From: Quercus robur
Lineage: Eukaryota > Streptophyta > Magnoliopsida > Fagales > Fagaceae
Length of the DNA stretch: 64,000 nucleotides
Direction of reading: 5' to 3'
NCBI RefSeq assembly: GCF_932294415.1
Contig: NC_065541.1
Span: 50,570,290-50,634,289, forward strand
The notes below the pieces were generated by a model that was not told the origin of the DNA, made no database searches, and saw nothing but the letters and a program-made list of their open reading frames with translations. Shown here in pieces: positions 1-64,000 of the stretch; the stretch's first letter is position 1; every line of letters begins with the position of its first letter. The translations under genes were made by a program, and so were the position numbers.

Positions 1-149
1 ATCACTTTTGAACATTAGCTCCATAATACCTCCAAAAATATTGGGTGTACCATTAAAGACCCATATAAGAAATTTTAACAAACATCCCCCTTGAATTTTA
101 TGGAAGTGGCTATTCTTTCTTCTCAAAGAAAATCACAGATATTTTTTTC
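1..149. other. Flank of the first retrotransposon; no gene seen
   Basis: AT-rich sequence outside the first LTR element. I see no open frame or repeat structure in it. It ends at the 5-bp target duplication (150-154). Confidence 0.6.
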
Positions 150-154
150 ATAAA

Positions 155-652
155 TGATGATGCCGTAAAATCAACAGTGAGCTACACGATCCACGCTCGT
201 TCAATCGAACAACCTGCAAGAAGAAAGAAGTGATCTTGCCGAAGGCACCGATGTGGTGTCGGCCAAATACCCTCCGACGATCAAATTAGAATTGTTCTCA
301 ACTCTAGAGTGCTAGAGAGGGTAAATCATGCGTACCTTGATTTGTGAGGGTATTAGGGCTTTTATAGTAGTAGGTTGACCTCTCCTCCTTGATGTAGAAG
401 TCTTTTTCTTATAGGAATCCTCTTGAGTAATCCCAAACGTGATGGATAAGACATTTCCTTGTAGAGGGGATTAACGCGCGTATCTTCCGAAATGCTCTTT
501 GCGCTAGGTTTATGATTTCCTTGGAGACTCTACGTGTGCAACAAGAATATGGAACTGCTCTAGGCCCTGGGCTCTACTGTTGCCGGCCCATGGGCTCGGA
601 TCCGTCAGGCCCAATGTGGTGAAAGTCCATTATGCTAAATTTTGCCCCTTAA
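155..652 (-). repeat. 3' LTR of element 1
   Basis: Direct repeat of 8302-8799. On the plus strand it begins TGATGATGCC and ends GCCCCTTAA, where the other copy ends GCCCCTTCA. The purine-rich tract (minus strand, GGGGGCAGC) abuts it at 653-665, which marks it as the 3' LTR. Confidence 0.93.
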
Positions 653-1183
653 GCTGCCCCCTTCACCCTATGGGTTCGTCACTAATTATATGGACGGATC
701 CTTAAGGTGACGGTTTGGTATTATTTGGGGTTGACGGTCAAAGAAAATTTAGGATGGCGGCTTAAGATTATTGAAGTTGACGGTTCTCCAGGAGGAGACG
801 GATTGCGACTATTTGATGACAGGTTGTCAAGCATTTATAAGCATGCCACGTGTCGCTTTTCGATTGGATTTTCTATCGAATCGAAGCGTCGCTTCGTCTT
901 CCGTGCACTTCAGGTATATATATAACACTTCTCAATCCTCATTTCTTCATTTTACAACCAAAACACACTGTCAGAGCGCCACCGTCAACCTTGTCAGAGC
1001 AATCCGTCGTACATACATACCCATCGACCATACAACCGTCGACCTTCAGTTACTTCAAAGAACGGTGAGTATTGCTATTCTCATTTACAAGTCTTGTATT
1101 TTGCAATTATATTTAGACAGATCTACACACTCGTCAATACTCTTAGATCCGTCAGTCTTAGGTTTTGCCGTCAATTGTAGGCA
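653..1183 (+). promoter_or_regulatory. Presumed promoter and spliced leader of the antisense gene in element 1
   Basis: A TATA-like run (TATATATATAAC) lies at about 914-925, followed by a C/A-rich leader. The leader has a good donor (CG|GTGAGT, intron from 1065) and acceptor (TTGTAG, ending 1180) just 3 bases before the ATG at 1184, giving a 116-bp 5'-UTR intron. Upstream, TGACGG occurs repeatedly around 707-785; TGACG is the core bound by TGA-type bZIP factors. Promoter activity is inferred, not shown. Confidence 0.5.
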
Positions 1184-3323
1184 ATGTCTAGTGCTTCAAG
1201 TAATCAGTCAGTGGTTCGTGACAGAATGGAATACGAGGAAGTATACCCGTCCGGTCATAAAGACCTAGAGAGTCCCGACGAAGAGAGGAGTCCGTCCGCC
1301 TCTTCCTCGTCCTCAACAAATGAGGATATGAAGATGGTTGAAGTAGAAGAGACGTCTGATGACGGCGAGAATTTACCGTTGGGACCCGTCATCTGTGCTG
1401 ATGGACTTAGGGAGTTCATCATGCTACCAGAGTGGATGGTGCATAAATTCAATTCCGTCATTAAAGAGAAACATTTCAGCACATTTAAGGCTAACTTTCA
1501 AATTCCAGACTACATTCCAATCCATCTACCCTATGTATCAGAGAAATGCTATTACGACTGGGTAAAAGGTGTCGGAGTGTATGAGCAGATGCTGAAGGCG
1601 GGACTTAGGTTTCCGCTTAGTACATTGCATAGAGAGCTTTTAAAATTTCTGGGTCTGTCCGTCAACCAGATATCCCCAAATGCTTGACAGGTCTTCATAG
1701 CCATGGAGATTCTCTATGGTGCAATGACAGACGGTGCTCGAAGGCTGACGGTGTGTGAATTCCTTCATTGCTACCATCCAGACGAGATTGACAGGTCAAG
1801 GGGAATTTATAGTTTTGCCAGTAGAAGCCCACTGTTGAAGGTCATTTTTGAAACACCTGACTCAAATAGAGACTAGAAGAGTCGTTATTTCTTCCTAGAG
1901 GGTGACAGATGGATGAGCCGTCCAAGAGAGACGAAGTATATGCCCATCGACACAACTTGGGGTGTTTTACATTCATCTCGTATGCATCCGTCACATTTGC
2001 AAATATTTTACATTCGTCATCTATAGTTCTTTTCTTTAACCAACTATTTTCTCTGCAGGTAGACGGCGCCCATAAGTTAGTATTGAGGAGTTTAGTTTCC
2101 TCGAAAGGATTTTTCAGAAGACGAAGCCGGAAGAAAGGACTTGGGCGAAATTGGTAAATCCGAAAACAATCCATTGGTATTGTGACGGTCTCGAACCTAC
2201 CCGTGAAGCCATCAGATATGACGAAAGAGTTCACAGACGTAAGTCCGTCATCTTTTACTTCACATAAATAGTTTTAATTATATGCAAGTAACTTCATCCG
2301 TCCTGTATAACAGAGATGGACAACGCTAAGAGGAGGGCGCTGATAAAATCACAGGCTGCCAAGCAAAAGAAGTCCGGCGAGGTTGTGGTTCCTAAGGGGA
2401 CGGTGCCGTCGATAAAAAGGAAACAGTCGTCCAAATCTGACCGTCCACAAAAGCAGCAAAAGGTCCCTTTGGAACCCGTCGTAGGGTTGATGGCTGAGGG
2501 TGCGAAGACCATCACCCCAGTAAAACACAGGTCTGGTAAGGGCTTAATGAAGGGCCCGTCCACTAGCCAAGAGAAACCTCCTCCTCTCCTCCGTGATGAC
2601 TCCAAATTTGCCTTGGAGAAACTTTCATCAATTATTTCCTCAGAGGACTACGAGGACTTGGGCAATCACTCGACGGAGGCAATGGGGGAGACGGGTCTCT
2701 TTACCGTTGCACAGGTAACTTTTATCCGTCAATTTGAATCCGTCTACTCTGCTTAACTTTTTGTTTAACACCATTTAACTTGTTTATTTCAATCTTTGGT
2801 TATGATGAAGGGCCTAATAGACCGGTGTCTAAACCGTGAGGCAACTCTAGAACGTGTACGAGCAAAGGCAGAACAGACGGAGGATGAACTTGGTCAACTT
2901 CACAAGTGGAAGTCTACAATGGAGAAGAAGTTTGACCTTTTAGAACAGGCGAGAAAAGAGCTTGAGCAGAAGACGGAGGAAGCTGGGAAGGCCCTGGAAG
3001 CCAAAGAAAAGGAAGTCCAAGACTTGAAGGAAAAGCTTCGTCAAGCTAAGGAGGTTGTGGTTCGTGAATACCGTGATTCCGACGCCTTGTTGGGCAAGCT
3101 GGGGGGATCGTTCCTTCAAGGCTTTGATGATGCACTCCGTCAACTTAAGAAAGCCTACCTTGAACTGGACGTGTCAATGATAAATGTCAATGACCAAGAT
3201 CAGACGTCTGCTTTACCCGTCGCTTCAAAGAATACAAACGACCTCTTTGGTGAAGATACGGTTCAGGGTGACGGAGAATCAGTTCCAGCGAAAGATGTCC
3301 AAGATGCCGACCCAAAAGTGTAG
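1184..3323 (+). pseudogene. Antisense gene of Tat element 1 (putative gypsy-type transposon domain), interrupted
   Basis: A spliced reading frame on the strand opposite gag-pol. The first exon starts at the ATG at 1184, with an acidic Ser/Glu-rich N-terminus, then a conserved block (LPEWMVHKFNS to LRFPLSTLHRELLKFLGLS) like the plant family often named putative gypsy-type transposon (Transposase_28), function unknown. Two in-frame stops follow, TGA at 1685-1687 and TAG at 1874-1876, both where related proteins have Trp. Later exons are about 2060-2239, 2316-2715 and from about 2796 to the stop at 3321-3323. The third exon is basic and Lys-rich. The last is a coiled coil rich in Glu/Lys heptads (about 2800-3080). 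The layout matches the four-exon antisense gene of element 2 (12810-14809). Whether it is translated is unknown. Confidence 0.7.
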
Positions 3324-3620
3324 ATTAATATTACATCTCTTTTTTTGTATTCATTTTGAGAACGATCCATCCTTTATTTTTGTATTAAACAATTGCTCCC
3401 TGGGGGTTTTATCTGTCATTAATGCTTTATCTTATTTTTATGCTTGCTAATACTTTTTGTTTGAAACTTTCTTAAATATCCGTCCTCTTTATGAAGGAGA
3501 GATTGAGAAAATACCCGCCTAGGTAATTCTTATATAAAGGTTTTGACGGTCTGGTATCCGTCTAGTTGTACACATGGATTCTTTTTATCTGTCTAACACA
3601 AGTATTTCCAGCCAATGCAC

Positions 3621-4170
3621 GATCCGTCCACTTTGTGGAGTTTAAATTATTTTCACCCTTTGGGTGATCCGTCCGCTTTATGGACTAAATTATTTCAACC
3701 TTTGATTGACCCGTCCACTTTACGGACTAAATTATTTCACCCTTTTTGGTGATCCGTCCACTTTGTGGACTTCGTAAGTTATTTCACCCTTTTGGTTATC
3801 CGTCCACTTTGTGGACTTTGTAAGTTATTTTACCCTTTTGGTGATCCATCCACTTTGTGGACTTTGTAAGTTGTTTCACCATTTTAGTGATCCGTCCACT
3901 TTGTGGACTAAGTTATTTCACACTTTGGGTGATTCGTCCACTTTGTGGACTTTGTAAGTTATGTCACCCTTTGGGTGATCTGTCCACTTTGTGGACGGAT
4001 TATTTCACCCTTTTTGGTGATCCGTCCACTTTGTGGACTTTGTAAGTTATTTCACCCTTTTGGTTATCCGTCCATTTTGTGGACTAAGTTATTTCACCAT
4101 TTTGGTGATCCGTCCACTTTGTGGACTTTGTAAGTTGTTTCACCCTTTTGGTTATCCGTCCACTTTGTGT
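3621..4170. repeat. Minisatellite array inside element 1
   Basis: About a dozen imperfect tandem copies of a unit containing CCGTCCACTTTGTGGACT followed by TTATTTCACCCTTTTGGT. Spacing alternates around 35 and 44 bp depending on a short TTGTAAG insert. It lies between the 3' end of the antisense gene and the 3' end of integrase. Tandem arrays in the 3' non-coding region of Tat/Ogre-type retrotransposons are known and have been proposed as seeds of satellite DNA. Confidence 0.9.
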
Positions 4171-4430
4171 AGCATATCCATTCATAATAAAAATCCATGT
4201 GGAAAATCAAAGTTGTGTCTAAATATTCTTCTTTTAAAGAAAATGCATTTGTAGAAAAAGTACTGCCCCCTTGGGCTTAAAAAGGCACAAAAAGATTGTA
4301 GCAAAAGTCAAAGAAAAACTAGTAAATTGTAGCTAAAAAATAAAATAAATTGGGAAATCGTTGGTTTTTCATATTCTCTCTACTGGTAGTATTTCCGAAG
4401 ATGCTCCGTGTCCCAAGGGTGCTGCAGCTT

Positions 4431-5637
4431 TTATCCGTCCATTGTCTCGAGGTGGTAAGTGCCCTTCCTTTGCCATGATGCGATCCTGTAGGGTCCTTCC
4501 CAGTTGGGGCCGAGTTTTCCTTGTGAAGGATCTCTAGCGGTACCCATTACATTCCGTAGTACAAGATCCCCGACCTGGAAGTCCCTACGCCTCACTTTGT
4601 TGTTGTAGTGTTTCGCCATGAGATTCTGATAGCAGCGCCAACCTCTGCTCTGCTGCCGCTCTGACTTCGTCCACTAGATCGAGCTGGAGGTGTATAGCCT
4701 CTTTGTTCTTCTCTTCGTCGTAGCTCTCAACACGGTAGCTCGTGAGCCCTACTTCTGCGGGAATGACAGCTTCGATTCCATATGCAAGTCGGAATGGTGT
4801 TTCTCCAGTGGGTGTTCTCGCTGTGGTCCGATATGCCCATAGGACGCTAGGTAGTTCGTCCGGCCAGATACCCTTTGCCCCCTCGAGACGGGTCTTGATT
4901 ATTTTAAGCAAGGACCGGTTCGTGACTTCGACTTGCCTGTTCACCTGTGGGTGTGCGGGTGACGAGTAGTGATTCTTGATCCCTAGCTCCGAGTAGAAGT
5001 CTCTGAACGCACTGTTGTCAAATTGCTTACCGTTGTCAGAGACCAGTACCCTGGGTATCCCGTACCTGCATATGATATTTCTCCAGACAAAATTTCGGAT
5101 GTTTTTCTCCGTGATGGTGGCTAAGGCTTCCGCCTCGACCCACTTAGTGAAGTAGTCTATGCCGACTACCAAGAATTTTAGCTGTCGGATTGCCGTCGGG
5201 AATGGGCCCATGATATCAAGTCCCCATTGTGCGAACGGCCAGGGTGCCGTCATAGTTGTCAGTTCTTCGGACGGCTGCCTGATGAGATTGCTGAATCTCT
5301 GGCATTTGTCGCAGGACTGGACATAGGCTTGCGCATCCTTCATCATTGTAGGCCAGTAGTATCCTGCTCGAATCAACTTGTGTACAAGTGATCATGCGCC
5401 TGAATGGTTCCCGCAGATACCTTCGTGTACTTCTCTCATCACGTAATCTGCTTCCTCTTGGCACAAACACCTCAGGTACGGTCGAGAGAAACCTTTTTTA
5501 TATAAGATGTCCTTTATCAGCACGAACCGTGATGCCTGGACTTTCAGCTTTCTTGTGGCGCCCTTCTTGTCTGGTAACACCCCAGCCTTTAGGTAGGAGA
5601 TCAATGGCGTGGTCCAGTTATATTCAGAGTTCACCAC
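4431..5637 (-). pseudogene. Integrase region of element 1 pol, broken
   Basis: Integrase catalyses insertion of retrotransposon DNA. The minus strand encodes the tail of the RNase H to integrase linker (5637-5392), then the zinc-binding and catalytic core (5376-4585), then the C-terminal GDLVLR segment (4619-4431). Catalytic acids are visible as GLDIMGP, SDNGKQF and the Glu in QVEVTN, a D-D-E set. A TGA near 5390 splits the zinc region, and a one-base frameshift near 4625 separates the C-terminal part from the core. The integrase is therefore not made as one protein. Confidence 0.9.
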
Positions 5638-5655
5638 CTTGTAGCAGAATAATCC

Positions 5656-5950
5656 CTAGCTTGTGACGAAAGAGGTTTTCTCTTGATCAGATTCGTCCAT
5701 CCTGATCTGGTTGTAGCCAGAGAAAGCGTCCATGAAGCTTAGGAGCTGGTGTCTTGCAGTCGAATCCACCAGGGTATTTATCCGTGGGAACAGGTAGGTG
5801 TCTTTGGGGCAAGCCTTGTTGAGGTCTGTGAAATCTACGCACATCCTCCAGTTTCCATTGGCCTTTTTAACCATAACGACGTTTGCCAACCAGTTGGGAT
5901 AGTATACTTCCCGGATGAAACATGCCTCCAGTAACTTTCAAACCTCCTCG
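5656..5950 (-). pseudogene. Reverse transcriptase N-terminal fragment of element 1
   Basis: The minus strand encodes the RT start (ANVVMVKKANGNWRMCVDF through MDAFSGYNQI to KTSFVTS) and then stops. Compared with element 2, everything from just after the TS of the fingers/palm through the YVDD active site, the connection RNase H and the second RNase H is missing, about 1.4 kb. The next recognisable pol sequence is the integrase linker at 5637. Stop codons also lie upstream near 5940 and 5970. Confidence 0.88.
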
Positions 5951-5970
5951 GCTATGGCCTTGTCACGCTC

Positions 5971-6756
5971 CTAGGTGAAGACTCGTTTCTTTTGTCGGAT
6001 TGGAGGGAAGGAGGGCGACACATTCAATTTGTGGACCATGACTGAGGGGTCGATTCCTGGCATATCTTCATGACTCCAGGTGAAGACGTCTTGGTTATTT
6101 CTTAGGAAAGTTGTGATCGTCTGGCGTACTGGCCAACTGGCTAGTGTGCCAATTTTAGTCGTTCGTTTAGGCCGCGTGTCGTCAAGTCTTACTTCTTCTA
6201 GTTCTTCAACTGGCTTTGCTAGTGCTCGCTGCTTCCCGATACACATCGTTTGCTGCTGATCCTCCATCTCTAACATGGCAATATAGCATTCTTGCGCTGC
6301 TACTTGATTTCCCCGCAGTTCTCCCACCCCATATTCCGTCGGGAATTTGATCATCAGGTGGTATGTTGAAGTTACCGCCTTCCAGGAATTGAGAGTGGGT
6401 CGCCCGAGGATAGCGTTGTAGGCGAACGAGCAGTCGAATACGAGAAACATTACCTCCTTAGTGATCTGCTGAGGATAGTCACCCACCATCACAGTTAATG
6501 TTATTGCGCCCAAAGGGAACACCTTCGTACCCCCAAATCCCATGAGTGGGGCATTCGTTGGGGTCAACCATTCCTTGTCGATCCTCATTTGCTGGAATGC
6601 TGGATAGTACAAGATATCTGCTGAGCTGCCGTTGTCGACGAGGACCTGATGCATGTTATAATCCCCTATCTGCAAGTTGACCACAAGTGCGTCGTCATGA
6701 GGATGGTGAAGTCTCCGAGCGTCATCCTCTGAAAATTTTATGACGGGGTTATCTAT
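5971..6756 (-). pseudogene. Aspartic protease and linker to RT, element 1
   Basis: The protease active-site motif is visible as VDNGSSADILYY. It is followed by LGRPTLNSWKAVTSTYHL and a linker ending HEDMPGIDPSVMVHKLNV, typical of the protease-RT junction in Tat elements. A TGA near 6750 separates it from gag and a TAG near 5970 from RT, so the polyprotein is interrupted on both sides. Confidence 0.87.
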
Positions 6757-8213
6757 TCACGACATCTTTGGTACGGATCCTATGAGTTGGACGATATGGA
6801 CCATCCTGAGGTAGGTTTTGCGGGCTTTCTTGGAAGATCCGGCTGCGGCTGTGCCCCCTACGATCATTCTTATGTCCCCTATAGGTGGTCTAGGGCGCTT
6901 GTTCTCCCGTCGTGGGGCCTGTTCCTCTAGTGTATCAGTCCTTTCCCTGCTGACGAACCTCTGTAGCTTCCCCTGCCTGATTAGGGCCTCAATCTGCTGC
7001 TTCAGGTCGTAGTAGTTGGCCATGTCGTGCCCGTGGTCTCGGTGAAAGCGACAATACTTGTCTCTTGGTCTTTTTTTGGGGTCCCCCTTCAACTTTCCAG
7101 GGAAAGTCAATGCTCCTTCATCTTTGATTTGCATCAATACTTGATCGATCGGGGCGGTTAATGGGGTGAAATTGGTGAATCTTCCAATGGGGGGTCTAGG
7201 GTGCTTTTCATCTCGTTGATCCCCGGTTCTAGCGACCTTTCGCCTCCTATCTTGTCGCGCGTCCTCCTGCCTCTCCCTCTTCTTAGGCTTTTCTTTGCGG
7301 GCTAGTAATGCATCCTCTGCATTCATGTACTTGGTAGTCCTGTAGAGAACGTCCGTCATGGTCTTCGGGTCATTCTTGTATAAGGAAAATAAGAACTTAC
7401 CCTTCCGTAGCCTGGTAGTAAATGCAGCTATGAGTATCTTATCGTCAGCTTCGTCAATCGAAAGGGCTTCTTTGTTGAAACGAGTTATGTAGGCCCGCAG
7501 CGTCTCGTCTTCTCGCTGTTTGATGCTCATTAAGCACACGGTGGAACTTTTGTACCGATGTCTGCCTATGAAGTGTGAGGTGAATTGGGCGCTCAACTCC
7601 TTGAAAGTATTGATGGAGTTTGGTGTCAATCTGCTGAACCAAACCCTTGCAGGGCCCTTCAGCGTGGTCGGGAACGCCTTACACATGATCTCGTCTAGTA
7701 CCCCCTGAAGGTGCATCTCTAGATGATCGAGGGGGTCCTTGACCCCGTTGTAGCTTTCGATCTGGGGCATCCGGAACTTCGGTGGCAGGGGGAATGAGTT
7801 GGCGGACATGGTGAATGATGAGTCGGTTCTGTTCACTAAGTCGTCGAGATCAGAAGATACTAGTCCCTTGAGGGCATTCATCATGACCTCCATCTACTCC
7901 TTCATCGCCTGCATCTCTGCGATAATAGGCGGAGGGGCAAAATCCATGAGAGACGGAAGGCTTATGTTTTGCCGCTCCGATCGGCTTGGGGCGTTGCTGC
8001 CCTCTGGCCTCTCCTGCTCCCTTCATTCGGCACTATTACCTTCCTGGTTTTCCTCCTGAAGGTTAGGTCCTGCATCCCTTTGGCGTAGCTGCTCCTCCAG
8101 ATCATGGTTCTACTTTGTGAGTCGTTCTACTGCTGCCATGAGAGTCTGGACCTGTCTTTCTAATGCAGTAGATCTCGGCGGCTCATCTTCTTGAACGTTG
8201 TTGGTGGTAGCCA
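6757..8213 (-). pseudogene. Gag of element 1, interrupted
   Basis: The minus-strand frame can be followed from an ATG at 8213 with in-frame stops near 8110 (TAG), 8025 (TGA) and 7895 (TAG); the longest open part is 7893-6757 (378 codons). It contains the retrotransposon gag core (PRVWFSRLTPNSINTFKEL, then a YITRFNKEAL-like segment), a basic tract and a degenerate zinc knuckle near its end (CRFHRDHGHDMANYYDL), where the final metal-binding Cys seen in element 2 is Tyr. Gag forms the particle that packages element RNA. This copy is not functional. Confidence 0.88.
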
Positions 8214-8280
8214 TCGAGCGAATGAGTACCATGCGACTCTTATGTTCGGGAGGCGATAGTCTAGCTTAAACTTCTTTGCG

Positions 8281-8301
8281 TTTCCCACAGACGGTGCCAA
8301 C
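8281..8301 (-). promoter_or_regulatory. Primer binding site of element 1
   Basis: On the minus strand TGGCACCGTCTGTGGGAAA lies 2-3 bases inside the 5' LTR. Element 2 has the closely similar TGGCGCCATCTGTGGGG at the same place. The priming tRNA is not assigned here. Confidence 0.75.
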
Positions 8302-8799
8302 AGATGATGCCGTAAAATCACCAATGAGCTACACGATCCACGCTCGCTCAATCGAACAACCTGCAAGAAGAAAGAAGTGATCTCGCCGAGGGCACCGGTG
8401 TGGTGTCGGCCAAATACCCTCCGACGATCAAATTAGAATTGTTCTTAACTCTAGAGTGCTAGAGAGGGTAAATCATGCGTACCTTGATTTGTGAGGGTAT
8501 TAGGGCTTTTATAGTAGTAGGTTGACCTCTCCTCCTTGATGTAGAAGTCTTTTCCTTATAGGAATCCTCTTGAGTAATCCCAAACGTGATGGACAAGGCA
8601 TTTCCTTGTAGAGGGGATTAACGCGCGTATCTTCCGGAATGCTCTTAGCGCTAGGTTTCTGATTTCCTTGGAGACTCTACGTGTGCAACAAGAATATGGA
8701 ACTGCTCTAGGCCCTGGGCTCTACTGTTGCCGGCCCATGGGCTCGGATCCGTCAGGCCCAATGTGGTGAAAGTCCATTATGCTAAATTTTGCCCCTTCA
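8302..8799 (-). repeat. 5' LTR of element 1
   Basis: Direct repeat of 155-652 (about 97% by hand count). It ends GCCCCTTCA, and the target duplication ATAAA follows at 8800-8804. The minus-strand promoter of the element is expected here. Confidence 0.93.
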
Positions 8800-8804
8800 A
8801 TAAA

Positions 8805-9872
8805 TATTATTATACACATATATCAAACCCATTTAAGAAAAAATGAATGAGAAAAGAAGATAGGATAATTTCACTTTGACTAAACTTTCAAAGTGGAACG
8901 TTCTCAAGAAAACTACAACGTGGAAAAAAAAATACAAATAATAGAGTCTTTTCTTTTGGCAAAATATAGCTTAAATACGAGTGACTTTATGTACACTGTA
9001 TGGTGCTTTCTAGTTAAATGAGAAGAGATGCAAACCCTAGGTGTTGAATTGCTTAGAAAAATGGCACCCTTGTCTTGTGCCGATTTTGCAAGAGATAGCA
9101 GAGTAAATGGGGGGACATAGGAGTGCTGCTTTTGCTGCCCAAATTTGTCTCCTGCCCATATGTTTACCCGGTACCCAGAGATGGAGAGAGGAGAGAGAAA
9201 ATGTGGGTATTATTTTAACATTATTATTATTATCCTGAATTTAGCTTAATAAATCATTTATTTGAGTTGCTTTTGATTTCATCATGGTTAGGACTATGAG
9301 CATTTTAGGTTATGTTTGATATTTAGCATAATAAACTATAATATTTACTATTAATGAATTTTATTATTTTGTAGTGTTGTTAGTTTTTGTTTATTTATGA
9401 TTTTTTTTTTGTAGTGTTGTTAGTTTTTGTTTATTTATGATTTTTTTTCTAAGTGTCACTCTATAGTTCTTACAATCCTTCACTTGGTATCACAATTGTA
9501 GTAAGCATCTTGAGTCACTATAAAGTATCACTTTATAATTTTTATTATGCTTGTGTTTATTAATTGGAAAATAAATTTATTGTATTTGTATATGTGATTA
9601 ATTTGTAAAAAATATATGCTCATATATTGTAATTTTTTTATGTTAGTATTTACATATTAAAGATATTGTGAAGATGCATCTTCAATTGCATTATATAGTT
9701 ACTATTATATGTGTATGATTTTTTTTTCTCTCCATATTCGGAAACCAAGCAAACAATGGGCATGGGACAAATTTTGCAGCAAAGGTGGCACCAATTGGGC
9801 CACTTTTGTTTTCTCTCTCCTCTCTCCTATGTCCCCTCATTCTCTTTTCTTTTCTTGCAAAATTAGCGCTAA
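8805..9872. other. Intergenic, AT-rich; no gene
   Basis: No coding region seen. A 44-bp segment (TGTAGTGTTGTTAGTTTTTG and following bases) is repeated in tandem at about 9370-9450. Confidence 0.6.
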
Positions 9873-11140
9873 AGTGTGTTTGTTTGGAGGTGAAATAGGG
9901 TAAATGGAAAACTTTGGAAAGGAAATGAGAAATAAAACTTTTTTGGAGTGTGTTTAGTTGGTGGGGAGGAAGAAAAATAAATGGAGTCTAAGTGTTTTCT
10001 TTAAGTTGGTGGGGAGGAAGAAAAATAAATGGAGTCTTAAGTGTTTTCTTCTCGGACCACCAAAAAGTTTTCTCCCTAAAACAGAGAGAAAACTGAAGGG
10101 AAAAATTGAGCATCATTTTTGGACTAAAATGCCCATGTACAGTTGCAAATGGGGCTTTGTCCACATTACTCTTCTTCACTCTTTTTTTTTTTCTTTTCTT
10201 TTTTTTTTTTCCTCCTGGACATTGCCTCTTCTTCTTTTTTTATTCTTTTTTCTTTTGATTTATTGGGCAGGCTTCGTCCAGTGCTCATATTCTTTTTTTT
10301 TTCTTTCATGTTTTTTTGTTTTTGTTTTTATTTTTTATTTTTGTTTAGATGTGATTTTTTTCTGGACTTGACTTTTATTTTTTAATAAATTTAGGTGATT
10401 GATTTTTTTTGGGTTTGTTTATTACTTTTTTGGTTTTAATTGAGCATCATTTTTTAACAAGGGTGTGTTTGTTTGGAGATGAAATAGGATGGATGAAAAA
10501 CTTTGCAAAGAAAATGGGAAGGAAAAATTTTTTGAAATGTGTTTGGTTGGTGGGAGGAAGGAAAATAAATGGAGTCTAAGTGTTTTCTTCTCGGGCCCAT
10601 CAAAAAGTTTTCTCCCTAAAATATGGAGAAAACTGAAGGGAGAAATAGGGCATCATTTTTGGACGAAAATGCCCATGTACAGTTGCAAATGGGCTTTGTC
10701 CACATTACTCTTCTTCGCTTTTTTTTTTTTCCTGCTGGACGTTGCCTCTTCTTCTTCTTCTTCTTCTTTTATTCTTTTTTCTTTTGATTTTCTGGGCAGG
10801 CTTCGTCCGGTGCTCATATTCTTCTTCTTTTTTTCTTTTGTGTTTTTTTTTTTTTTTTTTTTAGATGTGATTTTTTTTTTTCCGGACATGATTTTTTTTT
10901 TTTTAATAAATTTAGGTGATTGATTTTTTTTTTTGGGTTGTTTATCACTTTTTTTATTTTAATTGATCATTTTTTAACAAGTTTATATGCGTAAATTTAT
11001 ACAAACTCTCTTTTTTCATCCCTCCACTTTTCCACTAACAAAAATGAGGAAAATTAAAATTTTTTTCTATCCTCCCACTTTTCCATCCTCTTATCATTTT
11101 CTATCTTCCCACTTTTCCACCTCTCCAACCAAACAGATCC
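9873..11140. repeat. Duplicated MITE-like/T-rich repeat block
   Basis: Two copies of a roughly 580-bp unit start at about 9873 and 10463 (GTGTGTTTGTTTGGAG, then AATAAATGGAGTCTAAGTG and TTTTCTCCCTAAAA). A right end at about 11100-11140 (CTCCAACCAAACAG) is loosely the inverted complement of the left start, so this may be a non-autonomous DNA transposon with an internal duplication. The open frames here come from T-rich and CTT-rich runs and are not genes. Confidence 0.55.
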
Positions 11141-11142
11141 TA

Positions 11143-11614
11143 ATGGTTCGTTTGGTTGGGTAGATTTTAGGGGGGAATGAAAAGGGGAGAGAGAAAAGGG
11201 GGAGAAAATGATTTTAAGAGGGAAAACTAGTGTGACCTAGGTGTTTTCTCCTCATCCTATCAAAATATTTTCTCCCTAAATCAAGAGAAAACTAGAGAGA
11301 AAATGGGTTGCAAATTGTTTGGGTTTTTTTGGATGAAAATGCCTCTTACAACGTGCTTCTCTTTCTTTTTCCTTTTTCCTCTTCTTTGAATTGTAGTCTT
11401 TTTCTTCCAATTCTTTGATTTTGTCTTTTCTTCTATCTCTTCTCATTCGTTTGTTTGATTTTTTTTTTTAATCTCTTTTGAAAGTTTTTTTTTTTTTTAA
11501 GTATTTCCACATATGTTGGGTTTTTGTACTTTTTTTTTCTTTTTCTTTAAATATTGTGTCGATCCATACACAATTTTTTTAATAAAAATATAAAGTTTTT
11601 TAAAAATTAAAAAA
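11143..11614. repeat. Left part of a MITE-like sequence interrupted by element 2
   Basis: Begins ATGGTTCGTTTGGTTGGG. The sequence right of element 2 (21312-21447) ends in the imperfect inverted complement (CTTCAACTAAACAAACCTT). Removing element 2 and one AAAAT joins the two halves. Confidence 0.5.
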
Positions 11615-11619
11615 AAAAT

Positions 11620-12096
11620 TGATGATGCTAGGATTGTCAGTAAAGAGATTCGTCCAGACGGGGATCGTCCACGAGTTAACCCGATCCAGAGACAAGTCAA
11701 AAAGGAAATTAGGACACCGGTGTGGCGCTTGTCATAGAGCCTCCGATGCCAAAGTTAGAATAGCTAGCACTTGGAAAGAGAGTAATATGAGTGTTTTTGA
11801 GAATTCTTTTTGTGTACCCTTTTTGCGGGCTTTCTCAATGGGCATATATAGGATCTCTCTTCCTAGCCGTTGGCCTTGCTTTGATGGTCAAATCATTGCA
11901 AGATTCGTAACGCCTACGTGAGGTATTAAATGGATAGAATGATCTTCCAACAGTGCTGAAGACCGTTATTTGTTTATGTAACGCCTCGCCATAACTGAGG
12001 AACGATGGTTGAGTCTTTGTCAGGCAGATCTTCCTGGGCTTGGCTGATTCCAGTATCGTCCTTCTATGGTGGACGAATATATTTTCAGGACCATCA
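11620..12096 (-). repeat. 3' LTR of element 2
   Basis: Direct repeat of 20830-21306. Starts TGATGATGCT and ends GGACCATCA on the plus strand. The polypurine tract (minus strand TAGGGGGGCAGC) abuts it at 12097-12108. Confidence 0.94.
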
Positions 12097-12809
12097 GCTG
12101 CCCCCCTATTCCATGATCGTCCTCAATTCGGACGGTCCAGGGAATACGAGAGGTCCCTTTTTTTTTTTTTTTGAAAAGTTTTCTGACACTTGGGATTATG
12201 TTCTCCGCATTTATGGTCTTATGGCGGCGTGGCATGCATCGTGGCCATGTGTCCTTTTCTGATCAGTGAGCAGTTCTCGTTTCTGGTGACTGCCTTTTCA
12301 GTTTCCCGCATTTTTCAAGGCAAACCTTTTAACTCTTTTATTTTTTCATCTTTTCACTTTCCTTTTACATTTGACATCTCTGACTTCCATCCTTTCTCTC
12401 CACTTTCTCTGTGTCTGATTTCTCTGAGTTTACTGTTGCTGCTGCGCATTTCGCTCCACCCTATTTGGTTTTCCTCCTTATTTTCAGGTACGTTTGCCTA
12501 TTTCTACGCTTTTTCTCTTTTTTTTTGTTTTGTGTTCTTCTCTTTCGCATTCTTATTTTCCGTTTTGGGATTGCGTAACTTTCCTGAATGGTGGATTATA
12601 CTGAATTTAGGAATATCTCTCCCTCCATTGCCTTTCTTTTCGCTCGCTTAGGGGGGTTGTTAAATTCTTCTGGAGACCAATACCCACAAATTGGGGGTTT
12701 CGTTGTAAGGGATAGTGACCTTGATTTAGCCTTAGGTGATTTGTACCCTTTGTTGCATCAGTCTTTGTCTTGGTTTAAATCAGTCCGTGGGGTTCTTAGG
12801 GGGGAAGAT
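12097..12809 (+). promoter_or_regulatory. Presumed promoter and leader of the antisense gene in element 2
   Basis: A C/T-rich leader with a good donor at about 12488 (TTCAG|GTACGT) and candidate acceptors near 12609 and 12650, upstream of the ATG at 12810. This parallels the 5'-UTR intron of the element 1 antisense gene. No clear TATA box was fixed. Confidence 0.4.
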
Positions 12810-14809
12810 ATGGGGTCCGAGTTGGGATCAAGTGGTCAGGAGAGGGATTCGTCTTCTGGTGTGGTCGCAGACGGGGCTGTTAGGGACACAGCCACCTCCG
12901 TTCCTCCGTCTTTGTCCATTCTTCCTTCTACCTCTACAACATCCCGTCCCTTTCACGCTCTTAAAGAAAAGTGTACTTTGAAGCTGGATGTCTTTAATAA
13001 GTTTAGGGATAGATTCCAATTTCCTGATGAAACTAGGGCTCGTCTACCTAGGAAGGGCGAGAAGGCTTGTGCCTTTGCCCATGGTGAAGTTTGGTTTTAT
13101 GAAGCTGCTTTTTTGTGTGGCCTAAGGTTTCCCGTTCACCCATTCATTATGGAACTCTTAGATCACCTACAAATTGCCCCCGAGCAGCTTATGCCGAACT
13201 CCTGGAGGATCGTCATAAGATGTATGGTGATTTGGACGACCATAGCGGATGGAGACATGATCACTCTCAACAAGTTCACCTACCTCTACCGCCTAAAAGA
13301 GTCCAAGGAGTTTGGATATTATGAGTTTGTTCCCTGGGACAGGAGATCCCGTCTTGTAGTTGATCTTCCCTCGTCCTTCCGTTATTAGAAGTCCAGATAT
13401 TTCTTTGTTTCGGGCGATGGTTGGGAGACTTTGTCCGACGACTTTTGGGGGAATGTCCCTAGGTTGCTACGCCGATGGGAGACCCCTCATATTGGTGTGT
13501 TTTCCTTTTAAGCCTCTTTTCTTAGTACTCTGGCTGATTTTGATCATCCTTCTTACAATTTTTTTTTTTTTTTTTTTTTTTAGTGAAGGAGCGCCCTGAT
13601 CTTGAGAGCCAGTTTGAAGAAAGAGTTCAGGAGGCCATTAAGTACGCGAGGACAATTGACAATTTCGACGAGCTAGTTGATCCACGCACATTGGCCCGTC
13701 ATTGTCTAGGTCCTGAGCCTTCACTCTACGTCCTTCAAGCAATTGACCGAGAGCAGAGGAAATGTGAGTCGTCTTGACGCGCGCAATCATCCATTTTTCT
13801 TTCTTCCTTATTTGAATTCTTAGATTTTTCTTCCTTTTTGGTGCAGAGATGACGAGAAAATTTAACAAGGATATGTACGCCAAAATTAAGGCGAAGAAGA
13901 ATGAACCTCTTTCAAGTATTGGCCAGAAAACGTTAAGGATAACTGACAAGGAAAAACAAAAAGAGAAAGAGGTGGCTAAAAGGGGTTCGTCCGCCCCCAC
14001 TTTGGACGAGGGACGGACAGCTTCTCCTGCCATTTCCATTGAAAAGGTCCCTACCCCGAAGAAGCGGAAGACAGAGTATAAGGGCAAGGAGAAAGTGGGC
14101 TCCACCATTTGGGCTGATGTTGAGGCAACCATGACTCGAGCAAATGAGCTCTTAACTCCTGAAGAAATGAAGGAGATTTCCCTTATGCCTTCCCACGAGA
14201 TGGTGAGCCAGCATGTTCACAAGCTTGTCCAAGTAATTTTCCCCTTACTCTATTATTTCTTTCTTTGTTGATTCAAGTTTTGATGGTATTCTTTACTGTT
14301 AGGTGTTGGGAGAGACGGTGCACCTTACTACACAATTTTTGGCGAACGAGGAGAAGGCAGTCATGGCCACTTCGAAAGTGGAGGCTTTGGAGGCTGAAGC
14401 TTCGGGGTTGTGGAGGGATTTGATTGTTGCTATGGACGCTCATAATATCTCCAAGGAGCAAGTTAAAGTCCTGACCAAGCAACTTGGAGCTGAGAAACTG
14501 TTAACGAAGCAGAAGGATGAACTCCTCGTGTCAGCCAACCAGAGGATGAAAGCTGCAATTGCTAAGGCCGTCCTTGCTTTCCAAACGACAGAGGAATATA
14601 ATACTATTTTGTTCCAGTGGTACTTTAAGGGTTTTGAACTACTGAGGAGGTATTTAATGAAGCACGGACCTGGAACTGATCTGGAAAGCTTGGATTTTGA
14701 AGCCGTTGATAAGGAAATTGAGGCGGACGAGATGGCCCAAGCTGTTCAGGCTTCTGGTGAGGATCCTTCTGAGGCTGACAAGGGTGGCGACGACGCACCT
14801 CTGGCTTAA
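12810..14809 (+). pseudogene. Antisense gene of Tat element 2 (putative gypsy-type transposon domain), four exons
   Basis: The exons join in frame as 12810-13494, 13584-13763, 13847-14232 and 14303-14809, each with GT-AG borders; the sum is 586 codons. The start ATG at 12810 was chosen because the N-terminus then resembles that of element 1 (short, acidic, Ser-rich). The conserved domain (LKLDVFNKFRDRFQF, LCGLRFPVHPFIMELLDHLQ, LMPNSWRI) belongs to the plant putative gypsy-type transposon family of unknown role. Exon 3 is Lys-rich with a basic cluster (PKKRKTEYKGKEK), which could be a nuclear localisation signal. Exon 4 is helical, probably coiled coil. Two TAG stops interrupt the frame, at 13386-13388 and at the codon split over intron 2, so it is probably broken. 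It runs opposite to gag-pol and could yield antisense RNA. Confidence 0.75.
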
Positions 14810-14987
14810 CCAGGCTTCACTTTCCAAGACACCCCTTTTTTTTCTTTTCTTTTTTTGTGCCCTATATGTTTTTGGGGTTTTAGGCGAACAATATTTTTAT
14901 GCCTGGTATGTCTTAGTGCTTTCGAACAATTTGCATCTCTTTATATGTGATATGTTGGTATTTCGTTTCAATTGTAGATGCATTTTC
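14810..14987. other. 3' region of the antisense gene
   Basis: T-rich non-coding sequence between the antisense stop codon and the minisatellite; presumably its 3' UTR. Confidence 0.4.
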
Positions 14988-15425
14988 TTCGTCCTTATAG
15001 GGACTTGAAGAATCTTCGTTTACGTACTCTTTCCGTCCTTATAGGGACTCAAAGGAAAAATACTCTTTTCATCCTTGCGGGGACTTAGAGGCTTTTTGTT
15101 TAAATACTCTTTTCGTCCTTATGTGGACTTAGAGGATTTTTGTTTAAATACTCTTTTCGTCCTTATGTGGACTTAGAGGATTTTTGTTGAAGTACTCTCT
15201 TCATCCCTATCTGGACGATATCCACCCATTTAATGAATCTTATCGATGTTCATCCGTTCGAGGAGTATCATCGTCTTTTTGGTTTGGATGACTTACATTC
15301 ATTTAAGGAATCTTCTCGTCTTTTTGGTTTGGACAACATACATCCATTTAAGGAATCTTATCGTCTCTTTGGTTTGGACGATGTACATCCATTTAAGGAA
15401 TCTTATCGTTTTTCTGTTTGGACGA
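14988..15425. repeat. Two minisatellite arrays inside element 2
   Basis: Part one (about 14988-15215) repeats a roughly 50-bp unit with CGTCCTTATAGGGACT or CGTCCTTATGTGGACT. Part two (about 15220-15425) repeats a 57-bp unit with CATCCATTTAAGGAATCTTA and TTTTTGGTTTGGACGA. The position is the same as that of the array in element 1, though the units differ. Confidence 0.88.
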
Positions 15426-15570
15426 CCTTTTTGGTCTCTTGAGAATGAGATAATTAGAGCGCGCGAACTGCTGGATAATGCTCGTGTGATGCTAAATAAC
15501 AACTTACAAAACTCTAAATAATCATTTATTACATGACTTGTGTTAAAGAGTTCGAAATTAAATTATACAA

Positions 15571-16700
15571 TCAGGCTATGATTCCTTTTTCATAATACCT
15601 CTTTAGATGTTTGACATTCCAGGGACGAGGTAGCCTTTTTCCATCTAAGTCTTCTAGGTGGTAACTACCCTGTCGTGAATAGTGGACGACTCTATAGGAT
15701 CCTTCCCAGGTCAGACCGAGCTTGCCTTGTGCTGGATCTTTTGTTGCAGGTGTCACCTTCCGGAGTACTAGATCCCCGATGCTGAATCTTTTTAGTTTTA
15801 CTCTCTGATTGTAGTATTCAGCCATCTTTTGCTGGTACTTGGCCATTCTTTGGGAGGCTTGGTCTCTGACTTCGTCTAGGCAATCGAGGTTCAGCTTCAG
15901 TTAATCGTCGTTGCGTTGTTTGTCAAAGAACTCTCTCCTGAGGCTAGTAAGTCCTACCTCGACTGGGATGACTAATTCGGTGCCGTATGTTAGATTGAAG
16001 GGTGTTTCTCCTGTTGGTGTTCATGCCGTCGTCCTGTAAGCCCACAAGACACTCGGCAATTCCTTAAGCCATGCTCCCTTTCCCCCCATCAACCGAGACT
16101 TGATAATCTTGAGCAAGGTTTGGTTGGTTACTTCCATCTGTCCATTGGCCTGAGGATGTCCTGGTGATGAGTATTTGTTTTTGATGCCTAGGCTCGAGCA
16201 AAACAATCTGAACCCGTGGCTGTCGAACTGACGACCATTGTCTGAGATGATCGTCCTTGGTATCCCGAACCTGGAAACAATATTTTTCCATACAAAATTT
16301 TGTACCTTTGCCTCGGTGATCGTTGCAAGAGCCTCTGCTTCGACCCACTTCATGAAGTAGTCAATTGCAACGAGTAGGAACTTCATCTGTCTTTTTCCCT
16401 GTGGTAGAGGAACTTCATCTGTCTTTTTCCCTATGGTAGAGGGCCCATGATGTCAATCCCCCATTGTGCAAACGGCCAGGGTGAGGAGATGGTCGTCAAT
16501 TTTTTCCCCAGGGACTCGTTGAACATTCCCATACCTCTAGCAACTGTCACATCTTTTCACGAACTCCGTTGCGTCTTGCCGCATCGTGGGCCAAAAATAA
16601 CCTACCCTCATGATCTTCCTCACAAGCGACTTATGCCCCATGTGATCTCCGCCGATTCCCCTGTGTACCTTCTCCAGGACATATCTGGCCTCGTCTTCTT
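15571..16700 (-). pseudogene. Integrase of element 2, interrupted
   Basis: From right to left the minus strand encodes the zinc-binding region (VHRGIGGDHMGH ... CDSC, about 16690-16560), the catalytic core with VAIDYFMKWVEAEA, ISDNGRQFD and GQMEVTNQTLLK (16386-16021), and the C-terminal GDLVLR domain (15846-15571). Stops lie after CDSC, at 16021 (TGA, expected Arg) and near 15903. A 32-bp direct duplication at about 16380-16443 adds a further break before the core. Confidence 0.9.
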
Positions 16701-16794
16701 CTAAACATCTCAGGTAGGGCTGGGAGAAGCCCCTTTTGTAAAGTTCGTCGTTCAGTATTGTGAACCGGGCAGCTCGTTTTTGAACCTTTCTGGC

Positions 16795-17391
16795 TTATTT
16801 AGGATTTGGTGGTAATCGTCCATCTTTAAGGAACGATAAAATGGGATCCGTCCATCCCGAGCGTGTATGCACGGGGAAAGTTTGAAACTCTTTGATGATG
16901 GGAGAGTCTTGTTCTTCCATCCTCCAATCATTCATTTTATCCAGGTTGTCTGCTGAGGCACTTCGTGCTACCTCGTCAGCTTCTGCATTCTGTTCCCGTA
17001 GGATCTGAACAAACTCCGCGTGATGAAAGGTACTTACCAACTAGATCGTCAATTTGAGGTATTTTTGCATTCTCGTCTCTTTTGCTTCGAAATTTCCTTT
17101 AACTTGCCCTATGACGAGCTGCGAGTCGCTCTTGAGCACGATATTTTCAGCTCCAAGTGCCCGAGCTATTCTTAGTCCTGTTAGCAAGGCCTTGTACTCT
17201 GCTTCGTTATTAGTTATAGGGAATTTGAGCTGGACCCCATACTTGAGAACGTCTTTTTCAAGGGAAGTAATAACAACGCCTGCTCCGCCTCCTTTCTGAG
17301 TGGACGATTCATCAGTGTTTATCGTCCAAAGGTCTTTTTGGTCGCTAGTGTTCTCGGGGGTGGTGAATTCTGCTATGAAATCAGCCAACAC
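16795..17391 (-). pseudogene. Second (archaeal-type) RNase H of element 2
   Basis: The minus strand reads WTINTDESSTQKGGGAG, ITNNEAEYKALLTGLRIA, LKSDSQLVIGQV, then after a stop REQNAEADEVAR. The D-E-D-D pattern (TD, NEAEY, SDSQLV, AD) is that of the extra RNase H acquired by Tat elements, which is thought to assist removal of RNA from the RNA:DNA hybrid. TAG stops near 17042 and 16798 break the frame. Confidence 0.88.
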
Positions 17392-17652
17392 CTGAGCTTT
17401 TATGGCTATTCATGGATGGTATTCTATGTTGAACTGGCTGAGTTCGATAGCCCCTTGTACCATTCGTCCTGCGGCCTCGGGTTTGTTCATCGCTTTTTTG
17501 ATTGGCTGGTCCGTCATTACTATGATAGGATTAGCTTGGAAGTATGGACGAAGTTTTCTTGAAGCCACTATTAGGGCGAAGGTGATCTTCTCTATGTGAG
17601 GATATCGTGCCTCAGCACCCTGGAAAGCTTGGCTGACATAGTATACAGGAAG

Positions 17653-18596
17653 TTACAACCTGTTTTCTTCTCTGATCAACGCTGCGCTGACTGTCATGAG
17701 AGATACCGCTAAGTACAAGAATAAGTCTTTGCCTTCTTTGGACGGACTTAAGAGTGGGGGGTTGCTCAGGTAGTACTTCAACTCTTGAAACGCTATTTCA
17801 CACTCCTCCGTCCAGGCAAACGCTTTCTTCAAAGTCTTGAAGAAGGGAAGGCATTTGCTTGTGGCCTTAGAGACAAACCTATTGAGAGCTGCTACTCTTC
17901 CTGTGAGGGATTGTACTTCTTTGATCGACTTTGGTGAAGACATTTCGAGGATGGCCTTGACTTTCTCGGGGTTTGCTTCAATTCCCTTTTGCGACACCAT
18001 ATACCCGAGGAATTTCCCTGAGGAAACCCCGAAAACACATTTGGATGGGTTCACCTTCATGTTGTATTGTCTGAGCGTGTTGAACATCTCTTTGAGGTCG
18101 TCCAAGTGGTCCTCTTCCTCTTTGCTCTTGACGAGCATATCATCAACGTATACCTCCACGTTTCTCCCGATCTGTTTCTCGAACATCTGGTTCACCAACC
18201 TTTGATAGGTGGCCCCTATGTTCTTGAGTCCAAAAGGCATGGCCCGGTAGCAGTAGAGCCCCTGACTGGTGATAAAGGCAGTTTTTTCTTGATCTTCCTC
18301 AGCCATTTGTATCTGGTTATATTCGGAAAATGCGTCCATGAACATGAGAAGTTTATGTCCGGTGGTGGAGTCTACCAGCTGATCAATTCTGGGCAAGGGA
18401 AAATTGTCCTTCAAGCAGGCTTGATTAAGATCTGTGAAATTGACACACATTCTCCACTTCCCGTTTGCTTTCTTGACCATGACCATGTTGGCCAACCACT
18501 CAGGGTAGTGAACTTCCCGAATAAAATTGGCAACAAGCAATTTATTTACTTCATCCATTACTGCTTTGTTTCGTTCGGGGGCAAGACTCTTCTTCT
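17653..18596 (-). pseudogene. Reverse transcriptase and start of first RNase H, element 2
   Basis: About 301 open codons with the RT landmarks WRMCVNFTDLN, FMDAFSEYNQI, FGLKNIGATYQR and the YVDD active site, followed by the thumb and the beginning of the RNase H domain (FAWTEECEIAFQELK). It ends at a TAA near 17655, probably a mutated Gln codon; downstream sequence to 17392 continues the domain in frame. RT copies the element RNA to DNA. Confidence 0.92.
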
Positions 18597-19400
18597 CTAC
18601 TGGATGGGCTTCTTCTCTGGGTCAACATTCAGGCGATGTTGGATGAGGCTTGCTGGGATCCCTGGCATATCCTCGTGGCTCCAAGCAAATACATCGAGGT
18701 TATCTTTCAAGAAGTTGATGATCCCTTCCTTCGTCCTGGGACTTAGGTTCATCCCTATTTGGGTCGTTTTCGCTGGACTTCCTTCAACCAACTCTATCGT
18801 TTCTAGCTTCTCAACAATCTCTAGTGTTTTTTCCTCGATTGTCCACGTATGGTTCTCTTTTGAGCCGAGGACGGCCTGATAACACTCTCTTGCCAATACC
18901 TGGTCTCCTTTTATCTCACCGACCCCCTGTTCTATTGGAAATTTTACCTTCAAACAGTACGTGGAAGTAGCAACCTTCCAGCGGTTGAGCGTAGGTCGTC
19001 CTATTATCACATTGTAGGACGAGGGTGAATCTACCACCAAGAAATTGTGCTGGTTGGTTACCTAAAGGGGGTATGAGCCGGCAGTGACTGTTAACATCAT
19101 TATCCCCCTGGGGTATACCTTGTCTCCACTGAAACTGACGAGGGGGGACTCGAAAGAACGAAGCCTTTTTGGGTCTAGCTTTAGTTGCTAGAAGGCGGAA
19201 AGGTAAATAATGTCAACCGAGCTCCCATTGTCTACCAGAACCCTCCTTGTATTGAACCCCTCGATCATGATCATAATGACCAGTGGGTCATCATGAGGTT
19301 GCTTTATACCCCTTGCATCTTCTTCTGAAAAGTACATGTCTTGGTTCGTCCGTCTTTGCTTCAGAGGAGGTAGACTATGAACACTATTTACCTGCCTTTG
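18597..19400 (-). pseudogene. Aspartic protease region of element 2
   Basis: The active-site motif [12 protein letters not shown] lies near 19230. It is followed by [28 protein letters not shown] and the [18 protein letters not shown] linker into RT. Two TAG stops (near 19190 and 19060) interrupt it. Confidence 0.85.
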
Positions 19401-19526
19401 GTGTGACTTCCTGAGGGATCTGAATGATCCCTCTGCGGTTGGTCCCCCTGTGATAGTTTTTATTTCCCCTAATGCATTCTGTGGACGAGGCGATGGGCAG
19501 TCTTCGTCCCTCTTTGAGTCCCCGTG

Positions 19527-20761
19527 CTAACCTTTCTGGCTGTATTTGTTGGAATCTCCCATTTTCACATATTGTTGCAGTTTTCCTTTCCGTATAAGTT
19601 CTTCAATCTGCTTCTTCAAATCTCTACAATCCTCTGTGTAATGCCCATGGTCTTTGTGAAAACAACAGTATTTCCTCTTGTCGCGCAGACTAGGCGATGA
19701 ATGGAGTGGTCTTGGCCATTTAAGAGATGGTTTGTCTCTTATTTCCATCAGAATCTGGTCAACAAGCATCACTAACGGTGTGAACTTCACTGGACGAGGG
19801 TTTTTGTCCCCCCTCCGTCTGTTTCCTTCGTTATTCTGTCGATCAGCTCGATCTCTTTTTTGTCCTCTCTGATCATCCTCCTTCTCCTTCTTCTTTTCCT
19901 TACTTTTTTTTGCTCCATCAATGGCTGCTAGAGTTTCTTCAACGTTCATATACTTATGTGCTTTCAATAATGCCTCGGCCATCGTCTTGGGGGGATTTTT
20001 GGCCAAGGAAGCCACAAAATCTCTGGACTTCAACCCTGCCTTGAAGGTCGTGAGCTGTACCTTATCATTCGCCTCGTCTACTTCCAGCATTCCTCGGGTG
20101 AAGCGTGTTACATAAGACCTCAATGGTTCCTTCTCTCCTTGTTTGATGGTGAGCAAATGGTCAGCAGTCCTTTTTGGACATTGCCCGCCGACAAAATGAC
20201 GGACAAAGGAACTGCTTAGCTGCTCAAAGTTATCAATGGATGACGTTGGCAAATTGTTGAACCACTCCCTGGCTGCTCTTTTGAGGGTAGTGGGAAAGGA
20301 GCGGCACAAAATCTCGTCAGGGGGTTGTTGAAGACCCAGAGTCGTCCTGAAGGTATTCAAGTGATCCAGTGGGTCTTTTAGCCCCCGTCGAAGGGCTCTA
20401 GTTGTGGTAGACGAAACTTGGAGGGCACCGGGCACTCTTGGACCGCCACAGTGAAAGGTGAATCCGTCTTCCTGACTATCCTTTCTAAGCTTTGGTTCAT
20501 CTTCCTTTTGATGGCTTTTCTCAATTCGTCCATCTCTTTCCTCATCTCCCTGAGGAGATTTGAGCTCGCCTCTTCTGGGGTGTTGGTTCGTCTCTTGTTA
20601 CTATCTCCATCGTCATCCCTGTTGACGTCTGTACAGTTATCTTCCTGTTGCAGCCGCTGCCTCATCTCTTGGTTCTGCCTGGTAAGTTCCTCCACAGTGG
20701 CTGCGAGTGACTGAATTTCTAGAGCCAACGCGGCAGGATCTGGGTTAGTGTTGGATTCCAT
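19527..20761 (-). pseudogene. Gag of element 2, one frameshift
   Basis: The N-terminal part starts at the ATG at 20761 and has a coiled-coil-like stretch (VEELTRQNQEMRQRLQQE). A one-base frameshift near 20385 moves the frame; the rest (to 19527) carries the gag core ([31 protein letters not shown]), a Lys/Arg/Glu-rich tract and a zinc knuckle ([14 protein letters not shown]) intact here. No other stop lies inside these two stretches. Confidence 0.9.
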
Positions 20762-20809
20762 CTAGACTTGTGAGTTAATTGGGACAAATCACGTGTTGAA
20801 TAATACTGT

Positions 20810-20827
20810 CCCCACAGATGGCGCCAA
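20810..20827 (-). promoter_or_regulatory. Primer binding site of element 2
   Basis: Minus strand TGGCGCCATCTGTGGGG, two bases inside the 5' LTR. Confidence 0.8.
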
Positions 20828-20829
20828 AC

Positions 20830-21306
20830 TGATGATGCTGGGATCATCAGTAAAGAGATTCGTCCAGACGGGGATTGTCCACGAGTTAACCTGATCCAGA
20901 GACAAGTCAAAAAGGAAATTAGGACACCGGTGTGGCGCCTGCCACAGAGCCTTCGATGCCAAAGTTAGAATAGCTAGCACTTGGAAAGAGAGTAATATAA
21001 GTGTTTTTAAGAATTCTTTTTGTGTAACTTTTTTTCGGGCTTTCTCAGTGGGCATATATAGGATCTCTCTTCCTAGCCGTTGGCCTTGCTTTGATGGTCG
21101 AATCATTGCAGGATTCGTAACGCCTACGCGAGGTATTAAATGAACAGAATGATCTTCCAACGGTGTTAAAGACCGTTATTTGTTTATGTAACGCCTCGCC
21201 ATAACTGAGGGACGATGGTTGAGTCTTTGTCAGGCAGATCTTCCTGGGCTTGGTTGATTCCAATATCGTCCTTCTATGGTGGACGAATATATTTTCAGGA
21301 CCATCA
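20830..21306 (-). repeat. 5' LTR of element 2
   Basis: Direct repeat of 11620-12096, same length (477 bp), followed by the target duplication AAAAT at 21307-21311. Confidence 0.94.
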
Positions 21307-21447
21307 AAAATCTAAGAGAGGCATGAGAGTTTTCTATCCCTCTATTTTTTCACCCCTCAAACAAAAGAATTCTCTATCTTCCCATTTTTTATCCCCTCCT
21401 CATTTTCTTTTCTCTCACTTTTTCTCTCTTCAACTAAACAAACCTTA

Positions 21448-22668
21448 AAAGTACCATTTTTTTGAGCAATCAGGCACTTAGGATGCCGAATTTTGTATCT
21501 CCCCTTCCTTAGCTAAAAAACTGTGTACATGTACATAAAGCCTAAACAGATTAGCAAGGATTTGCTGCAACCAAGGTTGCTTCCTACATAATAATGATAT
21601 GTCAAGCTATTAAATAGACACCTGTCCAAAAATTTATCTATAAGTGCTTTGAGACTTGTGCAATGTGGCAAATTATTTCTGTGGGTTCTACTTTTACTTT
21701 ATTAGATCTCATATCCACCAATGATTTTCTTTAAAACAAAATAAATACAACGATTTATGTAGGAATTGCTGAAACTAAGGTTGCAGCAAATCCTTGCTGA
21801 CTAGATGCTGACTAGATGCAACAAAGAGAAAGTAATCATTGAAGGAAATTAACTTATATAAGATGCTGACTAGATTGATACACAGACTTATCCATGAGTC
21901 ATCATTATTACTATTAATTTTTGTATAATTGTATCCATGAGTCAATTACTAGAATTTGATAATGTATACTGTATAGACAGACTGTGAATGATCCTACCCA
22001 AACCAGACAGAGAGAGAGAGAGATTTCCTTTAAAACGTGCAGGCAAGTGGCAACGTGGTGTGAGCAAGAGTCAGAAAAGGGAGGTTCTCAGTTTTTCAGA
22101 ACCCAAACAAATAAACAAACAAACAAGCAAACAACCAAAAGTGCAAGACACATTGACATTCATAATTCATTAACGCACGCCTTTTCCTTGCCAATAGGGT
22201 TTTACTCGTACACTTCCATAGATTTTCCTACCATACATGTGCCCAAGAAAACAACAAGAATCCCACTCTAATTTGTACAGAATCTTAATATTTCCATTAT
22301 AAATTACAAAATAATGGCTTACCTCCTTTATCTTTCTGTGCACGTTGCGAAAAGTTTGTTTCTTTTTTCTTTTTAATTTTTTATTTATAATTATAGATAC
22401 ACTTTAATACTTTATTTATTAATTTAAATTCATTATTCTTGTATTTAATTTTTTTTATTAAATGTTTTTTAATGTAAGGAAATGGTGTCTTAGCCTTTGA
22501 TCATATTATTTTACTCTCTATCCAGGACCTTTTGATTTTTAAAATGTCTTTTAAGTCCATTAATCAACTATTTTAGTGTTCGAACAAACTTTTTTTTTAT
22601 TAACCTAATTGTATAAGATTCTAGAAAATTTTACTATTTTGTTTATTTTTATAATTCGATAATTACTA
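21448..22668. other. Intergenic; no gene
   Basis: AT-rich. Contains a short (GA)n at about 22010-22024 and an (AAAC)n-like stretch near 22110. The open frames are short and not conserved in style with any gene I recognise. Confidence 0.6.
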
Positions 22669-23385
22669 AAAGCATTAGCATCGCAAAATATATATATATA
22701 TATATATATATTTGACATACTAAAAGGCTCTTTATCTATTTTATAATACCATTTTACAACTCACACAATATCTCATTTCTTATTTTTCAACCCTATTATT
22801 TTATTTATTCATTTCTCTCTTTTCCTCTCCAACTCTTTCTTTCTCTTCCATTCCATTTTTATCTCTTCCTTTGAAACAAACCAAACAACACAGCAACATC
22901 CAAAACTCAACCCAAAAATAACATACCATTGCCAAGCAATCCAATCACACCACCCACCACCAAAACCTCTAATTCAAACCCAAAACTCAACCCAAAAATA
23001 ACACTGAGTAGAAACCAAAACTCCTCAAACCAAACCCACCACCACAAACAAAACCCAAAACCCCTAGCAACCAAAACTCAAACAAACCCCAGTAGCAACT
23101 ATCAAAACTAAAAGCAACCAACCAATTTAAACCCACAACCACCAAAACTAAAGCCCAACACCATAGACAAAAGACAGAAGAGTGAAGAGAGAGAGAGAGT
23201 AAGGAGTTGAATAAAATAAAGAAATTTATGTTTACCATCAGTGAACAGTAAGTTGTATATGTAACAAATCACTATAGCAAAGTGATAAATTTTTTTAGTA
23301 ATAGTAACCTGGGTAAACCAGGTTTTGTGCGTGTGTGGATGTAAAATAGCCATTTAGGGGGTTTTACACCTCTCAATGCTAATGC
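22669..23385. mobile_element. MITE-like element with AGCATTAGCAT inverted ends
   Basis: The left end reads AAGCATTAGCATCGC and the right end, on the other strand, GAGCATTAGCATTGAG. The interior has a (TA)n at about 22687-22711 and a long C/A-rich tract without coding sense. The segment at 23160-23250 (GA repeat, GAGTTGAATAAAATAAA, CAGTGAACAGT) is shared with 30860-30945 next to the DCL1-like gene. Target duplication not fixed. Confidence 0.45.
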
Positions 23386-24139
23386 TCATTTGGGTGTTAT
23401 TGCTCTAAGGGGATAGGTGATTTGAACCTTAGACATCTCTCTAGAGAAACAAGAAGTGCAAAATGAGTTTCAAGATTCTTGACATGACTAATCTTTAATT
23501 GAGTTAAGCCTTTCACTCAAAATTATTAGACGATCGTTTAAAGTTTCATTTTTAAACACTTGTTTCCAAGCATTGGCTAACTAAATAACAACAATACATA
23601 TGTTAATCAATGTCTTTGTGCACTCGTTAAAAAAGCTTCAAACGATCCTATACTTTTATTGGGATGTAACAAAAGTTAAAAAATAAATTTAAATTGAAAG
23701 TGACTTGACTCTTTATAAAAAGCCAATCGATTATATTATAAAATTCGATCTTAACAAATGCCTTAGACCACAGTTAATCAAACCCTTATAACAACTAACA
23801 AAACTTTCCTCTAAATTAGTTTGAATGAAACTTTTTAACACATTGCGTGACGACTCAGAAAATCAGTCACGTGACTAGTAGGTTGGAGGAGTTCTTTTTC
23901 CAAGTAGTTTGGAGATAAAATTTTCCCTAACAAATTACTAACAAACATCTCAAAGGGTAGGTTAGATCTTCCTCACATATTACCCCAAACAAACAAAAAA
24001 AAACCAATTTTTTATTCATATAAAATAACGATCTTTGAAAGTTAGCGAAGTAGGTGGAGGGGGAGAGCTAACTTCTCTCCCAAACAGACACGGACAGCCC
24101 TTCAAAGAATTGACCAATCCCACAACACGCCTCTCACTT
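23386..24139. other. Intergenic upstream of the pyrophosphatase gene
   Basis: Non-coding. Part of it (23290-23480) has a diverged counterpart at 33990-34545. Confidence 0.5.
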
Positions 24140-24245
24140 TCTCCCTATAAAATTTCAATGCCCTTTGTCCAGTATTGAGAACTCCGTCTAATCCGTACAT
24201 ATTTCTTTCTCTCTTTCTTTTACCTCTCCAACTTCAAAATCCTAG
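24140..24245 (+). promoter_or_regulatory. Candidate core promoter and leader exon of the pyrophosphatase gene
   Basis: A TATA box (TATAAAA at 24146-24152) is followed by a pyrimidine-rich leader and a donor (CCTAG|GTATG, exon end 24245). An acceptor (TTTTCCAG) ends at 25658, 13 bases before the ATG. This gives a 1.4-kb 5'-UTR intron, common in housekeeping plant genes. A second TATA-like box (CTATATAAAT, 25491-25500) inside that intron could be an alternative promoter. Confidence 0.5.
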
Positions 24246-25671
24246 GTATGTTTGCACTCATTCCTTCTTTATTGTTTACATTTGGTCTTTTTGGTCTTTT
24301 CCCACATACAGATTTCACTATGTCATGCTCTTGTGTGTGTTTTAAGTTTATGTGCATAGTTACAAATTCCTATAGGTGGAGATCTACAATGTGTTGTACC
24401 AGGAATAGTGATTGATCTTTGGACTTAAGTTTTAACACATTAGGATGTGGAAAGATACACACTTTGATAGTATGATAGATGTAGTAGAGCACTCAAAGCA
24501 CAGTTTCTTTTTGGATAATTTTTAACGTGTCCAATAGATTTATTATGGTCCCAGAATCATCACATAAATATTATGGATTGGATCCATCTGTGTATGAAGT
24601 CATGCCAATCTAATATTGGTTATGGGGCTCTATTTTTTTTTTGTTGGTCCCAATATGGCCTCCTTAGATAATAAGGGTTGACTTTAAACTATTAAACTCT
24701 AGTACAAAGGTTAAGTTCTCAATTGCTTTCAGACAATAGACAATAGCGGATCCGGCATAGGCTTCTGGGCTCAATTCGTTTTTGTAATTTTCACTGTAGA
24801 ACATTCAATATTGCCCCAGTGATTTAATCTGTGCACCCATAACCTATTGGACTTTTGAAGATTAAAAGCTTTGTCATAAAAAAACTAAAAAAGGACATGT
24901 TTTATGTCAAAAGTATTTCAATAGTGATGGGGATCTCACTTTTGCAGATTTAAAGCTACTCTCCTTTATCATAGTCATAGAAATGGCATTTTATGTCAAA
25001 ATATTTCAATTGCTATGGGCGTTTTGCTTAGATAGATGAGGTGGTATTATTTATCACAGGGATATATAACACGGCGCTGCACTCACATAGGATGGATCCC
25101 ATAACCCAACCCTATGTAAGTGTGGTGTTGTATGGGCAGTGTTTCTTCCACAGTGTGTGGATCCACACACTGTGAAACAGTTTTTTCCCATGTTGTATAT
25201 TCCTGTGATACAAAATAAAAATTCTTAATTATAGGGGTTTGTTTGAACAACCTCAACTCGTGTGGTGTACGTATGCATACATTTTCATTATCACTCTTTT
25301 AGAAATAATTATCTCATGCATCTTATACATGCATAGTCCCTTTCATAGTGTGTGGGGTCTATAGCGGTATGGGACCCACTCACTATGAGAAGGAGGGTAC
25401 ATATATTCGATACATGAGATACCTTCTCCTCTTTTGAACTGTATCTTTCATCGGACTATTTCAACCATGCCTTCTCTTACCCCAAAAGATCTATATAAAT
25501 AATGGCTACTCAATGTGAACTGCATAAGAATTCTGCATTGCTACCTCCTACAACTAGCATATCTAATTTTCATCTCTCTCACCCTGAATTAAGCAACAGA
25601 GTTCTTAGATCCACTGTTTTGCATATTTTATTAAGCTTTTCAATTCACATTTTTCCAGCATCTTATTAGAG

Positions 25672-28332
25672 ATGAGTCACGGGCAAAATGGAGGTGAAGG
25701 TCAAGAAACTCAACCTCATCGTCCAACTCCCCGCTTGAATGAGAGGATCCTTTCATCTTTGTCAAGGAGATCAGTTGCTGCTCATCCTTGGCATGATCTT
25801 GAGATTGGTATCTATAATCCCACCACATTCAGTGTTCATATAAACTTAAACTTAAAGATACTGATCCTGTTGCATATAATCGTCTGCAGGACCTGGAGCA
25901 CCCAATATCTTCAATTGTGTATGTTTTGAACCCAACTTTATCGTGTGAAGTGGTATACCTTAGAGACAAAACTAGTTGATGAAGGGGAATTGAGCCCTTG
26001 ATATTTAACAACCTAGTTTTTTCAGCATTAGTTGTTTTGTGTACAAAGACAAAATGAAATCTTTGATCAGTTCTTGATGAGGAAAGACAGAATAGCACAA
26101 GACATGAGTACCTAAGGATTCTCAAAGTAGATTCCTCAACTTTATGGTTATTCTTATGCAACCTAGTGTTCCTTTTTATGCCAGTGGGTAAACATTAGTG
26201 CTGCAGGCTAATTTGTTCACCACTACTTCAAACCTTCTCCTCTCAAATTATTTGGAGAAGTAAATTAGACTCTATATCCCAGCAGCCAACTTTTCACACC
26301 CTTTTTAAAATTTCATGTATTTTCTCTTTCCGAGCAACAATGCTCAACTTCTAAGTGGATTACTTTTCTTCTAGCAAAATTTCCGAAGTATTTGCTTGTT
26401 GAATTGCTTATGGGAATGCTACAGGTTGTTGAGATCACAAAGGGAAGTAAGGTCAAATATGAACTTGACAAGAAGACAGGACTAATCAAGGTATGATCCA
26501 GTTCAAACACTTAGAAATGAATGCTTTTGGTGCTAGTCTACAAAGCATATTCTTTCAACTGTCTATTGAAGCACATTTAACTAGAAAGGGTCCTGTTCAC
26601 TACTAAATGCTTCAGTCCAATCCAGTCCATCTACCCAACATCACCTGTCTCCCCCCCCCCCCCCCACCCTTCCGGCCACATGACCACTAAAAAAGGGTGG
26701 GCAATTCATGTGGATGAGGACTGAAAATTGTTTGGAAGGAAATGGTCCTTGAGTTGTATTTCTATCCAGAAGAATCTTAGTCCTTTCAATTTGTCACCTT
26801 GTTCTTTGCTTAGATATCTACGATCAGATTGTTCTTACCATGTGGATAAATTGTTCAGGTTGATCGGATTTTGTATTCGTCTGTGGTCTACCCTCATAAC
26901 TATGGTTTTATCCCTCGCACATTGTGTGAAGACAACGATCCACTGGATGTTTTAATTCTTATGCAGGTAATTTGTTATTCTTTCATATTCATTTATTTAA
27001 TAAAATATCATGTCTATCAATAAAAATTTTACTTATATTTGCCAAGAACCTTGTAGCTTAACTAGCATCTTCTAGTGTTTTCAATGGAGACGTCCTAAGT
27101 TCAAATCTCCCTCCTCCATTTGTAACTATAGAATTTATTCCCACCCACCCCCCCAAAAAAAAAAAAAAAAAAAAACTACTACTACTTATAGTTATATACT
27201 TTTAAAAAAATCTTGTTTAACAAATTCTAATGAGTGGTGATGGGCATAATGCTAAAATGACATTTCTTGGATAATTCTGTAATCGTTAAATTCTTGACAT
27301 CTTTTTCATTGAGTGTCTAAAATACTAATTTCTTCAATGGCATTGTATGCTACTACTATTCGCAGAGGTCCCTGAATATTAGTGGTATATTCCTAATTGT
27401 TTCAGAAGTTTCCAGGACATTTGGAAGTTTGTGTTTACTCATAAGTTTGCGTTTCTCTTTTCACTAGTTTTTATTGTTTTTCCACAAATCATTCAACAAT
27501 TTATCATAAAGATACAAAATACCAAATGCTGAATTTGCATTACTTCACCAATTTATTTGTATAATTCTTGGTGTTTGCATGTTTGAGTTTCATGTTAACA
27601 ATACCTTTCACAAATTCTAACCTAAATCAGTGACTTGAATAGGAGCCCGTCCTTCCTGGTTGCTTTCTTCGAGCCAGAGCCATAGGACTTATGCCTATGA
27701 TTGACCAGGTACCCTTTTAAAGCCCTAAAGCAAACAGAATCTTTGGTACTGATGATAACTACTTTGAAATAACTACCTTGTGCTTTGAATCCAGGGAGAG
27801 AAAGATGATAAGATCATTGCAGTTTGCGCTGATGATCCGGAGTATAAGCACTATACTGATATAAAAGAGCTTGCCCCTCATCGCCTTTCAGAAATCCGCC
27901 GCTTCTTTGAAGACTGTATGCTTTTCATTCTTATGTCTGAAATTTATTGCCCAAGTGTAAGAATTTCTTAAGTTTATCAAGGTTTATTTACAATGTGAGA
28001 GGTTTCTTGACATATTTTTACAGACAAGAAGAATGAGAACAAAGAGGTTGCTGTCAACGACTTTTTACCTTCAACCACTGCTGTTGAAGCTATCCAGTAC
28101 TCGATGTAAGTCTCAAACAACCAATAGTTTTTTAGCTATGATATAACTTTAGATCACTAGAAGGAAGCAATATGCAGTTAAGAAATTTATTTATTTTTCC
28201 AAAGAAAATCATAGAAGCATCACTGTCAGTTTTCTCTTCCACATAATTTGTTTGGTACCAGCTGAAGTTTGTATGTTTAATTGATGCAGGGACCTTTATG
28301 CTGAGTACATTCTGCACACCCTGAGGCGATAG
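25672..28332 (+). CDS. PPA: Soluble inorganic pyrophosphatase, 216 aa, eight exons
   Basis: Hydrolyses pyrophosphate to phosphate in the cytosol, pulling biosynthetic reactions forward; needs Mg2+. Exons: 25672-25807, 25890-25918, 26425-26490, 26859-26966, 27643-27708, 27795-27915, 28024-28105, 28290-28332. All introns are GT-AG and the frame is open to TAG at 28330-28332. The family signature DNDPLD (residues 102-107, metal-binding Asp residues) sits in exon 4; other conserved blocks are [34 protein letters not shown] and [15 protein letters not shown]. Length fits plant PPA proteins (about 210-220 aa). The N-terminus (to about residue 20) is not a clear transit peptide, so a cytosolic location is expected. 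It is convergent with the DCL1-like copy at 28998-30782. Which PPA paralogue it is cannot be told from here. Confidence 0.95.
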
Positions 28333-28439
28333 GCACAGAGTCTATATTCCATTTACTAAAATGCAAGGACCTTTATGCTGAGTACATTCTGCACACCTTG
28401 AGCCGATAGGCACAGAGTCTATCTTCCATTAACTAAAAT
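28286..28439 (+). repeat. Tandem 77-bp duplication of the last PPA exon
   Basis: 28286-28362 is repeated at 28363-28439. The unit covers the splice acceptor, the coding end of exon 8 and the start of the 3' UTR. The second copy follows the stop codon of the first and has GCAAGG where the acceptor was GCAGGG, so splicing into it would shift the frame. Confidence 0.9.
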
Positions 28440-28971
28440 AAGTCCTTTTATTAATGATTTTGAAATTTTATGCGAAACTTTTTTTATTGCTTGCTGTAAT
28501 TTGGATTTTTTGTTCTCGATTATTTGATCAACCAAATCGAGATGCAAATCGTAAGAGAATATTCATTATGTGATATCATTTGATTGGGATTTTATCTTAA
28601 TCAGAATCCTGAATTCTTGTTGTCTGTATCCATGGTTTGACTACTACCAAATCTCCTCAAGTCCATAAAGCAATTCTTTTTCTTTTCAAATGTTTCAGGT
28701 GTTAAATTATGTTTAATTCAAAGAATTGTATTTTTTTTTTTATTGAATTGTTCAATGGACATGGAAAATGCTTAGATCCATATGGAATGTTGACTTGCAT
28801 TGTGTTTGATTGTCAAGAAACTTTTGCAATAAATTATTTCAAAACAAAAGTGGAGCACAAAGAACTTATATATTTTTCCTGAATTGTTTGATTTGCAAGA
28901 ATAATGTACAAGAAAGTAGTCAAATCTTTCGCATCTAGCATAACTATTTGAGTACAATAGAAAGTAGTAAA
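28440..28971. other. 3' flank of PPA; no gene
   Basis: AT-rich DNA, probably including the PPA 3' UTR and, near 28970, the 3' flank of the DCL1-like gene. No other feature seen. Confidence 0.5.
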
Positions 28972-28997
28972 AATTATAGGGTTGCAACTCGTTGCCA

Positions 28998-30782
28998 TCA
29001 TGAGTACAATGTGTTTATGAGTTCCAATAGAAGAACAGCAGCAGAATCTTTGGCCTTTTTGACGCTTGGCATAGGATCTCCCACACATTCATCTGTCCAG
29101 CCTCTATCAGTAGTATTCACGCGTACAGCAAACGTAAACTGCTTTGCATGTGCTGGGCCACCCTCGTTCACAAGCCTAAAATTGCAAGTATCAAATTCTC
29201 AATTAGCAATTTATCACATGATTGACTTATATGCATCTTCAATATGGAAATTATCACATGATTGACTTATATGCATCTTCAATATGGAAAATGTACCCAA
29301 AAAAAAAAAAACCCATTCATTGTTTCCTTACCTATAGAATGGCATGGGCCAATTTCTATGACAGCAGATTTCATTCAACATTTGTCTCGTAAGTGTGTGG
29401 CTCCCATTCTTCTTTTTCTTCCCATTTTCATCGTTGTCCTCATTAGCTTTCTTCCCATTTTCATCGTCGTCCTCCTTAGCTTCAGCCATTTCCTTCTCTT
29501 TGAAAGCAGCAAGCGCATTTCTTGCGGCTAGTTTCTGTGCCATCTTCTTTTGTGGATTCTGAGCAATTCCTATCTGGACACCATCAAAAAAGACTTCAAC
29601 TGTAGCCATATTTCCACTTCTACTTGCTTTGTATTCCAGGCGTTCAGCCTGTTGCCGGCATCGTTCCTGCAGCTCACGCACAGGATGCATTGGTAGTGTA
29701 TCTGGGGTAACCATTGGATGCAAGAGAGGTTGAAACACCTGGAGACAATGAGGTTTCAAAGTTGAGTAATTTCCTATATCATTTCTTTTTATTCAAATCC
29801 CAAAATGGAAGGACAAAAAAGAGGAATGGACAATAGAAAACTTGGTCTCTTTGCTGAAACTAACCTTCCAAACAACTGAAATCTCCTGTCCACTGTCAAG
29901 AAAAATGGCACCAGCAATGGATTCAACAATGTCACCAAGAACTTTAGGAGCTTTACAGTCACTCAGACCAAAGAAGTTGAATCCTGGCTTTAACAATTCG
30001 TTTTGAAATTCTTCTACAAAGTCCCGAATCTGCACACAGAATCCAAAAATCATGTCATGAAGATGACATATAAGCAACTAACTAGATTTAGGGAGAGGAA
30101 ATTATGGCCAGGCCGCACAGCTTCCTTCAATACATGTCAACTGTTTAACAAAAGGCGCTTTGAAATTCATTGAATTGGTGATCCACCACGGTCCAATTTG
30201 GTCAAACCAGCAATTAGAAGCATTTGATAAGAAATAATCCAATGGCATAACGCTCAAGTATAAAAAATTTTTTGATAAGTAAAAAGGTTGAAAAAAAAAG
30301 CTTGTGTCATAAAGTATAAGGCTTCCTTGCGGAGTTTAGAATGGAAAGGAAAGACAAGACAGGAATGGAAGAAGATTGTAGGCTATAAAAAGAGAATAAA
30401 TAAATAGAAAGAAAACCTGTTTTTCAAGAGCGGTGGAGGCATGGCGAAGGTGCACATGGAGATTATTTTTGACAGCAACACGTGCAAAATATTCGTTGTT
30501 TACGGAAGCAGCTCGCAGATCAGTCAAGCGGCCCGTGGGAAGATGTTTGTAATGGAAGAACAGATGCCTTGTTATGAGATCAGCTAAAATAGCATCACCG
30601 ATTAACTCCAAACGCTTATAGCAGGGTACTCCAGAAGATGATAGCTGTGAACCATGAGTAATAGCTTCCACCAAAAGCCCCCTGTTATTAAACTTCATGT
30701 TCAAAGCACCTTCTAAGGCATCAAAGTTTATACTTCTAAGTATCTCCTCGGGAACATTAACATTTGATGTGCTGCACTCCAT
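28998..30782 (-). CDS. Truncated tandem copy of DCL1: RNase III domain plus two dsRBDs, 371 codons open
   Basis: Exons on the minus strand: 30782-30417, 30029-29865, 29738-29332, 29175-28998; all four junctions and reading phases match exons 17-20 of the full DCL1 at 35377-51558. The ATG at 30782 (MECSTSNVNVPEEIL) is an internal Met of the parent, which becomes the first codon because homology breaks there. The RNase III domain keeps the acids of the catalytic site (E59 and D63 in RLELIGD; D155 and E158 in LGDIVES). dsRBD1 covers about 195-255 and dsRBD2 about 297-370. There is no stop or frameshift; length changes are multiples of three (one codon near SQLSSSG, and 33 bp in the acidic linker). 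Exon 18, however, shows about six amino-acid changes from ten base changes, pointing to weak constraint. If expressed it would resemble an RNase three-like (RTL) protein; it may equally be a young pseudogene. Confidence 0.75.
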
Positions 30783-31065
30783 CTCAAACCCCACCAGCAA
30801 CCACCGAAATCAAAGCTTAGTACCACCGAACCACCGAGAAAGAAACAGAGAGAAGAGACAGAGGAGAGAGAGAGAGAGAGAGAGAGTGAGGAGTTGAATA
30901 AAATAAAAAACAAAATTTATGTTTATCCTCAGTGAACAGTGAGCATTAGGATTGGGACAAATTCCAGTTCCTATTTTACCAACCAAGCCACTGTTTTACC
31001 AACCAAGCCACACTCCCCGGAGAACGGCATCTAAAATTTGGATGAAGTACTATATTTTTAGTCCT
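30783..31065. other. Sequence upstream of the DCL1-like copy, transposon-derived
   Basis: On the minus strand this is a CT-repeat leader running into the ATG at 30782. Positions 30860-30945 share GAGTTGAATAAAATAAA and CAGTGAACAGT with the MITE-like element at 22669-23385. A short tandem repeat (TTTTACCAACCAAGCCAC twice) is at about 30975-31013. Confidence 0.5.
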
Positions 31066-32042
31066 TAAATTTTAGGCGTAAATGCACTTTTAGTCCTTAT
31101 ATTTTGACATTTTTTTTATTTTAGTCCCTACATTTTATTTTTTTCACTTTTAGTCCCTAAAACCAATTTAAGCTTTCCGTTTTAGTCCTTGAAGCACTAT
31201 TCCGTCACCAAACTAACGGGAAAACTGGACGTGGCTGACGTGAGTATTAAAATATTATTAAAAAAATTATTTAACATTTTTTAAATGCCAAAATTATAAA
31301 TAATTAATTAATTACTCAATTTTAATTAAAATAAAAAAACAAACAAACAAAATTATTTTCTTTCCAACAAAAAAATTTACTTTCTTTTAATTAAAAAGAA
31401 TTTTTTTTTCCATTTTTTTTTTTTTCAGAAGAACATATTCTTTTTTTGATGAACTCAGAAGAACATATTCACGTTCTTTATGTTGTTTCCCGTATATGAT
31501 TCATATTCTTACCAAACACAAAAAACACAAACTCAAATTTAAACATTACCACAAGATCACAAACACAATCGCAAAGAACACAATAACAAACATAAACCAA
31601 TTAAAAAGAGTAATTAAAAATTTTTCTTTTTTTTCTTTTCATTATTTTCGGAAGAACAAAGTTACATGTTCTTCATGTTCTTCGGGAAAGAACATGAAGG
31701 TTGCCCAGAAAATTAAACATGCAAAAATTCACATGCAAAAATTCATTCAAAATCCCTTTCCTCCACTGAATCCTCCAACAAATCAAACCCATAAACCCAG
31801 AAAAATAATAAATTCCACATGAAAAAAACAAACCCAGAAATTTAAAGTAAACACAACAGCAACCTGAAACCACCAAACCCAATCAAATCTCATCTGCCCC
31901 TCTTTTCACTCTCATCCACTTCTCTTTTTTCTCTCTAGACCATTCCCCTAAATCAAATCTCTCTATCTCTCTCTCTCTCTCCAAACCCAATCACTCTCTC
32001 TCTCTCTCTGTGGTGAGACCCAAATTCCCAATTGATCCGCAA

Positions 32043-32330
32043 ATGCCACCTCTGAACAACAAATCGATGATGATGAACACCAAGCCAGGAAGAATCGGCG
32101 GCGACTTCGACGAATCGGAGACGCCATCGAACAATCTCTAGGTCGGTAACCTAGCCAGCGACGTTACGGACTCAGATCTCATGGATCTCTTTGTCCAGTA
32201 CGGTGCGCTCGATAGCGTCACCTCTTACTCTTCTCGCAGCTACGCTTTCGTCTTCTTCAAGCGAATCGAAGTCGCTAAGGCTGCCAAGGATACCTTACAA
32301 GATGTCGATCTCCATGGCCACCCTATCAAG
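32043..32330 (+). pseudogene. FPA: Captured fragment of FPA (RRM protein), first RNA-recognition motif
   Basis: Starting at the ATG at 32043 the frame gives an N-terminus and most of an RRM: SNNL[21 protein letters not shown], then [22 protein letters not shown] and GHPIK, where homology stops. FPA is a nuclear RNA-binding protein that controls flowering and poly(A) site choice. A TAG at 32139-32141 replaces the Trp of the RNP2-like motif. The CT-rich 5' leader (about 31930-32042) seems to have been captured too. It is a fragment only; the parent gene is elsewhere in the genome. Confidence 0.85.
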
Positions 32331-32334
32331 AGCG

Positions 32335-32580
32335 AATCGAACTCCGAGGCAGGGACTAGATCGGGTGGGGCCGAGGTGGAGGAGGAGGAGTCAGGTTCAA
32401 AGATCGGGTGCCAAGAGCCAGGGTCAAGCTCGTCCTCAGACTTGTGAGGTGAGTGGGACTCAGAGCCGAACTCGTCCCACTCAGACGAGTCATGGGGAGT
32501 GGTGGGATCGGGGGGCGAGTCGTCGGAGGAGGATGAAGTGGCGTCTTTGAGATCGTTTTGAGAGAGAATGAAGACGAAAG
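32335..32580 (-). pseudogene. Second captured gene fragment, acidic Ser/Asp-rich, unidentified
   Basis: GC-rich and free of stops on the minus strand, reading an acidic stretch such as SSSSDDSPPDPTTPHDSSEWDEFGS and [16 protein letters not shown] (quoted in parts). It joins the FPA fragment directly but in the opposite orientation, so the transposon holds pieces of two genes. I do not recognise the parent. Confidence 0.5.
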
Positions 32581-33062
32581 GGCGAGCGGTGAGTGAGAGA
32601 GGGTAGAGAGAGAGTATGAGGTTTTGGTTGCTGGGTTTCTATTCTTTTGCTGGGTTTCATGTTTTGCTGGGTTTCATGTTTTTTGATTCGGTGGGTTTCT
32701 ATTCTTTCTACAATAACATTAAATTGAGTAATTAATTATTTTTTTTAATTTTGGTATTTAAAAAATGTCAAATAATTTTTTTAATAATATTTTAATACTC
32801 ACGTCAGCCACATCCAGTTTTCCCGTTAGTTTGGTGACGAATAGTGCTTCAAGGACTAAAACGGAAAGCGTAAATTGGTTTTAGGGACTAAAAGTGGAAA
32901 AAATAAAATGTAGGGACTAAAATGGAAAAACGTCAAAATATAAGGACTAAAAGTGCATTTACGCCTAAATTTTATTAAAATTTAAGAATGGAATACTATT
33001 CAAAAAACTCTTTACAAAATTTAGGGATGAAAAAATAATTTTTTAAAGTTTAGGGACGAAAA

Positions 33063-33750
33063 ATAAATGTGGGGCCCGGTCCAAAATAATGGGCTAATTA
33101 AACTACGGGCCCGTCCGAGAAGAATCCTGTCCGAGGAGAAGTCATAGCCCAAACATTATTTAAGCCCAATTGCTGTAAAAGAAACCTGTCCAAGGAGTAA
33201 CTCCTCCTCGGAAATTACGAAGTCTGGATCAAGAGCTCACCCCAACCATTGCAGTTCATCCTCCAAGCATATAAAAAAGAATAAAACCCAAAATATCTCA
33301 TGGAAAGCTGCCACCACCACATTAAATGTGTCACAACCACTCTCTTGGCCGCATTAATGAGGAAAAGACCCCTGAACAGTGCTACCTTGGCCACTACAAC
33401 TCACAAAGGAGTGATAAAGGTGTCTGATAGGACAGGTGCTCAAGTGGGGGCTTAGATGATCAACAAGTGTAAGGCTCATATAAAAATGAAAGACCTATAT
33501 AATGTAGTGGAGTCCCTCAAAGAGAGGGACGAAAAATGTATTATCTATACCCAGGAAATAGAATCTTCTGCTGGATATCCATTCTTGTGTTTTTGTTTCT
33601 GCAATAACATTGTCCATGCATCAGACCGACCAAGTTCACTGAGGCTAAGTTCTTTGACCCATCCTCTACAAAGATTTATTGTGTGTTGCGCCTTGAGCCA
33701 AGGCCTGATCAGTAGGATTTGGACCAGGAAAATCGTGCAACTACAATAAA
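33063..33750. mobile_element. Solo LTR
   Basis: A 678-bp unit (33068-33745) starts TGTGGGGCCC and ends GCAACTACA, flanked by the 5-bp duplication ATAAA (33063-33067, 33746-33750). It holds a TATA-like box (CATATAAAAAAG, about 33269) but no internal coding region, as expected after recombination between two LTRs. Confidence 0.82.
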
Positions 33751-33989
33751 TTTTTAATAAAGTTTAGGGTTCAAAATAGTATTTTACCCGTAAAATTTTT
33801 TGCCCAACTATGAACAGATATATAACCCACTGTTTTATGGGTTGTAAAAAATAAAAACACAAATTTTAATGGAGTGAAAGAGGAAGAGAGAGAATTGATT
33901 TGTTTATATTATTTGTTGGTATAATTTATATTATTTTAATGAGTTGTATGTAAAATATAAACTAGGATGTTGAGCAAGTTGAAAAATAG
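33751..33989. other. Intergenic; no gene
   Basis: AT-rich filler between the solo LTR and the duplicated block. Confidence 0.5.
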
Positions 33990-34965
33990 GATGGTAAAAA
34001 CTTTTAGCAATAGCAACCCAAGTAAACTAGGTTTTGTGCATGTGTGGATGTAAAATAGCCATTTAGGGGGTTAAGTATTATTCACAATAAAACATCTAAA
34101 AATTTTAGTTTTTAGCAACTCAAAATACTATTTTATCTATTTTAATATTGCACTTTATAATACACTCAACATCAAAAGTTTTATATAAATATTTAATACA
34201 TTAAAATAATATAAACAACATAATAAAATAATATATCCAACATAATAAACAATAATCACAACCATCAACCATGTACACATTAAAATACTATATTTTTTAA
34301 CAACCCACATTAAAAAATTATTTCTTTTGTTTTAAGTTTAAGCTACAGTAAGCTGCTAGATACTTATCGTAGCTCAAAGTCAAATTTTTTTAAAGTATAG
34401 CTTCTTTGCTGTAGAAACAATTGTAGGGAATTGGTTACTAAATTGACTTTTTTGAGGATGCTCTAACCCCCAATGCTTAAGGTAATTTGAACCTTGGATG
34501 TCTCTTTGGAAAAACACAAAGACGTGCAAATTGAGTTTCAAGGTTCTTGAACAACCTCAACTCATGGTATATTTATGCATACATTTTCATTATCTCTCTT
34601 TTAGAAATAATTATCTCACATATCGTATATCTGCATCCTCCCTCTCATAGTGTGTGTGGTCTATACTCTATAGCAGTATGGGACACACTAGCAATAAAGA
34701 GGGTCCATATATCCGATACATGAGATACCTTCTTCTCTTTTAAAATGTATCTTTCATCCTACTATTTCAACCATGCCTTGTCTCACCCCCAAAAGATCTA
34801 TATAAATAAATGGCTACTCAATATGAACTGCATAAGAATTCTTCATTGCTACCTCTTGCAATTAACATATCTAATTTTCGTATCTCTCACCCTGAATTGA
34901 GAAAGAGTTCTTACATCCACTGTTTTGCATATTTTATCAAGCTTTTCAATTCATGTTTTTCAAAC
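33990..34965. repeat. Second copy of the PPA upstream region, gene missing
   Basis: 33990-34080 and 34470-34545 match 23290-23480; 34550-34960 matches 25235-25655 (TTGAACAACCTCAACTC, GATACATGAGATACCTTCT, AAGATCTATATAAATAA). The match stops just before the position of the PPA splice acceptor and ATG. The leader exon and its TATA box (24140-24245) have no copy here. The intervening 34080-34470 is an insertion or diverged AT-rich DNA. Confidence 0.8.
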
Positions 34966-35340
34966 AAGTATTCTTAAGGAAAAATCATGAAAAGATTGAG
35001 ATCCATAGTCTGATAATAATTAATAACTTGTGCAAAATGAATGTGCCAAGAACCTTGTCGCACAATGACATGATATAAACTTGTGCAACAAACGTTACAT
35101 AACAATAACACACAAATACGAACCAAAATCACTTTTTTCTCCAGCTAGCCAAAAATATCTGCTCGCTTCATTTCTTACCAAATTGTTGACAAGCGCTACA
35201 GGTTTACTATTTTCTTTAATAAAGTTGGAAAAAAATATTTAAATACAGCAAATCGACAAAGGAAGAGGCAACTTCATGTAAAAAACAGTGTGCCTCCTGT
35301 CGAATATTAATGGTTAGACTTAGAAATGATATTTCAACTG
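34966..35340. other. Between the duplicated PPA flank and DCL1; no gene
   Basis: No PPA coding remnant is visible. Homology with the other copy resumes only at about 35343 (AAATTATAGGGTTG), 35 bp beyond the DCL1 stop codon. Confidence 0.5.
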
Positions 35341-35376
35341 CAAAATTATAGGGTTGTAACTTGTAACTCATTGCCA

Positions 35377-38300
35377 TCATGAGTACAATCTATTTATGAG
35401 TTCCAATAGAAGAACAGCAGCAGAATCTTTGGCCTTTTTGACGCTTGGCATAGGATCTCCCACACATTCATCTGTCCAGCCTCTATCAGTAGTATTCACG
35501 CGTACAGCAAACGTAAACCGCTTTGCATGTGCAGGGCCACCCTCGTTCACACACCTAAAATTGCAAGTATCAAATTCTCAATTAGCAAATTCTCACATGA
35601 TTTGACTCACTTATATGTATCTTCCACATGGAAAATGTACCCCAAAAAAAAAAAAAAAACATTCATTGTTTCCTTACCTATAGAATGGCATGGGCCAATT
35701 TCTACGCAAGCAGATATCATTCAACGTTTGTCTCGTAAATGTTTGGCTCCCATTCTTCTTTTTCTTCCCATTTTCATCATCGTTCTCCTTAGCTTCAGCC
35801 GTTTCCTTCTCTTTCAAAGCAGCAAGCGCGTTTCTTGCAGCTAGTTTCTGTGCCATCTTCTTTTGTGGATTCTGAGCAATTCCTATCGGGACACCATCAA
35901 TAAAGACTTCAACCGTAGCCACATTTCCACTTCGACTTGCTTTGTATTCCAGACCTTCAGCCTGTTGCTGGCATCGTTCCTGCAGCTCACGCACAGGATG
36001 CATTGGGAGTGTCTCTGGGGTAACCATTGGATGCAAGAGAGGTTGAAACACCTGGAGACAATAAGGTTTCAAAGTTGTGAAATTTCCTATATCATTTCTT
36101 ATAATTCAAATCCCAAAATGGAAGACAACAAAGAGGAATGGACAGTAGAAAACTTGGTCTCTTTGCTGAAACTAACCTTCCAAACAACTGAAGTCTCACG
36201 TCCACTGTCAAGAAAAATGGCACCAGCAATGGATTCAACAATGTCACCAAGAACTTTTGGAGCTTTACAGTCACTCAGACCAAAGGAGTTGAATCCTGGC
36301 TTTAACAATTCATCTTGAACTTCTTTCACAAAGTCCCGAATCTGCACACAGAATCCAAAAACCATGTCATGAAGATGACATATAAGCAACTAACTAGCTT
36401 TAGGGAAAGAAAACTAAGGCCAGGCCATGCAGCTTCCTTCAGTACATGTCAACTGTTCAACAAAAGGTGCTTTGAAATTCATTGAATTGGTGGTCCACTA
36501 TGGAATTTGGTCAGACCAGCAATTAGGAGCCTTTGATAAGAAATAATCCAATAGATGATTCAAGTATAAAAGAATTTCTGTCATCACGTAAAAAAGAATT
36601 TAAAGGCTGTAAATAGAAAGAAAACCTGTTTTTCGAGAGCGCTCGACCCATGCCGAAGGTGCACATGGAGATTATGTTTGACTGCAACACGTGCAAAATT
36701 TTCATTGTTTACAGCAGCAGCTCGCAGATCAGTCAAGCGCCCCGGGGGAAGATCTGTGTATGTGAAGAACAAATGCCTTGTTATGAGATGATCTAAAACA
36801 GCATCACCGACAAACTCCAAACGCTGATAGCAGGCTACTCCAGAAGATGGTCGTGAAGCATGAGTAATAGCTTCCACCAAAAGTCCCTTGTCATTAAACT
36901 TAATGTTCAAACCACCTTCTAAGGAATCAAAGTTGATACTTCTAAGTATGCTCTCGGGAACATTTGATGGCCTTGACATGCACTCCATCTCATCGGCATC
37001 AAACTCCACTTGAATGCCAATCCATTTCATGAGGTGATTAGCAGCAATTTTCCCACCTTCAACATAATAAACTCCAATAAGTGCTTCGACAACATCTGCA
37101 AGTGTCTTGCTGGAGAGGACTCTATATGAACTCGAGTCACCCTCAAGCTCACCATCTTCCATTTCGTCATTTTCATATCCATCAATGCACTGATCCACCC
37201 CACGTTCAGTCTCAGTAAGTGATCCATCCTGATCAAATAAGGATGATTCTCCATCCTTGGTATCCTCATCAAAGACAGGCAGAACCCCAGGAGCAGCCCA
37301 ACGAGATGGAGCAAAGCGGTCTGCTTGGATATATGATTGAAGCCCTTTGACCAGTGCAAACTGATACAAAACCATGTTACTCACCTTTTGTTGTCTCATC
37401 CTAGTAAGCTGACCCTCATGTTTCTGCGGGTATCTAAGAAAAAGAAATCGACTAACAACCCATTTTAGGTAAGCATCTCCCAGAAGCTCTGCTCGTTCAT
37501 AACAGAAAGTCTCCTGGCATGAAGCAGCAGTCAAGGCTTCCAAGATCTGTAGATAAAGGAAGGCTGTCAGTTAACAAGTAGTAAATAAGCATTTTAATTC
37601 AAATATCTGAGATCATCAAATACCTTTGAAGCAGGGACAGGATAGTTTATTATATCTTTAAGCTGAACTGCAAGTAACATGCTTTCAACCCTCCTCATTA
37701 TAGAGGGCAATCTCTGGGCACCACGAACAAGTGATCCAGGAAGTGGGTGTACTAAGCACAGCTCTGGAGGAAGGAACACATAGTATGTTTTGTCAAGATT
37801 CTCTTCAGTTTCGCCTTCATGTCCTTCAACAGATATAACAAACTCTATTAGCTCAAGAAGCAACAAATTTTTAGCAAACCTTACAAGGCAGGAAAAGGAG
37901 AGCATACCTTCCTTGTGTTCGAATCGAGGGGACAGAAGATTCTTACAATATGAGACACCACGTCCTCTAATTAGGGGTTGGTGCTTATACATCAGCTCAA
38001 CTCCATACCTATTTAAAGAAAACCCAATAGCCAAAAGCACCTTTTGTTGTGCAAGAAGAAACAGAAAGCTTTTCTAATCTGTAAGGATTCATAAACTATT
38101 GCCAAATGCGAAATGTGTGGAACAAAGACTTATATAGCCCCACAGTTACACCTGACGATAGTCAACTATATCCTTCACAAATTAAAATTAGCTTTCCTCT
38201 TCTTCAGGCACAACATCTGAGGTGCAATGTGGCTAGTTGGTTGATAAATTAGAATCAAACAATTTCTAGACAACATGGGAAGAGGGGGAGAAAATAGGGA

Positions 38301-41247
38301 TTCTTTTCTTTTTATTTTGGGGGAAGGGGGGTGTTCATAAAAACAAGTTGAAAGAAACTAAGAGGCAGACAATTTGAAATTGAAACATTTATCTTACTTT
38401 TGCTTATAGTAATCAGCATACGAGCTGTACTCAAGAGGACCAAGATAGCCTTCTTTCCTTGGGAAAGAATTCTCTGCAGTCATCTCGTAGCGTACTGAGT
38501 CCACATAAAACCTCTTACCCGAGTGAGCAGCTGTTAAAATTCTCCCAACTAAATCTTCTGCACTCATACAACCATCAGCCATCATCAATTTACCTTTGGT
38601 CAAATCTGCATGCTTTGGCAATTCCACATCCTCCCAACTAGGAACCAATCCTGAAGCTTTCACAACATCAAACTGTGCCACAGCTCCTCTGATTCCATAT
38701 GTGGGATGGGATTTCTGTCCAAAAGCCATCCCATGACGCAATTTTCCAAACCCATACTCCCTTCTGTCTCCACCAAGTGTCCTCTCGTTTGTACCAAGAT
38801 AAACATCAGGTCGAGCTCTTTGAAGGGGATTATTCCATGCCTTTGTATTAATAATTTTTTCAATCAGATCCCAATCAATTTCTCTCATAGGATCTACAGA
38901 CTTATCGCTAACCACGGGGACAAACAAATATGCCTTTGCAGGATCCCAAGGAGTAGTGGAAGGTTCAACATCCACATCCAGTACAATGCTCATCAATCTC
39001 ACATGAAAACTCTTAAGGGATGCCAACTGCAAACCATTCAAAGTAGGAATAGCATCAGTAACTGAATATATAAAAAGTAAAAATGGTTTAAATAAACTAT
39101 ACTCAATTGGGTAACCAACCTGACTTTCAGTCATATCTATTGACCCCTTGAAGACAAGCGATGCCTTTGTAGTCATGGTTCGAGCGATAAATAGATCCAT
39201 CGACATCGATAACACCTAATGACAATAAATGTTATCAGTGGAAAAAAAAAAAAAATGGATTCACCATACAAATGACACATGAAAAGAAAATACCTCTGCA
39301 TCCAGCCCATTGCCGAAAAGTACTGCAAAATCTGAAACTTGAGTCAAGAACGGATCTTTTGAAGAGCCAAAGTTTTCACATTGAACGGCATACATATTAA
39401 GATGAAGCAAATTTGAGTCGTTACAAACATCTCTTCCAGATAAAATCCATTCTCCCTGAAAGACCAGAGACAGTTAAGCAAGTATGCATTTTAAAGATAA
39501 CCATTATAGAAAAAGACACCTCAAACATGGTTGTTGGAATAATAAAATGCATTATATGTGTAATATAGAGTCCAACACAAGTACAATTTTGTTAGATGTA
39601 GTACACAACACAATACAAAGCTAAAATTGCAATGAAGTTAAATTAAACCATTTGGCTTTTTCAACTGATTCACATAATCATTTCACATCCCTTTGAAGAT
39701 GCTGTGTGAATAAACTTTAATTACAAGAGATTATCTATTGCCCACTAATGTTTTTGATGCTCTCTCTCAGCTTCAACATTTTTTTCTCTACAGGAAACAT
39801 AACAAAGAAAATTTTTTCATGACCTATTTACTTAAAAGAGAATCACTTAAATATAACTTTCCAAGAAGTCAGAAGTTCTACCTTTTTCAGTAAAAAAAAG
39901 AGAAGTCAGAAGTTGAAAAACACTTTGTTTTTGCCAGTTTAATATTACAAATTCAGAAATTGGAACTTGAAACTAAATATAAAAAAATTAGTCATGGACC
40001 ACAATATGGTAGTTTATAGTATATAAAATTATGCTGTTACAACATATGGCTACCGTATGCTTCATGGTTTTTCTTCCCAGCCCACCCCTCCCCCAACACC
40101 CCCCCCCCACCCTCTCTCCCCCAGGTAAGGAGAAACTTATTATGTTAAAACTTTATGTGGAAAGTTAAATTTCTTAAATTTAAGCTTTGATGAACCACAT
40201 TATCATGAAATGTTTTATTAGATATATTTCTAAGTTTTCATATGTCCCTCTCTTAGTTATCACGTCCTTTTGCCTCATCTTCCCTTCTTCAAATGTTATA
40301 CAAATCTGGTGAATTTAATCATAAGCAATATGATACTACTACCAGACAAGATAACAAAATATATAAAGTTCTACACAACACCATCAAAAGTGGAAACTCT
40401 TTTCTCAGCCACTGCAGTAATTTTTACCTACAAGAACTAAAATTTATCAAAGTTAAAAATTCACATGGGTAGTTTTTTAAGTTGCCACATAGTGGGTTCA
40501 AGGAACTTTCCTCCAAATTCTGTCCTTCCTAAATATTCTGTATACAAGATTATCAACTTTGATAACTTATCAAAAAAAAAAAAAAAAGATTATCAACTTT
40601 GCTAGGCGCAAATGCACAAGATTAAAGAGAACTTATCATTTTCTTAAACTCTAATGAATATACAAAAGTTATCTAGTTTGCTAGTCATAAAAAAAAATAT
40701 TCAAAAAGAATTTTAGCTACCCCACTAAAGTTATGCTAGATAACTATTTTTCATAAAGTATAATTCATCAATTATCATATCTCTATTGAAATTTTAGCAA
40801 TTTGAATAAATTTTTTATTAAAAAAAATCTTCCCTATTCCAAATACTATAAGTCTATAACAAACCAAATCACCATTATTAATGTAATTTTTCAAAAGAGA
40901 AAAGAAAAATCTCTCCTATTCTTTCAAGCGCTATTATCCATTACATTAAATCTTCCATATCTGGGTTTTATTTCTTTATTTTTGTTAAGTAATAAAAGTT
41001 TTATTGATGAAGAAAAATACTTTATGTTCACAATGATGAACACAAAGTAACCTTAAAAATTACAAAAAGATTAAAAAAGCATTCATTTCTACCATATTTA
41101 GGTATTACTTTAAGCAGTATTATAAATTTAACATTTTGAGTCTCAATCAATGTTGACAGACAATTGAACATGAAAGCAAATAATAAAAAAAATCTGCAAT
41201 TTCCATGTATTACCGGTCCATAAATCAAACTTATTACTCATAACTGA

Positions 41248-41281
<34 letters not shown>

Positions 41282-44200
41282 AAAAAGAGGTAGATTTTTT
41301 AGAACAAATACTTTTTTTAGAGGGGGGGTTAGGGGGGTGTGTTGGGGGGGTCACCTAGGGCAGCTGTGTTTGGAGGGCCACACTAGCCAGCTGGCCAATA
41401 TTCTTTTCTTGAGGGGTCATTGGGTCAACTCAAACTTTCTAGGTCCAACTTTTAAAAAATACACAATATGATAAAAAAAAAATTTAATTTCAGCGAACGG
41501 CCCCCAAGGACCCAAAGAGGATAACATAGCTCTGCTGCTGTCTAAGGCCAATCTAAAGCTTAGGCTGCAATACCAACAGTTTATGCCAAATGTAAATAAA
41601 CTTCTGCCAGCTTGAGGGCCAAGAAGACTTTGCAAACAGAAGATAAGATAGAACTTACAGTAGCATTGGTGCCAAAATTGTAAAAATAGAGGATGTCACA
41701 GCACAGATATAACCCACTATCTATACCATCAGGGTTTTTTTTTTTTTTTTTTTCCTCTCAATTTGTAGAAATTCAATGGTACTTAATTGTCAGTGTTCTG
41801 TGTGGCAGGGAAAAAAAAGGGTGTCCTTTTACAGTAAAGGATGGTCTTCGTTTAAGCTTTCATTTTGTTAATCAGAAATACACCCTCCAAGACAACCAAA
41901 TCGCCTTAACTGTGTGATTGCAGTATTAACTAACCTTAAGAACATCAGCCACGCCTTCAGGATAGAACTCTCTATGCCTAGCTGTCCCAGGGAGTGGATC
42001 TCCTTCATCATTCTGATCAACCTTTTCTCTTTCTTCCCCACTTCCCTTGTCTGGCAAGAGCATGTCAGTAAATGCTCCCATCTCATGCAGCTTCTTACAA
42101 GCAGCCAAACAAACAGCCTGCAGAATAAGTAGATTAAAAACTATCATTAAATAAGACTCAGGAGAAGCTAACATGATTGCAATGAACTAAAAGCTTGCCT
42201 GCTGTGCTAGGCGCATTGAACTGCATACAGGACCCTCAAGTTTCTCAAATGGTGCATTACAGGGCAGTTGAAGCTTGCATGAATATTCAGTGGGACCTCC
42301 TGGCTTTTCATGCTTCTCCATAATAAACTCAGGACGAAGTATTGAATATCTGGATAAAAGATGAAAAAAATCAAGTAAAAATTTGATCTTACTAATAACC
42401 CTGAACATCAAGGAATATAGTATGTAATATTTGTCAAGAGTGGTGAACAAAAAACCTGTCACTGGGTAGTTGAGAGCAGTAGAAATGAACGAGTCCAACA
42501 GAAGAATTTAAGCTTACAACTGCACCAGTTGACTCCACCTGGTAAACTGTCCCCGGAGATGAATCCACTGAAATTAACCTCGAAATGTCTTTAATATGAC
42601 TAAGATCAGTTCTCTCTATCGCTTCTTTCCGCAAAATCTCCTCACTATTCCTAGCATTCCTTAAGAATGCTTCATGTGACAAATTTCCCCTAGAGAGAGT
42701 ACAAAAAAATTGAGCTCTTACAAATACACAAACATTTGAAAGATCATAAATAGATTACTAGTACTAACAGCAACACTGAGCCAGACCCAACAAAGTACCA
42801 TATGAATAACAATACCAAGAGAAAACATAGATTTTTGAGTTTTTTATTTTATTTTATTTATCAAAAAAAAAAAAAGATTTTTGAGTTTTTTTGCTGGACT
42901 ATATTGACATTGGGAAAAGAGCAGACATGCGTACCTCTCAACCATCAGGATGTAATCAGACCCAGGCTTTCTAGCACGGCCCCTGGACTGAATGTATGCC
43001 AAGACAGTTTTTGCAAGGTCAAAGCGAATGACAACATTGCACTGTCGAATATCAAGTCCTTCCTCAGCAACACTAGTAGCAACTAACAATGTCACCTAGA
43101 AAACAAGTACAAGAATTTGTGAGACGCAAGAATATCTAATCATGAAAAATTCATCTTTTATGTAAAACAGTTCAGTGAGCACAGAATTCAAAACATACAC
43201 GACCATCCCGGAATTTGGCAATTGTGTCCTGCATTTGGCATGTCCGCATTTCATGACTATTGTTGTGACCTATCAAGCTTGCACATTTAATAAAACTTAG
43301 AGATGGAAGCTCTGCAAATACCTGCATTCTTGGAAGAATATAACAATATACTGTGACAAACTTGGAAAACTGAATCAATAAACGCAAAGAGAAAACCATG
43401 TATTAACATATCAACCTTTGGAAGAACTAAAGCAGACACAACTCGCTCAACAAAAATGATTGCACGGAAATCTTCTGTCTGCTGGTACTTGAGAAGTATT
43501 TTAATTAGTGACTGCACTTTTGGCGTCACTTTTCCATCAGCAACAGCAGCACCTATTATCACATCCACATGCTCCCCACCAGATACAACTACAAGTACAC
43601 CCATTTGGAAAAAACAATGTCATTATATTTATCATATAAACATCTTGCAATTCAGAAACGCATGGACAGAGAGACAAGTTCACTATGTTGGTCAGTCACT
43701 TGGACAACCTGGCATATATTTAAAGCTCGCCTGGATGGGGCAAACATCCTTTGAATGCTCTAAACACATAAGAGCACCAAAAATATATTTCAAGTACAGA
43801 TGAAGATAGTAATTTAACTACAATAATCCAGGATTTAATATAAGCAAAAGTCACTACTTTTTACCATATTCAGACATTCCCAATACCAAAATTTACTGAA
43901 TGATTATATCATCTCTCTTTTGCTCTGGGGTAGAGAGGGGGGTGGGGGGGAGGGGGGGAAATCAACATATGTTGAGATCAGCATTAACTACCCAACATCT
44001 TAAATGTCTATTCCATTTAATCACAAGTCAGCAATTACTCACCATGACTGTCAGGAAGCTCTCCCTCCTCAATCTCATCAGCATCAGACCCATTCTGAGC
44101 CACACCACTTTCTAAGTCTTCAGCTTTTGTATCCTTATCAGAAACAGCCCCTTCAGATAATTGGCATTGTAAGAGGGATACAACTTTGTTCAGGTAGGAT

Positions 44201-47200
44201 TCTTGAAACTTGACATCAAGCTGGTAGTTTGCCCTCTCATCATTTTGTAAAGCAGTCAAAAAAGATTGTGCAACCTGCAAAAGAATAATTTCATATAGTT
44301 GACCAAGAGTAAATGACTAATACAGCTTATACTTGTAAGAAAACGGTACCTTATAAGCACACCACTGACCCAGTTCACCAAGTGCATAGTTTATAGCCCT
44401 CAACTTTTGAATTAAATTAGCAGCCCCATCACATTCTGTCCTTTCAGAAACACCATAGACTTGGCGCAACTCCTCCTTGGCCCCGGCATCTCTAGCGCCC
44501 ATAAACTGCCATTTACTTCGTCTACAGCTCGATTTTGCAGCTTCTTCAACTTCAGCTTCCATTTGTTTTATCTGTTCATGTAGAGACCATAAGCTAGCTG
44601 CTTTGTCATACTCCACCACAACTTCTGAGGGCATTGGCACATGTTTCTCAAGCTCTTTACGGTCTTTAATGGTACAAACTATGGAATCTAGTTTACTTTC
44701 AAGATTACGAATCTTTATTGCACAATCTACTTGGCTGGAGACACCTGAATAGATCATATCATGGGTAGCATAAACATGTTGTGTAAGACATGTGAGAAAA
44801 AGGAAATCATGACTAATAATAAAATCTAAATTGATGAGAAGACCCTTGTAAGAATTTTAATAGCTTAAAAAAGAGGAACATAAATGATAGAAAATGAGAA
44901 CATTATTGTCACGGAGAGAGCAATTACCCTTTAAGTTAACAGGAGAAGCAGTCATTCCAAATACAGATGGCCTCTTCTCCTTTTGTGTTGTATGATAGAA
45001 CTCAGACATCACTAAAGAATATGGATGTTTCTTCACAGCATGATGACACTCATCCAGAATAAGGAGATTAATTGCTTCCATTTTTATTATACTGTGTCTC
45101 AGAATGTTCAACAGAATTTGAGCTGTCATCACCAAAACCTGCAGCAAGAATAAGCAATTGGGTAAACTGGTATAGAAGCAGGCACCACCCGAGTTACAAG
45201 ACCAATAATAATAATGAAATCAATTATAATAACATAAAAACCTTCTGTTTTTGATGCAGTAATCTTTCAACGGTAACACACATTTGCCATAAATTTTTTT
45301 TCCAGATTCTGTAAGAGTCCCATCACACAAGACCGACACATATTCGGGGCATCAATCACAGCCATGACACGCTAATAAATCTAATTTTGCAGTGAAATTA
45401 CAAATGCTTGGTCAAATGGTGATGGAGAGCAGATTCTATTAGCGCTTCCTTTGGAACCAATTCATGACTGAATTAACCTTGAATTCAATTCAATTAGTCA
45501 AGATAAAATGAATTGAAATTTAAACTCATACTTTAACTCATAGATGAATTGATGAAATGAACTTTGTAGATTGTAAGCCCAATTTATGTGTTTGGAATAA
45601 ACAAGAATTGAAAAGGAGTACAATTGTAATCAATTTTTTGTGTGTGTGGGGGGGGGGGGGGGGGGGGGGGCGCGGCGGAGGTGGTGAGGCACATAAGATG
45701 AATAGCATTGAATAAAATGACACCATACCACCCCTACTACATGTTGATTTACAATCTAATTTTGTAAAAACCAAATAAAAGTTAAAAATTTAATCATTCA
45801 TATATGTTTCTTAACAAAACTTGAGAGAGAGAGAGAGTAGAAGGGAACATATGTTCTCAAATGCTGGTATGTAATATGTGGGAGTGGAAAAAGGTAGAGA
45901 TATTTTGAGTAATTGATAAAAAGAGTCTTACAAGAAGAAATAAATCAGAAGTTGGACCAAATCTGATATAATTAGGTCCATTGTTAGCCAATCCACATGA
46001 ATTCTAAAATATTTCAATTCATATAGGGAAGTTGTGGTTCCAAACATATGACCTCAATTTGAATTCAATTCATTTTAGTACAAAACACATGAATTGGGCT
46101 AAATTATACAAATTCAATTCATTTTGGAAAATTCATGGGTTTCCAAACACGTTATTAGCATATGCCTCAATCATATTGAATACACTAAGACAGACGCCAT
46201 CAAGGCCTACATTGTGGCATGATCAACTTGTAACTTAAGATTATGCTTAACTGTGGAACACATAGTTGTTGGACAGTGCATGCAAAAACAGGAATGGCAA
46301 TAGGGCAAGGCAGGGTGGGATCAAGGGCCCCATCCCCACCCTGTTCTCTCTGCGGGACAAGAGCAAGGTGGATCAGGGACAAAGCAGGTTAGAGGTATTT
46401 TTCCATCCCTAATGAGGTGGCTTTTCAACATTTATAAGGTAGAGATGAAAGAGTAAGGAGAGGCATGGTCATGTGAGTGCTAAAAGAGAGGGAGACCAAG
46501 GGTTTTAAGGGATGGTAACAAAAAAATAGATTTTATACATAAAAAAGATTAAATTTTATATATATGGGGCAAGATGAGGCGGGGCAACAAAACCCGTCCC
46601 CCCCCCCCCCCAAATCACCTCTTTGGGGCTAGGAAAATCCACACGGGACATGATGGGTCAAGTAGTGCAAAGAATTTTTGCCATTCTGATGCCAAATGGC
46701 CAAATAAAGATTCACGTGTAAATTCTCAAACCTGATACTTCCCATGAAAAGGGAGCTATGTCAGCATCAAACACATTGACCCACCTTCAAGATTCAAAAA
46801 TTTTAAGGCCAAAATTTAAACATGCTCTAAAATAAATCAATTCCCATGAATCCCACCTAACCTGGATTTCAAGAAAGTGAAAAACAAAATTCAACTTTCA
46901 TCTCCTCAAAGGAAACAGCCATAAGAGCCCTGGATATCTGACAGTTGATGCCAAGAACATATAAAATTCAAACCTACTAAATGTCCCTTTAAAACACTCC
47001 CTAAAGGAGATTCATAGAACTGAGAAGAAGAAGAAGAAACAATGCCAAACAAAGAATTATCTCTTCAATTTTCAGCAATTCTTTCAAACCACATATCTGA
47101 TGGATGTCAAGAATTGCCCCAACCCATGAAGCTTTGCCCGTATCACCCTCACAAAAACACCAAACACTATTTCCATGAAAAATCAATGTTTCACAAAGTA

Positions 47201-50200
47201 TCATTATATATTGAACAAAGTTTCTCTCCAAACTAGTTTGGAAAGAAACCCTACAAACTCATCATATATCTTTATATTGAGTGTGAATTTTGAAAATCTA
47301 ACCGTTAGATTGCATGTTTTTATTACATTCTTAATGCTTACAAAATTTCAAAAAGATCAAAAATCAATTACTACGTCATCAAATAAATGTTATAATTTCA
47401 AGTTTTTGTGATCTAAAGTTGTATATAAAAAATAAGTTAATTAATCAAATAGTAAATAACATCCAATTTGAACGAAATTTGATACGTACGTTAAGAACAT
47501 AAGGGACATGAAATTCAACGGTTAGATTTTCAAAATTCACACCCAAAAAAGAAATATATGAAAAGTTTGAAGAGTTTCTCTCCAAACTAGTTTGGAGAGA
47601 AACTTTGTTCTTATATATTTCCAAAAGGGAATACTTTTTAGATAAGTACCCAAAAGCGAATACTTATGACACAATGACCAAGAAAAGTCTAATGCATGAA
47701 CATATAATCAATCATCTGACCATTTTTTAACACAAATGCAATTTCAAGCTGAGAGCTAAACAAGAAAAAACCTTCTAGAGTGCAACTTCTCATTAGTATT
47801 TGTCCCACTGTGCAACATTGTTTACGCCACAACCTTAAGCCTAGGGGAAACTTTGCCCATTCAAATCAATCAGCAAGATAGGGGACCAGCCATCAGTCAC
47901 TAAACACCAACACCTATCATCTAGAGAATAATTGGACAAATAAGCATCACGCAATGCTTAGAGAAGAGAACTAGGCTCACTATTTCAAGGTAACATAAGT
48001 TTCCTAAATATTTTGGTCACACAAAATGCCACCAATATGGTGAACCCAAAGATCACAATTATGCCCTCCCTCTAAGGAGATGAAGGAATGCTTCTTTGGA
48101 AGGACTGCCTCCCCACAGGTTCTCTAATAACCAACAAGTTCTCCTGTATTACATTCATCACATTTCATCTTTAATCCATATACTCATACTTGTTTTCCAT
48201 CAAACGAGTGCCAATTTAAACTTGTCAAAACATACGTAATCATTTTAAGAAGAAAAAAAATACTTTGATTTTAGGTCTAAAATCATATAATAAGCTGCCA
48301 GATTATTGATAAAGTAATAATTCATTACAAAGCACAAAAAGGCGCAACTCTAGTACATGGGAAATATACAAGGCAAAAGTCAAAAAAGAAAACGCTGCTA
48401 GATTATTGTCATAGGCAAGCTTGTGGAGATCAGTAGTCCAAATCTTCCCTCCCCACCCACTCACCTTGTGGCCAAAACTTACTTATCAAACCTTTCCCTC
48501 CCTCCACTCAACATTAAACTTGAGTGAAATTTTAGTGATGGAAAATTAGTAATGACATGTTTGTATACTGAAAATTACTGGTAGTGGAAGGCGAGGACAG
48601 ATCAGAAAATATTTCTGCAAGGTAGAGGAAAGATCAAAAATATATAAAGAAATAAATAAATAAACAAGGGAAAGTACGGTTTTTATTTTTTCTTTTTAAA
48701 TTGGTATGTTAAATCGCACACCCATGTTTTGAACCCACAACCTCACCCTCCACGCATTCTTATAAAAGCAGAATTTGCCATTTAGGCCATATCTCACAGG
48801 CAAGGGAGAAGTACACTTCCAAAGATAGCTTTAGCACACAGCAAAAAACGAGGCAACAAGACATCATACTGAACCTACTTATCAAGAGACATCATATTGA
48901 ATCTATCATCATATTGAAAACTAAGAGTTTTTATGATTGACACAGCACACCAGATTACAACCAGATCTCCTATTTCCACTGGTCCACTCTTGGAACTTCC
49001 CACCTCCATACCCCCCTTCATTGAGGGAATATACACATACAAATAAATTTTCTTTTAAAAGGACTCGCCCGTTTACTCTTAATTTGGGGTTGGGTAACAT
49101 TGTCTTCTACTCACCAACTTGGGCTGATGATTTCACAATCTTGATATTTGATAAAATCCGAATCCGTATCCTATGGGCATTAAAATCAATCTCATTTGCA
49201 TTGCAACAATTAATTTGTAGGCATATAAACTTCTTTTTTTCTTTTTTTTTTTATAAGTCAATTTTGTATTGAATAACAAAAATTTTTACAAAGAATAGGA
49301 GGGAATCACAATCTTGATATTTGATAAAATCCTTATCATATGGCCATTGAAATCAATCTCATTTGCATTGCAATAATTAATCTGTAAGCATATAAACTTT
49401 AATTTTTTTTTTATAAGTCATTTTTGTATTGAATAACAAAATTATTTATAAAGAATCTGAGGGAAAGTCTGAGTAAAAAGGCTACATACTGAACTATATC
49501 CACTAGAACACTAACATCTACAACACTAGAGGGCGTAAACACATCTATGGACACCCATTAAAATAATTATAAACCAAATTTTTTCTTGAGATTTATTTAA
49601 AAGGCAAACCTTGGTGCACAAAGTACACAAAAGAAACACTAAAATAGGTGTCAACATCAAATCTTCTCTAAAGCCCTCATTATTTGTATACAGGCTATGG
49701 ATACGTACACTGCTACAATAGCACAACAATGCCATTTACACTGTATCTCATTGTGATGAAAGAATTTTCCTTCCAACAATTAATCTATAGCAAAGTAAAA
49801 TTTCTACAATCAATAACTTCTTCTCTCTTTATATTTGTACATAATTTGCTAGTATTTTAAAACAACACAACCGCGCTCTTTCTCCTGTATGTGGCAAAGA
49901 TTTCTTTTGCAAGATCATTAACTCTATAAAACAGAGGATCCAAAAGATTCATTTTTAAATATTGGTAAGTAGCCACAATCAAATCACTTATCTTTCAACA
50001 ATCGAAGCTAACAACTTATTCAAACCGTTGCCCAAGTAGTAAAAACATTATAAACAGCTAGTCAGATAATCAATTTATAAATACATCCATGCAGAGCAGA
50101 AATAATTAGTTATTCAAAACATTATAAAATTTTCAATAATATAAGTGAATCACATCTTATCAAAGTCAGAAAGTTCAAAAGATACCTGTTTTGTTTCAAA

Positions 50201-51558
50201 CTCACGCTGCCATCTTCGAGCATCCCAGAAATCTTGACCCATTTCGCCACAATAATGGCCCACTTGAAAACCAGTTCGCTCACGAATAACTTCAGCTTGC
50301 TGAAATCAGTAAAAGCATGACAGCAATAACAACATCAACTCATTTTGCAATGAACATACACCATCATGGTTAAGTTGCTAAAAGAAAAATAGTCTCCAAA
50401 ATAGACTACCTGATAAACTAGTGGCACTTTAGGAACTAAAAACACAGCAAGCATTTTCTTATTCTGCCTTTGTAAGTCGTTGCAGATACTTTTGAGAAGG
50501 AGAACAGCAATGAGTGTCTTCCCAGCCCCTGTTTCGAGAAAAGCTATTGTATTTGTGTTCTTTGCCTGTTCAAGAACATCCAATTGATACTGTCGAGCAT
50601 GTTCTTGAGGGATTTTCTCCTTAGGCTCCTCAGGTTTCACCTCATCCTTTCCATTACATTCCTGGTTTTTGTCATTAGCCACCTTCCCCTCTTTGTTACG
50701 CTCAGCTTCCCAAGTACCTACGCGAAAAACTAACTCATTCGACCCTGTCCTATCCCTCTCCCAAAAACCCTTTGCCTCCCTATCCCTCCAATCCCTATCT
50801 CTACCATCTCTCCTATTACTATTATAATGTTCTCTCCTCCTACCATTATCCCTATCCCTCCTATCACCGTCATCCCAATCACGCTGCGACCTCTTCCTAC
50901 TAGAACCTCTCTCCCTATCCTTGTTGTGATGCTGCCACTGCCCTCTACTCGAATAAGGCCTGTCATTCTTATAGTTACCAAGCTTAGCCCTTTTGCTACA
51001 TCTCTCCTCACTATCAATACTCCCCCGCTCCCTCGACCACTCACCACCTCTATTCTCAACCTTTTGCACTCCATCTTCCCTGAGGGAATGGACCAATCTC
51101 TGCTCTCCATTCCCATTATCAGCTTCGTAATGCTTACAATCTCCATTCCCATTCTCCACCACTTCTTTGGATTGCACAATTGAGCCCTTCTCCTCCCCCT
51201 CAGCTTGAACCTTGGACACGGACACCCCAGATATCCCATTCTCATTCTGGAACCAGCCATCCCCAATAGGACAATCCAGAATTCCATTCCCAATGAGAGT
51301 GGAATTACCATTAGCATTAGTATTAGTACCAGAGACCTGAGGGAGAGGGAGGCCACTACCATTCTTGATACTATCAAGGATGTGTTCAATTCCACCAAAG
51401 AAATCATTGTGGGAAATATTATCCACGGCGGAATCAGGAACAATAGAAGTATCAGCGTCGAAATCGGCGAAATCACAAGGTATGTCCTCATAGGCATCCA
51501 GCCAGTAAGACGGTGCCCTCACATCCTCACCCCCTAATCCCTTACCTTCATTCTCCAT
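35377..51558 (-). CDS. DCL1: Endoribonuclease Dicer homolog 1 (DICER-LIKE 1), 1983 aa, 20 exons
   Basis: Cuts primary and precursor microRNA hairpins in the nucleus, with HYL1 and SERRATE. Exons: 51558-50410, 50299-50186, 45138-44928, 44744-44350, 44274-44043, 43588-43416, 43321-43199, 43095-42935, 42689-42456, 42349-42199, 42117-41935, 39455-39294, 39215-39120, 39026-38398, 38008-37908, 37823-37624, 37546-36626, 36341-36177, 36051-35678, 35554-35377. Phases join without a stop; the exon number equals Arabidopsis DCL1. Order: Arg/Asp-rich N-terminus (about 150-290), helicase with ETGAGKT (342-348) and DECH (450-453), helicase C (about 690-850), DUF283 (about 905-1005), PAZ (about 1255-1385), RNase IIIa (E1458, D1462), RNase IIIb (E1682, D1686, D1778, E1781), two dsRBDs (about 1813-1876, 1908-1981). 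The start is the ATG at 51558. Intron 10 uses a GC donor. Introns 2 (5.0 kb) and 11 (2.5 kb) are long and repeat-filled. Confidence 0.97.
38021..38244 (-). ncRNA. MIR838: Long hairpin in DCL1 intron 14, MIR838-like
   Basis: Intron 14 (38397-38009) contains two arms, 38021-38096 and about 38165-38244, that are imperfect inverted complements. The core, 38046-38069 against 38192-38215, pairs at 19 of 24 positions by hand. Outer blocks also pair (AGCCA, GCACCT, GTTGTGC) and inner ones (GAAAGCT, AAGGAT). The minus-strand 21-mer at 38068-38048 matches Arabidopsis miR838, as I remember it, at 17 of 21 positions including the last eleven. In Arabidopsis MIR838 also lies in DCL1 intron 14 and its processing competes with DCL1 splicing. 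Expression of a mature small RNA is not shown. Confidence 0.7.
39206..39305 (-). promoter_or_regulatory. miR162 target site of DCL1, split by intron 12
   Basis: The spliced mRNA reads CTGGATGCAGAG (39305-39294, end of exon 12) joined to GTGTTATCGA (39215-39206, start of exon 13). This pairs with miR162 along its length apart from one bulged base, as in the Arabidopsis DCL1 site. The 78-bp intron 12 separates the halves, so only spliced message can be cut. Confidence 0.92.
39456..41934 (-). other. DCL1 intron 11, repeat-rich
   Basis: 2.5 kb. Contains C-runs (about 40083-40125), a (TA)n at about 41249-41272 and a G-rich tract at about 41320-41350, next to AGGGGTCATTGGG-type repeat DNA. No coding exon or gene seen. 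Confidence 0.7.
47204..47619. mobile_element. Foldback MITE, Mutator type, in DCL1 intron 2
   Basis: Two arms of nearly 200 bp face each other between 47213 and 47610. Ends are GAACAAAGTTTCTCTCC and its complement. A 9-bp target duplication TTATATATT occurs at 47204-47212 and 47611-47619. No coding capacity. Confidence 0.9.
49134..49460. repeat. Tandem duplication in DCL1 intron 2, period about 173 bp
   Basis: CACAATCTTGATATTTGATA begins at 49134 and again at 49307, each followed by AATCAATCTCATTTGCATTG and TTTTGTATTGAATAACAAAA. Confidence 0.85.
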
Positions 51559-52420
51559 CACTCTCTACCTCTACTATTCCTATAATAAATATATAAATAT
51601 AGATGCCAAATTCCAAGCACAACACAATATAAATATAAATATAATAAATATATAGAAAACTGGAAACTTTCTTATAGATATAATTTCAAACACAAAAACC
51701 AAAATCCAAAATCTCTCAAAGGAATACTGAAAAAAAAAAAAAAACAAAGTGAACAGAACTGAATGAAATCTGCTTTGTTATGGAGATAGATAGAAAGGCA
51801 GGCTTATAAAGATGCTGTCTGTGAGAGAGAGAAAGAGAGAGAGATAAAGAGAGATTAGCAGAGAGAAGGAGGTGGATAGACCGTACGAAACACGCAAAAG
51901 GGGTTTAAGGGTTAAAAGAGAAAAAACCAAGAAGAAGAACAGAAACAGAAACAGAAACAACAACAACAACAACAATAACCCTAAACCACAAACTTTGGTG
52001 TGTGATTCTTTTAGATTCCACGGTCTATCAACTCCTCCTATTCTGCTCTCTTTTTTTGACCCCCCTCTTATATGTTGCTTTTTTCTTCTTCTTTTCTTTT
52101 CTCTTCTCTTCTCTCCTCTTCTTTTTCTGGGTATTTTCGCTCCTGCTTCTCTGCTTTTCTCTACCTGAGAGACACTGAGAGAGCGCCACAGAGCAAAGCA
52201 AAGCAAAGAAAAGTGATGTGAGAAAAAGAAACCTGAAAATTATAAATAAATAAAAACCCTTCTTTTTTATTTTATTAAAAACACCGAAAGTAAAAATAAA
52301 TAAATAAAATGTAAGTTTCGTTTGGAAATTGGTACATAGGCGGTTTGTCATTTTTTTTTGATCGAAAATAGGCGGTTTGTCATGTATGTACATAGGAACA
52401 AGTTCTAGGGGGGGCACTTT
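51559..52420 (-). promoter_or_regulatory. DCL1 5' UTR and upstream region
   Basis: On the minus strand this is a long CT-rich leader (CT repeats at about 51817-51865, CTTCTT-rich at 52075-52130) typical of plant 5' UTRs, preceded by AT-rich DNA with TTTATTTATAAT at about 52235-52255, a possible TATA region. The start site is not fixed. Open frames here are low-complexity. Confidence 0.5.
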
Positions 52421-55400
52421 TTTTTAACACTTCACCTGCTCAAGGTTACTGTCAACGTAGATTTCATTCAACCAACCAATTAACGACACGTTTCGGATTA
52501 AAACTTCATTTCTGTTCTTTGGATTGTTTTCGCTTACGTGGCGCATCTTGAGTGGCTTGTCAGAAAGAGTGTTCTGAACGACCGTGATGGTTTTAAAGTG
52601 TTAGTTTCTCTTTTTTTTTTTTTTTTGCTAGCTACTAGTTACGTTAGCAAATTAAAGTACATTGACACGTGTCATATTTTCCGACAACAGGAGAGCCTAT
52701 CGGTTTGCGCCACTCGTGCAAATATGGAATCCAGCGTGTAAGTAAAATCTTTTTGGATTTTTATTTTTTAACCCAAAAAAAAAAAAAAAAAAAGGACAAG
52801 ACAATTCGCTCAAAATGTCAAATGTGGTACAGAACATTGTGGACCGTCTGATTGGGTTTTTTATTCCGAGAATGAAAGGGCGAATAATTTTATCTTATTA
52901 AGATCTTCCCACTATGGGGTTTGGTGGCGATGTTATCGTATCATGGTGTTTGTGTGAATTTTTTGTTTTTGTTAATTTTGTTTCTGTTATGATTTTTCTA
53001 ATTCATGAAAAATCTTTTTCTTTTTGAACAGAAAGTTGAAATTCTTGTTCTTGATCATGAGCTTTTTGTTTTTGGATTCTGTTTGAAAAGATCAAATCAA
53101 TTTGTGGGTCCGTGTCTTTGTTGTTCTTTGTACAAAATACAACAATAATATCTTGGGAAATTTACACCATGTTTGGTTAGCACTAGAGAAAATAGTCATT
53201 TTAGGTTGTTTCTTTGGGTTTCTCCAATTTTTTTTTTCTCTAAATTCATAAATTTACTCTTATAATCTTGGAACCTTTTGATTTTTTTTTTCGTAAAATT
53301 ACTTTTATATTCTCATAATTAATTACTAATTTATAATTTACAATGATAAAATAATAATAAAAAAATTATCTACTTTCTCTTTCCCTCTACATCTAAACAC
53401 GCATAAAATAAGTATTTTCTTTCCCCTTTTATTTTACTTTTTTCCCCTCTATTATTCTTTTTCCTTTTTTTCCTCTTATCTTTTTTTCTAGAAACTTAAA
53501 CCCTGATTTTACCTCCCACAATTCATAAGCATTTATATTTGTAGAGTGACATCACACTAAGAGAATGTTTGGTTCGCTATAATGTGCCCTTGATGTGATG
53601 CACATTACAATAATATGACATTAAAAAAAAATTATTTTTTCTAATATTACTATAATTTAAAATTACAAAATATATCACATTATCTTAATCTCATCACCTT
53701 CCTAAACAATGTAATGTTGTATTCTTGTATTGAGATTACATTAATATAATATTACAATAACATAATATTACGGCATAATGTAATATCATGGCAAACTAAA
53801 CACCCCCTGAGGATGGGGTCTTCACCCCGCTCCACCCGCATGACGGGAAAAAATTTGTTGCCCTATCTCCATCCCTTGGGGCCCCGCGAAGCCCCGCCTC
53901 ACTTCGTAAAATTCTATTTTTTATTAGTTTACATTACAACTAGTACAAATTTTTTAATGAAACCTATTTCATTAATAAAAACATACTTGAAATTACAACT
54001 AAATTTATCCCATCAAATCAACTTAATTTTTAGAAAAAATTGAATAATATATCCAAGTGTTTAACAAGAAAATCATTAAAAAAAAAAAACTCATAGTATA
54101 ACATATGACAAAATAAAGGTAAAGAACTACATTAAGTAGAATAAAATAAGCTAATATTAATATATTTGTTTAAATAGTAGGGTTTTAGGGTATGAAAAAT
54201 TTATAATTATAACCCTTAGCAACATGAGACGGGGATGGGAAGGAGTAAGGTGGGGTGGGTCTAAAAAGTCTAAACTTATCCCTGCCCCACCCCGTGGTGC
54301 AGGGCTAAAATCTTGTCCCATCCCCGCCCCACCACCTTTGCGAGGAGGGATAGGGAAAAATTATTATCCCTAATTTCAACGATTATATCATGAATTATAT
54401 ATTCTTTTGAAGATAACTTATTTTTCTCTTATATTTATCTATTGTGTAGTTATATATATATATATTCAAAAATTTATAGGCAATGCATCTTCTAATTATT
54501 TAATATTTTTTGGCCTTTTGAAAATTCTAATATCTGAAACCAATTGGTAGATTTTTTACGAGATATTGCACGTTCAAACAATGAATTTTTTATCAAATCG
54601 TAACAAAAATTGAAGTGAAACAGAAGAAATTCATGAAATAGTATAGTTTTATAATCAATTTTAAATTTTATATAATTATTTTAGTTTACTACACAAACAA
54701 GTAGATTTTTGTACATAGCATGGGTTTTCTACTAGTATTATTGATAGTAAAATGCTTCTTTCTTTCTTTTTCTTTTTTTTTTGATAAGTCTTTCTTTTTT
54801 TTTCTTTTTCTTACACGTGGGCTATGAACAATGAAGCAATAATTATGGCATTAATTACGCTTCTATAAATGCGCGAAACAGCCAACACGACCTTTGTCCT
54901 GCAGCTACTTCACATCATAAATTTGTTTTGGAAGGACACATCATAAATTTAAGACGATAGTTTTTTTTTTTTTTTTTTGAGAAGTAATTAAAGACCACAG
55001 TTGATACTTTGTGTTCTTTTTCTTTTTTTTCTTTTCTTTTTTTTTTAAAGAAAAATACGCTGTACTCTAAATAGTGATACTTGTTAGTATGTCTTTATTT
55101 TTTTAAAGAACCAACTTTAGTTAAAATATTATAAATTTACAAAAAAGAAAATATCTACTCTTTTATAGAATTTAATCTCATATATATATATATATATATG
55201 ATTTAAAATTCTTAACCCCTAATCGGTCAAACTACGATTTTGATTTTTGAATTATGCATCAAATTTTCAAGTTCTTCCATAAATTAATAAAATTATTAAG
55301 ACTTTATGGTTCTAATGTACTTATTAATGTTTTAAAAATGAGTCAATATTATTTTTATCCACACTAGTGTGTATACACACACTTTCATCACTATGCCAAA

Positions 55401-55474
55401 GAAAACTTAACATATCAATGCTTCATAATTTCCCAGTGTCTGACACGAGGACAAAACTGCAAGGTTCCCCTTCC

Positions 55475-55505
<31 letters not shown>

Positions 55506-56191
55506 AGCGGGGAAGAGGAGATTTATATCCAAAATTTTCTCATAGGAGAGACCAAATTATATCACTAAGCCATGAAACTCTTTAGCTAATCCTATCTTAT
55601 TGTTACTATACCAATGAGGCAATGACAATGGTTAATAATAAGCACTTTTGTGCACGGCGTTGTAAATGTTTGCACGACACGTTAGGCCATTTGTTAGTTT
55701 CACAAAGTCATAATGTAGAGACCACAAATATTTTATGTTCATTTCGCATTTTTCATATAATTGAACTAATATTTTAAATTATTCCAAACTTTTGTAATGG
55801 AATTTGATCCATAACAAATTGTCTCAATAATTAATGAATTCTATGATCAACACATGATGTAGTCCCTAAATAATTATTCCAAACTTTTGTAATGGAGTTT
55901 GATCTTAAAAAAAAAAAGGTTTTAATAATTAATGAGCCATATGATATATTCATGATGCAACTCCTAAAAAATTATTCTAGATGGTTCGATTATTTTACAA
56001 TAAAAAATTAAACTTTGTTTATAATTTTTTGAAACTTTGGATAACAAAACTGTAATTGGCTTACAAATAATATTCTCTAAATAATAATATTTTTTAATCT
56101 ACACGTTTGATATCAATTATTGGGGCTTAGAGTTGAGGCAACTTTTATTTGAGGTGCGGAGTTGGAAAAAGGGGGAAATCTTTTTTTTTTA

Positions 56192-56231
<40 letters not shown>

Positions 56232-57475
56232 TATATTTTAAGGGGCTAACAGCTCAGGCAACTTTTATTTTGGGAGGGGATTTGGGGAAAAGGAGGAAGT
56301 AGCTTTGGAATATAATGGGCTCTAGCATTTTAATAATTTATAATGGCATAACTTCTTAAAAAGGTTTTTAACAAGGTGCTTCGAGAATTGATTAAGAAAA
56401 CAAGTGGTTTAAGACTTTTGGACACTTGCGTTAGTTCTTTTTTTTTTTTTTTTTTTTAATCTAAAAGACAAGGGTAACGGTACGTTTAATACTTACTAAG
56501 AAAATTTTACTATTTTTCAAAAATATTCATCATTAAAAAAATAGAGTCAAAATATAAAAAAAAAAAATATTTGAAATGAAAAATTAACCACTTTGAATTT
56601 CTACATGCAGCTAGAGAGTTATTGACAAGTGTATATTTTTCTAGAAAAAAAAAAAGCAACATACATAATTGAATATTTAATATTCTTTAAAATGTGGTTT
56701 TAAGCATTTGTTAACAAGAAAAAATAATAATAAAAAGAATGACAAAGATTTTTTTTTTTACTTTTTTTTTTGCACCGACTTTAACTTTGGTGCTAAAGAG
56801 TCTTAAATCTTAATTTTGATTCAACTAAAAAAATCTTAACTCATTCTCAAAAAAAAAATAAAATAAAATAAAATAAAATAAAATTCTTAACACTTTCCTA
56901 CTTTATTAAAGAGACTTCTAAGAAGATTCACAGAATGACTCCAAGATCAAGTTGGGTCAATTGAGAGGGGGAAAAAAAAAGTTGTTTGAGTCTAATATGC
57001 CTTCTTTGTTGCTACCAAAGTCAAATGAGTGAATTCAATAAATTGTTCCTAGCAACTTCCCCTTTTACCAAAAAAAAAAAGGACCTTTGTTCCTATTAAT
57101 AATGTATATATGCCATATTGTAGCTACTTGCAAGGATGTACTAATATTCGAATCGCTAGAAAAAGCTTTTATAGACATGGTCCTCAAGTTGAAATTGGGT
57201 CAACCAAAAAGACTTAAACCATAGCCAAAGCTTTTTTGACAAAAAAGAAAAAAAAAAATGAAAAGAGGATGCTTAGTTTTTTTTTTTTTTTTTGAGAAAC
57301 AAAGAGGATGCTTAGTTGATTTTGCAAGTCAAAGGAAACCGGAAAATCAGATGTCAATCTTCATTGTTCCTCAACATGTTAATATCAAGGTATTCTCTAG
57401 GTCCTGAATCTTCATGGTGGACATTATTGCCTAGGAAAAAAGAAAAAAAAAGAAAAACTTGAATTAATTAACTAG
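52421..57475. other. Gene-poor intergenic tract
   Basis: No gene seen. Contains AT-rich repeats, a GC-rich repeat pair (53805-53900 and 54220-54350, rich in CCCCGCCCC and its complement), simple repeats including (TA)n at 55178-55199, a long C run at about 55470-55494, (TA)n/(GA)n at 56196-56230 and an (AAATA)n at 56855-56885. Confidence 0.6.
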
Positions 57476-58680
57476 TCTATATATATATATAAAACCGAAA
57501 CCTTTACTGGCACCACAATTTTCCACGTCAGCACAATATTTAAAAATAAATAAAAACCACAATTTTCCACGTCAGCACAATATTTAAAAATAAATAAAAA
57601 TTATAACTCCTCAAAACCCTAGCAACCTTACCCCTTTTTCAAGTTAAGAAATATAAAGTCACGGTTTCTGCAAACTCTCTCTCTCTCCAGACGTAGGAAG
57701 CCCTAAAGTATTCAAGATCTACAATGCACGGTATAGATTTTAGCTTATAAAGTTCAGCTCGTAGGAAGCCCTAAAGCATTCAAGATCTACAATACACAGT
57801 ATAGATATTAGCTTATAAAGTTCAGCTTTTGTAAGTTTAGTTTTGTTTATATATTAATTAATACATAGTACTTTATTCACCATTGAATACTCATATAATC
57901 AATTTCCAATTCAGTGTTCAAGAATTAAACCAAAATTCTAACTGCGCTATCATAAAATATTATTATTAGTATGAATTTTATGGAGTTGCGGTGTTCAAGA
58001 ATTAAACCAAAATTCTTTTAAATTATCTATAATATTTTGTCCTCTGAAAATTTTATCTCTTTGATTTTATTATATTGTGTTTCTTAAGTTATAGAGAGAT
58101 TTTCTTTGGTTTCTGCAAACTCTCTCTCTCTCCAGATGTAGGAAGCCCTAAACGCACGGTATAGCATTCAAGATCTACAACTCACGGTATAGATTTTAGC
58201 TTATAAAGTTCAGCTTTTGTAAGGTTAATTTGTTTATATATTTAGTCCTTACGTTTAGGTTTAGGTTTAGATTTAGGTTTTAAGAGATTTATATATTACT
58301 ACTATGTGGCTAAATTTCCCGTGACATCAGTTTTATGTTTTTAACCAAATACATCAGGAAAGTAAGAGAAGGCGCATAAATATTTAGTCCTTACGTTTAG
58401 GTTTAGGTTTAGGTTTTAAGAGATTTATATATTACTACTATGTGGCTGAATTTCCCGTGACATCAGTTTTATGTTTTTTTTTTTTTTAATTTGTTTTATG
58501 TAAGGTTAGTTTGTTTACATTAGTTCTTTATTTCAAAGATAAGGCTTTTATTTCTACTGCAAGAACTATTTAGGTATGTATCCCTTATAAGCACACATGA
58601 ACTTAAATTGTCTTTTAATATATGCATGCTTTATTATTTTCTAATAGTTTTCCCGTGCATTGCACGGGTTAGCGACTATT
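57476..58680 (+). mobile_element. Helitron-like non-autonomous element
   Basis: The left end TCTATATATATATATAAAAC with CTTTACTGGCACCAC and CCACGTCAGCA downstream is typical of plant Helitrons. The right end has a hairpin CCCGTGCATTGCACGGG (58652-58668) followed by TTAGCGACTATT, near the usual CTRRT terminus but one base off. Inside are tandem copies: a 44-bp unit near 57520-57600, a GTAGGAAGCCCTAAA unit three times (57690-58200) and a TTAGTCCTTACGTTTAGG block twice. No helicase gene. Confidence 0.7.
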
Positions 58681-61377
58681 TAATTAAATGCTAGAAGAAG
58701 TTGTATAATGCAATTATGAAACCCATTATCCATGTAGCAATACATTGACATTGTGTTTTGTGCCCCTATTAATATCTACAACTACAAGAAACAAAAGGAG
58801 GACAACGGTGTGGGGGCTTAAAAACAGAAAAAAAGGGGGTCCGTAACATGTGAACATTTGCATGATTGATATACGGACAGAAACTTCAAATCATCATCAT
58901 CATTACATTATGATATTGGATACAAATGCAATGAAAAATTGGTGAAATTAAGCTCACAATATTCTCACTCTAAAAGGGGTTTGTTGCTCCATGCATGTTG
59001 CATGTGAATAATAAAAATTCAAAGATTATGAGTAACCAACTTACCAAACAAATGATCTTAAGTTGCATTTGGATATTTGAATTTAGATTTATTATAAAAT
59101 AGTGGACTTAAAATTCCTTAATTCTAAATATGTAAATTTTAATTTTTTTTCATATATATGAGAATTTGAAATGATAAGATTTAAACTATCCAAACAAGGT
59201 ATTTTGAATTTAATAACCGAAATTCAAATCCACGTGTCCAAATTTTGCAATCCAAATGCACTATTATTATAAACTAAATTTCGCTAAAGTGCAAGGATCA
59301 GCATATATAACTTTTTCTGATAAGAATGGGCATATATAATTGTTGTCATTGTTCTTGTTCCAAGACATCAAATAAAACTGTCAAAGACTCAAAATCCTCT
59401 TGGCTTAGTGATAAATCCAACTTGATATAAATTAAAAAAAGAAAAAGAAAAGATTAAATGCTCATTTATTAACTAAGAGAATGCACAGAAGGGGCCGTAC
59501 ATCTCGGCCTACACAGCACAAATCTAGGGGGGTGGGGGCGATTTGAAATGGGCATGGGCCCCAACCTGTTACGAAAATTGGCCCGGAGGACTTGACTTTA
59601 GAGGTGAGCTTAGCATCGCTAGGTAAAAAAAGAAAAGAAAGAATAGGCCCAGGGGGCTTGATTTTCCTTTCCCTAGTGAAAAAAAGAGTGACATCAAATA
59701 AACTCTTGCCTTTATCTTTTTAGTTGAGTGGAATAGTTACTCAACTAACCAGGGTTCTTACTTCCTACCTAGACGTTTTTTGTTTTTTTGTTTTTGTTTA
59801 TTTTAACTAACTAGCCTTAGACTACCATAAGAAGGAATGGGATTGAGTAATATTTTTATTATTTAATGAATATAAATAAATTATTTTTTTATATATTATG
59901 TAATAAAGCTCATAAAAGTAAATTGATATAAATTATCTTTTTCATCTTCTTAATTTTTTCCTCAACTAAATAAAAGAGTTTTTTATTTTTTCACTTTTAT
60001 ACCCCAACCAAACACACTTAGGAAAAATTAAAATATTTTTTATTTCTCGACTTTTCTATCCCCCGAGCCATTAGTTAGCTTACAGACATACCTGAAAGGG
60101 CTAAAACCATATTTAATTTCATAATATATATATGTTTCAACAGGGACGAAACTAGGTGAGGTTCGGGCCCCCCTAGTTCTTAAGAAATAAAAAAAGTATA
60201 TATATATATATATATTAGGTATATCTTTTACAATTTTATATTTAGGCCCCCACTTTCAAAACTTTTGGGCCCCCTCCTTTACAATTTACATTGACTTTAT
60301 TGTAATAGGCTAATAGCATTTGCATTAGTTGTAAAATAATATAAGACCCCAAATTTGTCCAATCAATCCCAAAATACACTCACATCAATTTATGCATCAT
60401 TGTGCAACAATACATATGTGCTATAGTAATTATGCAAATTTACACAATCACTGTAGCACAAATGTATTTTTTGCAAATTTACACAATTACTGTAGCACGA
60501 ATGTATTTTGTACAATGATACATAGACTAATGTGGGTGTATTTTGGGTTGATTGGGAAAATTTACACAATTATTGTTGCTATGCAAATGAATGTTTTAGG
60601 AATTATTTAGATTGAGGACAATAGTTTTTGGTTAAGGAAGAGAAAGATGATTTGAGATAATAATAAAAAATTAACAAGGAAATAGTATTATGATGAAATG
60701 TAGTGTAAAATAAATAATTGTGAATATATAATTTTTTTTTAATAAGTAAGTTATTATGCTAAAATAGATAGAAACTTTTACATGAGTTGATGCAAATGCT
60801 TTAATGTTGTAAGAAACAATGAAATTTTTGTGTTTTTGCCTTTATTAGTAGATAATTGCAGTATAATGTATTTTTCTTTGTTGATTGTTTGTTAATACTA
60901 AATAGATACTTATGTGAAATTTCATGATTTTTTTTTTTTACTTATACTTTAGCCTCCCTTAACTGGAAATCCTAGGTCTGTCCCCATGTCAACTTGTGTT
61001 TGAATAACAACACTTACACATGAGATCACTACTAGTGCTGGTTTAAGTGCACAATCATAATGTGACACTTGAACATGTTGTGGATTTGATTATATATTTG
61101 GGTGTATCTTTAGAGTTTCTCAAAGACCACTGATTTTTTTTTAACCTAAATTGGGTTTTTAAAAGATACTCTTTTAAAAAAAAAAAAAAAAATTAGCTTA
61201 CTATTTTTTAAAATATACCCTACTGAGTTCTCACTCTATTTTCCCTTTTACAAATTACAACTCCAAATAAATATTGTTTCTTTATTCTTAAAAAAAAAGA
61301 AAATTCAATCATGGCCACAAACATTGATTTGGGCAATTTGTCTAATCTCACCAATACACTTCCCCATAGAATGCCAG
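58681..61377. other. Intergenic; no gene
   Basis: AT-rich. 60140-60990 may be a decayed DNA transposon with ends AGGGACGAAACTAGG and, inverted, GGGGACAGACCTAGGA. Otherwise simple repeats, such as (TA)n at about 60197-60214. Confidence 0.5.
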
Positions 61378-61947
61378 TAGTGGTGTCCACGGGTCCCCTA
61401 GACTTGATCAACTCGCCGGAGCCGCCCGAAATAGAATTGTCACCACCTGAACCGACCAATCTGACGGTCGGTGATGGGTTGCCATCCACAGAACCCGATA
61501 CCCTCGGGTCGGTTAGCAGGCTTCCATCCACAAAACTCGATACCCTTAGGTCGGTTGGCGGGTTTCCTCCCCAAAAACCCGAGCCACTCGACCTGACCAT
61601 AAAATCAACAAAATCTGGTGACATTCAAAGGTTTTCCGACAAAAATTTACAAATATTGACGATATTTTTGCTTTTTCGACGAAGAGCTGCTTGAAATCCA
61701 CCAGATCCGGTGAGATCTAGTCTAGATTCTACGGATTCGGCCAAATATTGGCCAGATCTTGGTCGATTTGGCGAAACTCGAAACCAACTTGCACAAACCC
61801 GAAACCCGACAGACTTGAACCGAACGATCTGACCACTATTACGGGTCAATTTTGGTTTTGTTTTTCACCCACTAGAAAAATTTGGGTTGAGTCTGGGTTA
61901 GGCACAAACCCGACCCGACCCGACCAGTGGACACCCTTAAATGCCAC
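61370..61947. mobile_element. hAT-like non-autonomous element
   Basis: The element spans 61378-61939. Ends are TAGTGGTGTCCACGGGTC and, inverted, TAAGGGTGTCCACTGGTC. The flanking 8-mers AATGCCAG (61370-61377) and AATGCCAC (61940-61947) agree at 7 of 8, the target length of hAT elements. The GC-rich interior opens a frame on both strands, but with a repetitive, non-protein pattern. Confidence 0.7.
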
Positions 61948-64000
61948 AGAGAAAGTGAAAAATATAACAGGAGGTGGGAAACCTAGTGGTGACAAAGTCA
62001 TCACTCAAGATTTTAGTTCATGGAGTAAGATTAAAAGGCAAGATTAGAAGTAAAATTAATCTAAAAAATATTAATTGATAAAAATAAAAATATATAAACA
62101 ATTATATTATTAAAAAAATTGGTCTAAACTTCAAGTTTAGGGATATGACATTTTCCCTCTAAGCTATCTCAAGTGAAGGTCAGATTTGAGAACGTTGTTA
62201 GTATATGATAGGAGTATAACATTTTAATTCGTCTAAAAAAACAGAAGAAACATTTTACTTAATCAATGAGAGAGAGAGAGAGAGAGAGAGAGTACAGGAC
62301 CAACCAAACCACTTGGGTGGGAAAAATCTGTGTGGTACAGCCCAGTGTACGCTTTTTCACTGTGAGTCGGGTCATACTTTTTATGTTAGGGCCTATGGCA
62401 GACTGACTGTCTGGTCCCGTATGTTCTTCTTTTTTGGACCGGCCCTGCGTTTTTGTTATAAGCAAGGATTTGCTACGGGCCAAAGCCTTTTGCAGGGCTG
62501 AGTGGGCTCCTGACTTGTCTGAACCCTGAACAAGTTACCGGTGTTTGATAGATAATTGGACTAACATGCATAATTGTGTAGTGATAAAAGGAAACTAATA
62601 AAGCCCTCTAGCATATTGCATATACACCTTTGCCCTTGATGGTCTTAGTTCGATTTTGATGGGTTTAAAAGCTCATAGTTTCACCCATTCTTGATCAGTA
62701 CAAGTTTCTTCGAAGAAGTGGTTCATTAGGCCTGTAAAGTGTGATGCTTTGGGCCCTTTTAGTCAGTCTGGAATTTCCACTGACATTTTCAAAGAAAACT
62801 TAAAAGCAAAAGATAGCCTGACTTTTATTTTCCTCCCACAATAAAAAAGGGTGAGATTATGACTTCAAAACATGCATGTTAAGAGTCTTTTATATGTGAA
62901 CACATGCCCATGTCAATGCAATTAAGTCGTTGAACTCATTAGCCAATTGTGAATCAATTGTCCCAGCCATTCCTCCCACACCCACATTTCAAAGTGCATG
63001 TGGATCATGCTTTGATTACACAGAATTGAAATAAAGGTCGATTATCAGGTGGTCGGTGGTCTATTTAATTAGTAAGTACATTGTGTTTTGCTTTCGGTTA
63101 CCTAGCTTACCCTACATTAATAGTACCTTGTCAGCATAGATAGAGGAAAACATAATGAACAAATTGATGTTCTAATGGAAAAAGGAGACCTCCAAATTTA
63201 CTTTTCATTTGCTTATCTTTGAATTAATAACACTTTAAAAAGTTCTAGTATATATAAGTTGATCATATATATGTATATATATAAAAAAAAAAAAAAAAAA
63301 AACTTAGATTTTAAGCTAAAACAATCATGACAAAGTGATATTTCTTTTCTTGCTTCAAGTTCTCTTACCTTAATAATGCAATACCTTTTCCTTTCTCTTT
63401 TTCCCTCCTTTCTGGGATTTCTTTTCCTTTGGTGGATCCAAGCTATGCTATACACCAATTTGCTTGTCCCACGGACCACCACCATTTCACATAATAGTGC
63501 TGGATCATTTCGTCTAATAAGCATTATTTATCAATACAAATATACAATGAAAGAAGATAGTAGGGGTACTTAGCTAGCTAGAGGGGCATTTTCTAATGTT
63601 ATGTATACTATCATGCATTATGTATGAATATTACTCCAATTAATTAATTAATTATTCTGTTAATTATAACTTTTTCATACACCATGATTGACATACTTGT
63701 GAGAAGTCACATGGGCCTTTGTCAATAAACTATAAGCCTTTAAGACACGCAATGTATGGTAAATAAAAGACCAAAACAGAAAAGAAAAAAAAAAAGAAAA
63801 AAAAGAAAAAAAAAAGAAGGATACTATTTCAAGTTTCAGCCACAAGGAAATAAGACCTTGTACTTGATGTAGAAGAAAGCTAGCTTGAAGGGGATTGGTT
63901 GATTTGTGTTGGCCATATAAGTAGGATACTATATCTGTATGTGACAGGGACCAAACTACACATTAATCATTTTGGTAAAATAAACACTCGATGCTCCATA
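61948..64000. other. Intergenic; no gene
   Basis: AT-rich with a (GA)n at about 62267-62293 and A-runs near 63285 and 63785. No gene or structured element recognised. Confidence 0.6.

Follow-up and report, generated by a model that had tools for sequence, protein, structure and literature searches.

The DCL1 gene and its intron 14

The window (the whole stretch of 64,000 nucleotides of Quercus robur DNA that was analysed) contains a complete DCL1 gene on the minus strand, the coding region of which extends from 51558 to 35377 and is divided by our spliced model into 20 exons and 19 introns, encoding 1983 residues with no internal stop codons. Arabidopsis DCL1 (7eld_A) aligns with the joined protein over residues 15-83 and again over residues 158-1983, giving 3292.5 bits in total. 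As GT-AG introns alone were permitted in the model, intron 10 (42198-42118) is off by a few residues, the bases themselves suggesting a GC-AG intron (CAG/GCAAGC at the donor), while intron 14 is unaffected. The longest intron in the model is intron 2 (50185-45139, 5047 bases), followed by intron 11 with 2479 bases. A miR162-like target site spans the border of exons 12 and 13, with 12 of its 22 bases in exon 12 (39294..39305, minus strand) and 10 in exon 13 (39206..39215, minus strand); it lies at coding position 3276 (0-based) and carries one mismatch to the known site. PMC4833791 places the Arabidopsis miR162 site at this same exon 12/13 border.

Intron 14 (38009..38397, minus strand; 389 bases, GTAAGA...AAATAG) separates exon 14 (39026-38398) from exon 15 (38008-37908), both on the minus strand. 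Translation over the exon 14/intron 14 border reads lysine followed by a stop, so that upon retention of the intron the stop codon TAA at 38394..38396 (minus strand) comes directly after exon 14.

A partial second copy of the DCL1 3' end (residues ~1624-1983), together with DNA beyond that end, is found on the same strand at 28970-30786 and 25243-25655, with 85-87% identity in three main pieces. This copy is incomplete and perhaps a pseudogene, and the matches found so far stop short of intron 14. The PAZ exon of DCL1 was also used in a pattern search of two non-plant collections, where 5 stretches in viral contigs and 19 in genome contigs matched but none was a relative. The window further holds two LTR retrotransposon-like elements. 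The one at 156-8797 is bounded by 495-base repeats (156-650 and 8303-8797, 97% identical) with gag and integrase domains between them, and includes a tandem array at 3621-4169 with a period of ~42-45 bases, as judged by self-matches. The other, at 11616-21306, has 481-base repeats (11616-12096 and 20826-21306, 94% identical) enclosing gag and reverse transcriptase.

A long stem in the 3' half of the intron

An earlier note on this DNA had placed intron 14 at 38397-38009 of the minus strand, with a MIR838-like hairpin within it, and had proposed that this segment be folded. The 20-exon model agrees with the note on the coordinates and strand of both, and the fold is indeed stable: -110.7 kcal/mol compared to -73.9 for shuffled sequences (z -6.72), with none of 100 shuffles equally stable. 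In a repeat run the z value of intron 14 was -7.68 (again 0 of 100), whereas 34 other segments of DCL1 introns ranged from -2.87 to +1.93; these controls comprised introns of up to 500 bases taken whole, introns 2 and 11 taken as 389-base blocks every 400 bases, and intron 10 as modelled. Among 5102 segments of 230 bases drawn from both strands of the window and corrected for G+C content, the intron 14 hairpin ranks third by fold strength, and the two ranks above it belong to a single inverted repeat at 60346-60580, counted once per strand. This repeat is MITE-like, its two strands are similarly stable (-103.6 and -94.6), and it draws four weak Rfam hits, all below their gathering scores.

The hairpin itself occupies 38024..38240 (minus strand), a foldback of 217 bases in which the 5' arm (38240-38137) pairs with the 3' arm (38123-38024). 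The stem runs from 38240/38024 to 38137/38123 and holds 83 base pairs, 70 Watson-Crick and 13 G-U; the extensive pairing that the earlier note described is thus present, at a somewhat higher count than the ~75 bases given there. The stem folds at -95.4 on the coding strand and at -70.6 on the opposite strand (window shifted by 5 bases), which is as expected if the coding-strand RNA is the relevant molecule. Upstream of the stem there are 157 intron bases and downstream of it only the last 15 (38009..38023, minus strand), a pyrimidine run and AG. Like a mirtron the structure is an intronic hairpin, and PMC12825306 labels miR838 a mirtron, but with 157 bases before the stem and 15 after it the splice sites do not define its ends and we reject a strict mirtron. 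A DCL1 exon as the source of the arms was also considered, and no convincing match was found within the window.

Likeness to MIR838

The full length of RF03974, the Rfam family of MIR838 (model positions 1-170), aligns to the coding strand at 38246-38019 and scores 30.9 bits, the E-value being 0.00045 when 441 bases are searched, 0.00061 with 601 bases and 0.065 with the whole window. In a permissive search of the whole window this hit was the top one of 4227 families, and it was the single MIR838 match among the window matches listed (E up to 1). The match is visible in the permissive search only, as the Rfam search at the gathering threshold yielded no hits and the gathering score of RF03974 is 190. 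Because the alignment is full length but its 30.9 bits fall far under 190, the hairpin is a diverged homologue of MIR838 and not a member by the Rfam cut-off. Of the 155 aligned bases 89 are identical to the Rfam consensus, and in the model alignment the loop region takes up 73 bases here as compared to 9 in RF03974.

The likeness was also followed in each arm by comparing sequence only to the Rfam consensus. The 5' arm scores 54, mononucleotide shuffles reaching a mean of 35.4 and none of 1000 scoring as high, and the 3' arm scores 52, with a shuffle mean of 33.6 and 2 of 1000 as high. When the window was taken as 638 blocks, the score of the 5' arm was tied, besides the hairpin's own (both strands), by two overlapping blocks at 8812-9400, and that of the 3' arm was reached by two blocks only, both holding the hairpin.

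Within the 3' arm, a putative miR838-3p-like 21-mer lies at 38048..38068 (minus strand). Using the letters of ath-miR838 and aly-miR838-3p given in a table of PMC9495863, it is identical to the former at 17 of 21 positions and to the latter at 18 of 21. As the earlier note had stated for Arabidopsis, the 3' half is the part that is kept, the terminal 11 bases being identical to ath-miR838 and the terminal 13 to aly-miR838-3p. In an ungapped scan of all 21-mers on both strands of the 64 kb, this segment was the top score for both miRNAs, the runners-up reaching 16 (ath-miR838) and 17 (aly-miR838-3p) of 21. The match to RF03974 is not independent of that to the 21-mer, as the segment lies inside the model; what it adds is the rest of both arms.

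The pairing table predicts a star 21-mer at 38190..38210 (minus strand), with 2-base 3' overhangs. The predicted duplex (38068-38048/38210-38190) leaves 3 positions of the mature strand unpaired, both interruptions being symmetric, and a 4x3 internal loop lies below its lower end, at a distance of 15 bases on the 5' arm and 11 on the 3' arm. Such spacing is near, not exactly at, that of the 15-base rule of plant dicing. The annotation of plant miRNAs calls for a duplex with few mismatches, 2-base 3' overhangs and a foldback of less than 300 bases, all of which are found in the predicted duplex and its 217-base foldback. The putative mature strand starts with C, not U, and the predicted partner starts with U; AGO1 loading favours a 5' U and would favour the partner strand. 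Since the mature sequence is not kept exactly, the 21-mer starting with C and its partner with U, the structure may be more important than the miRNA.

Pairing was compared against the 63 pairs of the RF03974 structure. In the model alignment, which is built by the family model and is hence biased toward the family structure, 49 pairs are standard, 11 are broken and 3 are gapped. Of the 60 comparable pairs, 32 are unchanged, 5 are standard with one side changed and 12 with both sides changed; shuffles averaged 37.0 standard pairs and 4.2 with both sides changed, and none of 10,000 reached 49 or 12. On five sequence-only alignments the signal was weaker: 5-9 double changes, reached by 96-563 of 3000 shuffles, and 38-42 standard pairs of 56-61, reached by 40-481 of 3000. 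As the excess of double changes weakens on these alignments, we consider compensating changes in the stem plausible, not proven. In the model alignment the pairs over the 21-mer are better kept (14 of 19 unchanged) than those elsewhere in the stem (18 of 41). A symmetric alignment of the arms showed 10 changes of the G-U type versus 2 of the A-C type (two-sided p 0.04). Five repeats served as controls on the plus strand, four of which were balanced while the tandem array at 3896-4155 was skewed 12 to 1, and as one control was skewed too we take the G-U excess in the arms as suggestive only.

The hairpin and Arabidopsis MIR838 thus share the gene, intron 14, the coding strand, a long stem, a miRNA (putative here) in the 3' arm and an alignment along the full length of the model; they differ in the score, 30.9 bits against a gathering score of 190, in the bases that depart from the consensus, and in the 21-mer with its 17 of 21 positions and its C start.

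A probably cuttable structure in DCL1 and its possible age

The founding Arabidopsis paper is reportedly that of Rajagopalan 2006. The features of the DCL1 intron-14 hairpins of Arabidopsis and Medicago recur in the window, namely position in intron 14, the coding strand, a stable hairpin, a miR838-like segment and a premature stop. In Arabidopsis, DCL1 cuts the intron-14 hairpin and non-productive fragments result (PMC4833791, PMC12825306), although PMC9023350 found no or only inefficient co-transcriptional processing of miR838. In Medicago truncatula the homologous intron carries a hairpin with a miR838-like sequence, three 21-nt RNAs, none of them a miR838 homologue, were found, 9-22% of the mRNA retains the intron and retention brings a stop codon, while 5' RACE gave no cleaved fragments according to the portion of PMC4833791 cited, which names the generality of the DCL1 loop as an open question. 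Our comparison with Medicago draws on the published description, and small RNAs were observed there whereas the duplex described here is predicted from the DNA. Physcomitrella likewise has a hairpin miRNA within DCL1 for which feedback was proposed, miR1047; it resides in another intron, intron 7, is unrelated in sequence and is described as independent in origin (PMC4429486).

In the portions of the papers cited, Salvia DCL1 introns yielded no precursor (PMC4429486), a search of grape introns gave no prediction matching miR838 or miRBase (PMC2717091), miR838 was considered seemingly Arabidopsis-specific (PMC4053937), and the text of PMC2945783 does not mention it. It was predicted from ESTs in cotton, with letters differing at the 3' end (PMC3210780), reads named miR838-5p were reported in tomato and broccoli, and miR838 was predicted in Brassica rapa, one instance being at an intron-exon place. 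In the passages concerned, these claims from outside Arabidopsis (cotton, tomato, broccoli, Brassica rapa) are not tied to intron 14 of DCL1, Medicago being the sole exception, and we therefore left them out of the argument. In our literature search, which covered few of the subscription journals, we met no wider survey of DCL1 intron 14 for such a hairpin.

We consider it probable that the hairpin represents MIR838 in diverged form, an orthologue kept in the same DCL1 intron, and that DCL1 cuts its own pre-mRNA there in a process with which splicing competes. In the unspliced transcript the 83-pair stem would form from the 3' half of the intron, to be recognised and cut by DCL1, and the cut would sever the enzyme's own message in competition with the splicing of intron 14. 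Branch sites are usually at least ~18 bases upstream of the intron end. Since only 15 bases separate the stem from that end, the branch site would fall within the stem, and we infer that folding and splicing would be mutually exclusive. At high levels of DCL1, more of its transcripts would be cut, or would remain unspliced with an immediate stop, and DCL1 output would go down. It is probably the diceable structure that is conserved rather than a particular miRNA; the anatomy described above fits a structure that is conserved and cuttable while its product drifts, and the cutting itself is a prediction.

Several observations speak against this proposal, among them a score far under the Rfam cut-off with a whole-window E-value of 0.065, double changes that weaken on sequence-only alignments and the C at the start of the 21-mer. 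The little or no co-transcriptional processing of Arabidopsis miR838 (PMC9023350) argues against a strong race with splicing. The Medicago RACE without cleaved fragments and the three Medicago RNAs, none of them the miR838 homologue (PMC4833791), the Salvia introns (PMC4429486) and the grape introns (PMC2717091), each as given in the portions cited, also count against the proposal. Part of this evidence also fits an ancestral, conserved structure of intron 14 that controls splicing, through retention and an immediate stop, and is hardly cut, the small RNA being a by-product. Such a function would agree with a hairpin base 15 bases from the intron end, over the probable branch region, with the stop directly after exon 14, with the drifted mature sequence and its initial C, and with both the inefficient processing in Arabidopsis and the Medicago intron, retained in 9-22% of DCL1 mRNA with no cleaved fragments found. 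We nevertheless regard it as rather unlikely, for it leaves the better preservation of the pairs over the 21-mer to be explained, Arabidopsis MIR838 is described as cut by DCL1, and in Medicago the stem is matched by 21-nt RNAs (PMC4833791).

Two further origins seem to us much less probable. The hairpin could be a separate inverted repeat, such as a MITE or a recent inverted duplication, resembling miR838 by chance as its pyrimidine-rich arm is TTC-rich and easily miR838-like; the second-best 21-mers at 16-17 of 21, the blocks at 8812-9400 that tie the 5' arm and the similarly strong repeat at 60346-60580 lend this some credit. Yet the MIR838 model matches along its full length with both arms alike, no other copy of intron 14 is present in the window, where the longest other exact match is 16 bases, and the gap between strands (-95.4/-70.6) exceeds that of the 60346-60580 repeat (-103.6/-94.6). 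From the strand difference, the lack of a second copy in the window and the model match, we judge a MITE origin unlikely and chance resemblance altogether very doubtful. The idea that the stem is the decaying leftover of an ancestral MIR838 hairpin, functionless today, is slightly more improbable still: the mature part has drifted, the score is low and 11 of 60 consensus pairs are broken, but 83 pairs and a z near -7 persist at a consensus identity of 89/155, where a functionless stem would be expected to have lost more.

Returning to the diverged orthologue cut by DCL1, its homology to MIR838 is supported by the position in intron 14, the 3' arm, the 21-mer and the full-length alignment to RF03974. 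As this homology is supported, the DCL1 loop is likely older than Arabidopsis, which the earlier note had also proposed; the idea is not new, since an age beyond Arabidopsis is already in print for one legume (Medicago, in the portion of PMC4833791 cited), and the present window adds another genome and a match to the family model. Our data further suggest that the loop is more widely kept than is often assumed. A bolder view, which we offer tentatively and hold to be somewhat short of an even chance, is that the hairpin in intron 14 is an autoregulatory element of great age in eudicots. Selection would hold on to a structure that DCL1 can cut, lying over the branch region, and let the small RNA drift, and MIR838 would be an old RNA switch mistaken for a young, lineage-specific miRNA. 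That a diverged homologue was found by a covariance model might mean that the hairpin can be followed through other plants with intron position and structure as guides in place of the mature sequence, and such tracing would make the age, the loss and the role of the DCL1 loop directly testable.
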